This document shows, piece after piece, positions 1 through 64,000 of a stretch of 64,000 bases of DNA. The stretch's first letter is position 1; every line of letters begins with the position of its first letter. The notes below the pieces were generated by a model that saw only the letters and a program-made list of their open reading frames with translations, did no database searches and was not told the DNA's origin. Origin of the DNA: Auriscalpium vulgare (taxonomy: Eukaryota > Basidiomycota > Agaricomycetes > Russulales > Auriscalpiaceae); the NCBI GenBank assembly GCA_019915015.1, contig JAHBBC010000042.1, positions 159,496 through 223,495 on the forward strand. The letters are read 5' to 3'. The position numbers were made by a program, and so were the translations under genes.

Positions 1-758
1 TGCAAAGGTCGTGCGCACCGTGGCCAACGATTCCAACCTAGCATCTTTGATCGTCTCGATGCGAAGGCTCCCAATCCTACAGCAATCCACTCCAGCATAG
101 CTCTCGAATTGCATTTTGAGGTGATTCGCCAGCGAGTTGTGGGTAGATGTGGGTCCTAATATCGACCGCTGGCGTGATAGGCGCGAGTTCTCGGCGCCCA
201 CTGCAATGCACTGCCTGCCATCGGCATCGCCTGCTGTCCGCCCCTGGGACAGATTTCCTTGCGCCTAGATGGTGCGTGGATGATCAAAAAGAGCCTGAAG
301 TCATCGATGCCTCATACCTGGCTTGGGCGCGACTTGAGATGTCGGCCAGCATGAGGGTCCACGAGCACGGGAGGTGAGGAAGCTGACGACTCAATGGAAA
401 GACTGCTTGTGGGATTCAAACGCGCAGAATAACAACGTTTTGAGAACGAATGTGAGGCTCAAGCAGCAAGAGCAAGCTTGGACGCTTGAGATCAGACCGT
501 TGGTCGAATGGCAAACCGGCGCGGGTGCCGGAAGGCTGTCCGGCGCTGGCGGCGTTGGTGGCCGGACACCGGCGCCTCATCGACCGTCTCGGACGACAAC
601 TCGACGACGACGACGGCTTCACTGACTTGGTATGTACACTCATCTGCATCACCGCTTTCAATGCTCATCTCATCTTCTTGTCTACCAGCTCCCGAAGCTC
701 GAATCCTGCGCGCACCCCGTACCTTGAACCACCGATCTTCACTTCCTGCTTCTGCGAC

Positions 759-1862
759 ATGCAGCCCATCGTCCCACTCGACGTTCAACGCATCGTTATC
801 GAGTGGGTGTACCGCTCGTCACAACACTGGGACGTCGATTATCAGACACTCTGTGCATGTGCGATCGTCTGCAGGGCCTGGGCACCCATCGCGCAGCGCA
901 TGCTCTTCCGACGTCTACCGACATTCGCACCTTTCTCCATGAGAGGTCACGTTCACCAGCTCATTCATTGTCTGCGCGCAAATCCACGCCTCGCATCATA
1001 CGTATGTTCTGTCCACATCAGCTTCCTCTTTTCGACTTCCGAGGAGCATTGGTCGCTCCTCCTGCTGGATCATTGCCCACAAGTCCGGTCTATAACCTTT
1101 GAGGATGCCATCAGCAACTTATCCTGGACCACCGCCCTCGAAAATCGCTTGCGCGCACTTCCTATCAACCCTGTTTCCTTAGGAATCCTCGGAGATGCCA
1201 ACAACGTGATGCGTATCGCGCATCTCTGGCCAAGCGTGCAAGTGCTCTCACTTTATAGCTGGAACAATACCGGCGACATCAACGACGATGACTGGGATAC
1301 GTACACACCGGTACGAATCCCCGTTCCTCGCAGCGTACGGTTAATCTGGATCAGAACGGATTTCATCCCGTGGGTGCTGGTGCGAGAGCATGAGCTGCGC
1401 GATCTCGCATTCCAGTGCCCTGGATGGTCGGATCGCGCATGGGTGGCTTCTCTACTCGCGTCCGGCATACTACCCCACCTCCGGTCGGTGGACATCGAGG
1501 GAGAGATCCCGCCGCCGGACGTCATGGCACAGCTCACGCAACTCCGAAGCCTCATTTTTACCGACGAATCCGACTGGGAAGTCGTTCTCCCGCAGAATCT
1601 GTGCCACCTCGGGGTCCACTGCCGCTGGCGAACTGCGGCCCTCATGGACCAGCACCCAGAGCCGATGGGGCCCCTCATAGTGGCTGTGCGGGCAGCGCGG
1701 AATTTGCGTTTGCTGACCATGCTGTCGGATGCGCCGGATCGCGTGCGAGCGATGTTCGACGACGCGTGCCGTGACCGTGGTGTTGACCTCGCGTTCTACA
1801 AGGATCCTGATAACTCCCCAGTGGGTCTCCTTTTCGTGCGCTTCCAGTACGGTACTGACTGA
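759..1862 (+). CDS. F-box-like domain protein (duplicate 1)
   Basis: The predicted protein has 367 residues and starts MQPIVPLDVQ. The frame is open upstream to 486, but I chose the ATG at 759 because the duplicate at 3891 begins with the same residues and similarity is clearly protein-like from there. The N-terminal ~50 residues fit the F-box-like pattern of agaricomycete proteins: a short PLDVQ helix, VIEWVYRSSQ, then CACAIVCRAWAPIAQRMLF. The rest is a leucine-rich, LRR-like C-terminal region. Family knowledge: such proteins are candidate substrate receptors of SCF ubiquitin ligases, and agaricomycetes carry very large F-box families. Substrate unknown. Single exon as read. It shares a duplicated unit with the gene at 3891 and is related to the minus-strand gene at 35480-36724. 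Confidence 0.8.
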   Translation: MQPIVPLDVQRIVIEWVYRSSQHWDVDYQTLCACAIVCRAWAPIAQRMLFRRLPTFAPFSMRGHVHQLIHCLRANPRLASYVCSVHISFLFSTSEEHWSLLLLDHCPQVRSITFEDAISNLSWTTALENRLRALPINPVSLGILGDANNVMRIAHLWPSVQVLSLYSWNNTGDINDDDWDTYTPVRIPVPRSVRLIWIRTDFIPWVLVREHELRDLAFQCPGWSDRAWVASLLASGILPHLRSVDIEGEIPPPDVMAQLTQLRSLIFTDESDWEVVLPQNLCHLGVHCRWRTAALMDQHPEPMGPLIVAVRAARNLRLLTMLSDAPDRVRAMFDDACRDRGVDLAFYKDPDNSPVGLLFVRFQYGTD

Positions 1863-2013
1863 GGTTTCATAGCGACCCGAAAATCTGGACTGGATATAAC
1901 AGAATTCGAGCGTCACGTACGGCTAGGTCAGTCGTCGATAATTTCTCGCGATTCTTCAGGATGATCTCAACATAGTACAGCAGGTTCGAAAACCGCCTCA
2001 CCTCGGCTACACT

Positions 2014-2832
2014 TCATACCCTATCCATCATCACCTCGACAATCTCGCGCTCCGCATCTCTGTCGGCCCATTCACATCTTATTCTACAACCTTTAACGTG
2101 GACCAATCCGTCAACACGACGCCTCCACTGAAAGGCGCGTGCCCGTTTGTTCACCTTTTCATCTTGCCCGCGCGCCGGATACACTCTGGCTACCGCAGCC
2201 ATATATCTTCCGGGCACAGACATCAAACGTCATGTACTGCGCGCGGGCCGCCCGCACACCGTCGCGCAACGCGCGGGCGGCGTCCAGCCACGGTCCGTGG
2301 TCCGCACGGCGGAAGTCTGCGACGCTCTCGGTTGGAACGTAGCGCATCAGCACCGCCTGCACGCCGAGCTCCTAGATCTGTGCGCTGTTTCTGAGCTCCA
2401 TGGACAGGCGGCCGGGCACTTTGTAGTTTGTACCCTGGGACGCCGAGCGCGGGCAGTTCGCGCTGCAGGAGCGTGAGGTCCGGCGGGAGGAGCTTGAGAA
2501 TCATGCCCGTCCCGGGGATGGCGGGCTGCGCGCCGGAGGTGCGCGCGAAGGAGGGTTGAGCCCTGTGGCCAGGTTTTGCGACATGGCGGGGTGGGGTATG
2601 GCGAAGGTGCGGCCGGTGATGAGGAAGTGGAAGGTGACGGTGCGGTGCGGTGCGGTTGCAGAACGCGCTCAAGGTTTGCGGCACAAGCGCTTCGATGGGT
2701 TTCAGGGTGTTTGAGAACATGGTGGGTCAATCGAGGGTGCGAGGGAGGAATTGTTGGAGATGCAACGGGTTTCAATATATCCACCTTGCTCCGCGCATGC
2801 GGCTGGATTTTTTGCGCGACCACAATGGGCAT
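2014..2832 (-). pseudogene. Decayed minus-strand gene, possibly kinase-like (duplicate 1)
   Basis: Protein-like segments appear in different minus-strand frames and cannot be joined into one reading frame. Around 2500-2450 there is GMILKLLPPDLTLLQREL, and around 2370-2300 AVLMRYVPTESVADF. The same pieces recur in the duplicate at 5198-5877. The pattern (an xLKLL strand, then about 50 residues later an ALMxYVPGES segment) resembles the N-lobe and hinge of fungal protein-kinase-like domains, but no catalytic loop or DFG-like motif is readable. I infer a pseudogene; the kinase suggestion is weak. It lies between the F-box gene and a coiled-coil exon on the same strand. Confidence 0.3.
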
Positions 2833-3093
2833 CGATTTGGCCTCAATTTGGCGTTAACTTCGCGACGCTGGGTTAATTACAGTGGGCGGAGAGTGCCTCA
2901 GATGCACAGTCGCGTGTGCGGAGCACTGAGAGTAAATCTCAGAAAGACTCGCTGGGATGGAGGAGCTTGAACTTCGCTTGCATTGTGACGCTCGCAAGCG
3001 CTACATCGCTAGTAAGTACTAAGAGATTCTCACTGTCTCCACGTCGGGTCGCGGACTGTGTATGTCCCGTCTCCAACAGTTGTCCCACCGACT

Positions 3094-3275
3094 CTACACC
3101 TCGCTTCTTCCCTGCTCATGCAGTCCGCCATCCGCTGAATACCCTGACGATAGCTCACATTCCTGTTCAAGTCGTTTTATGCGTTCCATGAGCCACTGTT
3201 GATCATCCTTCAACTGCTGCGTGTATATCTCGAGGGCTTTGACCAGGACAGCTGTACGACTCCTCAAGATGATGG
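3094..3275 (-). pseudogene. C-terminal coiled-coil exon (duplicate 1)
   Basis: The minus strand reads RTAVLVKALEIYTQQLKDDQ, then WLMERIKRLEQ and an SGYSADGG tail to a TAG at 3094-3096. Heptad-like L/I spacing suggests a short coiled coil. The duplicate at 6138-6320 keeps the same exon with a different last few residues. In unit 1 the upstream part of the gene is missing because unit 2 begins at 3290, so this is an orphan terminal exon. Confidence 0.4.
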
Positions 3276-3890
3276 TAAACGACTCAGAGGTGGGTGTGGG
3301 TCCTGGTATCGACCGTTGGCGTGATAGGCGCGAGTTCTCGGCGCCCGCTGCATCGCACTGCTTGCCATCGGCAGCGCCTGCTGTCCGCCCCTGGGGCTGA
3401 TTGCTTTGGGCCTGAATGGTGCGTGAATGATCAAAAAGAGCCTGAATTCATCGATGCCTCCTACCTGGGCAAGCGTATTGAGATGTCGGCAAGCGGTGTA
3501 GAACCTGAGCTTCCACGGGCCCGTGAGGAAAGTAAGGATCAAATGCAAGGCTACTCGCGGGCTTCAGACGCGCAAGATATCATTGTTTTGAGCAAGTTGA
3601 ATTGTGAAGCGAGCTTGAGAGTTGGACGAAACGGCGCGGCGAGTGGCGGACTGTCCGGTGGCTCCGGTGGCTCCGGCGGCGTCGGCCGGGCACCGGAGCC
3701 TGGGCGACGACTACCGTCCGTGACGCGGTCAATTGAAGCTTGTATCCTGCCACACTCGACGACGACGACGACGGCTTCACTGACGTGGTATGTACACTCG
3801 TCTGGGCCGTATCACCTCTTTCAATCCTCATCCTCTTGTATACCAGATCCCGAAGCTCGTATCCTGCGCGCGCCCCGTACCTCGTGCGAC

Positions 3891-4982
3891 ATGCAGCCCA
3901 TCGTCCCACTCGACGTTCAACTCGTCGTTATCGAGTGGGTGTACCGCTCGTCACAACACTCGCGCGTCGATTATCAGACACTCTGGGCATGTGCGATCGT
4001 CTGCAGGGCCTGGGCACCCATCGCGCAGCGCATGCTGTTCCGACGTCTACCCGCGTTCTCATCCTTCATGAAAGGTCGCATTCACCATCTCGTTCGTTCT
4101 CTGCGAGAAACTCCACGCCTTGCCTCATATGTATACTCTGTCCACATCAATATCCTCTCGTCGGCTTCCGAGGAGAATTGGTCGCTCCTCCTACTTGATC
4201 ATTGCCCACAAGTGCGGTCTATCAACTTTTTGGGCACCGTCGACGACCTCTCCTGGAACACCGCCCTCGAAAATCGCCTGCGCGCACTCCCTCTCAACCC
4301 TGTTTCACTACAATTCTGCGGAGATGCCGACATCGTGGCGACCCGCGTCGTGCCTCTCTGGCCAAGCGTGCAAGTGCTCGCGATCTATAGCTGGAACGAT
4401 GCCGGCGACATCAACGACGATATTTGGGGTGCAAACGCACCGGTACGAATCCCCGTTCCTCGCAGCGTACGGTCGCTCTCGATCATAACGGACTTCAGGC
4501 CGTGGGTGCTGGTACCGGCGGCAGGGCATGCGCTACGCGATCTCGCGTTCGAGTCGCCGGGATGGTCGAATCGCGCATGGGTGGCGTCTCTGCTCGCGTC
4601 CGGCATGCTGCCCCAGCTCCGGTCGGTGAGCATCGAGGGGGAAATCCCGCCGCCGGACGTCATGGGACAGCTCACGCAACTCCGGAGCCTCATTTGTACC
4701 CTCCAGTCCAAGCAGGAAGTTGTGCTCCCGCAAGGTTTGTGCCACCTCGGGTACCACCGCTGGCCAGGGCCACCTCACAGGGAACTGGGGCACCTCACAG
4801 CGGCTGTGCGGGCATCGCAGAATCTGCGGTTGCTGACCATGTTGTTGGTTACGCCGCAATCTGTGCGAACGATGTTCGACGACGCGTGCCGTGAACTTGG
4901 CATCGAGCTCGTATTCTACCAGAATCATACACACTACCCAGTGGGTCCCTCTTTCGTGCGCTTCCTGTGCAGTACTGACTAA
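3891..4982 (+). CDS. F-box-like domain protein (duplicate 2)
   Basis: The predicted protein has 363 residues, starts MQPIVPLDVQ, and is closely similar along its whole length to the product of 759-1862. The F-box-like N-terminus reads VVIEWVYRSSQHSRVDYQTL followed by CAIVCRAWAPIAQRMLFRRL. The C-terminal part is leucine-rich with regularly spaced LRSL/LRDLAF segments, as in LRR-type substrate receptors. The frame stays open to 3294, but that upstream part reads as non-coding sequence shared with unit 1. Most differences from duplicate 1 lie in the LRR-like part, which would be the substrate-facing region. Both copies are intact, which suggests retained function or a young age. Confidence 0.8.
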   Translation: MQPIVPLDVQLVVIEWVYRSSQHSRVDYQTLWACAIVCRAWAPIAQRMLFRRLPAFSSFMKGRIHHLVRSLRETPRLASYVYSVHINILSSASEENWSLLLLDHCPQVRSINFLGTVDDLSWNTALENRLRALPLNPVSLQFCGDADIVATRVVPLWPSVQVLAIYSWNDAGDINDDIWGANAPVRIPVPRSVRSLSIITDFRPWVLVPAAGHALRDLAFESPGWSNRAWVASLLASGMLPQLRSVSIEGEIPPPDVMGQLTQLRSLICTLQSKQEVVLPQGLCHLGYHRWPGPPHRELGHLTAAVRASQNLRLLTMLLVTPQSVRTMFDDACRELGIELVFYQNHTHYPVGPSFVRFLCSTD

Positions 4983-5197
4983 GGTTTCGTAGCGATTCGA
5001 AAATGTTGACTGGATATGACCCAGTTCAAGCTGACCGACGAATGGTCAAGCGCAGCTAGGTTGGCCATTGAAAATCTCTCGCGGATTTCAACGGTCATCT
5101 CAACGCAGTACAGGAGTCCCCAACGCCGCGTTGCCCACGCTTCATGCCTCCACATCATCATGGCGACAATTTTGCTCACACCGCATCCTTGTTGGCC

Positions 5198-5877
5198 CTA
5201 TATGTTGGCCCATCCGCACCATATTGCACTATCTTCAACATGATCCAATTCGTCAACACGACGGCTCCGCTGAAAGGCGCGTGCCCGTTCGTTTACCTTT
5301 CCGTCTGGCCAGCGCGCCGCGGACACACTGGCATGCGGCAGACATATATTCTCCGGCCGCAGACATCCAGACGTCTGTGCTGCGCGTGGCGCCCGCGCAG
5401 CAGCGTCCGGCCGGCCGTGGTCCGCACGGTGCGCGCACGCCCGGAGGTCTCCGACGCTCTCGCCCGGGACGCAGCTCATGAGCGCAGCCTCCACGCCGGG
5501 CTCCCAGCTCCGCGCCGTTTCTGAGCTCCATGGACAAGCGACCAAGCACTTTGTGCGCTGGGACGTCGAGCGCGCCGTCGACGAGTGCGGGTAGCCTGCG
5601 CTGCAGGAGCGTGCGCTCCGCCGACCACCCGAAGCGTGCGTGTTGGCACCCTGGAGGCGGGAGGAGCTTGAAGATCGTGTCCGTCCCGGGGACGTCGGGC
5701 TGCGCACCAAGGATGCGCGCGGAGGCGGTGAGGGGCACGCGCCATGCGGTCAGGTTCTGCGACACGGCGGTTTAGGGTATGGGCGCGGCCGATGATGAGG
5801 AAGTGGAAGGTGACGGTGCGGTGGTCTGCGCATGTGGCTGGATGTATTGCTCGGCTGTCCAACAAAGATGGAGGCAT
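5198..5877 (-). pseudogene. Decayed minus-strand gene, possibly kinase-like (duplicate 2)
   Basis: This is the counterpart of 2014-2832. Recognisable pieces are PGTDTIFKLLPP (around 5690), LLQRRLPALVDG (around 5600) and AALMSCVPGESVGDL (around 5480). They lie in different frames with stops between them. Keeping the same broken layout in both duplicates suggests that decay began before or soon after the tandem duplication. Assignment as a kinase-like remnant is tentative. Confidence 0.3.
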
Positions 5878-6137
5878 CGCGGCACAATGGGCGTCGCTTC
5901 CGCTTCAACTTGGCATTCATTTCGCGACGCTGGGTTAAGTACAGTGGGCGGAGAGTGCCTCAGATGCACGGTCGCGCTCGCGGAGCACTGAGAGTAAGGC
6001 TCAGAGAGACTCGATGTGACGGAAGAGCTTGAACGTCGCTTGTAATTGGGAGTCCCGCGAGCGCTGCATCGCTAGTAAGTAAGTACTGAAGAGACTGGAA
6101 ATTGCTCCGCGTCCGGCTGCGGACTGTGCTGGTCCCG

Positions 6138-7170
6138 CTACCAGCAGTCAGCATATGGCACGTATCCCACATCTCGCTCCTGTCCGCCATCCGCTGAATA
6201 CCCTAACCATAGCTCAAATCCCGTTTCAAGTTGTTGTATGCGTTCCATGAGCCACCGTTGATCGTCCTTCAACTGCTGCATGTCTATCTCAAGGGCTTTG
6301 ATGAGGACAGCTGTATGACTCCGTAAGAGTGGTGAACGGCTCAGAGGTGAGGAGAGACTTGCCTAGTTCGGCGGTCTCCACATCAATCTTACTGTCTCCA
6401 CCCGCAGTGACGGCCGGGTGGGCCATTTTCTCCTGCTGGCTGTCGCCCGCTGACAGACTGGCATCCGCGGCCAGCGCGACGTCGAGACTCGTATCTGTAA
6501 GGAGCTTCAGGGTGGCATTGTCAGGGACGGTGGCCTGCGCGTGTTTGCGCCGTTTCGGCCGGGTACCGCTGGGATCCGCGACGTCGGCAGTCTCGTCCTG
6601 CCAGTGAGATGCCGCGAGGGTCAGAAAAAACGCAGAAAAAGAGGAGGGGCGTACCCAGACGCCGAGCACCTTCCCGACGCCGAGCACCTTCCCGACGCCG
6701 AGCACCTTCCCGATGCTGCCGCCGCACCGAGTACGTTGGACTGCTCCTGTATTGTTTCCTTGTTATGATACTGGAAAGACTGGGCGTGCCTAGGGTGTGT
6801 TGAAGAGAGAAAGGACGGGGATGAAGCGGGTGTACGGTGGCGAGGATGCGCTGGCAAGTTGAAGAGCACTTACCGGTGCTGTTGCTATCGATCTCGAGTG
6901 TCCACGTTGGCCAAGTGCTGCGATGTTTCAGAGCGTATCCGTGTCGACGTCAAGCTCAGCTCTAGCGGGGCGCTCTCTTCGACTTGTCGAGGACGGATCA
7001 GAGCAGGAAGCAGGCGGGGAGCCTCTGAGTACGTTAAGTGCCGGTCCGCCTGTTCCCTTCGCGTCTCTTGGTACTTCCCCGCGCACGGGCCACCTACTTA
7101 CCCTGCAGCCCGGTTGAAGGAGATTCATCGAGTCGTCCTCTGGAAAAGCGAAGGCGTTCTCACTGCTCAC
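6138..7170 (-). CDS. Hypothetical minus-strand gene, exon structure unresolved
   Basis: Protein-like exons are readable but not joined with certainty. A possible first exon starts with ATG at 7170 (MSSENAFAFPEDD). A middle segment around 6310-6600 is Asp/Ala/Thr-rich (TVPDNATLKLLTDTSLDVAL). The coiled-coil terminal exon (DMQQLKDDQRWLMERIQQLE) ends with TAG at 6138-6140. A diverged relative with the same order of pieces lies at about 14.8-15.9 kb, whose first exon MAFPDDDAFNRVELY matches AFPEDDSMNLL here. No known domain recognised. It may be degraded: the segment homologous to the relative's LLPDKSKDRARELL is frame-disrupted here. Confidence 0.35.
6654..6708. repeat. 18-bp minisatellite, three units
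   Basis: Unit cccgacgccgagcacctt: a first variant unit of 19 bp (6654-6672), then two perfect copies (6673-6690, 6691-6708). The relative of this region at 15.5 kb has no such array, so it is a local expansion. Read on the minus strand it would encode a repeated KVLGVG peptide. Confidence 0.9.
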
Positions 7171-7263
7171 TGCTCAGCCAAGCTGTGTATGATGACGCCA
7201 CTTACGACCTAACCCTATGCTAGGGCTGGCACAAACGGGCGTGCGCTCGCCTCGCCCATCGTG

Positions 7264-7272
7264 CGCTCAGCC
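7264..7272. repeat. 9-bp target-site duplication, left copy (element A)
   Basis: CGCTCAGCC immediately precedes the element end TAGACTCG; the same nine bases follow the other end at 9622-9630. Confidence 0.95.
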
Positions 7273-9621
7273 TAGACTCGTAACCAGCCGTACTGACGAC
7301 GATGTTGAGATGGGGAGGAATCGTCGTCAGACGGACTGGCAGAATTGAGTTTGAAATCCTATGTAGCTCGCGTTACCGTAAAAGGATACCCGGTCCGGGC
7401 GCGGGCCTGAGGTCCGCCTGGCCCGTCGCGACGCGTTTGCCTGCGCGACGCGTCTCTCCCGACTTTTTCTCCGTTCGCTACCACCATGACAGCCCCCGCA
7501 CCGTGTCTCTCAGCGCTTCTAGACCTTCCTGAAGCTCATAGAGCACGTATACAGGCTGTATATGACTTGCCAGACTCAGATTTATGGCAGTATGCAACAC
7601 AACTCATAGGCTCTCGACTCGAGCCGCTCGACTCGTTCCTGCACACCCTGGCGCCGCGTCAGATCTGGCAAAAGCGCTTCGCGCGTGTCTGCTGCTATGG
7701 ACTGTCACCAACGGAGAGAATGTTCCGCGACAAATGCAGCTCGAGAGTGTCATCCCGGTGTGCTCTCGCAGAGACAGTCTCGTCAACGTCGGAACAGGAT
7801 CGGGCAAGACCATCTGCATGGTCCTGGCAATTTTGCTTCAGATTGGCGCAACATGTCTCGTTATCAACCCTCTGCGCCGACTGCAGATTAATCAGGTGCG
7901 TATCCGTGCCTCTTTCGGCCCCGCGGTCTAATTTCCACTCGACAGGTGGCCGAGTTTTCAGCGTACGGTATCCACGCCCAGTGCATCAATGAGGATACGC
8001 CAGACGATCCCACACTATGGAAAGTACGTATAACGACGTTATCTATTGTACAAAGGCTCACCATAACGTAGAAAATCGAGGACGGCGCCTTTTCTGCGAT
8101 CATCATCGCGCCCGAGTCCCTTGACAGGTTCCAGGGACACATGCCACGCTTCGCGTGTCTCCTCAAGGGCCCTAGCAGCCCAGCCGCTTGCGCAGGTCCA
8201 CATCGGGCTATGCAAAGTGCAGCCCAAGATACCGCAGGCAGGGGAGCGGGCCAAGCCAGGGCACGGGCGGGTGGTCGAAGAATAGGTTGGGACAGGAGTG
8301 CTGGGTCTCGCGAAGAGGGGTAGCGGCATATTGCAGTCCGGGTTCAGCGAGGAACGCGTAGATTGCCTTCAACTCTGACAGCTATGAAAGAGAGCCCCTG
8401 GGTTTATCATTGGCAACGGCACTAATTAGTAGGTACAAGTCTAGAGGAATATCAATAGCAAGGATGTCACAACGCGAGTGGAAGTGGAGGCCAGTATTAC
8501 GATTATCAGAGCGCCGTCCCCACTCGCCAGCGCCGCTCCTCTGCATGATATACCATAATCTGTGTTCGTTTCACTTCCGCAGTTTATATGAGATATACGC
8601 AGCGAAATGATATCAGGACTGTTCGATGTCCACTTCGACTCTACTATCGACAGGGGCCCGTCGGGTACTGCAGCTGAACCGCCAGTAACCCTCCATAGCA
8701 GCTCGGTGCCCATTTTCTCGCCCCTTTCCAGGTACACCCGCATATGCTCCGCGACGTACGCATTCAAGAACCGCACCATTCTAGGCGCGGAGACAGTCCA
8801 GCGCCATTATGTCAGGCTTGCATGAATCCAAGCCCTGTCCGGGACACTGCCTCCTCACATCCGCTCCCTTGTCGCCGACATTGCGTGCGGGCTCTTCGAA
8901 AGTGGAGTTTGTTGTGTGCATTGCATGACCAGAGCTCAGAGAATCTTCGTCGATAGCAGCGGCCAGCGCAGGAAGATCCTCTTCGAAGTACTGAGCCCGA
9001 CCGGGATCGAGAGATGTAGAGCGCAAACGACGTGCAGTAGAAATAGTGTCCGGAGTAATTGGGATCTTGAAGTCGAACGCGCGAGCACTGGCAGGAGTAG
9101 TATGGCCCGAGACAGGTGGGTGAGTCAAATGAGCGCGACTGAAGTCGGGAGTGCCAAAGAAGCTGGAGAGCGGTGAAGGAAATGGGCTTGGGAGACCAGA
9201 CAGAGGTGCAAAATAGTCGCGTGGTGTACTGGTGAGCTGTAGTGTTAACGGAAGGGGAGACAGAGATGGAAGTGTCGAGAATGATGGTGCTGCCTCGAAG
9301 TCAATGAGAGCTCCATTGAACTGGCCTTTGGCGCGCTTTCTCGTGCGGGAAATGGTGCCCGACTCTTCATGGATGCGTCGTTTGGTGTTTAACGGGGTCT
9401 ATTGAGACATTTGGGTATACAGTGAGGGGGTATATGCAGAGAGGTGTATGCTACGGGCAGCGACGCGACGTGTCTGCGGCGCGCGCAGCGGTCCGACCCC
9501 GGACCGGCTATCCTTTTACGGTAACTTGAGCTACATAGGATTTCAAACTCAATTCGACCGGTCTGTCTGGCGACAACAACCCTCCCCATCTCGTTGTCGC
9601 CGACAGACGGTCACCGGTCTA
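7273..9621 (+). mobile_element. MULE-like TIR element A (2,349 bp) with helicase cargo
   Basis: The ends read TAGACTCGTAACC... and, inverted, TAGACCGGTGACC.... The terminal inverted repeats span about 7273-7399 and 9497-9621; the inner ~70 bp is nearly identical between them. A perfect 9-bp duplication (CGCTCAGCC) flanks the element. Long TIRs plus 9-bp duplications are the signature of Mutator-like elements. Copy C (45863-48210) is almost identical over its full length, and B (24861-30792) shares both ends. Inside are a broken helicase (7486-8168), a 643-bp segment absent from B (8180-8822) and, on the minus strand, the reading frame listed at 25085-25582 in B. No transposase is seen, so it is presumably mobilised in trans. 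Confidence 0.85.
7486..8168 (+). pseudogene. RecQ/DExH-type helicase N-terminal remnant (element A)
   Basis: ATG at 7486 in the context caccATG. The protein-like N-terminus (MTAPAPCLSALLDLPEAHR...) and the helicase core lie one frame apart. The core, in another frame, reads PRQMQLESVIPV, then the Walker A motif VGTGSGKT, then CLVINPLRRLQINQ. Two typical introns (about 7898-7946 and 8023-8071) link it to VAEFSAYGIHAQCINEDTPD and then IEDGAFSAIIIAPESLDRFQ. This is the arrangement of the superfamily 2 helicases common in agaricomycetes. At 8180 the gene is cut and continues as unrelated sequence, so motif II and everything after it is missing. The same frame break is present in all three copies. 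Confidence 0.75.
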
Positions 9622-9630
9622 CGCTCAGCC
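9622..9630. repeat. 9-bp target-site duplication, right copy (element A)
   Basis: CGCTCAGCC directly follows the terminal TCTA of element A and matches 7264-7272 exactly. Confidence 0.95.
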
Positions 9631-10597
9631 CCGACTATGACGATGAAACCCCCGCACGCCCCCAGCTTCCAAGTGTATGCATACCTATCAATCGAGGTGC
9701 ATCCACTCTAGCCCACAACTAACGCAAATCATAAACAGGTTTCTACACAGCCGCCCGCAGGAAGACACTACGAAGATGCGACCATGGCATGCCTGAACGC
9801 AGCGCTGCGCATGTCTTGTCAGAGAGTCTCGACGTCTTAGCAAGCGGAAGATCTACGGCGGGCCGTTCTGCGATGTCGCAATGAGGCTCATAGCGCTTCG
9901 TCCGGCAATGGTTATGTCGGTGAGCATTTGTCTGCCATGCCAGTGGGTTTGCAGCTATTGACGAGCACAGGTTTCTTGCAAAAAATTCCGCCCTCATCCT
10001 TGCCAGCGGGTTCAAGCTCGGACGTGCGAGAGCCGCTTGAAACTTACGTCAACATCCATGGCGCACGGCAAGGGTGCGAGGCCGCAATGCGTCTACGCGT
10101 GAGGTTCAATTCGATGAACAGAGACCGACGCCGCGCTTGTGTTCACTTTTGACGGCACGAAGGTAGAGCCTAGGAATGAGCTAGGATGTAACGGTGGAGC
10201 GATAGGGGAAGGGATTCTGGTGCGTCGCCGTGACACGATTTGCACAAAGGCAGCGGGCTGACGACTCTCGCACAGGTTGCATGGAGGTCGGGTCGGTCAT
10301 AGAGTGGCGGTCCTCTGTGTATACGCCTCGTGCCCTTTATGAAAGATCGGCTCTGTCAAATCGAGCGCCTTTCACCCAGCGAATGCGTCCAGAAAAGCGA
10401 GTACTGCAGAGCTCGAGAACAGCCTCCTGTTCATGCGTTGGGCGGTGCAATCATCAGTATGTGGTGAGGCAGGAGGATGCGCGTGTACCGCATGTTGGGG
10501 AATCTGATTAGCGCCGAGCGATGCGACTTAAGCAGGCGTGCGTCCCAGTCCCTCCTCTCCTAGATTCCCCTTCTCACCTTCCTCTTACTATACAGCT
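9631..10597. other. No supported gene; upstream region of the Zn(II)2Cys6 gene
   Basis: The sequence just after element A contains a short start-like stretch (ATGACGATGAAACCCC at about 9636) with a possible intron near 9680-9738, but it does not continue as a convincing protein. The rest shows no domain, repeat or RNA gene that I can recognise and probably includes the promoter of the gene at 10598. Confidence 0.4.
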
Positions 10598-12420
10598 ATG
10601 CCTAAGTCTCCTTTCCGTGCCGACCCACGTCGTCGCCAGGTATGCACCTTATATTGGCGGGCCGCTGTGCTACGATGCTACGAGAGATACTTCTTCTCAA
10701 GCAGGTTGACGCATGCGTCCAATGCCGCAGACGGAAGATCGTGAATCAACTTTCCTGCCGCATCTTGTCAATCCGCGACTGACCCGCTGCATGGCTTATA
10801 GAAATGCGATGCCGCTCGTCCACACTGCGGTGGTTGCGTCAGGTATGTTGTTCTTATATTTGGCCAACACTTACTGTGGATAACAGTCTTTAATCAGGCA
10901 CTGGTATATTGCCACCAGTACTCGTCTGCCGCCAGGACATGAGTAAGGGAACATCGTCACTATCATATTGGTTTACTGATGTCACATCTCCAGGCATCCG
11001 ATGAAGCCAGAGTGCTCGTACATCCCAAACGTTCCAGGCCCTCATGCCAGAATTAAAGAGCTGGAGGCTATAGTTGGTGCGTATATGGCGCTCTTATCAC
11101 CGATCACAGGCTGACAGGAGTACAGCGCAATTGCAAGAGATGGCGACTAACTCAGCCGCCGCACACATGCACGGGTATGATGGGCAGGCTACAGACTTGT
11201 CGCTCCCAAGTATCCGGCCAACTGCGCGCCTACCCATCGTAACGTTAGGGGAGTCAAGCTCCATAAGGCTCGATCCGTCTATGCTCTCCGGCGGCGAGCG
11301 GCGAATTCCACCTCTGTACAGGTGCCGTGCTGTCCGCGCGTGGGCACCGCCCGGCACCGGGCACGAGGCATGGTACCGTTCTCTGCCCTTTTTCCCCCTC
11401 GCCGTCGGCGCGCGCTACGAGATCATCCAGGACGCCGGGTGGCACCGCACCATGCCTGGCCTAGCGACGAACTACGACAGGCTGCTGGTTGCCCGTGACG
11501 AAGGAGGCGCTGTTGGCTGGGTGCTTGCTGCACATGTCACGGTGGAACGTGAAGACACGGACGTGGAGCGTGAGCGAGTGTGTGTGCCGATGGATGTGGA
11601 GGAAGCGCAAGGCGAGAGCTCGCGTACGTTGTCGCCCTGGAACTTACGCCCTACCACCCCGGTCTAACATTTACTTGTCTGTCAATAGCGCCTCCGCCGC
11701 CCGCAGGATCCCTCCCTTATCATCCACTGTGGCAGACAATGGGCACGTCGTCTTCATCTAGCAGCTCCGGCAAAAAATCAACCAACAGCACATCGTCAAG
11801 AATCTCGCGCATGAACAAACGGTTTTCTCCCTCTCGATCGCCCTCAGATTCTATGCGAGAAAGACACAGGTGGACGAACAGTAGAGGGACCTCTGTTGGA
11901 TCCTCGAGCATCGATGAGGTCGACGTCGTCGCCTTAGCGCGCCTGGGCGACATGCCGCTGGCGCCTGAGCCTCCGTCGCTCCACAAGCACGGACCACACG
12001 CCGCAAGTCCGCACGGGCGCAAGGCATACACGTATCCCGATCAGGTCCCGACGCGGCGCCAAGCTTCCTGCGAGTCCGACGTGCACTTTGGCGCGAACGT
12101 CGAGCCGGGGGCGAATTTCGAGTGCACGTACTGCGGGGAGGAGTTCATGAAGCACAGCAGTTTCCTGGTGAGTGGGCCGAGTCTCTTGCGCACCCTTGTA
12201 CTCACAGTGAGGTCTGGCAGATACACTTCCGCAGTCACCCTGAGGCCTGCCGTGCGTACCCATCAACTCTCGAGGCACTTTAGTAGACGCTGACCATCCG
12301 AAATCAGCTTACGTATGCGCTGCTGAGGGCTGCGATCGAAGGTTCTTCCTCGAGAGCGCTATGTGGTTTCACGCACGCACGCACACCCCCAGCGAAGACG
12401 AGAGCGACGGTTCACCGTAG
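10598..12420 (+). CDS. Zn(II)2Cys6 + SH3-like + C2H2 protein (cluster copy 1)
   Basis: Exons as read: 10598-10639, 10705-10740, 10802-10842, 10994-11076, 11126-11623, 11689-12167, then two more to TAG at 12418. Joining 10842 to 10994 gives a canonical binuclear cluster: CVQCRRRKIKC, CGGC, then a sixth Cys eight residues later in PECSYIP, followed by a short helix ARIKELEAIVAQLQEM. Next comes an SH3-like cassette (IPPLYRCRAVRAW; LPFFPLAVGARYEIIQDAGW; LLVARDEGGAVGWVLAAHV), the conserved SGKKSTNSTSSRISRM motif, and two C2H2 fingers (CTYCGEEF...; YVCAAEGCDRRFF). Family knowledge: Zn(II)2Cys6 proteins are fungal DNA-binding regulators. I infer a nuclear transcription factor with an interaction module. 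A 45-nt optional exon at 10898-10942 could be spliced in and would spoil the cluster spacing. Confidence 0.75.
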
Positions 12421-12742
12421 CTGCGGCTGGCGTTGGGCTCTGGTCAGCACGGCGACATCTGACGTTGGGCATAGCGTAGTGGGAGAATGGAGCCGTTAGC
12501 TTGAGCTTGTATAGGTAGTCGATGATTGTTGCATGAGACATCGACATGGGAGCGAGCCAACTTTTGACCGAAACAATGCATATGTATTGCACGTAAAGTA
12601 TGCTGCGCTGAGAACAGAAATGTTATCGAAGCCAATATCATGATGCTGTGCGAAATGGATGGAGCAACGACTTGGATGAGAAGCATGTTAGTGGCCCGCG
12701 CCAGCGGGGTGCCGGAACTGCTGGGACGCCCAGCTCGTCGAC

Positions 12743-14623
12743 TCACGAAACATACACCTCTGAGCCCTTCGCCCTGCATTGCGCACGCGGCTTGTAGTCC
12801 AGCTTCTTATCCGCCTCGCGCAGCTTCACGCTCTCGTGGAACTTCGCACCATCAGGCAACCACCGCGCGCTGAACAAGTGGAAGCTGCGCGCACAGTGAG
12901 AATCAGAACGGCAACGGGAAAAGCACACGCACCCCCATCGCGTGATCCACTCGTTCGCCTGTTTTTGCCAGTCGTACTTCGTGGGGATGATCTCCAGAAT
13001 CCACCACAGCGGGTTCCTCCACAGCTCGTCGTGGAGCGGCTGCACGGCGTCCTGCGCGTCGCGCTGGTCCTCCTGGTGCGCCGCAGCAGCAGCGCCCGCG
13101 ACACTACCCTCCGCCGTCACGTCATCCACGGGCGTCGCCACCGCGGTGGAGCCTGGGGTGGGGATGTTCAGCCGCGCGAAGGCTGCGTCGTCGAAGAGGA
13201 TACACTGCGCACGAGCGACTTCGCGCACCATCCACCGCAGCGGGATGTTCGCGAGCGCATGCGGCGCGTCGTCGCGCACGGCGCTGCCGCCGACGTCTGC
13301 TCGCATGTGCATCAGTGAGAAGTCGCAAGGTCAGGGAGGGATGGGACGCACCGCAGTGGCACCCCGCGAACCACACCTCCTCAACGTCCGTCGTGTAGCC
13401 TTCAGACGATGGCAGGCTCTCCCCATCGTCTTGCTCTCCGTAGAGCAAATCTTCCACCCTGTCCACGAGCTTGTGTCTCCCGTTCTCGAGCGCAAGGCCG
13501 ACGTCATGTGCGACGTGCTTAATGTCGAAAGGCGCATTCTTTGCATGTTTTATCAATGAATTCGATGCCGGCTCGCCAGTGGGAACTGGTCGGTGGTACA
13601 GATTGGGACGAAAGAGCGCGCGGTGCTGTGAGAGACGAGGTCAGAGTCGAGTGAGGTGGCAGAGCCGAAGAAGGACGTGCCTCATCAAGCGCAAGCGCCT
13701 GTCGGAACGTCCTGATGGTCGTGTTGTTGCCCACGAATGGCAACGTGCGCGTCAGGACCACACCGACGCTCGCGACGGTGTCCCTGCGAATAGAATGGCA
13801 CCATCAGCCTGCGTGCGCCGGTGAAAACGCAGTGCACGCACCAAACGCCGACGAACTCAATTGGAACCTCGCGCGAGAAGGTACGCTTGAAGCCCTCCGC
13901 GAGCTTTGCGTTCGCCTTGGTTGATGAGGCGTAGATCTTGTACGCGAATGCCAACTGCTCGTCATTATCCCTTCCAAGCAGGCCGACCTGGACGTGCCGT
14001 GATCAGGAAAAGAGCGCGCGGCCGTGACAAGAGAAGCGCACCTTGTGTAGCATCCCAGCAAGCGCGCGTGCCGTGTACGCACCGCGGGAGAAACCTGCGC
14101 AGAGCCGTCAGCATCAGGACAGGTAAGGCGTGAAGGGAACACGGCACGCACCGAAAAGGCAGACCTTGTCGCCAGTGTTGTAGTTCTGCATGAGAAAGCG
14201 GTACCCGTCGAGGACATGCTGCGAGAGATACCACGCAAACGCCTTGTCCAGCATCGATGCAGCCCAGCGAAATATGGGTCGCACGGCGCCAGGCTTGAAA
14301 TAAGTGCCTATGCCCGCCTGCAAGCCCGATTAGCCACCCGCGTGTTGAAGGCGCGATGAGATAAGAACGCACTTGGTAATAACACATCTGATCCTCGATG
14401 TGGTCCTTGTTGAGCAGCGAGTAGAACTTGACCACGTTCGTGTTCTGAACTCGCCAAGAAACAACGTCAGGAGGGGTATAATCGTCGAGCTGAGATGAGC
14501 ACGCACCTTTGTGCCATACTCGTTAGTCGTGCCATCGAAGCAGAGGACGAGCGTGCGGGGCTTGCGGCCCAAGACGGCGGGGGGCTGCGGGTTGAACGAT
14601 ATCGAGTATGCCGGTTGGGCCAT
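12743..14623 (-). CDS. DUF2235 / Tle1-like alpha/beta hydrolase
   Basis: ATG at 14621-14623. Exons read cleanly: 14507-14623, 14373-14444, 14152-14317, 14042-14094, 13842-13987, then from 13783 on, ending TGA at 12743. The protein is about 500 residues. N-terminal strand TLVLCFDGTTNEYG is the DUF2235 signature. The nucleophile elbow GFSRGAYTARALAGML is assembled across an intron. EFVGVWDTVASVG follows, and WFAGCHCDVGG is the conserved Cys-His-Asp region. Family knowledge: this domain is shared with bacterial type VI phospholipase effectors (Tle1) and is widespread in basidiomycetes; a lipase/esterase role is likely and the substrate is unknown. No signal peptide seen. One intron (about 13623-13676) appears to use a GC donor. 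It sits inside the SH3-like gene cluster on the opposite strand. Confidence 0.88.
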
Positions 14624-14773
14624 GTTGGATGCCGTTCTTGTATTATATCGCTGGCGTATGGTAGCAGTGACGACGAGAAGAGACTGGAATGCGTGGGGAA
14701 GGGGGATGGATGGGCAGACAGCTGCACGAGCAGTCAGTACGCACGAGCGGCTTTATAGCAGCTGCGATGGCGC

Positions 14774-15906
14774 TCACTGGAGGAAAAGACACGAAGCACC
14801 GGAGTCTTGCTCCTCCTTCGGCGAGCGCCTTGGTATCGACAAGGCCTGGCCCGTAGACCGTTGGCCGCATACTAACTTGCTCCGTCCGAGCGTACCTACC
14901 ATTCGACAGCGATACGTGTTGAAGTGAGCAACTGAATGCGGCCGCGTCGAATAGCCTGCGGAGCCGCTAGGGCTGAATGTTCCCTGTACTCCAAGCGAGC
15001 GCGGACGTAGAGGGCACTCCGAACCTTCGTCGTCAATTTGGTACCTGCAGGGACACAAAGGGTCCACCGGAGAAGGTTTGATCAGCGCAAAGTAGCCGTA
15101 TGAGGAGTAGGACGTACTTAGAGAGAACTATGCGGCCAGAAGCCAAACGGCACAGCAAGATCGACTCGGACATAGCGCGACACTGCCAGCACGAAACGTA
15201 GGGAAAACCGGGGATAGAAGTCGAATGGAGCGATGGGTTTGTAGAGGCGGGTCTTTGACCATTTCGGCTGCCACCTGCTGGCACATTGGAATAATGTTGT
15301 CAAAGAAAAATCGCGAGCGCCCCGTCGTTGAGACCCGCAGCACCGTCGCCTGTTCCTGGCGTGCGCCGATACTCTCGCGTGTGGCGTGGTCGACCTAATA
15401 GGAAGGGAGCCTGCGTGCGCTTGAACTTGACTGGCTGAGCGCCGCTGGACTTCGCGATACCGACCAACCTCATCCTGAGATGGTGCGAAGGTCAGGAAAA
15501 AAACACGGAGAGAGGGAGAGGGGCGTACCTCGACTCCTTGCACTATTACCGCCGCACTGAGTCTGTACGACATCTCCACGTTATCACTAGAAGAGAAGAA
15601 GGACGAGGCCTAGGGCGCTGGAATGGTGGCGGTGAGTGGCAGGAACGCGCCTGAACGCGCTGGCGAGGCGAAGAGTACCGGTGCCGTAACCTGCATCGAC
15701 GTCGCGTCGGGCTCGGCCAAGTGACTTGCTGTGTCTCAGAACGTGATTCGTGCGATGCTCAACAGCTCTCGGGCGCGGTCCTTCGACTTGTCAGGTAGGA
15801 GAGCTACGGCTCGCGCGACACGTAGTGCATGATCTCTCAGCAATTCTCGCGGACCGGCCACATACAATTCAACCCGGTTGAAGGCGTCGTCATCTGGGAA
15901 GGCCAT
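14774..15906 (-). CDS. Hypothetical minus-strand gene, relative of 6138-7170
   Basis: A clean short N-terminal frame starts with ATG at 15904-15906 and ends at 15736: MAFPDDDAFNRVELYVAGPR, then LLRDHALRVARAVALLPD and KSKDRARELLSIARITF. It looks helical and basic. Downstream pieces include MEMSYRLSAAVIVQGVE (15579) before a probable intron, SRYVRVDLAVPFGFWPHSSL (to about 15118) and YQIDDEGSECPLRPRSLGVQ (15067 on). I could not establish one continuous model, and this may be two genes. No known domain. It has the same order of homologous blocks as 6.1-7.2 kb, including a CCCTA-N2-CTAGGG palindrome just upstream. Confidence 0.35.
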
Positions 15907-16249
15907 TCACGGCGGCGCGTAAGGGGGGCATCGAAAACATAGGACTAGGAAAGAGTGGGAATCATTGACCAGCGCAGGTGGCAGGACTGAAGTAGCCCTA
16001 CGCTAGGGTTGGCTCGGGCCGCGCTGTCCCGCATATGGCGTGCGCCGTGGACCGGTCGCTCTCCCTCGCCTCACCCTCAGGCAGACGACGAACTTTCCCT
16101 TGCCTCACGACCTGTGTCTATACCTGGACGAGCCAAAGCTCTCTGTCCCACAGAAGTGTGCGCAGCGCATACCCTGACCAGTTTCATTTACCTGACTAAC
16201 ACCACGCATACGTAGGCTTTTGCACGCAGGACGATCCATCTGTTCTTAC

Positions 16250-16640
16250 AAGGCGCAATGTCAGCTTCCAGGCATTCAGCGCTGCAAGCTGGCGACGCTG
16301 TGGATGCCGAGTCCCGACGATGCACGAGGTATAGCGTTCCAGTGCGGTCGGCACCCTCGTTCTGCATAAGTAGCAGGCCCAATCCTCCCATTTTCAGCAG
16401 CGCTACCAAACACATTCCTCGCATGCAGTCGCAGACCAACACGACAGGAGAATATATCACAGACGCTCGGCTCCAGACTCTCACCTCGGTGCGTTGCGCT
16501 CTCGCTTTACCCCTCCCTCTCGCTAATACGGAACCACAGGGCGAGTGGGAGTTCCTCGTGACGACCCGTGCAACTATGCAGTGGGTGAAAACCTCTCACC
16601 TTACCTCGTGCGTAGCCCTACATACCTGACTCCCTCGTCC
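16250..16640 (+). other. Possible small exon pair of unknown identity
   Basis: An ATG at about 16424 (MQSQTNTTGEYITDARLQTL) runs to a plausible 5' splice site near 16488. The frame resumes after a CACAG near 16539 with GEWEFLVTTRATMQWVKTS. It may be the 5' part of the disrupted SH3-like copy just downstream. No domain recognised. Confidence 0.25.
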
Positions 16641-16689
16641 CCCAGCTAACGTCCCTCCAGCGTGCAGCAAGCCAGACTTGTAATTTGAA

Positions 16690-17330
16690 TTTTGCGCCCA
16701 CGCGCACGCCAGGCTTGCCGCATCATCACCCTGCCCTCCAACATCCTCTCCTGCCCTCTCAGCGCTACACTCGTGCTAGGTCGTCTGCACCCGCCAGTGG
16801 GCCCGAGTCGTACCGCGGCCTGTCCTTTCTCCCGCGAGCCCTTGGCGACCGGTATCGCCACGAGATCATCCTGGACGCGGGGTGACACCGCGGCGTGCCC
16901 TGCGCTCTTATCATGGGGTAGGATAGGCTACTCGTCGCGCGGGATGCGGCGGGCGCGATTGGGTGGGTGTGCGCGGAATACGTGCTGCGCGTAGACGAGA
17001 GTGTGGACGAGGGCGAGGGCATATGCAGCAAGGATGGGTAGAGTTAGATCGAGAAGTGCATTCCGCGTACGTCTCCTCCCCAGATCGCTGTCGCGGTCTT
17101 GGTTCTGACTGTGTCTGTGCAGTGCCGAGCGGCTGGGCACGATGTACTGGAGCTTTCCTCGGGCGGCTCGTCCGCGTCTGGGGACAGCATGCCGCGCACG
17201 CTGGTCGGACTCGGGATGGCTACAAATTTGCGACCAGTATCGCGTCGCAGAAGGAGCAGATGCACCAGCAGTTCGTACTGCGGTAGAGGACAGCCGGAGA
17301 GCATACCACGGACGATGGATGATCTAAGTA
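16690..17330 (+). pseudogene. SH3-like cluster copy 2, broken
   Basis: Recognisable remnants are RGLSFLPRALGDRYRHEIIL, then DAG followed by TGA at 16883-16885 where the other copies have Trp, then DRLLVARDAAGAIGWVCAEY. Around 17150 a Ser-rich stretch (ELSSGGSSASGDS) sits where the Ser/Lys motif should be, but the KKSTNS core is gone. An in-frame stop, another stop before DRLLVAR and loss of the motif indicate a pseudogene. It lies between the DUF2235 gene and copy 3. Confidence 0.7.
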
Positions 17331-18075
17331 CGCGCGTCTTTGGATGGCGAGGCGGCGGGCTCAGCACGCATGGCTTGGTCCACACGGTCCTGCCGCGACC
17401 CTTCCAACTTCAATATCCGGACCATCGCGCTGCTCGACGCCTTCCAGTATCCAAGTTGGACGACGTCCTGCCACATGGTCTCGTTGCGGAACGGGTGTGT
17501 GCGTCGATATTCGTTTTTCACTCTTTCCTGAAACCTTATCTTTCAGACGATCCGCGACTGCGATGTCGTCACCGATAGCAAGAACGAGCGCCACGCTCAT
17601 TTGGCAATTTCGCGCGCATACACCGGGCGGTGGGACACGAGCAGAATGGCACGAGCAGAACACGAGCAGAGGGCAGTGACCTCTGAATCGAGATGCGCGG
17701 ACACGTTCTTTGCTGTGGTTCGACAGGCGGCCATCGCAAGGCGGCGCTTGATCCAGAAAACAACTGGTCCCGGGCATGCGCGGACAGCATTCCAGTGCCG
17801 GCGCTCTTGGACTGCTATAAGTATCGTGGGGGTTCTGGGGGTTCCGGCCGCGATCTCCCTGTCCACATCCTCAGTCCGACATGTCGAGCATTTTTCGCAC
17901 CGAATTACCCACTACGGTATGCAGTCCCTCGCAGCCGCCACGCTTAGGCTGATTCATCTGTATAAAAGTTTGGGAACCAACAAAGCGTGGACGTGGATGC
18001 AGCCGACCTACCGGACACCTACCTTGCTCCTGTGTCTGTATTTCACTATCCATAGCATGTCGAAGCGTACTGACC
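17331..18075. other. No supported gene
   Basis: Several overlapping open frames exist on both strands, but none shows a recognisable domain or a consistent intron pattern. Part of it should hold the 5' exon and promoter of cluster copy 3, whose first coding exon I could not find. Confidence 0.3.
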
Positions 18076-19222
18076 ACTGTACGATAGCGATAACACAGCT
18101 GCTGAGCCTGAGCAGTACGTCGGCCGCAATATCACCGCCACCTCAGCACTGCCCGCCCTCCGCAAAGTGCCCTCTCAAGAGTCGCTACCTGCGACCCGTC
18201 CGGAATTTCTGACCATCTTGCGTTCGACGTCAAGCCGCCGACCGCGGCGGATACCAGCGCTGTATCACTGCCGTGTAGTCCGTGCATGGGAAGCGCCCTG
18301 CGGAAAACATGAAGAAATATGGTATCGCGGACTGCCTTTCCTCTCCCTGGCGGTCGGCGCGCGCTACGATATCATCCAAGACGGAGGGTGGCATCATAAC
18401 CTGCCTTCGGATAGTGCGCTGTTCGCCGGGTACGGTAGGCTGCTGGTTGCTCGGGAGCCGAGCCCGGACCCCTGGGGTCATGCCGACGAAGTAGGATGGG
18501 TGCTCGGGAGGCACGTCGAGCGTGAGTACGAGCAAGAGGGCGCAGATGAATGCGTGCCTATAGACGTGGAGGAGAGCGAAATGCTCCGTACGTCGCTATG
18601 CGAATGCACCACATCTTCCGAACTCACACTCTGCTTGCCTGCCAACAGCAGCACCGCCGCCCGCGGGGGCTCCAGCGTATGACCCGCAGTGGTACCAAAT
18701 GGGTTCGTCCTCGAGCAGCTCCGGCAAAAAGTCAACCAACAGCGCGTCGTCGAGAAAGTCCCGGATGCACCAGCGGCTTACACCGTCGCAGTCGTCCCAT
18801 GGGTCTAAAAGCAACGCTCAAGAACGGGGCGATACGGCGGGATTCACCACACGCCCATGGGACCGCCGGGCGCCGCGATCCTCACACACGCCGAGCGCCG
18901 CATTCTCGGCCAAGCATAACTGCCCGCACTGCGGCAAGAGCTTCGTTCGACATAACAGTCTGAAGGCAAGTCCCGCGCTATCTGCGCATATTAGTTACTA
19001 TGTCAAGCGACTGATGTGTGTTACCGCCCGACAGATCCACCTACGAATCCACATGGGCGATCATCGTGCGTGTATCTTCGTGCTCGGGACGCTCTCGGTG
19101 CTCACACTTCGAGATCAGGTTTTGCCTGCCAATTCGAGGGGTGTGGTCGGCGGTTTGACGTCCAGACCAACCTGCTGCGTCACGCCCGCACGCACACCAG
19201 GAGGAAAAACAACCCTCATTAG
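18076..19222 (+). CDS. SH3-like + double C2H2 protein (cluster copy 3; 5' end unresolved)
   Basis: The main exon is open from after a TGA near 18075 to 18587 with no in-frame ATG, so a short upstream coding exon must exist. Cassette: RRIPALYHCRVVRAW, LPFLSLAVGARYDIIQDGGW, RLLVAREPS, then DEVGWVLGRHVERE. An intron at 18588 leads into PPPPAGAPAYDPQWYQMGSS, the motif SGKKSTNSASSRKSRM, and two C2H2 fingers split by an intron: CPHCGKSFVRHNSLKIHLRI and ACQFEGCGRRFDVQTNLLRH, ending HARTHTRRKN and TAG at 19220-19222. The fingers are canonical (C-x2-C...H-x3-H and C-x4-C...H-x3-H). Inference: nuclear DNA-binding regulator. No N-terminal DNA-binding domain is visible. Confidence 0.7.
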
Positions 19223-19896
19223 CGACTCCCTGAAGCCCCGAAGCTCCGGACAGAACAGACATGATGGGCCTCAGTCTCGCATATATCGATGTGTAGAGTA
19301 CAAGATTCAATTTCAGACTCCACATTCCAGTTGCGCCGGTCTATGAATTGCTGTTGGAACGCTCGCGTGGCGAAAAACGCGTCCACGAAATTGATCGTGG
19401 GCTAGCCGAGCAACCACGCACGTCAGCAACATAAATCGAGAAGAGCGGATGCACGAGCAAGTTCGATTGCGGTTGTGAGATGGCCGCACTCGAGGGCGAC
19501 GCCGCGCGAGCGGGCGATATGCTGCACGATACTGGTCGATGGTGCGTGAGCATCGACGCCTACATAAGTCAGCCGAGGACTGACGGCCAACAGAGCTTCA
19601 CTGGCTGGATGGGCGATGCGGAGCGCGACGGCGGGCACAGCTGCGTGTCGAAAAAACCGTGCGGGCGTCAGTCGGGGGCCTATCTAGCTCCCTCCTGCGC
19701 GCTTGTTCTGAATAATATCACTAGAGGGCGAGCCGCGGTGCCGAAATCGTGAGAGGACAGCATCGTACAGCCATCGACACGCCTTCACCACGACCCTCCA
19801 CTTTATAACTCGACTCCTCCGCACGCGCAAACCCACCCTAGCCACCCGGGCAGACCTCTATCCCCCGCCACACTATACTCCCGCAGCCACCACCAG
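19223..19896. promoter_or_regulatory. Upstream region of the HSF-type gene, homologous to 21.9-22.0 kb
   Basis: No gene seen. At about 19655-19695 the sequence gtgcgggcgtcagtcggggg followed by cctatctagctc matches 21955-21990 upstream of copy 5 (gtacgggcgtcagtcggagg, cctatatagctc). The duplication of cluster genes therefore included their promoters. A pyrimidine-rich leader, CCCACCCTAGCC to CCGCAGCCACCACCAG, precedes the ATG at 19897. Confidence 0.45.
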
Positions 19897-21583
19897 ATGA
19901 AAAACACCGCCACTCAGCCCCCGACCTCCGTCCCAAACTCCCCCGACGGCGCCCGCCCCCCAACCCCCTTTAAGTCCAAGTCCCCCCGCCGGATCCAGCA
20001 AAAGGTCACTTTCCTCACAAAGCTCTATGAGTGAGTCTTGGTCTTTAGCGTCAGTCATGTCCCTCACGCGTTCGCAGTCTTCTAGAGCGCCCCGAAAATC
20101 ACCACATGATCCACTGGGATGCCGCCGGCGAGCACATCATCGTCGAGCGGCCAGAGCAAGTCGCCCTCCACCTCCTACCTGGTCAATCCAGATTTTCAAC
20201 CTTCTCTCGACAGCTCAACGTGCGCATTCTATGCTTCCTCCCGGCGCCTCATAACCCCGCTTTCCTCAGATCTACGGCTTCATGCGCAAGGTCAACCTCC
20301 GCAACCTCTATCCCGCCATCGATGACCCCGACGCCTCCACCTGGTGTGAGTACACATGTCTCTCCTTGCCTGCATAGGCTCACCACCCCTGCACACGCAG
20401 CGCATCCCACGCTCAGACGCCACTCACCCCCCGAGGTTGTCGAGAACTACAGGCGCCGCGTCCTCCCGCGCCTCCCAAATCCCCGCACGCATCCAGAGGA
20501 CGACCAGGGATCTTCCATCCCGCCCCCGTGCACCACCTCCGGACTAGATGACATTCCTGTATCATCGCCACAAGGCGGCCGTGCTTCCCCCGACAGTCTA
20601 TATAACAACCCATCGCTCTCGCTCTCGTCTCATCGTGACGAGGACATCGTCTTTACCAAGACCGCACAGCGCATACCACCTCTATATTGCTGCCATGCCG
20701 TCGATGATTGGACGCCGCCCGGTGGAGCAAGGTACCTCTCCTTGCCCTGGCTCTGCCTTTTCCGGGATGATCGCTACGATATCATCCAGGAATCGGGGTG
20801 GCATCGAAATCTGCCCGGCTCCAATGGGACGTCCTACCAGAGTCTCTTCATCGCGCGCAATGCTGCCGACGACGTGGGATGGGTGCTCGGGAAGAACCTT
20901 AAGCGCGAGACTGTTGGCTTCGGGCTGCTAAATGGGGAGGAAGACGAGGATGCCGTTGTCGGTGACTTGTTGGACGCCGAAGGTGAGAGCCGGCGTTCGC
21001 TCATAGCGTCGACCGCACATTAACAGATATCAGTGCCTCCACCACCTGCGGGATCCTTTGCGTATGACCGTTCATGGTACCAGATGGGATTGTCATCCGG
21101 TACGAGTAGCTCCGGGAAAAAGTCTACCAACAGCACGTCATCTAGAAAGTCGCGGATGAATCAGCGGCTTACGCCGGGAATGTCCTCTCAATCTGAGAGC
21201 GGGGCTGAAGGGCCCAATAGCAGATCTTCGAGCATCCAAGATACTCAGGCTTCGCCGACAATGGAGCCAAGCGCGCCGTCCACGGCGAAGTATGAGTGCA
21301 CTCAATGTGGCAAGGGTTTCACAAAGCGCAGCATTCTGCAGGTAACTCGCATGTTCTGAGGGAGCATGTCCGCAGCTCACACGCGGTGTCGTTTAACAGA
21401 TACACCTCCGAAGCCACCCTGGCGAGCGCCGTGCGTATATCTCGTAGTCGAGGATCTCCGGCCGCTGATGATGTGAAATCATCCTCAGCATATACCTGCA
21501 CATTTGAGGGCTGCGATCGGACGTTTAGCGTCAAGTTCCACATGGAACGCCACGCCCGCACGCACCGGCGAGTCCGTGCATGA
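19897..21583 (+). CDS. HSF-type DNA-binding domain + SH3-like + double C2H2 protein (cluster copy 4)
   Basis: ATG at 19897 (MKNTATQPPTSV). The first three exons splice to an HSF-type winged-helix domain: KVTFLTKLYDLLERPENHHM, IHWDAAGEHIIV, then RFSTFSRQLNIYGFMRKVNL, then WSHPTLRRHSPPEV. This matches the HSF order FxxKLY / ixWs..G.sf.v / FssFvRQLN.YGF / F.HP.F.R. Next come the SH3-like cassette (RIPPLYCCHAVDDW; DRYDIIQESGWHRNLPG; VGWVLGKNLKRE), PPPPAGSFAYDRSWYQMG, SGKKSTNSTSSRKSRM, and two C2H2 fingers (CTQCGKGFTKRSILQ; CTFEGCDRTFSVKFHMERH) ending at TGA 21581-21583. Family knowledge: HSF domains bind inverted nGAAn repeats. I see no HR-A/B coiled coil, so this is not an ordinary heat-shock factor. 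All exons are intact. Confidence 0.8.
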
Positions 21584-21976
21584 CGCACGGAGCCACGGCG
21601 AAAGTGACGTCTGACTGCAGCCGCAGCTTTGCGCGTCAGGTTCCGGTATGAAAGAGTCGCACATCTCAGATGGATCACGGCCATGCTCGGTGACTGGTGG
21701 TGGGGACCGTGTTTCTGCGGACGTATTCAACGACCCCAGTATTGCAATGATCTAATACTATTACAGCTCAGCGGCCTTTCGGCCCGGGCACGAAACCCAC
21801 GAACGGCGGAGGATGTCGCAGTCCTATGAGCGCTCAGCACCAATTAGAGGCTGTCGAAGATGCCGCGATGGTTGTTCGGACGCGGAGAACCGTTGCGCGA
21901 GTCGCTGTCGCAGACACGACTTCGATAGGTGCACAGCCGACGTGTCGAGAGGCTGTACGGGCGTCAGTCGGAGGCC

Positions 21977-21983
21977 TATATAG
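21977..21983 (+). promoter_or_regulatory. TATA-like box of cluster copy 5
   Basis: TATATAG in the context ggcctatatagctcgc lies 54 nt before the ATG at 22037, a reasonable TATA position. The homologous upstream block of copy 4 has a weakened version (tatctag) at about 19686. Confidence 0.4.
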
Positions 21984-22036
21984 CTCGCAGCGGTGCGATC
22001 TCGCTGTGCACTGCAACCTCCTTCCGCCCACTCGCC

Positions 22037-23266
22037 ATGCCCAAGGTTCCCTCCAACGCCGACGCCAGTCTTACTCTAGAGGCGTTACCCACGCCTGACC
22101 ATCATCCAGCGCGCCCATCGAACTCCTCTGCACGGCGGAGGGCGGAGACAGCATGCATAACCTGCCGCGCCAGCAAGCGGCCCCTCGTGCGTCACTTCTC
22201 CTCGCCCCATCGCTGCATTTTCGAATAGCTCATGCGTTTTCTCACCTTTAGCGATGCGACAAGGTGCTCCCATGTTGCGGCCCTTGCAGCCAGTACGCCA
22301 ATGCATACGTGCCCATCGGGCCGAGACGACTCACGCTCAGTCGCTTTTGTCATCCAGGAGAGGACAGCGTTGCATCTATCCCAATTGCATCTATCCCAAC
22401 AAAAAGAAACGTCTCCGGCGCATACCTCCGCTGTATCGCTGCCGTGCTGTACGCACGTGGGCGCCGCCCGCCGATAGCAGTAGCGGCGAAGCGCCGTGGT
22501 ACCTCTCCCTCCCCTTCTTTCCCCTCGTCATCGGCACGGCCTACGAGATTGTGCAGGACTCAGGCATGCACCATGTTCCCGAGGTGGGGATGCCGTTGAA
22601 ATGTCACGAGCGGCTGCTGGTCGCGCGCGATGAAGGAGACAAAATCGGCTGGGTGTTCGCGACCCATGTTGAGCGCGAGCTGCACGACGCCCATGGCCCT
22701 GGTCTGCTGATCACGACGGATAGCGAGGGTGCCGGACGATCAGATGCGCCGATGGATGTGGAAGGACGCGACAGCCTACGTACGTTGCACCTCCAGTCGC
22801 CAATGCTCTGATCTCACGTGTCGTCGTTTGCTCGTGTACAGCGCCTCCGCCACCTGCGGGCGACATCCCGTACACCTCGCTCTGGCAGACCATCGGATCG
22901 TCGTCGTCGTCAAGCAGCTCCGGCAAAAAGTCGACGAATAGCGCGTCGTCGAGGAAGTCGCGCATGAACATGCGGCACACGCCGAGTCCTTCGTGGTCCT
23001 CTGAAGCAGAAGCTGTGGATAAATTCGATGAACATCGGGTGGGCTCAGGCGCGTCACCAAGTACCGCTGGGAAGAGGACGAAGAAGAGGAAGCGGGGATC
23101 TGCGTTTGGGCGCATGGTCCGCGCGGCGATGGGCAACAGCCCGCCAGAGGAAACACGTGCAGTCCGAGTCTATGATGAAGCTGAACCTACGGCCTTCCTG
23201 GAGTATCAGCAAGGCAAATCTTACCTGCCAGGCTCATCTACATCGTCAAAGGATCGATTCCCATAG
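22037..23266 (+). CDS. Zn(II)2Cys6-like + SH3-like protein with basic tail (cluster copy 5)
   Basis: Starts MPKVPSNADASLTLEALPTP. A Cys-rich cluster is interrupted by an intron (about 22189-22251): ACITCRASK, then RCDKVLPCCGPCSQY, then after a further uncertain intron RCIYPN as the likely sixth-Cys segment. Spacing between the second and third Cys looks like eight rather than six residues, so the donor may differ or the cluster may be degenerate. The SH3-like cassette is clear: RRIPPLYRCRAVRTW, LPFFPLVIGTAYEIVQDSG, RLLVARDEGDKIGWVFATHV. After an intron: PPPPAGDIPYTSLWQTIGSS, SGKKSTNSASSRKSRM, then a Lys/Arg-rich tail (TAGKRTKKRKRGSAFGRM) in place of C2H2 fingers. TAG at 23264-23266. Confidence 0.68.
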
Positions 23267-23429
23267 GTACCTTTATGAAATTTATTACGCATACATGTAG
23301 AATAAGTATAGGGTGCACAAGTAGCGAATAACAATCGGTAGGGCCAAATCGTGAATCAGACGGCTACAATGTGTCGATATGAATGATGCAAAAGGAAAAA
23401 GGCCAGCTGCTGGCTACGACCTGATCATC

Positions 23430-24478
23430 TCACTTGCCTTTACCGAACATGCTACTGAATACGAATCCCCGCTTCATCCTCTTCTGATCAGTGCCCGGAG
23501 GGCATGTAGTAACTGCGACAGCCTCCTCGCACAACCTCGATGACTCTGTGTGCCGCTGGTTCATGCGCGACTTTCTCGACGACGTGCTGTTGGTGGATTT
23601 CTTGCCGGAGCTGCTCAACGATGAGAAGGAGGAGCACGACAAGGAGGACCAGGAGGAGCCCATCTTCCGCCATAACGGGCGGTACGGGAGATCACCTGCA
23701 GGCGGTGGAGGCACTATCGCTATTCAGTAAACATGCAAATCTCATGAGAGGCCGGAATGGGGGGCTCCCGATGCTGCAACGTACCTGGGAGATCATTGTC
23801 CTCCTCGCGCTTGCTCTCATCCACACCCTTTGAAACTGCAGCAACACGACCGAGGAACGGCGGCACTGGCAGGTGCAACTGCCTCGACATCCACGATTTC
23901 CTCGACGACGACTTGGCCCCATAACTGATCGACCCGTCGGACGAGCTCGAGCCATCCGGGGAGCGCAGCGGATGTCGTCCTAACTCACGCGCTGTCGAAA
24001 ATCATGAGTCGAACGCAGTGTTGAACGTTTACCCCAAGATCCTTTACTCACACGGCTTCATCTCTGCATCCCGCTCGTTCACCACCACTACCACCTCCTC
24101 GCGCTCCACATGCTTCGCGAGTGCCCACCCCACCTCGTCCGCGGAGTCCCGCACAACCAGAAGCCTGTCAAACTTGCCGAACAGCGGGGACAGACCGGGC
24201 AGGCCGCGGTGCCACCCGGCGTCCTGGACGACCTCGTAGCGCGCGCCCTTCACGAGCGAGAAAAACGGCAGCGAGAGGTGCCACGTCTCCTCGCCATCGG
24301 CCGGCGCCCAAGCGTGCACGACGCGACAGAAGTAGAGCGCCGGGATGCGCCGCGGTCGGCGGCTGGACGGAGAGGAGAGCGCGAGGATCGCGTCTGACTC
24401 GCGCGTTGAGGTTGTGGGTAGCGGGGAGGGCCGCGGTTTTGAACTTGAGCTTTGCGCCGCATCTGGGGTATTTTTCAT
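23430..24478 (-). CDS. SH3-like protein without DNA-binding domain (cluster copy 6)
   Basis: ATG at 24476-24478 (MKNTPDAAQSSSS, like the MKNTATQPP start of copy 4). One exon holds the cassette: RRIPALYFCRVVHAW, LPFFSLVKGARYEVVQDAGW, DRLLVVRDSADEVGWALAKH, ending MKP at about 24056. An intron of roughly 330 nt leads to a second exon (about 23716-23430): PPPPAGDLPYRPLWRKMGSS, SSSGKKSTNSTSSRKSRM and a short KRMKRGFVFSSMFGKGK tail. It lacks Zn(II)2Cys6, HSF and C2H2 domains, so it is the minimal version of the family. It is inverted relative to copies 1-5 and could act as an interaction-only partner or competitor (inference). Confidence 0.65.
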
Positions 24479-24851
24479 GTCGGATGAGGGGGGCTGAATC
24501 GACTGAAGGAGTGGAAGCGGGGTAGTGCCATGTCACTGAGGATGCACTTATACCTCAGTCCAAGGCAAGCGCTGGAATGGCTGTGCGATCACTTGCGGAA
24601 TACATGTGCATAGCTGAGTATGAAAGTCCTCATGCCTCGGGCGTTGAACGAGCGTGGAGATGAGTCCTGGATTGCTGGACGAAGTCGGGCGATAATATTT
24701 CACGATGGATGTTGGACTTCAACCCCGCGCGAGGCGGAGGGTGACTGCACCGGCACTGGCACAGCCGGCCCGATTGCAACCCTTACCCTAGTATAGGGCT
24801 AAGATGGCGTAACGACTCGAATTTTGTGCCCTGCACAACTTGCTCCTCCCT
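24479..24851. other. Intergenic region, no gene seen
   Basis: Probable promoter of cluster copy 6, read leftwards. Contains the palindrome-like ccctagtataggg at 24788-24800, also found in related form at 7213 and 16000. Confidence 0.35.
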
Positions 24852-24860
24852 GCAATGGCT
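24852..24860. repeat. 9-bp target-site duplication, left copy (element B)
   Basis: GCAATGGCT precedes the terminal TAGACCGG and matches 30793-30801 exactly. Confidence 0.95.
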
Positions 24861-25084
24861 TAGACCGGTGACCGTCTGTCGGCGACAACGAGATGGGGAG
24901 GGTGTTGTCGCCAGACAGACCGGTCGAATTGAGTTTGAAATCCTATGTAGCTCAAGTTACCGTAAAAGGATAGCCGGTCCGGGGTCGGACCGCTGCGCGC
25001 GCTCCGCAGACACGTCGCGTCGCTGCCCGTAGCATACACCTCTCTGCATATACCCCCTCACTGTATACCCAAATGTCTCAATAG

Positions 25085-25582
25085 ACCCCGTTAAACACCA
25101 AACGACGCATCCATGAAGAGTCGGGCACCATTTCCCGCACGAGAAAGCGCGCCAAAGGCCAGTTCAATGGAGCTCTCATTGACTTCGAGGCAGCACCATC
25201 ATTCTCGACACTTCCATCTCTGTCTCCCCTTCCGTTAACACTACAGCTCACCAGTACACCACGCGACTATTTTGCACCTCTGTCTGGTCTCCCAAGCCCA
25301 TTTCCTTCACCGCTCTCCAGCTTCTTTGGCACTCCCGACTTCAGTCGCGCTCATTTGACTCACCCACCTGTCTCGGGCCATACTACTCCTGCCAGTGCTC
25401 GCGCGTTCGACTTCAAGATCCCAATTACTCCGGACACTATTTCTACTGCACGTTGTTTGCGCTCTACATCTCTCGATCCCGGTCGGGCTCAGTACTTCGA
25501 AGAGGATCTTCCTGCGCTGGCCGCTGCTATCGACGAAGATTCTCTGAGCTCTGGTTACGATTCCCTGAGTTTACGAAGTTGA
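25085..25582 (+). CDS. Element-borne reading frame of unknown function
   Basis: Open from an in-frame TAG at 25082 to TGA at 25580-25582, with no in-frame ATG at the start, so a short first exon is probably missing. It reads NTKRRIHEESGTISRTRKRA, then a Pro/Ser/Leu-rich stretch (PLSGLPSPFPSPLSSFFGTP), then DEDSLSSGYDSLSLRS at the C-terminus. The basic start and Ser/Pro-rich middle suggest a nuclear or disordered protein. The same frame occurs in A (minus strand) and C, but there it runs into other sequence after SSG. It points away from the adjacent TIR, as a second gene of the element would. Confidence 0.45.
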   Translation, partial: TPLNTKRRIHEESGTISRTRKRAKGQFNGALIDFEAAPSFSTLPSLSPLPLTLQLTSTPRDYFAPLSGLPSPFPSPLSSFFGTPDFSRAHLTHPPVSGHTTPASARAFDFKIPITPDTISTARCLRSTSLDPGRAQYFEEDLPALAAAIDEDSLSSGYDSLSLRS

Positions 25583-26169
25583 ATCGTTTACTAGGGGGTT
25601 TTTCGAGGTCGTGCCTGCATCTATTCGGTCATGGTCGCCGGATGCCGGTTTGATCCCCGGTTTGATTGCCGCTGCCTTGCGGTTGTATGTCCGGCCGGTC
25701 GGACCTCCGGGCCTACCGCCTCTCGCCCTCTCAGTCGTCCCACCCCAGCCCACCCCACGCCTTGCACAGGCGCACAACATCATGCACACTTGCCAGGGCT
25801 TGGTGGGTCTTTTCTATCTTCGTGAAGTTCTCATGATCATACTTTCTGGCAGTTTCTGCATCCATGTGGACCAGTACTACTCCTTCACCTCAAACCACAT
25901 AAGTACCTTGTCCCCCACACATCGGCAATTTCTCCTTCACCTCCGCGCAGCCGCAGCTGCCACCGCCCGCACGGCGCCCGCGCGCCAAGGAGGAGAGTAG
26001 CGGAGGACATAGGGTGACTGAGAGTCGAGAGGACGAGAGGACGAGTCATCGGCGCCGTCATCGCGCAGGTCGATTTCACGCGCCTTGTACGTGAAGCACA
26101 TGTGTGTATGCGCAGCCTTCGTCCTTCGCCACATTGTACTCACGGCCATGTGCAGTCTTGAGATATTCG

Positions 26170-26450
26170 CGCTGCAAGAGCTGAACGAGCGCCGCCTCAA
26201 CGCGCTTGCGGAAATCGACAACGCCAATTTCTTGTACGCTCCATCAACCCACTTCACGACAAATCTGCGGCTGATGCTCGCGTCGCGGATAGGTGGTTCC
26301 ATGTGAAGGTTGCCATGGTCGCCGGCATTGGTTTTTTCACCGACGCGTGAGTCGCGTTTTGTTTCTCGATGTGCTCGTGTGCTGACCGTTCGGTGTGTCG
26401 CAGCTATGACATCTTTGCAATTAACATCGCGTCGGTACTACTTCGGTTCC
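26170..26450 (+). pseudogene. Pho84-type phosphate:H+ symporter, N-terminal fragment
   Basis: The reading LNERRLNALAEIDNANF joins through a typical intron (about 26234-26291) to WFHVKVAMVAGIGFFTDA. A second intron (about 26348-26403) joins it to YDIFAINIASVLL. This is the conserved N-terminus and first membrane segment of fungal MFS phosphate permeases of the PHO84 class (family knowledge). Both introns keep splice signals, so this is a DNA-level capture, not a retrocopy. After about 26443 the sequence turns into GC-rich repeats and the remaining ~500 residues are absent. It lies inside MULE-like element B and is presumably non-functional. Confidence 0.75.
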
Positions 26451-27300
26451 ATGGGGGACCCCTCGGGCCCACTCGGTGTACTCCGGGGGGACCCAGCGGC
26501 ATCCCGCACGCACCCCGCGGGCTCAGGCGCGCCCAGCCATTGCTGGAGCGGCTGGAGCTCGCGCGTAGCGCACGAGACGCCGTGAGGTCCTCGCGGGAGC
26601 TGCCAGGACCGCGCGCGGCTGGGCTTAGCGGCACCGTCGACGCCGCCGCCGTCTGCGCACGCAAGGGCCTTGCGCGACCGACAGGACCGTGCAGCGCGCC
26701 CGGTCCTGGCAGGATCCCGCCCGTACCGCGCGGGCTCAGTGCGCCCAGCAATGCTGGAGCTGCTGGAGCCCGTGCGCAGCGAGGGTGCCCGCCAGAACCG
26801 GGCGGATACCGCCCGGTCTGCGTGCCGCTCGGATGCTGCGGCACACGGCATGCTGCATTGGCGGCCGCCGTCGGTGCCCCGCCTGGTTGACGCGCGCGCC
26901 CCTCGTCGCACCCCATCGCCGCCATCGTCGTCCGCCCCTCGTCACCGCCGCCGTCGCCGTCGTCGCCCGCGCCCCTCGCCGCACGCCCTTGTCGCCGCCC
27001 TTGCAGCGCACCCAAGCGCATCGCCCTCGCTGCGCGCCCATTCGCGTCGCGTCCTCATTGCTGGGCGTCGTCCTCGGTCCTCGCCCTCCTTGCCGGGCGT
27101 CGTCCTCGTCATCCTCACTGCGCGCGCTGCACATCGCCCTCGCCGTGCGCTACTGCTCGCCGCCCTCCCTGCTCGCCCATCTGCATCGTCCTCGCTGCGC
27201 GCCCGTGTGTCGTCTTCGCTGCGCGCCAGGAGGCACCTGGTGTGGCACCATACAAGGCGGCGCAAGCGGGTCTTGCGGTTGTCGGGGGGCTGTGGATGCC
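26450..27300. repeat. Very GC-rich degenerate tandem sequence
   Basis: Blocks of about 220-240 bp resemble each other: gcgggctcaggcgcgcccag around 26518 and gcgggctcagtgcgcccagc around 26738, both followed by a ctggagc-rich stretch. From about 26890 to 27210 there are irregular repeats around cgccctcgctgcgcgccc. All six frames are open for long distances, which reflects composition rather than coding. Confidence 0.6.
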
Positions 27301-29374
27301 GGATGACCCCGCGTGCGGGTGTAGAAGAGTTGTCGAAGGACAAGGAGGGGGCCCAGCCCGAGTTCAATTCCCACGACCTGCAGTCAACCAAACCACGTGA
27401 TCGCGCGGCCTCCAGGTCAACGCGGCCAAGTCGTCTTCCTCCCTGCTACCACCAGCCCCGACCGCGATACCCTCCCCGCACCCTCCCACCATCACCGTCA
27501 TTGCACCGACATCCCAGTCAGCTGCGCAACAACAAGACAACAAGGGCACATGGAATACTACCGCCAAGGGGCGGCGCGCATGGGCGCGCATCAAGCAACT
27601 TGAACGACTCGGACGTTATACCTCGAAGCTGCCGTTTTCTCCTAGCTCGCTTCTCGACCAGCTCTCTCACCGCACTAGAACGTCGCAAGAATAAAACCCT
27701 CGCGCAACGCGTGCGTTCCCAGCGACGAGCATCACATTACTCTGACAGGCTTACATTCTTCGTGCGCTCGTCCCAGCACTCTCGCACCACCTCTCGAACT
27801 GGGCGCAAGCCGCCGCCCACTCGACCTCCGTCGCCTTCAAGTCCGTCCCGGGCGAGCTGTACTGCGTCGTCAACACGGCGGCGCCCGCGCCCAACGATCA
27901 AGACGTTCTCGCGCTCGATCTCACCTGCGAACCCTCCTTCGGCGACATGCCCGACATCGCGCGGCTCGCATGAGACGCAATTATATGGGAGGCGGTCGAG
28001 CGGCTTGCCCTCGATGTAAGGCTTACATTGTGCTATGCGTCTTACGCGTGTGACACTGTTGTCGTGCAGGACCAAAGAGATCGCCGGTCCGTCGCCACGT
28101 CATCCATCTCGCGCCCCCATCTGACAACTCACAAAGTTCCTTCACAGATCGAACGCTGGAGAGCTCAATGTACAACAGCGTTGATTCACAGCCTGGGGAT
28201 GCAGGTGTCCCGCGACGCTTGTCGCTCTTTAAAATCAAAATTTCTCAAACGCGCCCGGAGGTGTGCGCTTCATGGCTGGGAAGATGTGTGTAGCGGACGG
28301 CACTCTGGTACGTCGCCAGCGCCGGCGCTGTCTCATCCGAGTAGTTCTGACCAATTTATTTGCCCGTAGGTATTGTGCTAACCCCGCGCAACACACATAC
28401 CTAGCACCTTGACTTGATGCATGCTCCGCTCTCTGCGCCAGCTGCCCACCTCGGCCTTCCAGCCGCGTCTTCTCGTCCCGCCATCATCCGACACCCTTCC
28501 AGTGGCCGAGATACTCCCAAATCATTAGCTTCTCGCAACTACGACACGCCATGGCGCCACCTCGCGCTACCGCATGGTCAAAGTCGCGCCTTTCGTGAGC
28601 ACCAAATGGCCTCACAATCGCTGCACGTCTACCGAAGAACAAAAAGACTGCTGAAGAGTCGTGGTGTTCTGGTACGCCGCCCACTATCTCACACCCGAGG
28701 GAAACTGACGACACATGTCTTGTCTTGTCGCCCCTCCAAGCGGACGATTTCCCTCGTGCTACAGCGTATTCCTCCCCCCGCGACGCGGGCCGGCATCCAC
28801 GGTCCAGCACAAGCCGCTCCAACGTTCAGCAGCTCCGGGAAAGTCGGCGGTCCCGCGCAGGCGTCTAGCACGCCGTGAAATGCGCACACACACGGCCAGC
28901 ACCTTTTCCGAAGGACCGCGCAATAGTGCGAATCTTCGGCAGGATCATCTCGTACTCGATGCCAGTGCACGCCACGGGTCTCTTCGCCTTTTCTCAAGCC
29001 ATTCTAGTATGCGCCATCGCCGACCCTCACGCGCGCTGTTGACACACCGTCATGCGTGGCAACTGCGCTCTTTATGCCGCCGTGCATGGTGCTCATCCCT
29101 CACAAGCTGTTCTAGCACCCTCGTTAGTAGTGCCCTTGGGGCGATGGCCTGCTTACACCGAACATGGCGAGTGTTGCATTGCACATTGCCAGAAACACAC
29201 CGCTGGTAGGACTGAGTAGTACGGCACGCGATGCGTGGGAGGCGAGCTGTGTGGGTTGAAATCCATAGCGGTCCATACATGAGGAGCTGTGGTAACGAAG
29301 CGCGTGCTGCACCCTGACATGTTGAGTGGACTGCAATATTGAAAGTCTCTGGAGCATGACGGATCTTGTGTATT
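27301..29374. other. Interior of element B: fragments of unknown genes
   Basis: Short protein-like runs can be seen, for example HLSNWAQAAAHSTSVAFKSV near 27790, MAGKMCVADGTLV near 28272 and GRIISYSMPVHATGLFAFSQ near 28940. They are separated by stops and frame changes and I cannot name them. Given the permease fragment next door, they may be further captured host pieces. Confidence 0.3.
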
Positions 29375-29464
29375 CAACTAATTTCACCTGTGAATTACAT
29401 ATGAATTGCAGCTATTAGACAACTAATTTCACCTGTGAATTACATATGATTTGCAGCTATTAGA
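29375..29464. repeat. 45-bp AT-rich direct repeat, two units
   Basis: The unit begins caactaatttcacctgtg and ends gcagctattaga; copies are at 29375-29419 and 29420-29464 and differ at one position. It sits in an AT-rich island (about 29370-29550) that contrasts sharply with the surrounding GC-rich sequence, shortly before the helicase part of element B resumes. Confidence 0.9.
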
Positions 29465-29639
29465 TGAATTTCACTCTTGGATTAGTAATCAATTGCATAG
29501 ATCAATTGAATATCACTATCAAATTACGCGCCAATTACACCTCAATCCTCAAGGCAGAACTCCGCAAAAGCGCAAGTCATGTTACTGAATGGAATCGTAT
29601 TGCCATGCTCGAGCATTGGCTCTCTTCAAGCTAGTCATG

Positions 29640-30581
29640 CAATGCACACAACAAACTCCACTTTCGAAGAGCCCGCACGCAATGTCGGCGACAAGGGAGC
29701 GGATGTGAGGAGGCAGTGTCCCGGACAGGGCTTGGATTGGTGTGCCCTTTGTGAGGTGAATGCGCAGGTTCGCGATCGTGCCCCAGGCGGGGCGATGCGC
29801 CGGTAAACCGTACAGCGGGATGCCTGCCGAGTGAATAAAATGCGCCTCGACGACGAAAACAGTCCTGATGCGCCGCACAAAGAACCGGCTGCTAGGGCCC
29901 TTGAGGAGACACGCGAAGCGTGGCATGTGTCCCTGGAACCTGTCAAGGGACTCGGGCGCGATGATGATCGCAGAAAAGGCGCCGTCCTCGATTTTCTACG
30001 TTATGGTGAGCCTTTGTACAATAGATAACGTCGTTATACGTACCTTCCATAGTGTGGGATCGTCTGGCGTATCCTCATTGATGCACTGGGCGTGGATACC
30101 GTACGCTGAAAACTCGGCCACCTGTCGAGTGGAAATTAGACCGCGGGGCCGAAAGAGGCACGGATACGCACCTGATTAATCTGCAGTCGGCGCAGAGGGT
30201 TGATAACGAGACATGTTGCGCCAATCTGAAGCAAAATTGCCAGGACCATGCAGATGGTCTTGCCCGATCCTGTTCCGACGTTGACGAGACTGTCTCTGCG
30301 AGAGCACACCGGGATGACACTCTCGAGCTGCATTTGTCGCGGAACATTCTCTCCGTTGGTGACAGTCCATAGCAGCAGACACGCGCGAAGCGCTTTTGCC
30401 AGATCTGACGCGGCGCCAGGGTGTGCAGGAACGAGTCGAGCGGCTCGAGTCGAGAGCCTATGAGTTGTGTTGCATACTGCCATAAATCTGAGTCTGGCAA
30501 GTCATATACAGCCTGTATACGTGCTCTATGAGCTTCAGGAAGGTCTAGAAGCGCTGAGAGACACGGTGCGGGGGCTGTCAT
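29640..30581 (-). pseudogene. RecQ/DExH-type helicase N-terminal half (element B, most complete copy)
   Basis: Same start as the copies in A and C (ATG at 30579-30581; Walker A VGTGSGKT; two introns). It continues further: MPRFACLLKGPSSRFFVRRI, RTVFVVEAHFIHSAGIPLYG, LPAHRPAWGTIANLRIHL, and motif III-like QALSGTLPPHI. Family knowledge: related fungal helicases read VDEAHFIHTAG here; the motif II Asp is Val (GTC) in this copy. The frame shift between N-terminus and core also remains. The C-terminal RecA domain is absent. Hence catalytically dead, even though it is the best-preserved copy in the window. Confidence 0.8.
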
Positions 30582-30792
30582 GGTGGTAGCGAACGGAGAA
30601 AAAGTCGGGAGAGACGCGTCGCGCAGGCAAACGCGTCGCGACGGGCCAGGCGGACCTCAGGCCCGCGCCCGGACCGGGTATCCTTTTACGGTAACGAGCT
30701 ACATAGGATTTCAAACTCAATTCTGCCAGTCCGTCTGACGACGATTCCTCCCCATCTCAACATCGTCGTCAGTACGGCTGGTTACGAGTCTA

Positions 30793-30801
30793 GCAATGGC
30801 T
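30793..30801. repeat. 9-bp target-site duplication, right copy (element B)
   Basis: GCAATGGCT directly follows the terminal GAGTCTA of element B. The next base begins the TAA duplication of the neighbouring element. Confidence 0.95.
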
Positions 30802-30804
30802 TAA
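30802..30804. repeat. 3-bp target-site duplication TAA, left copy
   Basis: TAA flanks the left TIR at 30805; its partner is 32939-32941. Confidence 0.7.
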
Positions 30805-31619
30805 CACCGGACTTTGGGGTCTAAAACCAGCAGCGGGAATTCATAGGATTTAGGTTATATCTGTATCTATCACATGAATATCAGTAGGGTCCCCAATTCT
30901 CAGACCTCTTCCTGCGAATGTCCTGCGTACAGTGCACATGACTTGTCGCGTTGCTCCGATCCGGCCACGTCGATGACGTCGGGGCGTGCAGGGGCCCCAA
31001 CGTAGCGCAAGTATCTGCATTTATCTGGCGAGCACTGAGGCCAAAATCACATGCGAGAACGCTTGGCGCAAATTCGGCCAAGTCGTGCGCTGGCACTTGT
31101 TCACTCCGACCACCACCACACGGTGTCTCTACCTGCAGCGGCAGGCCCCCTACCCTCCTGCTGGTGACTCGAGCTCCGTGTATCTGTGCTCAGCACCTCT
31201 CTGGAGCGACCTATTGACTCAGCCTGCTTGGGCTCTGTGTGCTCTGACCTGGTGCTGCAACTATCTGGGTGCTGACGTGCGCCGGAAGTTTACTCACAGA
31301 GCCACACTCCAAACAGCACGCCGAACGCGCTTTCAACGCAAGTACTGAACACACCGTATGTGCGCGCCACACAAGACCCCTCGCGCTGCACCGAATACTC
31401 GTCAAGCTGCTCCGACTCCCACCACCGATGAGGTAGTCATCCGGAGATCCAGAGGCGGCCCATGGGCCATGACGCCCAGGGCTTGAATGCAGGTGCGTAG
31501 TCATACTTCCTTGCGTCGACCCGACTCGGCAAGCGGGATCTGTGCCGGGGATCGTGCACTTATTTTCCTGCGGGGCTGACGATTACCTCTTCCGCTGCAA
31601 CTCCGACCTGCCCATGTAG

Positions 31620-32345
31620 ATATTCACCGGCGCCGGCGTGGGCAGCACAAGCCTCGGCCCCGTCGCCGCAGGCTGGATCGAAGCCAACCCGCACCTCCAG
31701 TGGCTCCACCTTATGTGTGTCGCGCCCTTCTTCTCCCCGTGTGCTCGCTCACCCTCGTGCGCAGCGTCACGGCACTCTGCCTTGTGCTGCTTGTGCTCTT
31801 CATGCGCGAGACCCGCACGAGCGTCATCCTCACCCGCCGCGCGAAGAAGCTCAGGGCCGAGACGGGCGACTACCGCTACGGCTCGGTCGCCGAGGTCGAG
31901 CTGCTTAGCCTCAAGACGCTGCTCATCATCTCGTGCACCAAGCGGCCCAAGCCGCTGCGTGAGTGGCATCACCTCCACGCGCGCCCGCGCTAACCTTGAC
32001 CAAAGGACTCCTCTTGACGGAGCCCGTCGTCGCGAGCTTTAGCGTTTGTTCTGTCATCCCCTTTACGTGTATTTCTCTTACCATTCTCTCAGTTGTGGAT
32101 CGGTTTCGCGTGGGGCATCCTGTACTGCATGGTCGAGTACGTACCCGTCTCTCCCGCGCCCTCGTCTGCTCAACTCCCCCGGCAGATACATTCCGCAACG
32201 TCCACCACTTTTGCGTGGCTGAAAATGGCACGATTTTCATCACGCTTGTGTCTGTCCCTTTTTCCTGCGCACACCATCCGCACGCGCTCACCGCCACGCA
32301 GCATCGGCAGCCTCCTGAGCTTCACGACAAATTTCCGCCAGGAGC
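31620..32345 (+). pseudogene. MFS multidrug/polyamine transporter fragment
   Basis: Pieces in different frames: FTGAGVGSTSLGPVAAGWIE (about 31624-31683), LHLMCVAPFF, then FMRETRTSVILTRRAKKLRA, ETGDYRYGSVAEVELLSLKT, LLTEPVVASFS (about 32012), VWIGFAWGILYCMVE (about 32094) and IGSLLSFTTNFRQE (about 32302). This order matches the central part of fungal DHA1-type (TPO/FLR1-like) transporters, including the conserved RETR cytoplasmic loop. At least one frameshift (about 31700), and both protein ends missing. It lies wholly within the 2.1-kb TIR element, so it is probably a captured fragment. Confidence 0.7.
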
Positions 32346-32821
32346 GGCTCTACCAGTGCGTCGCACGCATGCGATGCCCGCCGCATACTACTGATGCGAC
32401 ACATGCGGTGCCGATGACGCCGACGGAGAGGACAGCCGACAACGAGGTGCCAACACCCGCGATGCCGACGACACCAACGAAGAGGATGGGCGCACGAATA
32501 CAAGGCTATCGCTGACCCCGTCGACGAAAAGAACAGGCGCGTGAAGACGATGCGGCCTGCCCTGCGCAGGGCAGGCGGGGGCCCGGCGGCCCGCCGGACC
32601 AAGCGCAGGAGGCACGCGTGCACCTGTACATACCCGACTCGGGCTCCCTCATGTCGTATGCCATATCCTGTAATGCCCCGCAACACCGTGTATTATTATT
32701 TTCAGCAATATATTCGTTTGTTTCTGGATTATAGAGCTGCTGCGAGCCGCGGGGGAGGGGCCGCCGGGCGGCGCCGGCCCTTGCCGAGCCCGATATATGC
32801 ATCTGATGTACTTAAGAAGGT

Positions 32822-32843
32822 CAGACATTCCGAAGAATGTCTG
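32822..32843. repeat. Perfect short inverted repeat
   Basis: Arms CAGACATTC and GAATGTCTG around a CGAA loop, near the right end of the 2.1-kb TIR element. Confidence 0.6.
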
Positions 32844-32938
32844 GAACATGTCAGATGCCGATGTACGTCGTATATACTTGGGATGTATGCTATATCTTAC
32901 GGACATCCGAAGCTGACATTAGACCCCAAAGTCCGGTG

Positions 32939-32941
32939 TAA
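32939..32941. repeat. 3-bp target-site duplication TAA, right copy
   Basis: TAA follows the right TIR of the 2.1-kb element. Confidence 0.7.
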
Positions 32942-33349
32942 GCTTATGTTTTCGATAATATGCGCGCAACGGACGCTTCTAAGATGTTGACACGATTTCT
33001 TGAATGGTACGTGGCCCGTGCGCGAGAAAATGCTGACTCCTGAGGAGGAGAAAGACAGCGGCTGTCTGGATGCGGACTCGCTTGGGACGGCGCCGCAGCC
33101 CCCTCCCGGCCCTCCGACCTCGACAAGTTGAAAGATGCCCTCTGGGCTCGACAGGCACCGCGCCCTGTGAGACGCGCTGACTAGCTAGACTTGGTCGACT
33201 TGTAGACTCGACGTCGATTCCTGGTAAAGGCAGCGGTATGTTTCATCGTTCACAACTCACCAGCCCCCTCTGATTACCACTTATTATACCGCCCAGATCC
33301 CGTCCTTTCCCCTCTACCGGATTGATTCATCCCATATCACAGCGTTGAG
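32942..33349. other. Intergenic, promoter of the F-box gene at 33350
   Basis: No coding signal seen. The stretch before 33350 is pyrimidine-rich with a TTATTATACC element near 33280, a possible TATA region about 65 nt upstream of the ATG. Confidence 0.35.
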
Positions 33350-35243
33350 ATGGCCCAGGCACAGTTCGAGAGACTTGGTGTGGTGGTTATGGCGCGGAAC
33401 GTCGAGGTACGCCCCTTTCTTCCTGTACGTTTTTTTCCGCTGAAATTCACGCCATCTCTAGCACGACTCACCGCTCATCAAGGCAACCATGGACGCCCTT
33501 GACGACGTGTCGCTCGCGGATCCCAATATGCCAGGCCCAGCAGTCGACGCCCAGTCGGAGGAACTGGTCGTCACTGCGCGTGGAGAGAGCATCATTGACA
33601 TGGAGACCACACCGACTGGCGTTGCGCGAGCTTCAGCAGACAGCGCCGTACGTCGGTTTCATTTGGCTCCTAACAGCCTATTCGTGCGGCTCCCTGAACT
33701 GCTCTTGTTACAGGATATGTCCGCAACGTCGCTGGAAGCGCAGCAGCAATACAACGCCAGCCTTCCCGTCTCTCGCCTACCGCCAGAGATTTTCACCCAG
33801 ATTTTCATCGACCTCGCCTCCATCGACCCGCCTCTGCCATGCAATAGTACAGAACCATGTGCTAGGATCGGATGGATCGTGATCACCCATGTATGCAAGC
33901 GCTGGCGTCACATCGCTCTCCACGATCCCATCATATGGGCATCCAACATCTCCGTGCCATCTGTGCTCGGACCACGCTGGGCGACCACATTCCTCTCGCG
34001 TGCTCAAAACTGCCCTCTTACCATCCAGACTCCCATCCTGCAGCAAGTAACATTAGCAGGTCGTCCTGAAATCGATCTCATCCTTGCGAACCTCGAGCGC
34101 ACGAGCGTCATGCGCCTACACACTCAGGAGTACTTCATGGCCACAGCGCTTCCTACCCCCGTACCGCACCTCCACACTCTCGATCTGACCTTCCTCGACG
34201 AGCGCATTCCATTCTACCTGCACCCAGACCCCGTCCCCGTGCTCGACAGCTTCGCAGCAGCCGCGGCGCACGCACCGGCGCTGCGGCACCTGCATGTGCA
34301 CACCCGCGTGCCACTGACTTGGACATCCCCGCTGCTCGCGTGCCTCGTGTCACTGGACGTCGCGCAGCCCGCGCGGGAAGTCAATTCTCGGGAACTGGTG
34401 GAAATGCTCGACGCGCTGAAGCGCATTCCCATGCTGGAACGGCTTGCATTGGGCTTCACCCTCGACTCCAATGTCGCGATCGTTTCAGACATGTCGCCAA
34501 CCGTCGGCCTAACGAAGCTCCGCGAATTTCATTTGCACACAAGCACCCGCGACGCGTTCTGCCTCCTCAAGCACCTCTCTTTCCCTGCGGACGTCCGCAT
34601 CCGTTATTTGCTCAAACTCGGCTGGGAGTATATGTCAGATGCCGAGGTGCTCCTCCGTGCCATCGTTACATGCATCGACGCGCGTGCCACCCCCATCACG
34701 CATATCAAAATTGTACAAACTGCGCCACTCGGCGTGCAAATGACTGCGTTGCGTGCCGGTAATACCCACGACCAACCGGCCGTGATTTCCCAGACAACGG
34801 GCATGGTCAATGTTGTCCAGGCTGTGCTCAATGTCTTCGCATCGGAGCATCTGCAGGAGCTGCATGTAGGCCTTCTAGATGACACCCACTCTCCCCGCGG
34901 TCTACAGCACTGTGCACCCGGCCGCGACCTGAGGCGCATCGTGGTCCATGGCGAAGGATTTTACTGGCTTGGTTTGTCTTCACAAAAGTCTTTTTCGGCA
35001 GGTCTTCCCGCGCTCGAGTCGCTCGTCATCGTGGGCGCGACGTTGATGGAGTACTCAAGGGGCGTGCGCGTGGGTTTTTCTGACGGCATAGCGACTCTTA
35101 GACTCTCGAGCCTCCTGCCAGAGGTCGGGCCAGCGTTGAAGGAGCTGGATTTGGTGGGATGCTGCACGGACTGGAAGTTTGTGTGCAGCTTGCGGGAGAA
35201 GATGCCGGGGCTAGTGATTAGGTTCCGGTGCGAGGTGGTGTGA
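33350..35243 (+). CDS. F-box domain protein with leucine-rich C-terminus
   Basis: Exons 33350-33406 (MAQAQFERLGVVVMARNVE), 33462-33647 and 33714-35243. The 55-nt first intron is clear; the 66-nt second (33648-33713) keeps frame whether or not it is removed, but has good GTACGT...TTACAG ends. The F-box lies at about residues 95-150: ASLPVSRLPPEIFTQIFIDL, then ITHVCKRWRHIALHDPIIWA. This is the common agaricomycete form with the VCkrWR..A...P.LW core. The remaining ~430 residues are LRR-like. Family knowledge: presumed SCF substrate receptor; target unknown. It belongs to a different F-box subgroup from the genes at 759, 3891 and 35480. TGA at 35241-35243. Intact. Confidence 0.85.
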
Positions 35244-35479
35244 TTGTGATCACTTGCATGTGTGGTATCTTGGACACGGAGAGTGTTCTGTCGCGGACTA
35301 CAAGCAAGCATGGGTGACCGAGCCATCTACACGCAGGATGATGCATCTACAGCCAGGCTGCACGGTGCACCCCGTCGCCCACAACACTATGCAAGTCGAA
35401 ATGGAGCAAAGCTGAGTGCTTAGCTCTCAACGCGCCATACACCGACCGCGCGTCAGCATTGGGCAAGTCGACGAAGTCG

Positions 35480-36724
35480 TTACACCAATATATTACCAGC
35501 TAGCATTGAGTCGCAGCTCGTGTTGCATCCCTGCGACAGCGACCGTAGTACTATAAGTTCTACGACGATTTCATATCCAGTCGACATCAACATCCCGCTA
35601 TGAAGAATCCGTTCAGCGCAACGCAGACAACGCACAAACTGAACACCAACCTCGTACGACCTCCGACCCGCAAACGTTACAATTTCGATACCACGGTCGC
35701 CGCACACCTCGTCAAATTCTGCACGCAGGCCGTCCGGCATCCCATCAGGCATGGTGAAGCGCCGCAAAGCGGATGCCTTGTCCAGCATATCCAGCATGTG
35801 CGGAGTCGTCCTGTTCAGATACCCGGGCTGCAATTCGCTGTACGCCGCGCCGTGATACACCAAGTTGCACAAGCTCCCCGGGAGCACGATCGCGCGCTGG
35901 GGCAGGTCGGTGAGTACCAGGGTGTGGAGCTGCGTGAGCTGGTCCAGGGCGTCCTGCGTCGGGATGCACCCAAAGACGCCCAGGAAACGGAGCTGCGGCA
36001 GCACCCCGGAAGCGAGCAACATATTGACCCAAAATTCGGCCCGCCAGAGCGGGAGCTGCATTTCGAGCTCGCGTAGCCCTGAAAGGTCGCCATCCGATGT
36101 GAATTTCCACGGCACTCCGTCGGTGTCAACCGATAGCGACCGCACGTTGGAGGGCACAGATACCAGTATCGGGTTGTGCAAACCGTACTCCCATAGTCCA
36201 TCGCCGTAGAGGCCTCCGATCTTGAGCGTGTGCACACTCGGCCAGATTGATGTGATGCGATTTGCGATGGAGATATCGGCAAAAAGAGTGAAGAAGACGG
36301 GGGAAACTGGGAGGGCGCGCAGTTGGTCTTCGAGTGTGGGTGTGAAGGTCGATGAGGGACCGGAACAGTTCAAAGAGATGTGCTGGACGTCGGCGCAGAG
36401 ACCAAGTAGTGCGAGCGATTCGGCGGCGTCGCTAGGATCATTTGACTCGGAGTCTATGTCAATATGAATGGAGCGCACAAAGGAAGCGAGGTGTGGACTC
36501 GCGCGGAGGGTGAGGAGGAGAGGCTCAACGAGGAGCGTGGATGTGAGGGTGGGACCGATGGTGTTGGGGACGCGCCGGAACAGCAGGCGCTGTGCGACAG
36601 GTGTCCAGGCCTTGCAGACAAGAGCACATGCGCGAAGTGTCTGGTAGTCAACAACCGAGCGCTGTGACGCCCTGTACACCCAATCGATCACAATGAGTTG
36701 CGTGACGAGAGGAATCACAGACAT
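35480..36724 (-). CDS. F-box-like domain protein, relative of 759 and 3891
   Basis: I chose the ATG at 36722-36724 (MSVIPLVTQLIVIDWVYRAS), which matches the start of the tandem pair; the frame is open further upstream to 37015. The F-box-like region continues CALVCKAWTPVAQRLLFRRV. The middle and C-terminal parts are leucine-rich (GLRELEMQLPLW, GVLPQLRFLGVFG, LTQLHTLVLTDLPQRAIVLP), with clear correspondence to the tandem pair. The protein of about 414 residues has a C-terminal extension of some 40 residues beyond the VGVQFVR end homologous to the pair. It is convergent with the F-box gene at 33350. Single exon as read, no disruption seen. Confidence 0.8.
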   Translation of the reverse strand: MSVIPLVTQLIVIDWVYRASQRSVVDYQTLRACALVCKAWTPVAQRLLFRRVPNTIGPTLTSTLLVEPLLLTLRASPHLASFVRSIHIDIDSESNDPSDAAESLALLGLCADVQHISLNCSGPSSTFTPTLEDQLRALPVSPVFFTLFADISIANRITSIWPSVHTLKIGGLYGDGLWEYGLHNPILVSVPSNVRSLSVDTDGVPWKFTSDGDLSGLRELEMQLPLWRAEFWVNMLLASGVLPQLRFLGVFGCIPTQDALDQLTQLHTLVLTDLPQRAIVLPGSLCNLVYHGAAYSELQPGYLNRTTPHMLDMLDKASALRRFTMPDGMPDGLRAEFDEVCGDRGIEIVTFAGRRSYEVGVQFVRCLRCAERILHSGMLMSTGYEIVVELIVLRSLSQGCNTSCDSMLAGNILV

Positions 36725-37291
36725 GCTACGGGAGAATGAGTATGTCTTGCGTATGTCTCCGATGGAAACGAGGGTAGAACGGCGCACTTGCAGTTGGCCA
36801 CTTACAACTGTTGGCATGAACCGCGATCGCCTCTTGTAAAGACAGCCCTTGCGGTGAAGTATTGCGTATTGAAGTTGGTCTGGATGAAACGGAGCCCTCG
36901 ATGAGACTGATAGAAGAAGTACAGACTGCAAGTCCCGTACAACAGTCCTTACGTAAAGGTCTCGTGCGCGGTATTCGGAACCGCCGCCCAACGGATACAA
37001 CTTGTTACACAACAAGCCCTTCCGAGGACAGCAACGGCTTAGGATTCAGTTTTAATCAATATGCATAGTTGAACGAGGGTGCGGTCCGTCAGCACATGCC
37101 AAAACCGCGCTGCTAAGCTCAATGCGCATAATCTCTCCTGTCAGCAGGCGTGCTACTTACACGATGACATCTCCGAATCTGCAGCCTAGTTGGCCACCAA
37201 ATTGCGCAAGACAGACTGGCGCAACGCAAATGCTTGCGTGCTTAGCTCGCAAAACACCCTACACCTCCTCCTTCCCAGAGGAACTTGCCTT
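36725..37291. other. No supported gene
   Basis: Upstream of the F-box gene on the minus strand and downstream of the membrane-protein gene. A GTATGTC splice-like site near 36750 suggests a 5' UTR intron for the F-box gene. Nothing else identified. Confidence 0.35.
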
Positions 37292-37971
37292 CACATCGGT
37301 GTCCGTCGACTGAACCAACCGCGCGTCAGCATTGGGCAGAAAAAGCTATGAGAAAGAAGACGCACGGGCAACGGCGGGGGCATCGACACGGGCAAAATCG
37401 CTGGCCCCTCTGCGGGAGCAGGGGCCTGCTGAGACCACTGGGCAAACGGATCCCAGATATACTCTGCGAACCGTCAGCTGCCATTGCAACCCCGAGCGCG
37501 CCGACAAATACGCACGGTATATCCCAGGGGCAAGGTTGTCGAGGATGAGCGCGATTGCGACGAGGATGTGGAGCGCAACGATGACCGCGCAGGCCGTTGG
37601 GAAGGGCCCATCTGTGAGAATGACGCGCCGTCAGCAATGGCGCAGCCGAGACGGACAGGGGACGCAGGAGTGCACTGACACTGCGGGTATAGAGCCATTG
37701 TGGTGTAGACGCACACGCTCGCCACGCACGTCGCGCCGAGCCACCGCAGCGCAAACTTAGGCACCAGCGGCGGGGTGCCGCGGCACACGGTCCAGGGCGC
37801 GACGAGCAGCAGCGCGAGCGAGCTGAGCGCAGCGCCGACGAGGAGGAGCGGTGTGTGCTGTGTCCATGCGAGGATGCAGAAGGCGGAGGGTGTGCCGAAG
37901 ACGAAGGCAGGGCTCAGGGCGGTGATGCATTTGCGGGTGGGGACGCTGCTTATGTTGAGGAGTATGGCCAT
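37292..37971 (-). CDS. Small multi-pass membrane protein, unknown function
   Basis: ATG at 37969-37971. Three exons give a continuous frame of about 185 residues: exon 1 ends ...VYTTMALYPQ, exon 2 gives YGPFPTACAVIVALHILVAI and ALILDNLAPGIY, exon 3 starts YIWDPFAQWSQQ and ends at TGA 37292-37294. Hydrophobic segments: FVFGTPSAFCILAW, LLLVGAALSSLALLLVAPW, LGATCVASVCVYTTMALY, and TACAVIVALHILVAIALIL, so about four membrane spans, then a Pro-rich cytosolic or luminal tail. I do not recognise the family; similar small membrane proteins are common orphan families in agaricomycetes. Introns are about 65 and 54 nt with good signals. Confidence 0.6.
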
Positions 37972-38525
37972 CTTGCGGTCAGGGGCGCTGCGCGAGGGGC
38001 CATGCTATATGAGACTGCCAGTGGGGAGTCGCTCCTGTTGGTGGGAGGCACGTGGTGTGCGATCACAGGGCATTTATGCGCAGTGCCGCGTCGCGGAGGC
38101 TATGAGATTTCCTGGGCCGGCGGGTGCAGCGTGTCGTCTTCAAGAGCCCCTGCGCAATTTGCAATCGAAGTGCATCCGAAGCGTAGGATCCTGAGAGGTC
38201 GGCGGGGCCGCGTTGCTCCTCAGCGCTCAGCTCGAGAGGGGCGAGTTGCAGCGTGCCCGGGGAATCCGATCGTCGTTGAGGAGGGTGGACGTGTGGAGAA
38301 TGAGCAAGAGATTTATCTGCTTTGAAGCGCGCGGACGTATTCTAGGTGTGCGCAAATGCTGGGGAGGGAGGAGATGAGCTAGTGCGATGACGGATCGGCT
38401 TCGCCACGGGTGAACAATTGCACGCGAATTTTCGTCGGTGACGGGGCCAGCGTGTGGGCTCTTCAGACGCGTGGAAAATGCCCTCGCAGGGATGGGTTGG
38501 TTTGAAGCCGCTGCGCAGGTCGCCT
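37972..38525. other. No supported gene
   Basis: GC-rich, with open frames on both strands but no domain, intron pattern or repeat that I can recognise. Confidence 0.3.
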
Positions 38526-38539
38526 AGTGAAGTCCTGGC

Positions 38540-38705
38540 TGCCCTGTTCGAAGTGTCAGGAAACTAGTGAAGGCGCGATAGCGAGCACAACGCACCGAGC
38601 TCGTGCAACCAAACCTCAAGCGGTCAATCATGATCCACCCCATGTTTCGAAGATAAAACTTCCGGTTGAGCCGAAAAGGCTGGGCTTTGATCGAGGACGT
38701 AGACC
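38540..38705. repeat. Dispersed diverged repeat (partner near 52725-52890)
   Basis: The sequence from tgttcgaagtgtcaggaaac through aaaggctgggctttg recurs with substitutions at about 52727-52890 (tgttcgaaggtcaggaaact ... agaggctgggcttggg). Minus-strand frames in both encode a similar SFLT-containing peptide. It probably belongs to the surrounding region duplicated together with the membrane-protein family. Confidence 0.6.
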
Positions 38706-39383
38706 GCCATGGTCGCATCGCTACAGCTTAGTGGTGGTACGTCTGCTGCTGGATTATATGATCAGGACATGACGGCAGGAGTGAAACAAACGCCGGCTTA
38801 CCATCCCGACGGGTGTTAAATGCAGTATCTTGCGACGGGTCGGTCAACAGGCAGCAAACTTGCGCGATAAATATCTGCACGGACGCGCGATTAGCGATGG
38901 TGCAGCCGCACAAATCACGAAGACACACCTTGAAAACCTGCTCCGTGCTCATTCGAGGGAGACGCGGTTGCCTCAAAGGACTGAGCGGTACACCCACTCG
39001 ACCAAAAGGAGCTGGATATCGACAGAGAGACTGCAGTGAAAAGGGCAATATGAGGCGACATGCAGCGTCGAGGCAGAGAGTGAGGTGCGTACCGTGGGTC
39101 ATACGTCGCGATGATGTTTGGACGAGTGTGGAAGATACAGTGGCAGGTCCGGGTGAGGAGATCCTGGTGCTCAGTCGCGCGCGGCATGGGGAGACGCTGC
39201 AGCATGCTGCGGTCGCAAGAAAAGGACCAGCGAACTCGAGACGTGGGAGAAACTTCGGCGGGTCGCCGCTCCCGGCCCGGCCGGCATGTTGGCCGCTTGA
39301 CGGTCCGCCGCTTTCAAAACCACCACCACCACCGTGTAAACTCAGCTTGTACTCCCTCGAGCGCACTCGGTCAACTCTGCACG

Positions 39384-41353
39384 ATGGAAACCGAAGCAAA
39401 AAAGCTACCATCAGACCGGCACACTGCCGCGGCTGCCAACTCGTGCGTCCTGCTGAAGAGGGCCGAGTCTCTCTTTGCCAGGATCGACGTTGCTTTTGAA
39501 GAACTCACCATTCCTCCCGAAGAACGAGACGCCGCTTATGGCGAGCTCGATGCTGCTCTCGACGAGCTTACCATCGCCAATGTAGAACTCACTGCTGCTC
39601 TTCAACCTCTTCCCCGTCCGACGCTGGAGCTCGTCCTCAACCATAGCGTGCCCATCGTATCCTGCTCACTCCTCGGGCGTCTCCACACACCGGAGGCTCT
39701 CGCTGTACTCTTTGGTCGTGCTCTCTTCCACGCCGCCGTACTGGTCTGGATATGCACCTGCCGTGAATGTGGCGAGGAGTCAGCTCACAAGCTCCTGCTC
39801 ATGCAATTCATTGAGTTCGTCTGCGCGGCCGTCGGCGTGGGTGTCTTCTCTGTGGAATATCCTCTTCGTAAGCTGCTGCTCGCTCGCTATCATTGTGTTT
39901 TCAGCTTATACGGAGACAGATGGTGCTGCGGCAGCGACGGGCCTCGGCGGACTTGCAATCGGGCTGGTCTGCCTCGTCATTGCGTTTGTTGTCCGGTACT
40001 TCCTGCCCCCCGATGCGCACGGTAAGTATCATCGGCGTCTTCCTAGCAGCCTCTTACAACGCGCGCAGACTACATTCGCACTGCCTTACGCAGACATGCC
40101 ACGGATGCATCCGCGCAACAACTCCCACCAGGCCGCCACCGGTCGCCCGACGCCTTCCACACATCTATCCGGACCCATTTCTCTCATACGATAGTCCGCT
40201 CCAGACACACTGTTTATCTAGCCCGCGACCCGCGTGATGGGCCGCTTCGGACGATATGGGACGCGCTTACCGAACTCCTCGCGCTCGCCCTGTATCTCAA
40301 CGCGCCCGTCGTCACATGTTACGTCGGGTTCTTCTGGCCCATCAGCGGCTCACCCGTCGTCTCTGCGCTCTCTGCGCTTGTTCTCTCAGAGGTTATCGTG
40401 CCTCGCATCTATGACTGGCGCACATCGGGCGAGGAGATACTCCTGCTCGCGGTCATGACTGTCTTCGTGTTAGTCGTCAGGAGCATAGTGTATTTTATCT
40501 GTAAGCACGCTCTACTTGCTCACCGTGCGGATTAAGTTCTCGTCGACTGAGCGGGTGTGGACAGGTGACGCTGGGGTAACATGGCATCTGCCTACTGCTG
40601 CTGGCTTCGAAATAGCCGCGGTTCTCAGCATGCGCATCCTCGAATGTCATATCCAGGGGGAGAAGAGACCCCGGTGGCTCGCGTTCACCTCTATGTTCGG
40701 ATTAATCGTTGGGAGCGCAATGTATATCCTCTGTAAGCTCACTCATCTTGATCATCTTGAAGCTCTCGTCGATGAAGCAAGTGTGAACAGACGACGCTGG
40801 GACAACATGGGATGTTCCTACTCTTGCAAGCTTTGTGATGGGCGCGGTCCTCGGCATGCGCATCCTGACATGGCGCACGTCGGTGGTGGAACTCGCGGTC
40901 GCCGCTGTGCCGGGATTTATCGTCTCCGGGTGCATATTGTATGCCATAGGTGAGCTCGCTACTATTTCTCACCGCGTCGACCAAGCCCTCGTCGACTGAG
41001 CGAGGCTGAATAGATGGCGATGATACAACGTGGGATACAAGCCTCGCGATAGGCGGGTATTTCGGCATGCGCATTCTTGAATGGATGTCGTCGGGGGTGC
41101 CGGTGAAGCTCGCGGTCGCCACGGCACTCGAGTTAATCGTCGTCGGAAGCCTGCTTTATGTCCTCGGTAAGCTCGCTCGCTCACTGAGTTGGTCGAGTTT
41201 TCGTCGACTGAGCAAGTGCGGACAGATTCGGACGCAGACGACGCAGGGGCAACACGGGATGTTTCTACTGCTTCAGGCTTCGTAATAGGCCTAGGCCTCA
41301 GCATACAATACTCTAGGCTCTGTACTGCCGCCCTCAGTGGGAATCCGTCATGA
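39384..41353 (+). CDS. Multi-pass membrane protein with four tandemly repeated exons (family member 1)
   Basis: ATG at 39384; exons 39384-39867, 39920-40021, 40069-40500, 40565-40732, 40791-40949, 41014-41166, 41226-41353, all joined by phase-1 introns of 47-64 nt; 541 residues. N-terminal region: soluble, helical, with a paired LxxAESLFARIDVAFEELT pattern. Then membrane-like segments: SVPIVSCSLLGRL, GRALFHAAVLVWICTC, TGLGGLAIGLVCLVIAFVVR, LALYLNAPVVTCYVGFFW and VVSALSALVLSEVIV. The last four exons each encode a similar two-span module (GxTWD...GF..G..L.MRIL... then LAV....IV.G..LY). Paralogues lie at 42939-44122 and 55240-56599, but only this member has the repeated exons. Family unknown. 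Confidence 0.75.
40565..41353 (+). repeat. Tandem array of four homologous exon-intron units
   Basis: Four exons (168, 159, 153 and 128 nt) start with an Asp-rich DDAGxTWD-type segment and share a GMRIL core. The intervening introns also match each other (gtaagctcgctc... gtcgactgagc ... gacag), which shows that exon plus intron was the duplicated unit. The array begins after the intron at 40501-40564. Confidence 0.85.
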
Positions 41354-42938
41354 AAAAGTCTACCCCGCGCATGGCAGGCCAATCGCGCGTCGACCAAACA
41401 GTGAAAATCAGCCGCGATGTTTTGCAGAGAAACTCTCGTTTGTATTTTATCCTAGTAGGATCGTTCGTCCGTGTAGTGTTTCCCGCCACCTTGCAATGTC
41501 ATTTTCAATCGGACTAAAGCAATGAGACAATCATGCGTGTGTGTATGCACCAGTGGGACGCCAAGCATATGACTGCACGGGGTGTATGCGTCCCGATGCT
41601 AACGTGAGGTTCATTTATTCGCGCGAGTGGCGTCTTGTGCGTCCAGCATACGTATCTAAAGAAACTCTATGGAACTTGGCGGCATTACCCTCCTTGCCCG
41701 TCTTGCAGATCGCCTGGACCGCTCAATCTGCAGTCGCAAGTGTCAGTAACTACGCATTCAGCGAGTCCACACCAGCAATGACGCACCCGATTTCTCCGAG
41801 GGCGAGCCGAAGACAAAAGCCAAGGACGAGGCGCCACCTGCAGCACGACTATCAGCGGCGGGCGCGAGCGAGAGGTAAAGTACAGACATTGGCCGGTCGC
41901 CGGGGAGACACCGGGCCTGTCTTTGGTGCACATCAGACGCACGAACGCTCCGTCGCACGCGCAGGCACCCCAGCATCGGAAGGCATGCGCCGGGATGCAC
42001 GAACATGCTAGACGACGGCCAGGGTCGCGCTCCATTCGTATGCCCCAAGAGCTGCGTTTGCATTCGGATGGGAGTCCGGTTCCGGGCAGCCAACACTGCT
42101 ATCATACTCACAGGACTAGAAATTGCTCTGGATCAGCACCGAGAAAGGTGGGGCGCGCATGACAGTGGGATGAGGCGCATCGCGGGCGACATCTGCGAGA
42201 CCCTGATGTGAGCAGAAGTCGGTCAAGAGCTGAAGGCCGCAAAGCCTGAGTCCAACCGGATGCGCGTGGCATGCGCGAAGCTCGCAGTAGCAGGCGGATG
42301 CGGCGAGGAGAGACGGTGGCGTGGTGGCGGCGACGAGGACGTCGAAGAGGCGGGCGCACTCGTTGAAGAGCGCGAGGCAGGTGGGTTGAGTCGCCGTTGG
42401 CAATGATTGAGGCGCGCTGCTTGTTGGACGGTGCGCTGTCCGCATCGTGGCATCGGAACGGCTTCTGCCGCACACAATATCTCGGGCAGCTGACCTGAGC
42501 AGAGTGTCTGCAGTGAATAGTGATCGCCGAGCTCGTCTTTGACGCCCCAGGAAGCAGCCTATCATCGAGCCCTGTACATCGCCGCGCACATACCCCGAAG
42601 CAAGCCATACGAGCGCATTGCCATTCATAAGTACTCTCCAGATTGCTTCCTGACTGAATTATAATAATCTGTTGCGAACGAGAGTACATACAAGGAAGCG
42701 GGGAAGGTAAACGGGCGATTCAGGGACTTTCTCCTTTGCAAAACATCTCAGCCGAGTATCACTGTTTGTTTGACGCATGACCACCTGCTACACACGGGTT
42801 AGTTACTGTTCGCCGCAGATCCCAATAGAGGACGTACATGTGCAAGTGGTCAGTGACTAGAACCCATATGGGGCATTCACTCCTATCGCATTGGCTATGA
42901 GGATCCCCGCTGCTACAGCGCCATCTGTCCCCAGACGC
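41354..42938. other. Gene remnants shared with 52.6-53.3 kb; no intact gene
   Basis: At about 41850-42075 the minus strand encodes a fragment (VRASDVHQ, then SVLYLSLAPAADSRAAGG) matching one at 53000-53180 (CASDVRRG, then TLSLIPCSVAPAAECHLAG). A minus-strand frame at 42116-42628 is open for 170 residues but shows no domain. Both look like decayed parts of a block that was copied along with the membrane-protein family. Confidence 0.4.
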
Positions 42939-44122
42939 TCAGTCAACAACAACACGGTGCGCACGAGGAGCGATCTCACAGAGCGGGTGCGCCACATGAT
43001 AGATACGCTTTCCTATGTTCCAGAAGACGAAGCCAAACGCGAGTGCTGATGCCACCGACATGCCCCAATGAAGCCTGCCCGGCATAAAAAGATCGGAAAG
43101 AATGACAACAGTGATTGCAGAGACAGCAGGCGCGCCGCGGGCGGGCCAGAAGAGGTCGAGGTAGCACATGGCGACGGGCGCGCAGCTCTGCAGGGCGTCG
43201 CGGGCAAATGTGGCACGTGCATCGCGTGTCGTCAGGCAAGGAGCACTGGCGAGACGGACGGTGGATCTGGCTGCGGCTAGCTGACTGGTGACGTCGGCTC
43301 GGTAGGATGCGTGGGCGGCGGCGGGCGACTGCTGGCGGCCTGGTGGCGACTGCTGCGCACCTGCGTGCGTGGCATGCTTGCGAAGGGCCGTACGAAGGTA
43401 GTCTGAAAGGGCGCGCGTCGTCAGCAACTATTGCGAACGGCGCTGGATATCCTTACCATATGCATCAGGGGGCAGGTTGTACCGAACAGCGGCCGCGATG
43501 ACGAGGCAGACCAGTGCTGTCGCCAGTCCGGCGAGACCCGTCGCTGCCGCCGCACCATCTGTCTCGTGTAAGCAGCCGAACGCGATAAGTAGAGAAGGAT
43601 CTTACAGTGCTGATAAGACATGCAGAAGACACCGATGCCCATGTTCCCACAGATGCGCTCAAGGAAGCCTTTGGTCAATACCTTATGCACCGACTCGTCG
43701 TAGGCGTTGCCGTGTGCGCGGCGAGTGCACCGATGGACCAACACGGCGGCGTAGAGGAAAGCCTGGGCGAAGACAACAGAGAGGGCCTCCGGTTTGTCGA
43801 TAAGACAGAGGAGGTAGCAGGATAAGACAGGCACGCTGCGTGCCAGGAAGGTACGCAGCGTCGACCGGGGACGAGCAGCAGTGAGCTCTACAATGGCGGT
43901 CGCAAGGTCGTCAAAGACGGCGGAGATGTCGACATATGCAGCGGCGAGTTCTTCAGGAGGCATGGTGAGTTCTTCATAAGCAACGTCGATTCTCGCATAG
44001 AAGGCTTCGGCTCTATCCAGTACCGTCCACGCCTTGGCTGCCGCCGCAGTGTGTCGTTCTGATGGTGTTGGTCTGCTGTCTGCCCGCTGGGGGTTTGGCG
44101 GTATGTTTGAGTCGATTTGCAT
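42939..44122 (-). CDS. Multi-pass membrane protein (family member 2)
   Basis: ATG at 44120-44122; exons 43606-44122, 43457-43558 and 42939-43402; introns of 47 and 54 nt, both phase 1 at the same positions as in members 1 and 3; 360 residues. The N-terminal signature SERHTAAAAKAW and AEAFYARIDVAYEELTMPPE aligns with member 1. Membrane-like segments: SVPVLSCYLLCLI, FAQAFLYAAVLV, TGLAGLATALVCLVIAAAVR and APAVSAITVVILSDLF. It ends at TGA 42939-42941 without the repeated exons of member 1. Arranged head-away from member 1, with remnants between. Function unknown. Confidence 0.75.
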
Positions 44123-45372
44123 CGCGCAGAGTGAGCTCGAAGTGAGACAAGCTAGTATACCGGTCGCCGTTTGCCTTCAATGCGGGCCGGTGAAGAGGAT
44201 AAAGCTGCGTGGCCCAGGGTGGGTGGAGGCGGGAAGCAGGTTTGGTTGCAATTTGCCAGCGGCGGAGGCTCGAGCGGCCAACACGCCGGCCGGCCGGTCG
44301 GCTGCCAAAGTTTTTTGTCACGTCTTCCAGGTTTTTGCTCCTCCCAATTCACCCAAATGCCCACACCCCATTGCAGCAGCGGACGTGGATAGTAAGATTT
44401 CTGCAAATCAATTAGCGCATTGTCACCCACTCAGGATATAGTGTGCTGAGTCTCGCCGCTCCCGGCCCGGCAGGCCGCTCGAGCGAGCCGTCGCTCTCAA
44501 GTTTCAACACAACCTGCCACCCGCATCCTGGGGGCGCTGACGGTGTTGTGGAAACGGAAGTCCTTGTCTCCCTCGCGGTAGGACTGGCGGCCCCGCACCC
44601 GCTCGGCCATTTTCCTAGTCGCTTGCACACGTACGTCGTCTGTTGGAATTCATAGTGATTCGTGTCTGACGCGCGCATTGCAGATATACCGCGCATCGTC
44701 GGCCAGGGTATTCCGACAGGAGAAGGTCAGGTGCGTGGAAAGCCCGAGAACACATCAGTGTACCAGTCTGTTTAGGCTCCCCGCGACGTTTCTGTCTTTC
44801 GCAATCAGACTAGAACAAATCAACCAATCATTCGTGTATCAATTTCGTTTGGATTGCTCTTCAGGGTAAATATATGCGCCCCATTGCAGATGGTAAACAG
44901 AACACAAGCTCCGCAACAAGCGCACTTATGCCGCTCGCTGCGAAGGATGAGGAAGGAAGCGTGAGCAACCAGTGTCGCAGAAAGGTACACGCCTCGGGTC
45001 TTTGGCATTGCTTAGTAGCATCGTTGAACCTGATACGTTTCCCAACGTCTCCCGCCGTCGCCCTGGACAACTCACGAGAAGTAAAGTCCGTATGTTCTCT
45101 CTGGTGATAGGGTGCACGATGATGAGTTCTGCCTTGCTCGCAGACCGAGTTACTCTACAAATTTTCGAAGGAAACCGGAGACCGGAATATCTACCATGGA
45201 TGATAAGCTCTGTTGGGAAACAGACTGTTAATTCGCTATGCAAGATGCACAAGGAATGACGTGAAGGAACATCGTAAGCCATCCTCGCACCAAGCCACAA
45301 GCCATCATAGTAAATGCGCAAGCTCATTACAGCGCTATGGTACATTAGTAAAGGATATATCTACCAAACGAA
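44123..45372. other. No supported gene
   Basis: GC-rich start (about 44200-44520) with ctcccggcccggc-type sequence also found at 39260, upstream of family member 1, so probably shared promoter-region DNA. A minus-strand frame at 44926-45345 is open for 139 residues but shows no recognisable domain. Confidence 0.3.
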
Positions 45373-48300
45373 TTAAGGAGAGCTAGACGTTGTATTAGAA
45401 GGGTCCGAGAAGCCCACAATCGGGCTAAGCCAGCTGTCAAAGTCCCTTTCCTGCGTACTATCGCCCGTCACCCGTAGCGCGCGCAGCAGGATGCGGTAGT
45501 TTCCATTCGGGATGACGGTCCCGTTTGCGAAGGTCTTGGAGAACTCGACAGTGTTGGAACGCCAGGTCTGTGAACAAGCGTGAATGCGCTGAGCCATGCA
45601 TACGAGCAGAGAGGCAGGCGTACAGGGTTGCGCGGAATGTAGTCGACCTCCAGCAATGAGCCGACGATGGCGACTTGCGCAAACGTGTTTGGCTTGCCGT
45701 GAGGGAACGAGAAGAAGTCTCGCTCGACAACGGGCGTTCGTTCTTCGAGGGTGCGAGGGTTTAAGGTAGGGACGAGCTTGATGTCCGACTTGACGAGATC
45801 GAAGCGCAGTAGCGGAGTGCCGAAGGTCAGACTGTCCATATCGCGTCAGCCTCCATACCGCGTAGACCGGTGACCGTCTGTCGGCGACAACGAGATGGGG
45901 AGGGTGTTGTCGCCAGACAGACCGGTCGAATTGAGTTTGAAATCCTATGTAGCTCAAGTTACCGTAAAAGGATAGCCGGTCCGGGGTCGGACCGCTGCGC
46001 GCGCTCCGCAGACACGTCGCGTCGCTGCCCGTAGCATACACCTCTCTGCATATACCCCCTCACTGTATACCCAAATGTCTCAATAGACCCCGTTAAACAC
46101 CAAACGACGCATCCATGAAGAGTCGGGCACCATTTCCCGCACGAGAAAGCGCGCCAAAGGCCAGTTCAATGGAGCTCTCATTGACTTCGAGGCAGCACCA
46201 TCATTCTCGACACTTCCATCTCTGTCTCCCCTTCCGTTAACACTACAGCTCACCAGTACACCACGCGACTATTTTGCACCTCTGTCTGGTCTCCCAAGCC
46301 CATTTCCTTCACCGCTCTCCAGCTTCTTTGGCACTCCCGACTTCAGTCGCGCTCATTTGACTCACCCACCTGTCTCGGGCCATACTACTCCTGCCAGTGC
46401 TCGCGCGTTCGACTTCAAGATCCCAATTACTCCGGACACTATTTCTACTGCACGTCGTTTGCGCTCTACATCTCTCGATCCCGGTCGGGCTCAGTACTTC
46501 GAAGAGGATCTTCCTGCGCTGGCCGCTGCTATCGACGAAGATTCTCTGAGCTCTGGTCATGCAATGCACACAACAAACTCCACTTTCGAAGAGCCCGCAC
46601 GCAATGTCGGCGACAAGGGAGCGGATGTGAGGAGGCAGTGTCCCGGACAGGGCTTGGATTCATGCAAGCCTGACATAATGGCGCTGGACTGTCTCCGCGC
46701 CTAGAATGGTGCGGTTCTTGAATGCGTACGTCGCGGAGCATATGCGGGTGTACCTGGAAAGGGGCGAGAAAATGGGCACCGAGCTGCTATGGAGGGTTAC
46801 TGGCGGTTCAGCTGCAGTACCCGACGGGCCCCTGTCGATAGTAGAGTCGAAGTGGACATCGAACAGTCCTGATATCATTTCGCTGCGTATATCTCATATA
46901 AACTGCGGAAGTGAAACGAACACAGATTATGGTATATCATGCAGAGGAGCGGCGCTGGCGAGTGGGGACGGCGCTCTGATAATCGTAATACTGGCCTCCA
47001 CTTCCACTCGCGTTGTGACATCCTTGCTATTGATATCCTCTAGACTTGTACCTACTAATTAGTGCCGTTGCCAATGATAAACCCAGGGGCTCTCTTTCAT
47101 AGCTGTCAGAGTTGAAGGCAATCTACGCGTTCCTCGCTGAACCCGGACTGCAATATGCCGCTACCCCTCTTCGCGAGACCCAGCACTCCTGTCCCAACCT
47201 ATTCTTCGACCACCCGCCCGTGCCCTGGCTTGGCCCGCTCCCCTGCCTGCGGTATCTTGGGCTGCACTTTGCATAGCCCGATGTGGACCTGCGCAAGCGG
47301 CTGGGCTGCTAGGGCCCTTGAGGAGACACGCGAAGCGTGGCATGTGTCCCTGGAACCTGTCAAGGGACTCGGGCGCGATGATGATCGCAGAAAAGGCGCC
47401 GTCCTCGATTTTCTACGTTATGGTGAGCCTTTGTACAATAGATAACGTCGTTATACGTACTTTCCATAGTGTGGATCGTCTGGCGTATCCTCATTGATGC
47501 ACTGGGCGTGGATACCGTACGCTGAAAACTCGGCCACCTGTCGAGTGGAAATTAGACCGCGGGGCCGAAAGAGGCACGGATACGCACCTGATTAATCTGC
47601 AGTCGGCGCAGAGGGTTGATAACGAGACATGTTGCGCCAATCTGAAGCAAAATTGCCAGGACCATGCAGATGGTCTTGCCCGATCCTGTTCCGACGTTGA
47701 CGAGACTGTCTCTGCGAGAGCACACCGGGATGACACTCTCGAGCTGCATTTGTCGCGGAACATTCTCTCCGTTGGTGACAGTCCATAGCAGCAGACACGC
47801 GCGAAGCGCTTTTGCCAGATCTGACGCGGCGCCAGGGTGTGCAGGAACGAGTCGAGCGGCTCGAGTCGAGAGCCTATGAGTTGTGTTGCATACTGCCATA
47901 AATCTGAGTCTGGCAAGTCATATACAGCCTGTATACGTGCTCTATGAGCTTCAGGAAGGTCTAGAAGCGCTGAGAGACACGGTGCGGGGGCTGTCATGGT
48001 GGTAGCGAACGGAGAAAAAGTCGGGAGAGACGCGTCGCGCAGGCAAACGCGTCGCGACGGGCCAGGCGGACCTCAGGCCCGCGCCCGGACCGGGTATCCT
48101 TTTACGGTAACGCGAGCTACATAGGATTTCAAACTCAATTCTGCCAGTCCGTCTGACGACGATTCCTCCCCATCTCAACATCGTCGTCAGTACGGCTGGT
48201 TACGAGTCTACATACCGCGACGGTCGCAGACATGACGACCTACCGTACAACGCCTAACGGCCAGTCGTCATCGACAAAAGTATAGTTAGCAGGTCCGATC

Positions 48301-51300
48301 TGCGGATCGCCGTTGAAATCGACAAGGGCGGGAAGATCGAAGCCGAAGGTGGCGTCGGTGTTGTCCACTACCTGCGCGTCTTTCAAGGACCCCTTGAGGC
48401 CGAGATACGTCGCATGCGTGATCTCAGTCTGGCTCTGGATTTTGATGAAGCCGGAGAATATGGGGAACGTCGTCGGATCGCCCGTGGTCGGAGGTGTGAT
48501 ACGGACAGAGATAGGCCAGGACTGGCCAGGGAAAAGAACAAGAGTCGTCTGGCTGAGCTTGACCGTAGCATAGTCCGTGGAGAGCGGCACCGGTCCGTCG
48601 ACCGGGAAGATGGTACCCTAACACGCGGTAGGTTATTAGCAAACGATGCCAGTCACGTTTGAACAACTCTTACCGGCTCAAACGTGAGCGCGCTTCCTGC
48701 GGGCACATGAGTCAAAGTGTAGTGCTTAACCGTCTTGCCTGTATTCTTGATGGTGATGAATTGGCTATACGACAGTATGAATTGGCAAGCACCTAGTGAA
48801 ATATATCATGCACTCACTTTCCCTGGTAATGAGCGGTGTCGTTCAGGATGAGCTGCGTCGGGGTCACCAATGTCTCCGTGTGGAGCGCAGTGTACACGTC
48901 AACCAGACCGGCACCCTGTTGCGCCGCGGTCTGCAGAGGGCCTTCGTCGGTATGGTCCGACGCGATGGTGCGCGCCGTCGACTCGAAGAGACTGCGCGCG
49001 GAACGACCAACAGCCGCCGACTTCCCCTTATACCCCAAGAGCAAAGCGGCGCTGCCCGCCACGAAGGGCGTCGCCATCGACGTGCCCGAGAGCACAGCAA
49101 ACGAGCCTAAGGGAACCGGGTAGGTGGAGAGGATGTTACCCCCAGGAGCGGCGACCGACGGCTTGAAGAAGAAGTCGTTGGATGGACCGTAGCTTGTGAA
49201 GTACGAGATGAGACCACCGGTCGGGTCAGGGTATTCGACAGAAGCTCCGTGCTGCGGGAAATTGAGGGTGACAGCCGTGCCGGCGACATACTGCGAGACG
49301 AGCTACAAGAATAGGTCTGAGCATCGGACCGAACACTCTCAGATAAAGTAAGATTTGAGACATACCCATTCGCCGTCTGCAGCTTGGATGAGTGCTGCGT
49401 CTGTGTATCCAAAGAGATCAACCTGTTGGAAGCCATTTCCGTTACTGTGAGAAATATTAGCGTGCGTACGTGCACTCGCTGAAGACGCCTTACTCATATA
49501 AGAGAACAATATCTCCGCCCTTGGCCTGAATGTTGATTATTTTGGTCATCTGTTCCGGTAGAGGGGTCAGAACTGCGCAGTTACCCTCGCGGCGACAACT
49601 CACAAAGTAACATGACCCGCGGCGGACAACAGTCACGAATTTCGACAGGTCGGGGGTGGAGTCAGGCAGCGGGTTGCAAGCATCGTCTATGACGGTGGTG
49701 TCATTCGACGTGACGTAAATCGGCCATTCTTGAGTGGAAGGGATGGGCAAGGACGAGAAGTATGTGATAGGCGGGTGTGCGGGGCCGTGTACTGTGACGT
49801 TCTGGAGCAGGGTGACCGTGCTGACGGAGAATAAACATCAGTATCTGGTAACATCCATCGATGAACAAGCAGCTCACTTGTCAAGACTGGCGACCGAGAT
49901 GACGTCGACACCGTTGCCGGGGCTCGATGTGTAGAATGCGCCGAACTCGCCGTCGTTTCCTGCGGCAATGGTGACGACCGTCCCCGTCGCGGCGATACGG
50001 CTGGCAACGACAGCTGATGTTGTTTCTGTCCATCCGCTGGCGCCCCCAAGAGATAGGGTGAGCACATCCATTTTATCAGAGTATCCGCGCAACAACGCGG
50101 CCACAATGACTGAATCGCACGATGAGATATTAACAAGCCAGCTGATGTGAGGAGAACATACTGTCGTCGCCGACGTCGCCTTGACACCCGAGGACACGGT
50201 AGGCGTAGAGCGTGGCCTTGTAGGCGACACCACTGATGTTGTAATCGTTGCCTGGGTCGGCGCCGATAATGCCCTGCGTCTCGGTTAGCCGGCGTCTCAC
50301 ATAACAGAATGTATGTTTACAGCGACGTGAGTACCATGTCCTGGAAAGAGATGAGCATTAATACAACGAGACAGCATATAAAGCGTACCGGCGCATTGGT
50401 CAAGAGGGTCGCCGTCGGGTACAGGTGTGTTGCTTCCTATTTTGTTCCAAATAAATAGTGAAGAAAGGCGCAGAGAGACGCTTGAACCACATACCATCGT
50501 AGTCGTCGCCAACAAAATCGTACCCCCCGGCAACCTTGTAGCCCCGGCCAAACCCGCCCCCCAGACTGGGATGGGTGTAATCGACGCCTGGAAGAAGAAA
50601 TTAGTCGATTTGCGAAGCATGGCATCAGAGTAACTACCTGAGTCGATGCTACGTATATGAAGTGAGCACTTCTAGCACAATTGTGTCGTCTAATTGGACT
50701 CACATGCCGATCTTGACACCGGCACCCAAGATCCCCTGCGCGTGCAGCTTGTCGACGCCCTGATTGACACGTGAGCCTCAGTCAGGCAAGCATGAAGACG
50801 TATGATACGAACCGTCAAGACGTGCGTGCTTTGAGTCTCCGGAGGGACGGCCGGGTCGGTGTGACCTGAGACGACGTGAGAGTATACGGGCCTAAACGCC
50901 GTGCTTAGCAATGAATCGCCAGCATGATACAGGATCGAACTCACTTGGGCGCACCATACAAGACCACGGGACGAATCGCCTGGACTCCAGGGGTGTTTTG
51001 AAGCGCTTTCACATCCTATGAGGTCGAAGACGCGTCAGAAACAACAGCATGGGAAGGCCTTATAACTCACGTTGGTGCTCTACGGGCGCGCAATAGCAGT
51101 GAGTACAACAAGTCCAGTCTTTCCGGCATTGCTCACATTCAGGGTGATGGCAGCTCCGACGAATAGACCAGGGGCATTGTATGCGTGTCCAACTCTGAAG
51201 CCGATACCACGGTCTGTCAACGAGCGAAGGACGTGCGCGTGGGGCTGTTGTATCGCAATTAGCAAGACGGTGAGACAGCCATGACAAACTACGCACCGCT

Positions 51301-51467
51301 TCATCAGACCGCTTCCCCGGAATGTCGGCCGCGGTATCGACTTCGACGATGAATTTGTTGGGGACGAACGGGAGGTTGGTCTTCCTCTCGATGCTGGATA
51401 TCGGGATGGTCGCCAACGCATGGCTAGCCAACGTGAGTAGCACGACGATGCCGCTGAGAGACTTCAT
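45373..51467 (-). CDS. Secreted subtilisin-like serine protease (S8), gene split by element C
   Basis: ATG at 51465-51467; signal peptide MKSLSGIVVLLTLASHALA; then a propeptide-like segment (PFVPNKFIVEVDT). Catalytic residues are all readable: Asp in IIDSGVDYTHP (on an 11-nt exon, 50638-50648), His in GHGTHVA (about 50325), oxyanion Asn in AAGNDGE (about 49945) and Ser in LSGTSMATPFVAG (about 49090). A PA-like insert (VVRRGSCYFV) lies between. C-terminal Fn3-like region: FITIKNTGKTVKHYTLTHVP, FPGQSWPISVRITPP. Family knowledge: large multidomain secreted subtilisins of this kind are common in wood- and litter-decay fungi. Element C sits in the intron between ...PLGVVR and SLTFGTPLLRFDLV; coding exons on both sides are open. 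Stop TAA 45373-45375. Confidence 0.85.
45854..45862. repeat. 9-bp target-site duplication, left copy (element C)
   Basis: CATACCGCG precedes the terminal TAGACCGG and matches 48211-48219 exactly. Confidence 0.95.
45863..48210 (-). mobile_element. MULE-like TIR element C (2,348 bp), nearly identical to A
   Basis: TIRs about 45863-45986 and 48084-48210; perfect 9-bp duplication CATACCGCG. Same internal order as A in opposite orientation, differing only by rare substitutions and single-base indels (for example one G fewer in the stretch at 47470, and ggtgttg against ggttgttg in the TIR loop). It carries the same 643-bp replaced segment (46661-47303) as A, so A and C derive from one deleted/rearranged progenitor. 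It lies within a 55-nt intron of the subtilisin gene. Confidence 0.9.
47320..47997 (-). pseudogene. RecQ/DExH-type helicase N-terminal remnant (element C)
   Basis: Same sequence as the remnant in A: ATG at 47995-47997, Walker A VGTGSGKT, VINPLRRLQINQ, two introns, then APESLDRFQGHMPRF, and a cut at the 643-bp segment. Same frame break between N-terminus and core. Non-functional. Confidence 0.75.
48211..48219. repeat. 9-bp target-site duplication, right copy (element C)
   Basis: CATACCGCG follows the terminal GAGTCTA of element C. Confidence 0.95.
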
Positions 51468-54400
51468 GGTGAGCCTGACTCAACTATTCGCATAGCCTAG
51501 ACTTTATGTACGCACCATATTGCGCACATCCCGGATCGCAAAGCGGAAGAGACTTCGCCATGTGCGTCGCACGCGTCTTGGCGACTTTTTGATCTGGTCG
51601 ATATAGCTAATGATAATGATCGAAGTGAGAACGGTGAGGAACACAATCGTTTGTGGTGAGATAGGGTTCTCGCTGTCCCCCGAGGCGAGATTCAGCATAA
51701 GAATGAACGAACATGACATGCTGTTCACTGAGTTAATATTTCGCCCAAGAAGCAGGCCATCGAGGCGTGGACTCGGAGTGAACGGGATTCAACCGAGTGC
51801 GCCAAGCATTTAGATCCAGGGCAAGTCCCAGGGTATCTGGCGATAGCGGATAGCCTCCTGGCAACCCCATGAGGAAAACATTGACGGCTCCGTAGCTGGC
51901 AATACAGTAATTCCACTGGACCCAGAAATGCGGCGGGAGTTATAAACGACAAAACCCGAGTCGAAGGGCCAGGATCAAGATCCAGATCCAGGGTCCCAGA
52001 AGACGGCAGACGCAAGAGCAGGCAAGAGCCATGCGTAGTAGGTATCGGTACCGAGGTACGCCCGAGTCGAGCATGCGTCGTCAGGCGTCGTCATGACAGA
52101 ATGCTATCAAGTAGTCTTGGCGGGTTGCAGATCGTCCGAATGGGCCGTCAGCGCCGGGCTGCGAGCACGGCAATCAAAGACCAGGTCGGAGGTGGGTTCC
52201 AGCCTGTTCCAGCTGCAAATATTCAGGGCACTTTCAGGGCTCACGCAGACATCCAAGTCCTTCCGGAGTCCCATGAGCGTGATATGTCGCCCACAGCACG
52301 TTCATCGCCATGCGGAGAAGACCCAACGCATTTGTCAGTTCTGTAGCGCGTCGAACCATAGTAAGTATACAAGATATAACAGATGGGCGAGAGCCCCTCA
52401 CACCGGCCAGCTTGCTACATCTGTATTTGCAAGGGCTGATGATCATGACGCTATCTGCGTCGCAAGAAATCAGAGCAATTCCAGCATTACGAGGAATGGG
52501 CTCACCTTGGACACGGTAACACCATCTCCTGCACGTCGAGCTCACCATGGGAAATGATGGCTAGAACGGAATCGCACCGGCCAGGCTCTGCGACGAGCGA
52601 TAGGAATGTGGCGCTGCGGGAGCCAGTCGACCGTTATTAGCTGCGCAGCGTACAAGCGAGGAGCGCGTGGGTGTTGAGGACTGGAGCGAGCATTGAAGCC
52701 ACCGCGCAGGTCGTCTGACAGCGATCCTGTTCGAAGGTCAGGAAACTGGTGGAGGCACGATAGCAAACACAGCGCACCGAGCGCACCGAGTTCGTGCAAT
52801 CAAAGCCCGACGCACACTCCCGATACACCCCACGCCAGATCCACCCCACGTAGCACTTCCGATTGCGGCAAAGAGGCTGGGCTTGGGCGACGACATAGCA
52901 AATCGGACATCGGCTCATTCCGTTCCGAACTCTCCAGCTATCTCCGCGCCCAGGTTGTGAGGCCACGCCGACTCCCGAGGAAAAAGCGCGGGTCCGACGA
53001 GCACCCGAAGCGCCGCCCCTGCAAGATGACATTCAGCGGCGGGCGCAACAGAGCATGGAATAAGGGATAAGGTACGGACATGGACCCGTCCTCGGCGCAC
53101 GTCAGATGCACAAACTCTCGCAGACGCAGGACCAGGCAGGACCCCATCGCGGAAGGCGTGCATCAAGCGTGATGCGGTATGCCGCGCTTGCATTAACGTC
53201 GGTTGCCGATGCGTTCTGCGGTCGGTCGCCGATGCGTTCTGCGGTCCGCCGCAGACAGATGGTACAATTTGGGGCCCGGGTGCGGCAGCGGGGCGATTTT
53301 CTGAGCGTTTCAAAAGATGTATGTCGCATTGTTGATGAATGGAGGGGTACTTGGACTTCGTCTAGCTGTACAGCGCCAGCGCGGCCTTGTAAAGGCTATT
53401 ATCATTGGCCTACAACTAGCTGTTAGTGAAAGAGTAGATTGAGCGAGGCTGACGCACCAGCTCTACAGCGGGGCACGGTGTACTCTCGACCGCCACCAAA
53501 TATATCTTAACGACACCTACGATTCCAACGAGAAAGGCGAGCGCACGCTTCATTGCAAGACGCAGCATAGCATTTAGCCGGAGAGCAATGGAGAGAAGGG
53601 CAGACACTGACAGAGTTGTGCATGCGCGACGTCGCAAATCTACCGGAAGGAGGCCTAGCTGTGCCGCGCGGCGGGGCATGAGATGATGAGCGGGCCGTGG
53701 AGGACGACGGTGGCGCTGGGGGCTTCGCTCGAGTGAGGCAGAGGCGCAAATAATTCATGTGCCGAGGTCGATGTCGCGACCTGGGAATGGGACGTCAACT
53801 TCCTCGCATTCAGTCCTCCAGGCCGCTCTACTGGTGGATTCGGGTGAGTATGCGAAGCAGACGGTAGAGACTAAGCGCGCACCGTGACGATCTCAAGTGT
53901 GCGGTGCCTCCGGATCCGTCGCAGCTGTTGCGGAGAGTCCATTCACTCGCGTATCCGTAAAGCTGCAGTGGGTCTCAACGCTGGATGTACAGAGAAAGAG
54001 ACGACTGGGGCCTGGGCAGACGACGAGGGCGCACAGCGGGAGGACGCGCGTCGGCCGCGGATCGGAGAACGCCGAGCGCCACGTGCTCGCGCCTTTTCCG
54101 GATACAGAGTCGGCCCACCCTTTCCAGTACAACGTTGCTCTCGCCAACTCCTCGCTCAACCACCATCTACACATGCAGCCACGCATCAAGCTGCATCCTT
54201 CGTCTCACTTGCTCGCTGAATATCACCTTGTCCGTCCTCCCAGTGCCGGCCATGGATCATACTGCGCGACTCGTGCGCAGGAGCCGTTGGTGCATCCTCC
54301 TTGAGTCGGAGGGCGCTATCGCAGTGGACACAGAGAGGAGTCACGCGTTCATTGTACGCCTGTCTGACCGAACCTTTGTATCGGGATTTATTCGTGCGCA

Positions 54401-54786
54401 TACAGCATGCTGTACCCCCGGCAAACGAGCAATGTTGCGCTGGAAGCACTAGATGTGCGGTTTCCTGCCGACCATTCCTCGGCGACAAATTGCGTGGAGC
54501 CACTGCCTCCGCCATGCCGTCAAGAAGCGATCTGCATACGCAGGTACGATCCGCAGGTACCGTGGTCAGCCGTCGCTCACGCGAGCACACAAAGAGCAGC
54601 GCACGGGCTACGTACATCATGGCGGCCAAGTCACCGTCGTCCGACAGGCGACAGTGCAGATTACTCATTTGACGCTGAGGACCCGTGGCGCAATGCCATC
54701 TGCTCGCGCGCACAACGGGTCTGCCAAGGCCCCCCAATGCCGCACATAACCCGCCGCCGTCCAACGCGCTCCTGCTCGCCGCCACC
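51468..54786. other. Promoter of the subtilisin gene and decayed duplicated sequence; no intact gene
   Basis: The first few hundred bases are the likely subtilisin promoter. At 52725-52890 lies the partner of the repeat at 38540, and at 53000-53190 the partner of the remnant at 41850. Around 53500-53600 a minus-strand hydrophobic stretch (LAFLVGIVGVVKIYLVAVES) could be a membrane-protein remnant. The 265-residue minus-strand open frame at 54186-54983 overlaps the small membrane-protein gene and shows no domain. Confidence 0.4.
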
Positions 54787-55220
54787 ATGTCGACCGCCCC
54801 TTCCACCGTCCACGTCTCCACCGTCGTCCCCATCCTCATGCTCGGCATCCAGCACCTCAGCATGTACTTTCTCGTCGCCAGCTCCGCGTATGACCTCACC
54901 AGACACGTCCTCCTGGCATGCGCCGCGTACCAGCTCACCACGAGCCTCTGCCGAAAGTACGCCTGCGCGCGCGCGTGGGTCACCGCGACCCTTGCAGCCT
55001 TCGTGCTCGTCGGCTACCCTGCGATGCTCGCGGGCCTTCCTACGGAGCGCGGTGAGTCCTTCAAGTCCGCGTGACTCGTTGCCTCGCCACTGATGGTGAT
55101 CTGCTTGTGCGTCGCATAGAGAACTTTTTGGATACATTGTTCTTCACCGCGGCCCTGCTCGGGGTGTGCGCTGGGCTCGCCATATCTGTGTGTGTTTGTC
55201 TGCGTCGGCTTTATCTGTGA
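54787..55220 (+). CDS. Small multi-pass membrane protein
   Basis: ATG at 54787 in an excellent context (gccaccATG). Two exons joined by a 67-68-nt intron (about 55052-55119) give MSTAPSTVHVSTVVPILMLG... and, after the intron, ENFLDTLFFTAALLGVCAGL and AISVCVCLRRLYL, with TGA at 55218-55220; about 121 residues. Four hydrophobic segments: VVPILMLGIQHLSMYFLVA, HVLLACAAYQLTT, WVTATLAAFVLVGYPAMLAG and FTAALLGVCAGLAISVCVCL. Function unknown. It lies just upstream of membrane-family member 3, and the fragment at 56905 may be a relative. Confidence 0.65.
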
Positions 55221-55239
55221 CGGGTGGGGCACTGACTGA

Positions 55240-56599
55240 CATGCGCGACTTCAGCCCGAGGTCGTGCGGAGAACGGACGCAATCCCGCCAGGCTCCCAGC
55301 GGCCGGATTGCGGCGGCAGCAAACAGACACCCTCGGACGGGCACACAGCGGCGGCTGCCAAGGCGAACATCCTGCTGCAGAGGGTCGAATCCCTCTACGC
55401 CGGAATCGACGCTCCCTATGAACAATTTCTCACCCGTTCTCCTGACGAACTCAACGCTGCTTCCATCGAAATTGCCGCCGCCTGTGTTAAGGTCACCGCC
55501 GCCGTTAGCGAAATCCCCCTAGTCATCCGACAACTCGCCGCTCCTCTTCAAGATTCGCCGTTGAAGCTCGCCGTGCACCACAGCATCCCCGTCGTGTCCT
55601 GTTACCTCCTCAGGCGTCTCTACAAACCCGAGGTTCTCGCTGTTCTCTTTGTCCGTGCCCTCCTCGACGCCGCCATCCTGGTCTGGCTATGCACTTGCCG
55701 CATATCCGGCACCTACGACGAGTCGGATCACAAGCACCAGATGGTCCACATCGTCGAGCTCCTCTGCGGGTCCGTGGGCGCGGGCGTCTTCGCTCTGGCG
55801 TATCCGCTCTGTAAGCTGCTGCGAGCGTTCATCGTGCGCGTCCGCTGATATGAGACAGATGGTGCGGTGGCGGCAACGGCTCTCGGCGGCCTTGCGATTG
55901 GCCTGGTCTGCCTGGCCATCGCGTGCATTATCCGGCACTTCCTGCCCCACACTGCTCACAGTAAGTATACTCAGCATCTTCAATCTCGAGTAGTCACTGA
56001 CGACTCGCCCACTGGCAGGATACCTTCGTACGGCTCTCCGCAAGCATGCCACGGATGCAGGCGCGCAACAGCTGCTCCCAGGGCCCCACCCATCGCCCGC
56101 CGCCATGCACGAATCGTTCCGCGCCATATCCACTAATGCGATCGCACAAACCAGGCGTGCCGTCGACCGAACTCTCGCCCCGCGACGGATGGCGCTGGAC
56201 GCGTGTGCGAGATCCCTCGAGCTCGCCGTGTACCTCAACGCGCCCGTCGCCGTGTGCTTCCTCGGGCTCTTCTGGCCCGCCCGCGGCTTGCCCGTCGTCT
56301 CGGCGCTCTCCGCCCTCGTTGTTTCCGAGGCCCTTGCGGCGCTCGGGCGGCGCATCGCGGGGCCGTTGATGCACGAGCTCGCGGCTATCGGGCTCATCTT
56401 AGGGAGCATGGGGCATGCGCTATTTTCCGGCTACACGCAACCCTCTCCGCCATTGCGGACGACGACCCGCGTGTGTGCGTCCTATGTTGGAAATTTATGG
56501 TGGATTGTGTTTAACGTGCGTGTAGGGGATGAACCGGTGCGTGTCGAGCATATAGGGAAAGTTGGCCGAGATGTACCGAAAAGGAGGAAGTCGTTTTAG
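55240..56599 (+). CDS. Multi-pass membrane protein (family member 3; first exon unresolved)
   Basis: Exon open from after TGA at 55237 to 55810, then 55859-55960 and 56019-56599, phase-1 introns of 48 and 58 nt at the family positions. There is no in-frame ATG before the conserved start region (RTDAIPPGSQ; SDGHTAAAAKANILLQRVES), so a short 5' exon is missing from my model. Membrane-like segments: SIPVVSCYLLRRL, VRALLDAAILVWLCTC, TALGGLAIGLVCLAIACIIR, LAVYLNAPVAVCFLGLFW, VVSALSALVVSEALAALG. The end differs from member 1: GLILGSMGHALFSGY and a basic tail, TAG at 56597-56599. No repeated exons. Function unknown. Confidence 0.65.
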
Positions 56600-56904
56600 T
56601 GGACGAGCCCGATAAAGTGCTACTGAAAGCTTCTGTGTAGCGTCCCCCACCACCTTGTACTGTCGTTCGTAACCAGAAACTTAACCACTGGCAGTCATGC
56701 GTGTATGCCCTGGGGCGCAAAAGCGATTACCTGCGAGATATCATACAATAAATGGTGATATATACTCGTATGTTCTCGTCTCGGGGCATGTGTGCATCAG
56801 TAAATTGTGGGCGAGTAGCGCCGCTGCCTGCCAGTCGACTGCTGGTAAGGATGCGGAGGACAGCGACTCGGCCCGGGCGCGCTCATTGCCACGCCACCAA
56901 ACAA
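56600..56904. other. No supported gene
   Basis: 3' region of family member 3, then unassigned sequence with a short AT-rich patch (about 56740-56770) and nothing identifiable. Confidence 0.35.
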
Positions 56905-57193
56905 ATGGCCAGCTCGCCCTCGTCTCGCACCGCGCGCCTGTCATTCCAACACAACCACGTCGCCGGCGCCGTGATGGCGATGTGCATCGCTTGTTTCCTC
57001 GCCGCATACTTACCTCCTCGCAACGTGGTTCTTCACGCTCGCCACGTGCATCATGAGCCTGCCGGGCTATATGCTCACCTGTGCGCAGATTTGGTTCAGC
57101 CAGCAAGGTCATCTACGCAACTTGTCGTCGAATCATGCTCGCCCAAGACGACACATCAAGCGCGTCCATCGCAATGTTTCTCGTGTGCGGCAC
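56905..57193 (+). pseudogene. Membrane-protein gene fragment cut by the 6.8-kb transposon
   Basis: ATG at 56905: MASSPSSRTARLSFQHNHVA, then GAVMAMCIACFLAAYL, after which the hydrophobic reading continues in another frame (WFFTLATCIMSLPGYMLTCA, QIWFSQQG) and again (SIAMFLVCGT) up to the element boundary at 57194. The layout resembles the small membrane-protein gene at 54787. Either short introns or frameshifts separate the pieces; the 3' end is missing because the transposon begins here and its other flank lies outside the window. Confidence 0.4.
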
Positions 57194-57222
57194 GCTAGGA
57201 CCCCCGTAACTCACGCCAGGGG
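57194..57222 (+). repeat. Left terminal inverted repeat of the 6.8-kb transposon
   Basis: Partner at 63972-64000; 26-bp core with one mismatch (CAC against CAT). Confidence 0.9.
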
Positions 57223-57553
57223 TATGATTTTCGCACGGTAGCTAGACGGCGCTTTGCGCCGGAAGCTCTGAGGGGTCTGAGGTAGCTGGGGGCTAGAATT
57301 TGGGGCAAAAGTATGATCCTGATGGTGGTAGTTAGGGGCGCGGTGAACCGATGTCTGATCACAGAGGTAGTTGGACTAAGTACTGGCGGCAGAAGATTTT
57401 GACCCCATAATTACCGGTATAATTCGTACAAGTTGAGACATTAGGTAGAAATTTACGTGGCCTGCTGCGTACGACATTCTACGACAACGCCTCGGACCGA
57501 ACCTGCTTCTTCTGTGCAGCGCATCACCCTCGCAGCCATCCGGCATCGTGCCA

Positions 57554-58970
57554 ATGGATGAGTCCATCACAATCTACAACGACGATGAAATACCTATGTT
57601 CCGTCCCGAATTATGGATCTCGCAAGGCAAAAGCTATCCCCAGAACCCACCGCCGGAGCTGCTGGCCTACATCGAGCAGCTCCTCAGGATTCCCAACGCT
57701 CCCGAGACTTCTTTGCTCCCCAGCGGCACCGAGGATGTTCATTCTTCGTATCTACACCACTCCCTCGTCGCGATCAGCAGCTCATACACCCCTCAACCAA
57801 AGCTGTTTTTAGCCATGACGTGGCAGTCTTCCATAACCACACTTACAAAATCACGAAGCCTTCCTACGGATGCCTTCGTGGACAAGCTTGCTGCACTCGC
57901 ACCGCAGGCCATCCTGGATGGCGCACAATCAATCATGGACCCACGATATGCAAGTGGTGCATCCCCGCTGTGGATGATCACTTACTGGCAACGGATGCGT
58001 ACGGTCTCCTGGCACAGGAGACGTGGACGGCGAGCGTGCGGTGGCTGCTACAAGTCGCTGACGGTTCTATGGAAAGCGAACGCACTGTTGCTCTTATCCA
58101 CTCGCTTCCCTGGCGCCAGCAACTCATGATACCCGGTGCCGCCACATTTACGACAACATCAGCCCTTGCTCCGCTGTTATCAGACGGCCTTCTCACCGAC
58201 ACCATCGTTGACATGATGCTCATGTGGTTGAGAAGCCGCGTTCGGAGCACGCCAGGAATTGCCAACAACTTCGAGATCGCCGGACACGAGTTCTGGAATG
58301 CAATTTCAAAGATCACAGTAATAGAAGACCTGTTCCCCGACTCACCTCGTTACCTCAAGAGAATTGAAGACGATCTGCGCACCCATAGGAAGGTACTCCT
58401 CTTCCCTGTTTTCCTCGCCAAATACAAGCATTTGTTGTCGTGAGATCGACGGTCAAGCGGAAACAATATCCTATGGTGAGTACGTACTATGTCGCCAATG
58501 GGAATGCAATCTTACCATTCCTGTGAAACAAGGCGACGGCCTTACCATCAGGGACTGCGCCTGCCTAAAGACATCGAGAAGAAATTGCTCTGGTGGACGC
58601 GTGTCAAATTCGGCATTGAGTACAAGTGGGAGGGACAGTCGCTTACGACAGCGAGACAGACAGATCACGTATCGTGTGGCGTGATCGCCGTGAATGCGGT
58701 CGCACACGAAACACTGGGCTGGCAGCTTGGGATGATTCAAGGCGCCACGTCGAACGGTTGGCGTGGTTCGAGAGGCTCGCTGCCGACCATATTCAATCGG
58801 TACGCTATATTTTGCTCATTAGCGACATGAGGACGACGATACTCAGGTGCTCTGCGCAGGTATCAAGTCATCAGCGACGGTCTGATGCTGTGACAGGCGG
58901 CGCCGGACGCGATGAGCCGGTTGCGCATCATATCCTCGCGGGATGGCCCACCTTCTAAATCCTCAAGCTT
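57554..58970 (+). pseudogene. Ulp1-type (C48) cysteine protease gene of the transposon, frame-broken
   Basis: ATG at 57554 (MDESITIYNDDEIPMFRPEL). Segments typical of the basidiomycete transposon-borne protease follow: PTDAFVDKLAALAPQAIL, then in a second frame ETWTASVRWLLQVADG, LLSDGLLTDTIVDMMLMWL, and then the catalytic part: KYKH (His), ISYGDG (Asp, just after an intron), and DHVSCGVIAVNAVAHETLG (Cys). The family catalytic His-Asp-Cys order is preserved. Frame changes near 58000, 58435 and 58550 are not explained by introns of normal length, so the gene is probably inactive. Family knowledge: Ulp1-like proteases cleave SUMO-type precursors; their role in transposons is unknown. Confidence 0.7.
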
Positions 58971-58994
58971 CCGAACCCGGCGAGTCGACCAGAG

Positions 58995-61900
58995 ATGCTG
59001 AATGTCTACTTGAAGGATTCAGTCCAGAGGTGGAAGAAAGCAGATGGGGCGACGCGGAGACATGGACGAAGGCAGCAAATACGATCCGTCAATCCACCTC
59101 TGTCAATGCCACCTTCTCCTAATCATCATATTCAGTACTTGCATCTGCTAGTGGCTATGACAGCGACTGCGACGACATACCTATGCCCGATACCACCGAT
59201 ACCAGCTGCGCATACGGCCGGTCGTTGCTCTCTCCATCCACTGTCGACGATGATCCCACCAGTTCCGCGTGGTGGAATGCTGGACCAGGATGGGCCTGGC
59301 AGTATCACAGAATGGAGAAGCCATTTGGAAAATGGGACTTCTGATGCTGCGTCAATGTCGTCAAGAAGGGTGTCGTCGGTGGGAAGTGAGGCGGAGGATT
59401 GCGCATCCGATGGAAGTCGACTGTCAAGGGCATCTAAGAAGATCATCAGTTCCATTGGGACGACACTGAAGGCTGCGCGGGGCTTACTGAAAAGGCGGAG
59501 GAAAGGGAGCTCGAGCGCAGACGACAAGACGGCTGCGAGCGCGAGTGAAGCAACAAGCGCTCAATCTGACCACGACTCAGAGGCTCAGGCGCCTATCCAT
59601 CCTGCAAAACGCACACGCACTGTCCCTGGGCCCATTCATCCGTTCTTCGCGCCCAAGGGAAAGAATAAGGATGTCATTGCTACCGTGTCTGCAAGCACCG
59701 CAAGCGCTGATGTTGGGCCATCGTCTGGAGCAATCAGCACGCGCCTGGCCAATTCCTTCGTCAAACGCGGTAGGGACGACAACTCAAAGGCGTATACCAA
59801 ATTCAAGGAGAAAATCCTTGCGCTTGACGACATGGCCGAGTTCTGTCTAGACGATGTTCGGAAGGTCCGATGCTCTCGATGCAACAAGTACATGCTTATG
59901 ACTGGGGCGTATCACACCAAGGCATTCAAACAGCACCAGAAAGTTTGCAAGGGCACAATGCGATCACATACACTGGGGCCACATCTGGGCATCAACCTCA
60001 TCGACGCAGGCCCCCGCTCCGAGAATGATAGATCGTCCTTTCGGAACTTCGCGCAGCAAAATACGCTCGTGTGCGTCAATATTGGAGCGCACACCATACG
60101 GCGGGGGCGCGGCCTTCCCTCGCCGATTTGGCGTTAGAGTTGTATTCGGCACCAGATTATCGTTCGTTGGATAAGGCCAGAAAGCAAGTAGTCGACACGG
60201 AGCAAGAGCATCGGTGGCAGTGGAAGAACTATCGGTCGCTCCCTTCATGTCCTTGCGACAGATTGTCTTCGCACTGTAAGGGGCCGGAAGAGTCAACTGA
60301 GGATGTTACTTGTGTCAACTGCCTCGCTCTGCTGCATGTCCACGTATTCCAGAATGCGACTCGCAAGCCAGTCCCCGAGCCTAAGAATCGCCGCTTCACC
60401 CCCAATCATGCTCAGAAAGACGACATACAGGCCCTCCATCGATATGCTCTTACTCATCCCGACCTTGCACCTCTTCTGGAGGCATACGAAGATGTCAGTA
60501 GCTTCAAGTTCATAGTATCCCCACGTTACAGCTTCTGATCATTGTCTGCACAGAACCCTCATAGTGCATGCCTAGTCTTCGCAAGAGGCGTTATCGAGGG
60601 CAAGCATGGCAATTCTTGTTTGTCGCCTTGATGAACGATCTCGTCAAGAAGAAAGATTTAGAAGAACGAGGTGTCCCTTTGAACGGCATGCGATATTCAG
60701 CCATGACATTGGAGTGGGCGCAAATTATCCACGTCTTAAGCCCGCGAGCATATGAATCCATGATGAATGTGCTACCCGTACCCGCAGAAACGGACACTCC
60801 AGTCAGGTTTACAGATTGCATTGATACAATTGACTGATAAATGACCCGAAGGAAACGTCGTGCGCACGAAGTGCAGTTTCCCATCGGCATCACAGAGGCA
60901 ACATTTGAATTTATCTACGAACGGCTGAAATCATTGGACTACCTTGTGGGTCCCGTTGGCCTCGCATGTGATGATACGAAGCTGCTAGAGTCTTTGAAGC
61001 CTCACTGGGACCAATACGAAAGTGCTACGTGCTCTAGGGAGTCCTGGCGATCCCGTCGTCGTGAGCGACATCAACACACTCGATGCCCTCATCCGCACCA
61101 GGAAGATCGAGAAGGCTAAGAAGGTATGAGTTCTACGAATACTTCGGAGGCATGCAGCTCACCGACACATGCCAGATACGCGTATGGACCCTCCAGATCC
61201 CTCTTCCCGGCGTTCCGACTATCGTCGTTGCGGCGCTCCCTATCTCAGAGTCAAACTCGGCGGAGCAACTGTTCGTCCACCTGGAATTAATATTGAATGG
61301 CCTTCTCTCCCGCAGATCAACGTTGTATCCTACGCCGCAGACGGCACGGCTGTCGAGCGCTCCCTTCAACGTCTCCTGGTCGCTCACGCCGTTGCGTACA
61401 TTGACTACACCCTCAGGCACCCTATTCGCTCACATCGTGACATCAACCTCCACATTCCTCTCATCGGCGCAGGGCGACAGCCTGTCGCACTCATTCAAGA
61501 TTCGAACCATGGGCGCAAGACGTACCGGAACAACGCATTCTCAGGTGCCGGATACTTACTTTGGGCAGCTATACGACGTCGTACAGCCACTTCCGCCTTG
61601 CAGCAATTGAAGCAACAGGGACATTGTTTCGGAGGGATGTCGAGAAACTTGATCGACAAGACGACAATGCTGCGACCCGTCTCTTCTCCGGTCATACGCT
61701 AGCATGGTTCACCAACGAGCATCGTGAAATGGTCGGCTCGATTATCTACCTCTTTGTGTTTGGAGAGCTCGTGGATGCATACCAGAATCGATCGATCCCA
61801 ATTATCGAACGTGTTCGCATGGTGCTGCGTGCGCACTTCTTCATGGAAATGTGGACCGACTTCATGGACATCGCGGGCTACCGAAAAGCTCAACACTTCA

Positions 61901-62480
61901 TATCTCCCGAGGCACGCGACATCACAAACTTCCTAGTCGTTGGTTCTTCAGTTGGTGATCATCTATCGGGACCACCTCGACGGCAGATACCCATTGCTGC
62001 CCTGGCTTCTATCAACGAAGTCTGTGAGCATGTCTTCGGCATTTGTCGACAGCTTGTGAAGGACTTCACCTTGCAAGACTTCTATCATATGATTCCGAAG
62101 CTCTCAGTCCGCTTGCGCGAGCATCTCTTCTTGCAAAGACATCTGAGGGCAAGGAAAGAGCGAATGGATACAATCATACCTATACCGACAATCGACATCT
62201 CGACCTCCATGCCCTCTCCACATTCCCTTCTGATCACGACATTGAGCAAGCAACACAGGCCCATTCGGAGGCAGCGAATCTGTGGGACGCTCTCGTACTA
62301 GACCGGATTTTCTGGACAAATTGCAGAATCAAGCTCACCGTGTTCGCGCATTCCCATCGTTGTCGAGTTGGTATTCGCAGGAGGCTTGGGATGCAATCTA
62401 TGGCCAGTCGATTCCGAAGACGAGGTCCTGAGATGGACGAAGACGAGCCGAGATGCTCCAGATTGAAAATGGGTTGAAGA
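58995..62480 (+). pseudogene. Large transposase-like protein gene, frame-broken
   Basis: First part (58995-60137): Ser-rich, basic (RGLLKRRRKGSS), then a zinc-ribbon-like segment VRCSRCNKYMLMTGAYHTKA followed by FKQHQKVCKG. Then in shifting frames: QVVDTEQEHRWQWKNYRSL, VTCVNCLALLHVHVF, LSPRAYESMMNVLPVP, PVGLACDDTKLLESLKPHWD (60954), VRVWTLQIPLPGVPTIVVAA, AADGTAVERSLQRLL, IQDSNHGRKTYRNN, DVEKLDRQDDNAATRLFSG, LFVFGELVDAYQNRSI and CEHVFGICRQLVKDFT. Candidate catalytic acids are the Asp of CDDTK, the Asp of ADGT or QDSNHG, and the Glu of CEHVFG (inference). At least six frame changes; some may be introns (one clear near 61120-61174), others are disruptions. Confidence 0.65.
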
Positions 62481-63764
62481 AGGCAGAGAATGCAGACGGA
62501 GTTGGTGCGGTCTTCGACCAGCAGTTGAACGATTTGACTTGCGCAGCAGCTGCCTTATGCGTCCAGAGCACTGTCGACATGTTCGTGTTTTGTCCTCCTC
62601 TCACCGCCGATAGATCTTACAGAGTCTAACCCTCACATACTAGACTGCAATTGCCTGAAGACACAGCGGATGCAACACGCAAAGACGCTGCACATATAGG
62701 GAGATCCTCGCCCAGTCGCTCCCTGCTGTGTCCGACCCCGACGAGCGCAGGACCTTCAGGACACAGTGATCTCTGCTGAATTCGATCTCGAACAGCTCGC
62801 AGTCTCCGCGGTCGCATCATACCAGACAGGCTGAGAAAGGTGTCCGAACAAAGGCTTCAAGTCCTCGGAAGATCTACCACCTCCTCTGATAACGGTCCAC
62901 CCGCCCAGTCAACGCTCTCGAGAAAAAAACGCCTTCTGCAGTGGTCAAGGATGTTCTCAAGCGTCAAGAAGAGCGCGGTGTTACAGAGCGCGGTGTTACA
63001 CGGGCGCGGGTCGGTCGATGCGCTGGCGGCAGCCAGCTGCGGGCGGTCGAGACGGAGCAATCAACGGCGAAGAAGCTGTTGCTCCTGCACCAGGGACGGC
63101 TGCAAACGCGGCTGAGGTCGCGCAAATGCATCGTATCAGGTGCGTCTGCTAGTGTTGTATGAGTGCACATACATGGTATTGACGTCCGCCAGGCTGAACG
63201 GAGGCGAGCAGCGATCTTCGCAAAGCATCACGTCCCCAAGGTCGCACACTCGGCCAATGTCACGCCGCTCAAACACCTCTACGCTGCTCACACTGGCATG
63301 CCGCCTTCTTATGGCTTGGTTCTTGTTGATGAGGCAATCTGCTTGCAGAAGGTGCGTCGTAATCTTCAACATGACTCGGCATGCGCTGATGGCTGGTTAG
63401 TCCTGACCATGTACGAGAAGTCGGCCGGTAAGAACGGCAAACATGGTGGGCTTCGGACACGTCTCGCATCACCGCTCTTTCTTACATCGCTGTGAGACTG
63501 TTCAAGCCGGTCCGACACAACCAATTCTCCCTCGCCGATCCTAGCAAGATCCCTCGGTTCGCCTTCCTGAAACCGTCCTACTCCTGTATGCCCTCGACCA
63601 TCCCCTCCAAACTCGGGCTCAACACTAGCTTTGTAAAATCTGATGGCGCGTGCTATGTCGCCTCAAGCAGAACGTCGCGAATATCGCTCGTGCTATCAAG
63701 GAGCTTAGTGGGAGGGTCAAGGCGGGTCTTGAACAGGCGGGTGACGATGAACCAGATGAATAGG
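62481..63764 (+). pseudogene. 3' part of the transposon coding region, unassigned
   Basis: Protein-like pieces continue to near the right end: NVTPLKHLYAAHTGMPPSYG (63260-63318), MYEKSAGKNGKHG (63411), AVRLFKPVRHNQF (63490) and a final helical RLKQNVANIARAIKELSGRV followed by KAGLEQAGDDEPDE to TAG at 63761-63763. Probably the C-terminus of the transposase-like protein. It lies in several frames. Confidence 0.5.
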
Positions 63765-63971
63765 TCAGTTTGACAGGCTCTGCGCATCCGTAGTACATCC
63801 CCTCCTGCCTGCACGCAAAGCGGCTTTTTACAATAAACTACGATTTTTTTGAAGCTATGATCCTATCCGTGGTAGCTACGGACCCCAAACGGAGGTCTGA
63901 GGGGCGAATGGTAGCTGGAAGGGGTCGCGAGCCGCAAAAAAAAATGGTAGTTGACCCCGTTTGGCGGACAT

Positions 63972-64000
63972 CCCCTGGCATGAGTTACGGGGGTCCTGGC
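63972..64000 (-). repeat. Right terminal inverted repeat of the 6.8-kb transposon
   Basis: Complement of 57194-57222; the final three bases coincide with the window edge, so its outer limit is not certain. Confidence 0.85.

Follow-up and report, generated by a model that had tools for sequence, protein, structure and literature searches.

A cluster of genes sharing a short SH3-like cassette is present on contig C42 of the genome analysed here, in a window of 64,000 nucleotides (the whole stretch of DNA under analysis). The window contains six cassettes, five intact and one with stops (Table 1). A sequence-only reading had claimed six copies, and all six places are confirmed: phmmer search of six-frame ORFs of the window with the c1 cassette scores 88.5 bits for c3, 70.6 for c4, 103.3 for c5, 104.5 for c6, and 22.1 and 17.3 for two pieces of c2, with zero matches in any of 20 dinucleotide shuffles. 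Gene starts from the same reading (10598, 19897, 22037 and 24478) fit the spliced models, whose introns are of the GT-AG type and 47-71 nt long, except for one of 151 nt. Only splicing brings together full Zn2Cys6 clusters and a full HSF domain.

Table 1. Features of the cassette gene cluster (positions in the window)
Feature	Position	Strand	Details
c1 gene	10598..12420	+	440 aa; 8 exons: 10598-10639, 10705-10740, 10802-10842, 10994-11076, 11126-11623, 11689-12167, 12221-12251, 12308-12420
c1 Zn2Cys6 cluster, then RIKELEAIVAQLQ helix-like linker	10705..11020 (end approximate)	+	PF00172 in counterpart P0001
c1 SH3 cassette	11299..11538	+	
c1 PPPPAG linker and SGKKSTNS-SRM tail motif	11689..11817 (end approximate)	+	
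c1 two C2H2 fingers	12120..12388	+	across three exons; 12213-12388 aligns with the gene on contig C1
c2	16760..16984	+	cassette with one TGA and one TAG
c3 open frame	18074..19222	+	cassette, linker/tail, two C2H2 fingers
c3 SH3 cassette	18245..18520	+	
c3 two C2H2 fingers	18918..19195	+	model needs GC-AG intron 18966-19034
c4 gene	19897..21583	+	455 aa; 7 exons: 19897-20030, 20078-20219, 20270-20345, 20401-20982, 21034-21341, 21400-21430, 21489-21583
c4 HSF-homologous segment (exons and introns)	19849..20547	+	matches HSF gene C21:572774-572001; holds HSF DNA-binding domain
c4 SH3 cassette	20667..20903	+	in one exon (20401-20982) with end of HSF domain
c4 C2H2 end	21261..21565	+	homologous to C1:2518129-2517822; two introns at same positions
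c5 gene	22037..23266	+	4 exons: 22037-22186, 22252-22292, 22358-22779, 22842-23266; Zn2Cys6, SH3, tail motif, basic tail
c5 SH3 cassette	22416..22676	+	in exon 22358-22779 with end of Zn2Cys6
c6 gene	23430..24478	-	3 exons: 24478-24052, 23991-23785, about 23719-23430; SH3 and basic tail
c6 SH3 cassette	24104..24352	-	

Hand-spliced models give the architectures Zn2Cys6-SH3-C2H2 (c1), SH3-C2H2 (c3), HSF-SH3-C2H2 (c4), Zn2Cys6-SH3-basic tail (c5) and SH3-basic tail (c6), which bears out the idea of one conserved core with differing DNA-binding ends. These ends had also been called interchangeable, a stronger word than their differing combinations warrant. The linker and tail motif, ascribed earlier to all six copies, are less general. 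SGKKSTNS is present in five copies, PPPPAG is literal in four, and c2 shows neither. The unspliced frame of c3 reads PPPAG, and PPPPAG arises there with just one of two possible intron ends. As the open frame of c3 has no ATG between its start and the cassette, the model of its N-terminal end is provisional; homology between the stretches preceding the c3 and c6 cassettes is only weakly suggested (score reached by 42 of 1000 shuffles), and no DNA-binding domain is seen in the spliced model of c6. The usual first spacing of Zn2Cys6 clusters is CX6C. Spliced c1 has all six cysteines and CX8C as last spacing; c5 also has six, with an atypical first spacing (CX8C) and the last (CX6C) supplied by its second intron.

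Four deposited Auriscalpium vulgare proteins match c1 (P0001), c4 (P0004), c5 (P0002) and c6 (P0003) and have the same architectures; the mosaic structure recurs in a second A. vulgare record. For each of the four, the listing gives one contig, 73,090 bp long. Identity amounts to 388/431 residues for c1 and 407/443 for c4. In these two proteins DNA-binding domains and SH3 are 92-98% identical, the tail motif 95-100% and the stretches in between 65-95%, the one preceding the c1 fingers (95%) being as conserved as the domains. The other pairs have diverged further: c5 retains 239/329 residues (SH3 72%, Zn2Cys6 59%), and c6 77% in a two-exon model without the middle exon found later (tail motif 86%, C-terminal tail 58%). 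In a cassette tree c4/P0004, c5/P0002 and c6/P0003 pair at 100% ultrafast bootstrap, while c1/P0001 falls into an unresolved part. A search for wider relatives with a 12-row alignment returned P0001, P0002, P0003 and a new A. vulgare protein, P0005, and missed P0004. It scored the 7992 candidates sharing most words and was probably swamped by Ser-rich words, so that "only in Auriscalpium" is a limited negative. The architectures are seen in two records, this genome and A. vulgare, by a search that depends on shared 5-residue words. PMC8401616 names genomes for A. vulgare, A. orientale and A. microsporum.

Genome-wide, the cassette has 13 matches, eight of them on C42, including two upstream of the window (C42:142852, plus strand; C42:158861, minus strand); the remaining five lie on C20, C33 (two), C8 and C3. 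The local expansion suggested before agrees with this distribution and with the low divergence between the cassettes of c3 and its upstream twin U1 (dS 0.20), other paralogs on C42 being separated by dS of 0.84-2.46. The order of duplications is not settled by the cassette tree (28 rows), since 12 of its 25 inner branches are open. Perfect nested inverted repeats flank the cluster and were first read as a flip-flop or composite transposon; they are copies of a repeat of about 2.3 kb, for which genome searches find three near-identical copies on C42, one on C2 and diverged pieces. Because its full copies are near-identical and the cluster genes differ from A. vulgare by 8-27%, we take these repeats to have been inserted later rather than to have caused the cluster. 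The proteins scanned with Pfam show no transposase domain.

The cassette is predicted to adopt a divergent SH3 fold. Its modelled structure has five strands forming a barrel, an RT loop and a 3-10 turn, the same fold is given by two models, one of them built without any RhoGEF row, and the fold prediction called for by the sequence-only reading thus favours its SH3-like core. Structure comparison produced two listings of 50 rows each; every row listed is either an SH3 domain or an entry (e.g. 9l64) which we take to be SH3-containing, although labels do not always say so. The assignment rests on predicted structure, because Pfam at E <= 1 reports no SH3 family for cassette ORFs, the RhoGEF ORF or P0001-P0004, hhalign of the cassette profile with six SH3 sequences gives 0.3% probability, and Foldseek has no match at E <= 0.001. 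Sequence search of solved structures with the cassette profile yielded no SH3 and one chance-level match. At the equivalents of Fyn Y91, Y93, W119 and P134 (mapped by eye; positions after PMC10453029), nine cluster rows have R/D/H, W, W (7/9) and L/F. Since residues usual for proline-peptide binding are present only in part, the partner motif may be atypical.

Homology of the cassette extends to the C-terminal domain of a conserved RhoGEF present in many Agaricomycetes, matched by 63 of 102 candidates, whose last 85 or so residues align with it end to end. The C20 locus is found by the c1 cassette with E 6.7e-11. At the n-Src position all 26 aligned RhoGEFs have H, versus W in seven of nine cluster rows. 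A BAR domain was suspected in the RhoGEF; Pfam shows none.

Likely sources exist for two of the DNA-binding ends, and neither of these loci, HSF on C21 and C2H2 on C1, is among the 13 cassette matches. By blastn, c4 is 74.2% identical to the C21 HSF gene over 690 columns (19915-20547), with an extra piece of 88.9% over 45 columns (19849-19893); three intron positions and also the flanks are shared. PF00447 scores 26.2 bits when only the c4 exon is scanned and 54.2 on P0004 (cut-off 22), and the two genes differ by dN/dS 0.16 at dS 0.47. In the structure model of full P0004 (mean pLDDT 50.7) the HSF part is without confident prediction. The finger end of c4 matches the gene on C1 at 72.7% over 308 columns (dN/dS 0.21). 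Both ends of c4 were likely captured from genes of C21 and C1 type, a direction suggested by sequence comparison, and the same holds for C2H2 ends in general. P0004 carries two DNA-binding domain classes above cut-off (C2H2 34 bits, cut-off 25.2). In c1/P0001 the classes are Zn_clus (31.7 bits, cut-off 21) and C2H2, which at 16.7 bits is below cut-off with its C2H2 residues intact; finger scores of c3 are likewise below the Pfam cut-off. The zinc cluster of P0002 reaches 21.8 bits (cut-off 21). Protein and DNA genome searches for a Zn2Cys6 donor matched the cluster itself alone, short exons weakening the search. Basic tails of c5 and c6 may be homologous, as suggested by a score attained in 3 of 1000 shuffles, or in 15 of 1000 when the A. 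vulgare counterparts are compared; DUF5727 matches c6 (17.1 bits) and P0003 (13.4) below its cut-off of 26.5.

We propose that the cluster probably represents a local family of transcription regulators with mosaic structure. The RhoGEF-homologous SH3 module would have sat earlier, probably, in small proteins ending S-x-K-x-R-M/L-N, and the SH3-plus-tail unit would then have been duplicated on C42. Parts of ordinary regulator genes would have been added to it as stretches of genomic DNA together with their introns: HSF before c4, the C2H2 pair behind c1, c3, c4 and U1, and Zn2Cys6 before c1 and c5. Target sites would be chosen by the DNA-binding ends, and a common partner would be brought by the SH3 domain and tail. 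Because the recognition helices of c4 and the C21 HSF differ at just two residues, c4 would compete with its HSF source gene or redirect it; c6, in which no DNA-binding domain is seen, would sequester the partner. It is conceivable, though doubtful, that C42 is a working assembly site for new regulators, where the unit from the Rho toolbox repeatedly takes DNA-binding ends from genes of host regulators and wires one signalling partner to several unrelated target sets. Diversification of the locus would then far outpace that of the remaining genome, be it inside one species or among very closely related ones.

The fusions could instead be real products of duplication and DNA capture that drift without any regulatory role. 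The two stops in c2, the identity of just 73% and 77% between c5, c6 and their counterparts, and dN/dS of 0.78 between the fingers of c3 and U1 would fit such by-products, but four architectures recur in A. vulgare, the DNA-binding domains, SH3 and tail of c1 and c4 keep 92-100% identity and HSF dN/dS is low, which makes this explanation rather unlikely. An ancestral gene with several DNA-binding domains, differently lost by its copies, would require no repeated capture. Homology links the Zn2Cys6 ends of c1 and c5 (a Smith-Waterman score of 95, which none of 1000 shuffles attained), and C2H2 could have been gained in a single event and later lost from c5 and c6; one gain of this end or several would fit the sequence comparison. 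HSF, however, seems to have joined after the cassettes split, as dS between c4 and C21 is lower than among the C42 paralogs other than c3 and U1, even if gene conversion could lower it, and we regard such an ancestral gene as quite unlikely. It is also improbable that the cluster is a rapidly changing locus of recognition type (self/non-self or mating-like) with products that bind DNA incidentally. Identity to A. vulgare is 73-92% for the cluster proteins against 99.5% (RhoGEF, 839/843 ungapped) and 98.5% (C33b, 199/202 ungapped) for controls, but the controls comprise just two genes, and ten long ORFs of the window, scanned unspliced, gave one Pfam match, F-box-like, and none of recognition type. 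Although the fusions come here from splice models of genomic sequence, it is most improbable that DNA-binding exons and cassettes are separate neighbouring genes, as c4 and c5 each have the end of the DNA-binding domain and the cassette in a single exon, open in c4, and P0001, P0002 and P0004 carry the same fusions in another record.

What is known of how new transcription factors originate comes mostly from reconstructing old events. In the present case a single genome holds the core, the putatively captured ends and two likely source genes, with introns and flanks recognisable and four products recurring, and capture order, constraint and rewiring are therefore directly testable. An SH3 module common to RhoGEF is tied to DNA-binding proteins, a link for which no description was found in the sources searched. 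The limited literature searched catalogues no family of HSF with C2H2 or of SH3 with a DNA-binding domain. The swapping of such ends around one conserved core had been noted as not known from a described family, in agreement with Pfam, where nothing exceeds cut-off for the cassette, and with the accessible part of Shelest 2017 (PMC5415576), where the dual-specificity table has no such family, Table 3 no row for HSF with C2H2 and the main text no "SH3".

With the SH3 superfamily the cassette shares the predicted five-strand barrel; it differs in escaping Pfam detection and in replaced equivalents of Fyn Y91 and P134, by the same mapping by eye. DH-domain RhoGEFs (4 of 63 named dynamin-binding protein) have a similar C-terminal domain but no DNA-binding domain in their listed Pfam annotation. 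The HSF gene on C21 (about 572.0-572.8 kb) and the C2H2 gene on C1 (about 2517.8-2518.1 kb) are source-like, with shared introns, and lie outside the 13 cassette matches. Like c1 and c4, the dual-specificity factors in the accessible part of Shelest 2017 (PMC5415576) combine two types of DNA-binding domain in one protein. Zn cluster with C2H2 is a common listed combination there (140 of 191 fungal genomes), and paralog expansion with domain loss is described. In the Aspergillus nidulans case of that text an adjacent Zn cluster comes after two C2H2 domains, at the N-terminus with a single exception, whereas here the SH3 core stands between the N-terminal Zn cluster and C-terminal fingers. Capture of domains in events that involve transposases or F-box genes, as far as the available portions of PMC12062965, PMC10799480 and other papers describe it, likewise yields new proteins in which a DNA-binding domain is joined to another module; in contrast to it, the ends of this cluster look like parts of host regulators.

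Searched with the cassette of c1, the first of six window copies (c1-c6) of a predicted divergent SH3-like core, the 51.6-Mb genome (96 contigs) returned 13 matches: six in the window, which is the final 64 kb of contig C42, two upstream on C42 (U1 and U2), two on C33 and one each on C20, C8 and C3. All six copies noted in the sequence-only reading are present, where it placed them, in both sequence and genome searches; that observation is right, and the interpretation given with it is largely right.

Cutting out introns by hand, following the GT-AG rule, restored complete domains. The c1 gene encodes, in order, a Zn2Cys6 domain, a short helix-like linker, the cassette, a PPPPAG linker that includes the tail motif GKKSTNS, and two C2H2 fingers. 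In c4 a complete HSF domain precedes cassette, tail and two C2H2 fingers; c3 consists of cassette, tail and two such fingers, with one GC-AG intron and a provisional N-terminus. In c5 Zn2Cys6 lies immediately before the cassette, followed by tail and basic tail, and c6 encodes cassette, an additional middle exon, tail and basic tail. Two stop codons interrupt the c2 cassette, and this copy showed neither linker nor tail motif. The c6 middle exon (window 23785-23991, minus strand) contains GAKSSSRKSWM, possibly a second, degenerate tail motif, which suggests internal duplication. A partial c6 copy at C8:534338, 71% identical in nucleotides to window 23887-24233, takes in part of this exon. The c6 cassette ORF (window 24044-24532, minus strand) matches PF18997 (DUF5727) below cut-off (17.1 vs 26.5 bits).

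The c1 cassette region, searched against about 5.8 billion proteins (2185 candidates), recovered four proteins with the architectures of c1, c5, c6 and c4 (P0001-P0004, respectively). A. vulgare is the source of all four, and the record of each gives one contig of 73,090 bp. P0001 has PF00172 above cut-off and finger matches below it, P0002 has PF00172 (21.8 vs cut-off 21), P0004 has PF00447 and PF00096, and P0003 has no Pfam domain above cut-off (PF18997, 13.4 bits vs 26.5). Identities are 388/431 for c1, 239/329 for c5, 174/226 for c6 (two-exon model without the middle exon) and 407/443 for c4. DNA-binding domains, SH3 and tail of c1 and c4 keep 92-100% identity, and their intervening stretches 65-95%, the highest value being that of the c1 stretch ahead of the fingers. 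Less conserved are c5 (SH3 62/86, Zn2Cys6 20/34, tail motif 43/43) and c6 (SH3 73/83, tail 38/44). No c3-like A. vulgare protein was among the matches of the protein searches. The cluster changes faster than two control genes, few as these are, because their identities in the same genome pair (RhoGEF 839/843, a C33b segment 199/202, gaps excluded) exceed those of the cluster.

On C20 the matching sequence forms the C-terminal end of a RhoGEF with a DH domain. A search with this C-terminal region retained 63 of 102 scored candidates, 61 of them with PF00621; 26 of the 63 were aligned with the cassettes, and this alignment is continuous. Among the hosts named are Artomyces, Lactarius, Heterobasidion, Suillus, Trametes, Athelia and Mycena, genera from several Agaricomycete orders. 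The C33 and C3 loci carry the cassette with a C-terminal ...R-M/L-N...PPG/TPG..FLR tail; inspection by eye revealed no DNA-binding domain there. No Pfam domain is precomputed for P0005, which corresponds in A. vulgare to one of the C33 genes. This form looks like the starting form of the cluster genes.

The HSF end of c4 has a sole other genome match at E <= 0.001, C21:572184-572488 (78-81% identity), although further HSF loci exist in this genome (7 exon-level matches on six contigs, c4 included). Similarity to C21 covers window 19915-20547 (74.2% of 690 nucleotide columns) and 19849-19893 (88.9% of 45), the latter beginning, on the C21 side, with base three of the start codon. Three introns are at identical places, dN/dS is 0.16 at dS 0.47 (99 codons), and two residues differ in what we take to be the recognition helix. 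Since cassette paralogs on C42 have dS of 0.84-2.46 (c3-U1 excepted, 0.20), HSF capture appears later than the cassette duplications, unless gene conversion reduced HSF dS.

The finger ends align at DNA level with a C1 gene (c4 72.7% over 308 columns, c3 67.4% over 319, c1 66.7% over 183), with both introns at identical places and common flanks ('MEPSA-S-AKYEC' in c4, 'EDESDGSP' in c1). Finger dN/dS against this gene is 0.21-0.26 (c1, c3, c4, U1). U1 (C42:142753-143838) is a close c3 twin, 80% identical over 1090 nucleotide columns, in which proline stands at the finger-1 position that is leucine in the C1 gene. Between the c3 and U1 fingers dN/dS is 0.78, which may mean relaxation in one of the two. 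We infer that the C21 and C1 genes are sources, not recipients, because the c1-cassette genome search found no cassette in either. Alignment scores compared with shuffles show homology between the Zn2Cys6 ends of c1 and c5; genome searches at protein and DNA level found no source gene for them.

A near-identical repeat of about 2.3 kb with sub-terminal inverted repeats, likely a young mobile element, has two copies in opposite orientation either side of the cluster. Window 142-3269 and 3289-6328 form a tandem duplication (about 3.1 kb spacing, pieces 80-93% identical), whose ORFs (468 and 567 aa) have no Pfam match at E <= 0.001. A 593-aa ORF at 33462-35240 (plus strand) has a borderline F-box-like match (24.4 bits, cut-off 24.3).

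Upstream cassettes and copies of the 2.3-kb repeat
Feature	Position	Strand	Source
U1 cassette	C42:142852		c1-cassette genome search
U2 cassette	C42:158861		c1-cassette genome search
~2.3-kb repeat	window 7272-9586	+	genome search
~2.3-kb repeat	window 24895-30793, interrupted by ~4.1 kb at 25556-29630	-	genome search
~2.3-kb repeat	window ~45892-48210	-	genome search
~2.3-kb repeat	C2:2211886-2213705		genome search

The analysis shows gene anatomy, homology and constraint. As a mode of action, we propose that the cluster products would be nuclear, sequence-specific regulators whose SH3 and tail recruit a common partner; c4 would act at C21 HSF sites and c6 would be a sink for the partner. Residues vary among copies at the finger positions that, in the recognition code, usually contact bases, which fits diverged targets.

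Dual-specificity factors are reported to be widespread among fungi, the commonest type combining Zn cluster and C2H2 (PMC5415576); HSF with C2H2 is absent from Table 3 of that paper, and a term search for 'SH3' found nothing in its main text. Among titles and abstract starts, with few subscription journals covered, the literature listed on SH3-DBD, HSF-C2H2 and chimeric or captured regulators included no paper describing the present family. New here are the recurrence of the cluster architectures in A. vulgare, the relationship, judged from alignment, of the cassette core to RhoGEF, and two likely donor genes, on C21 and C1.
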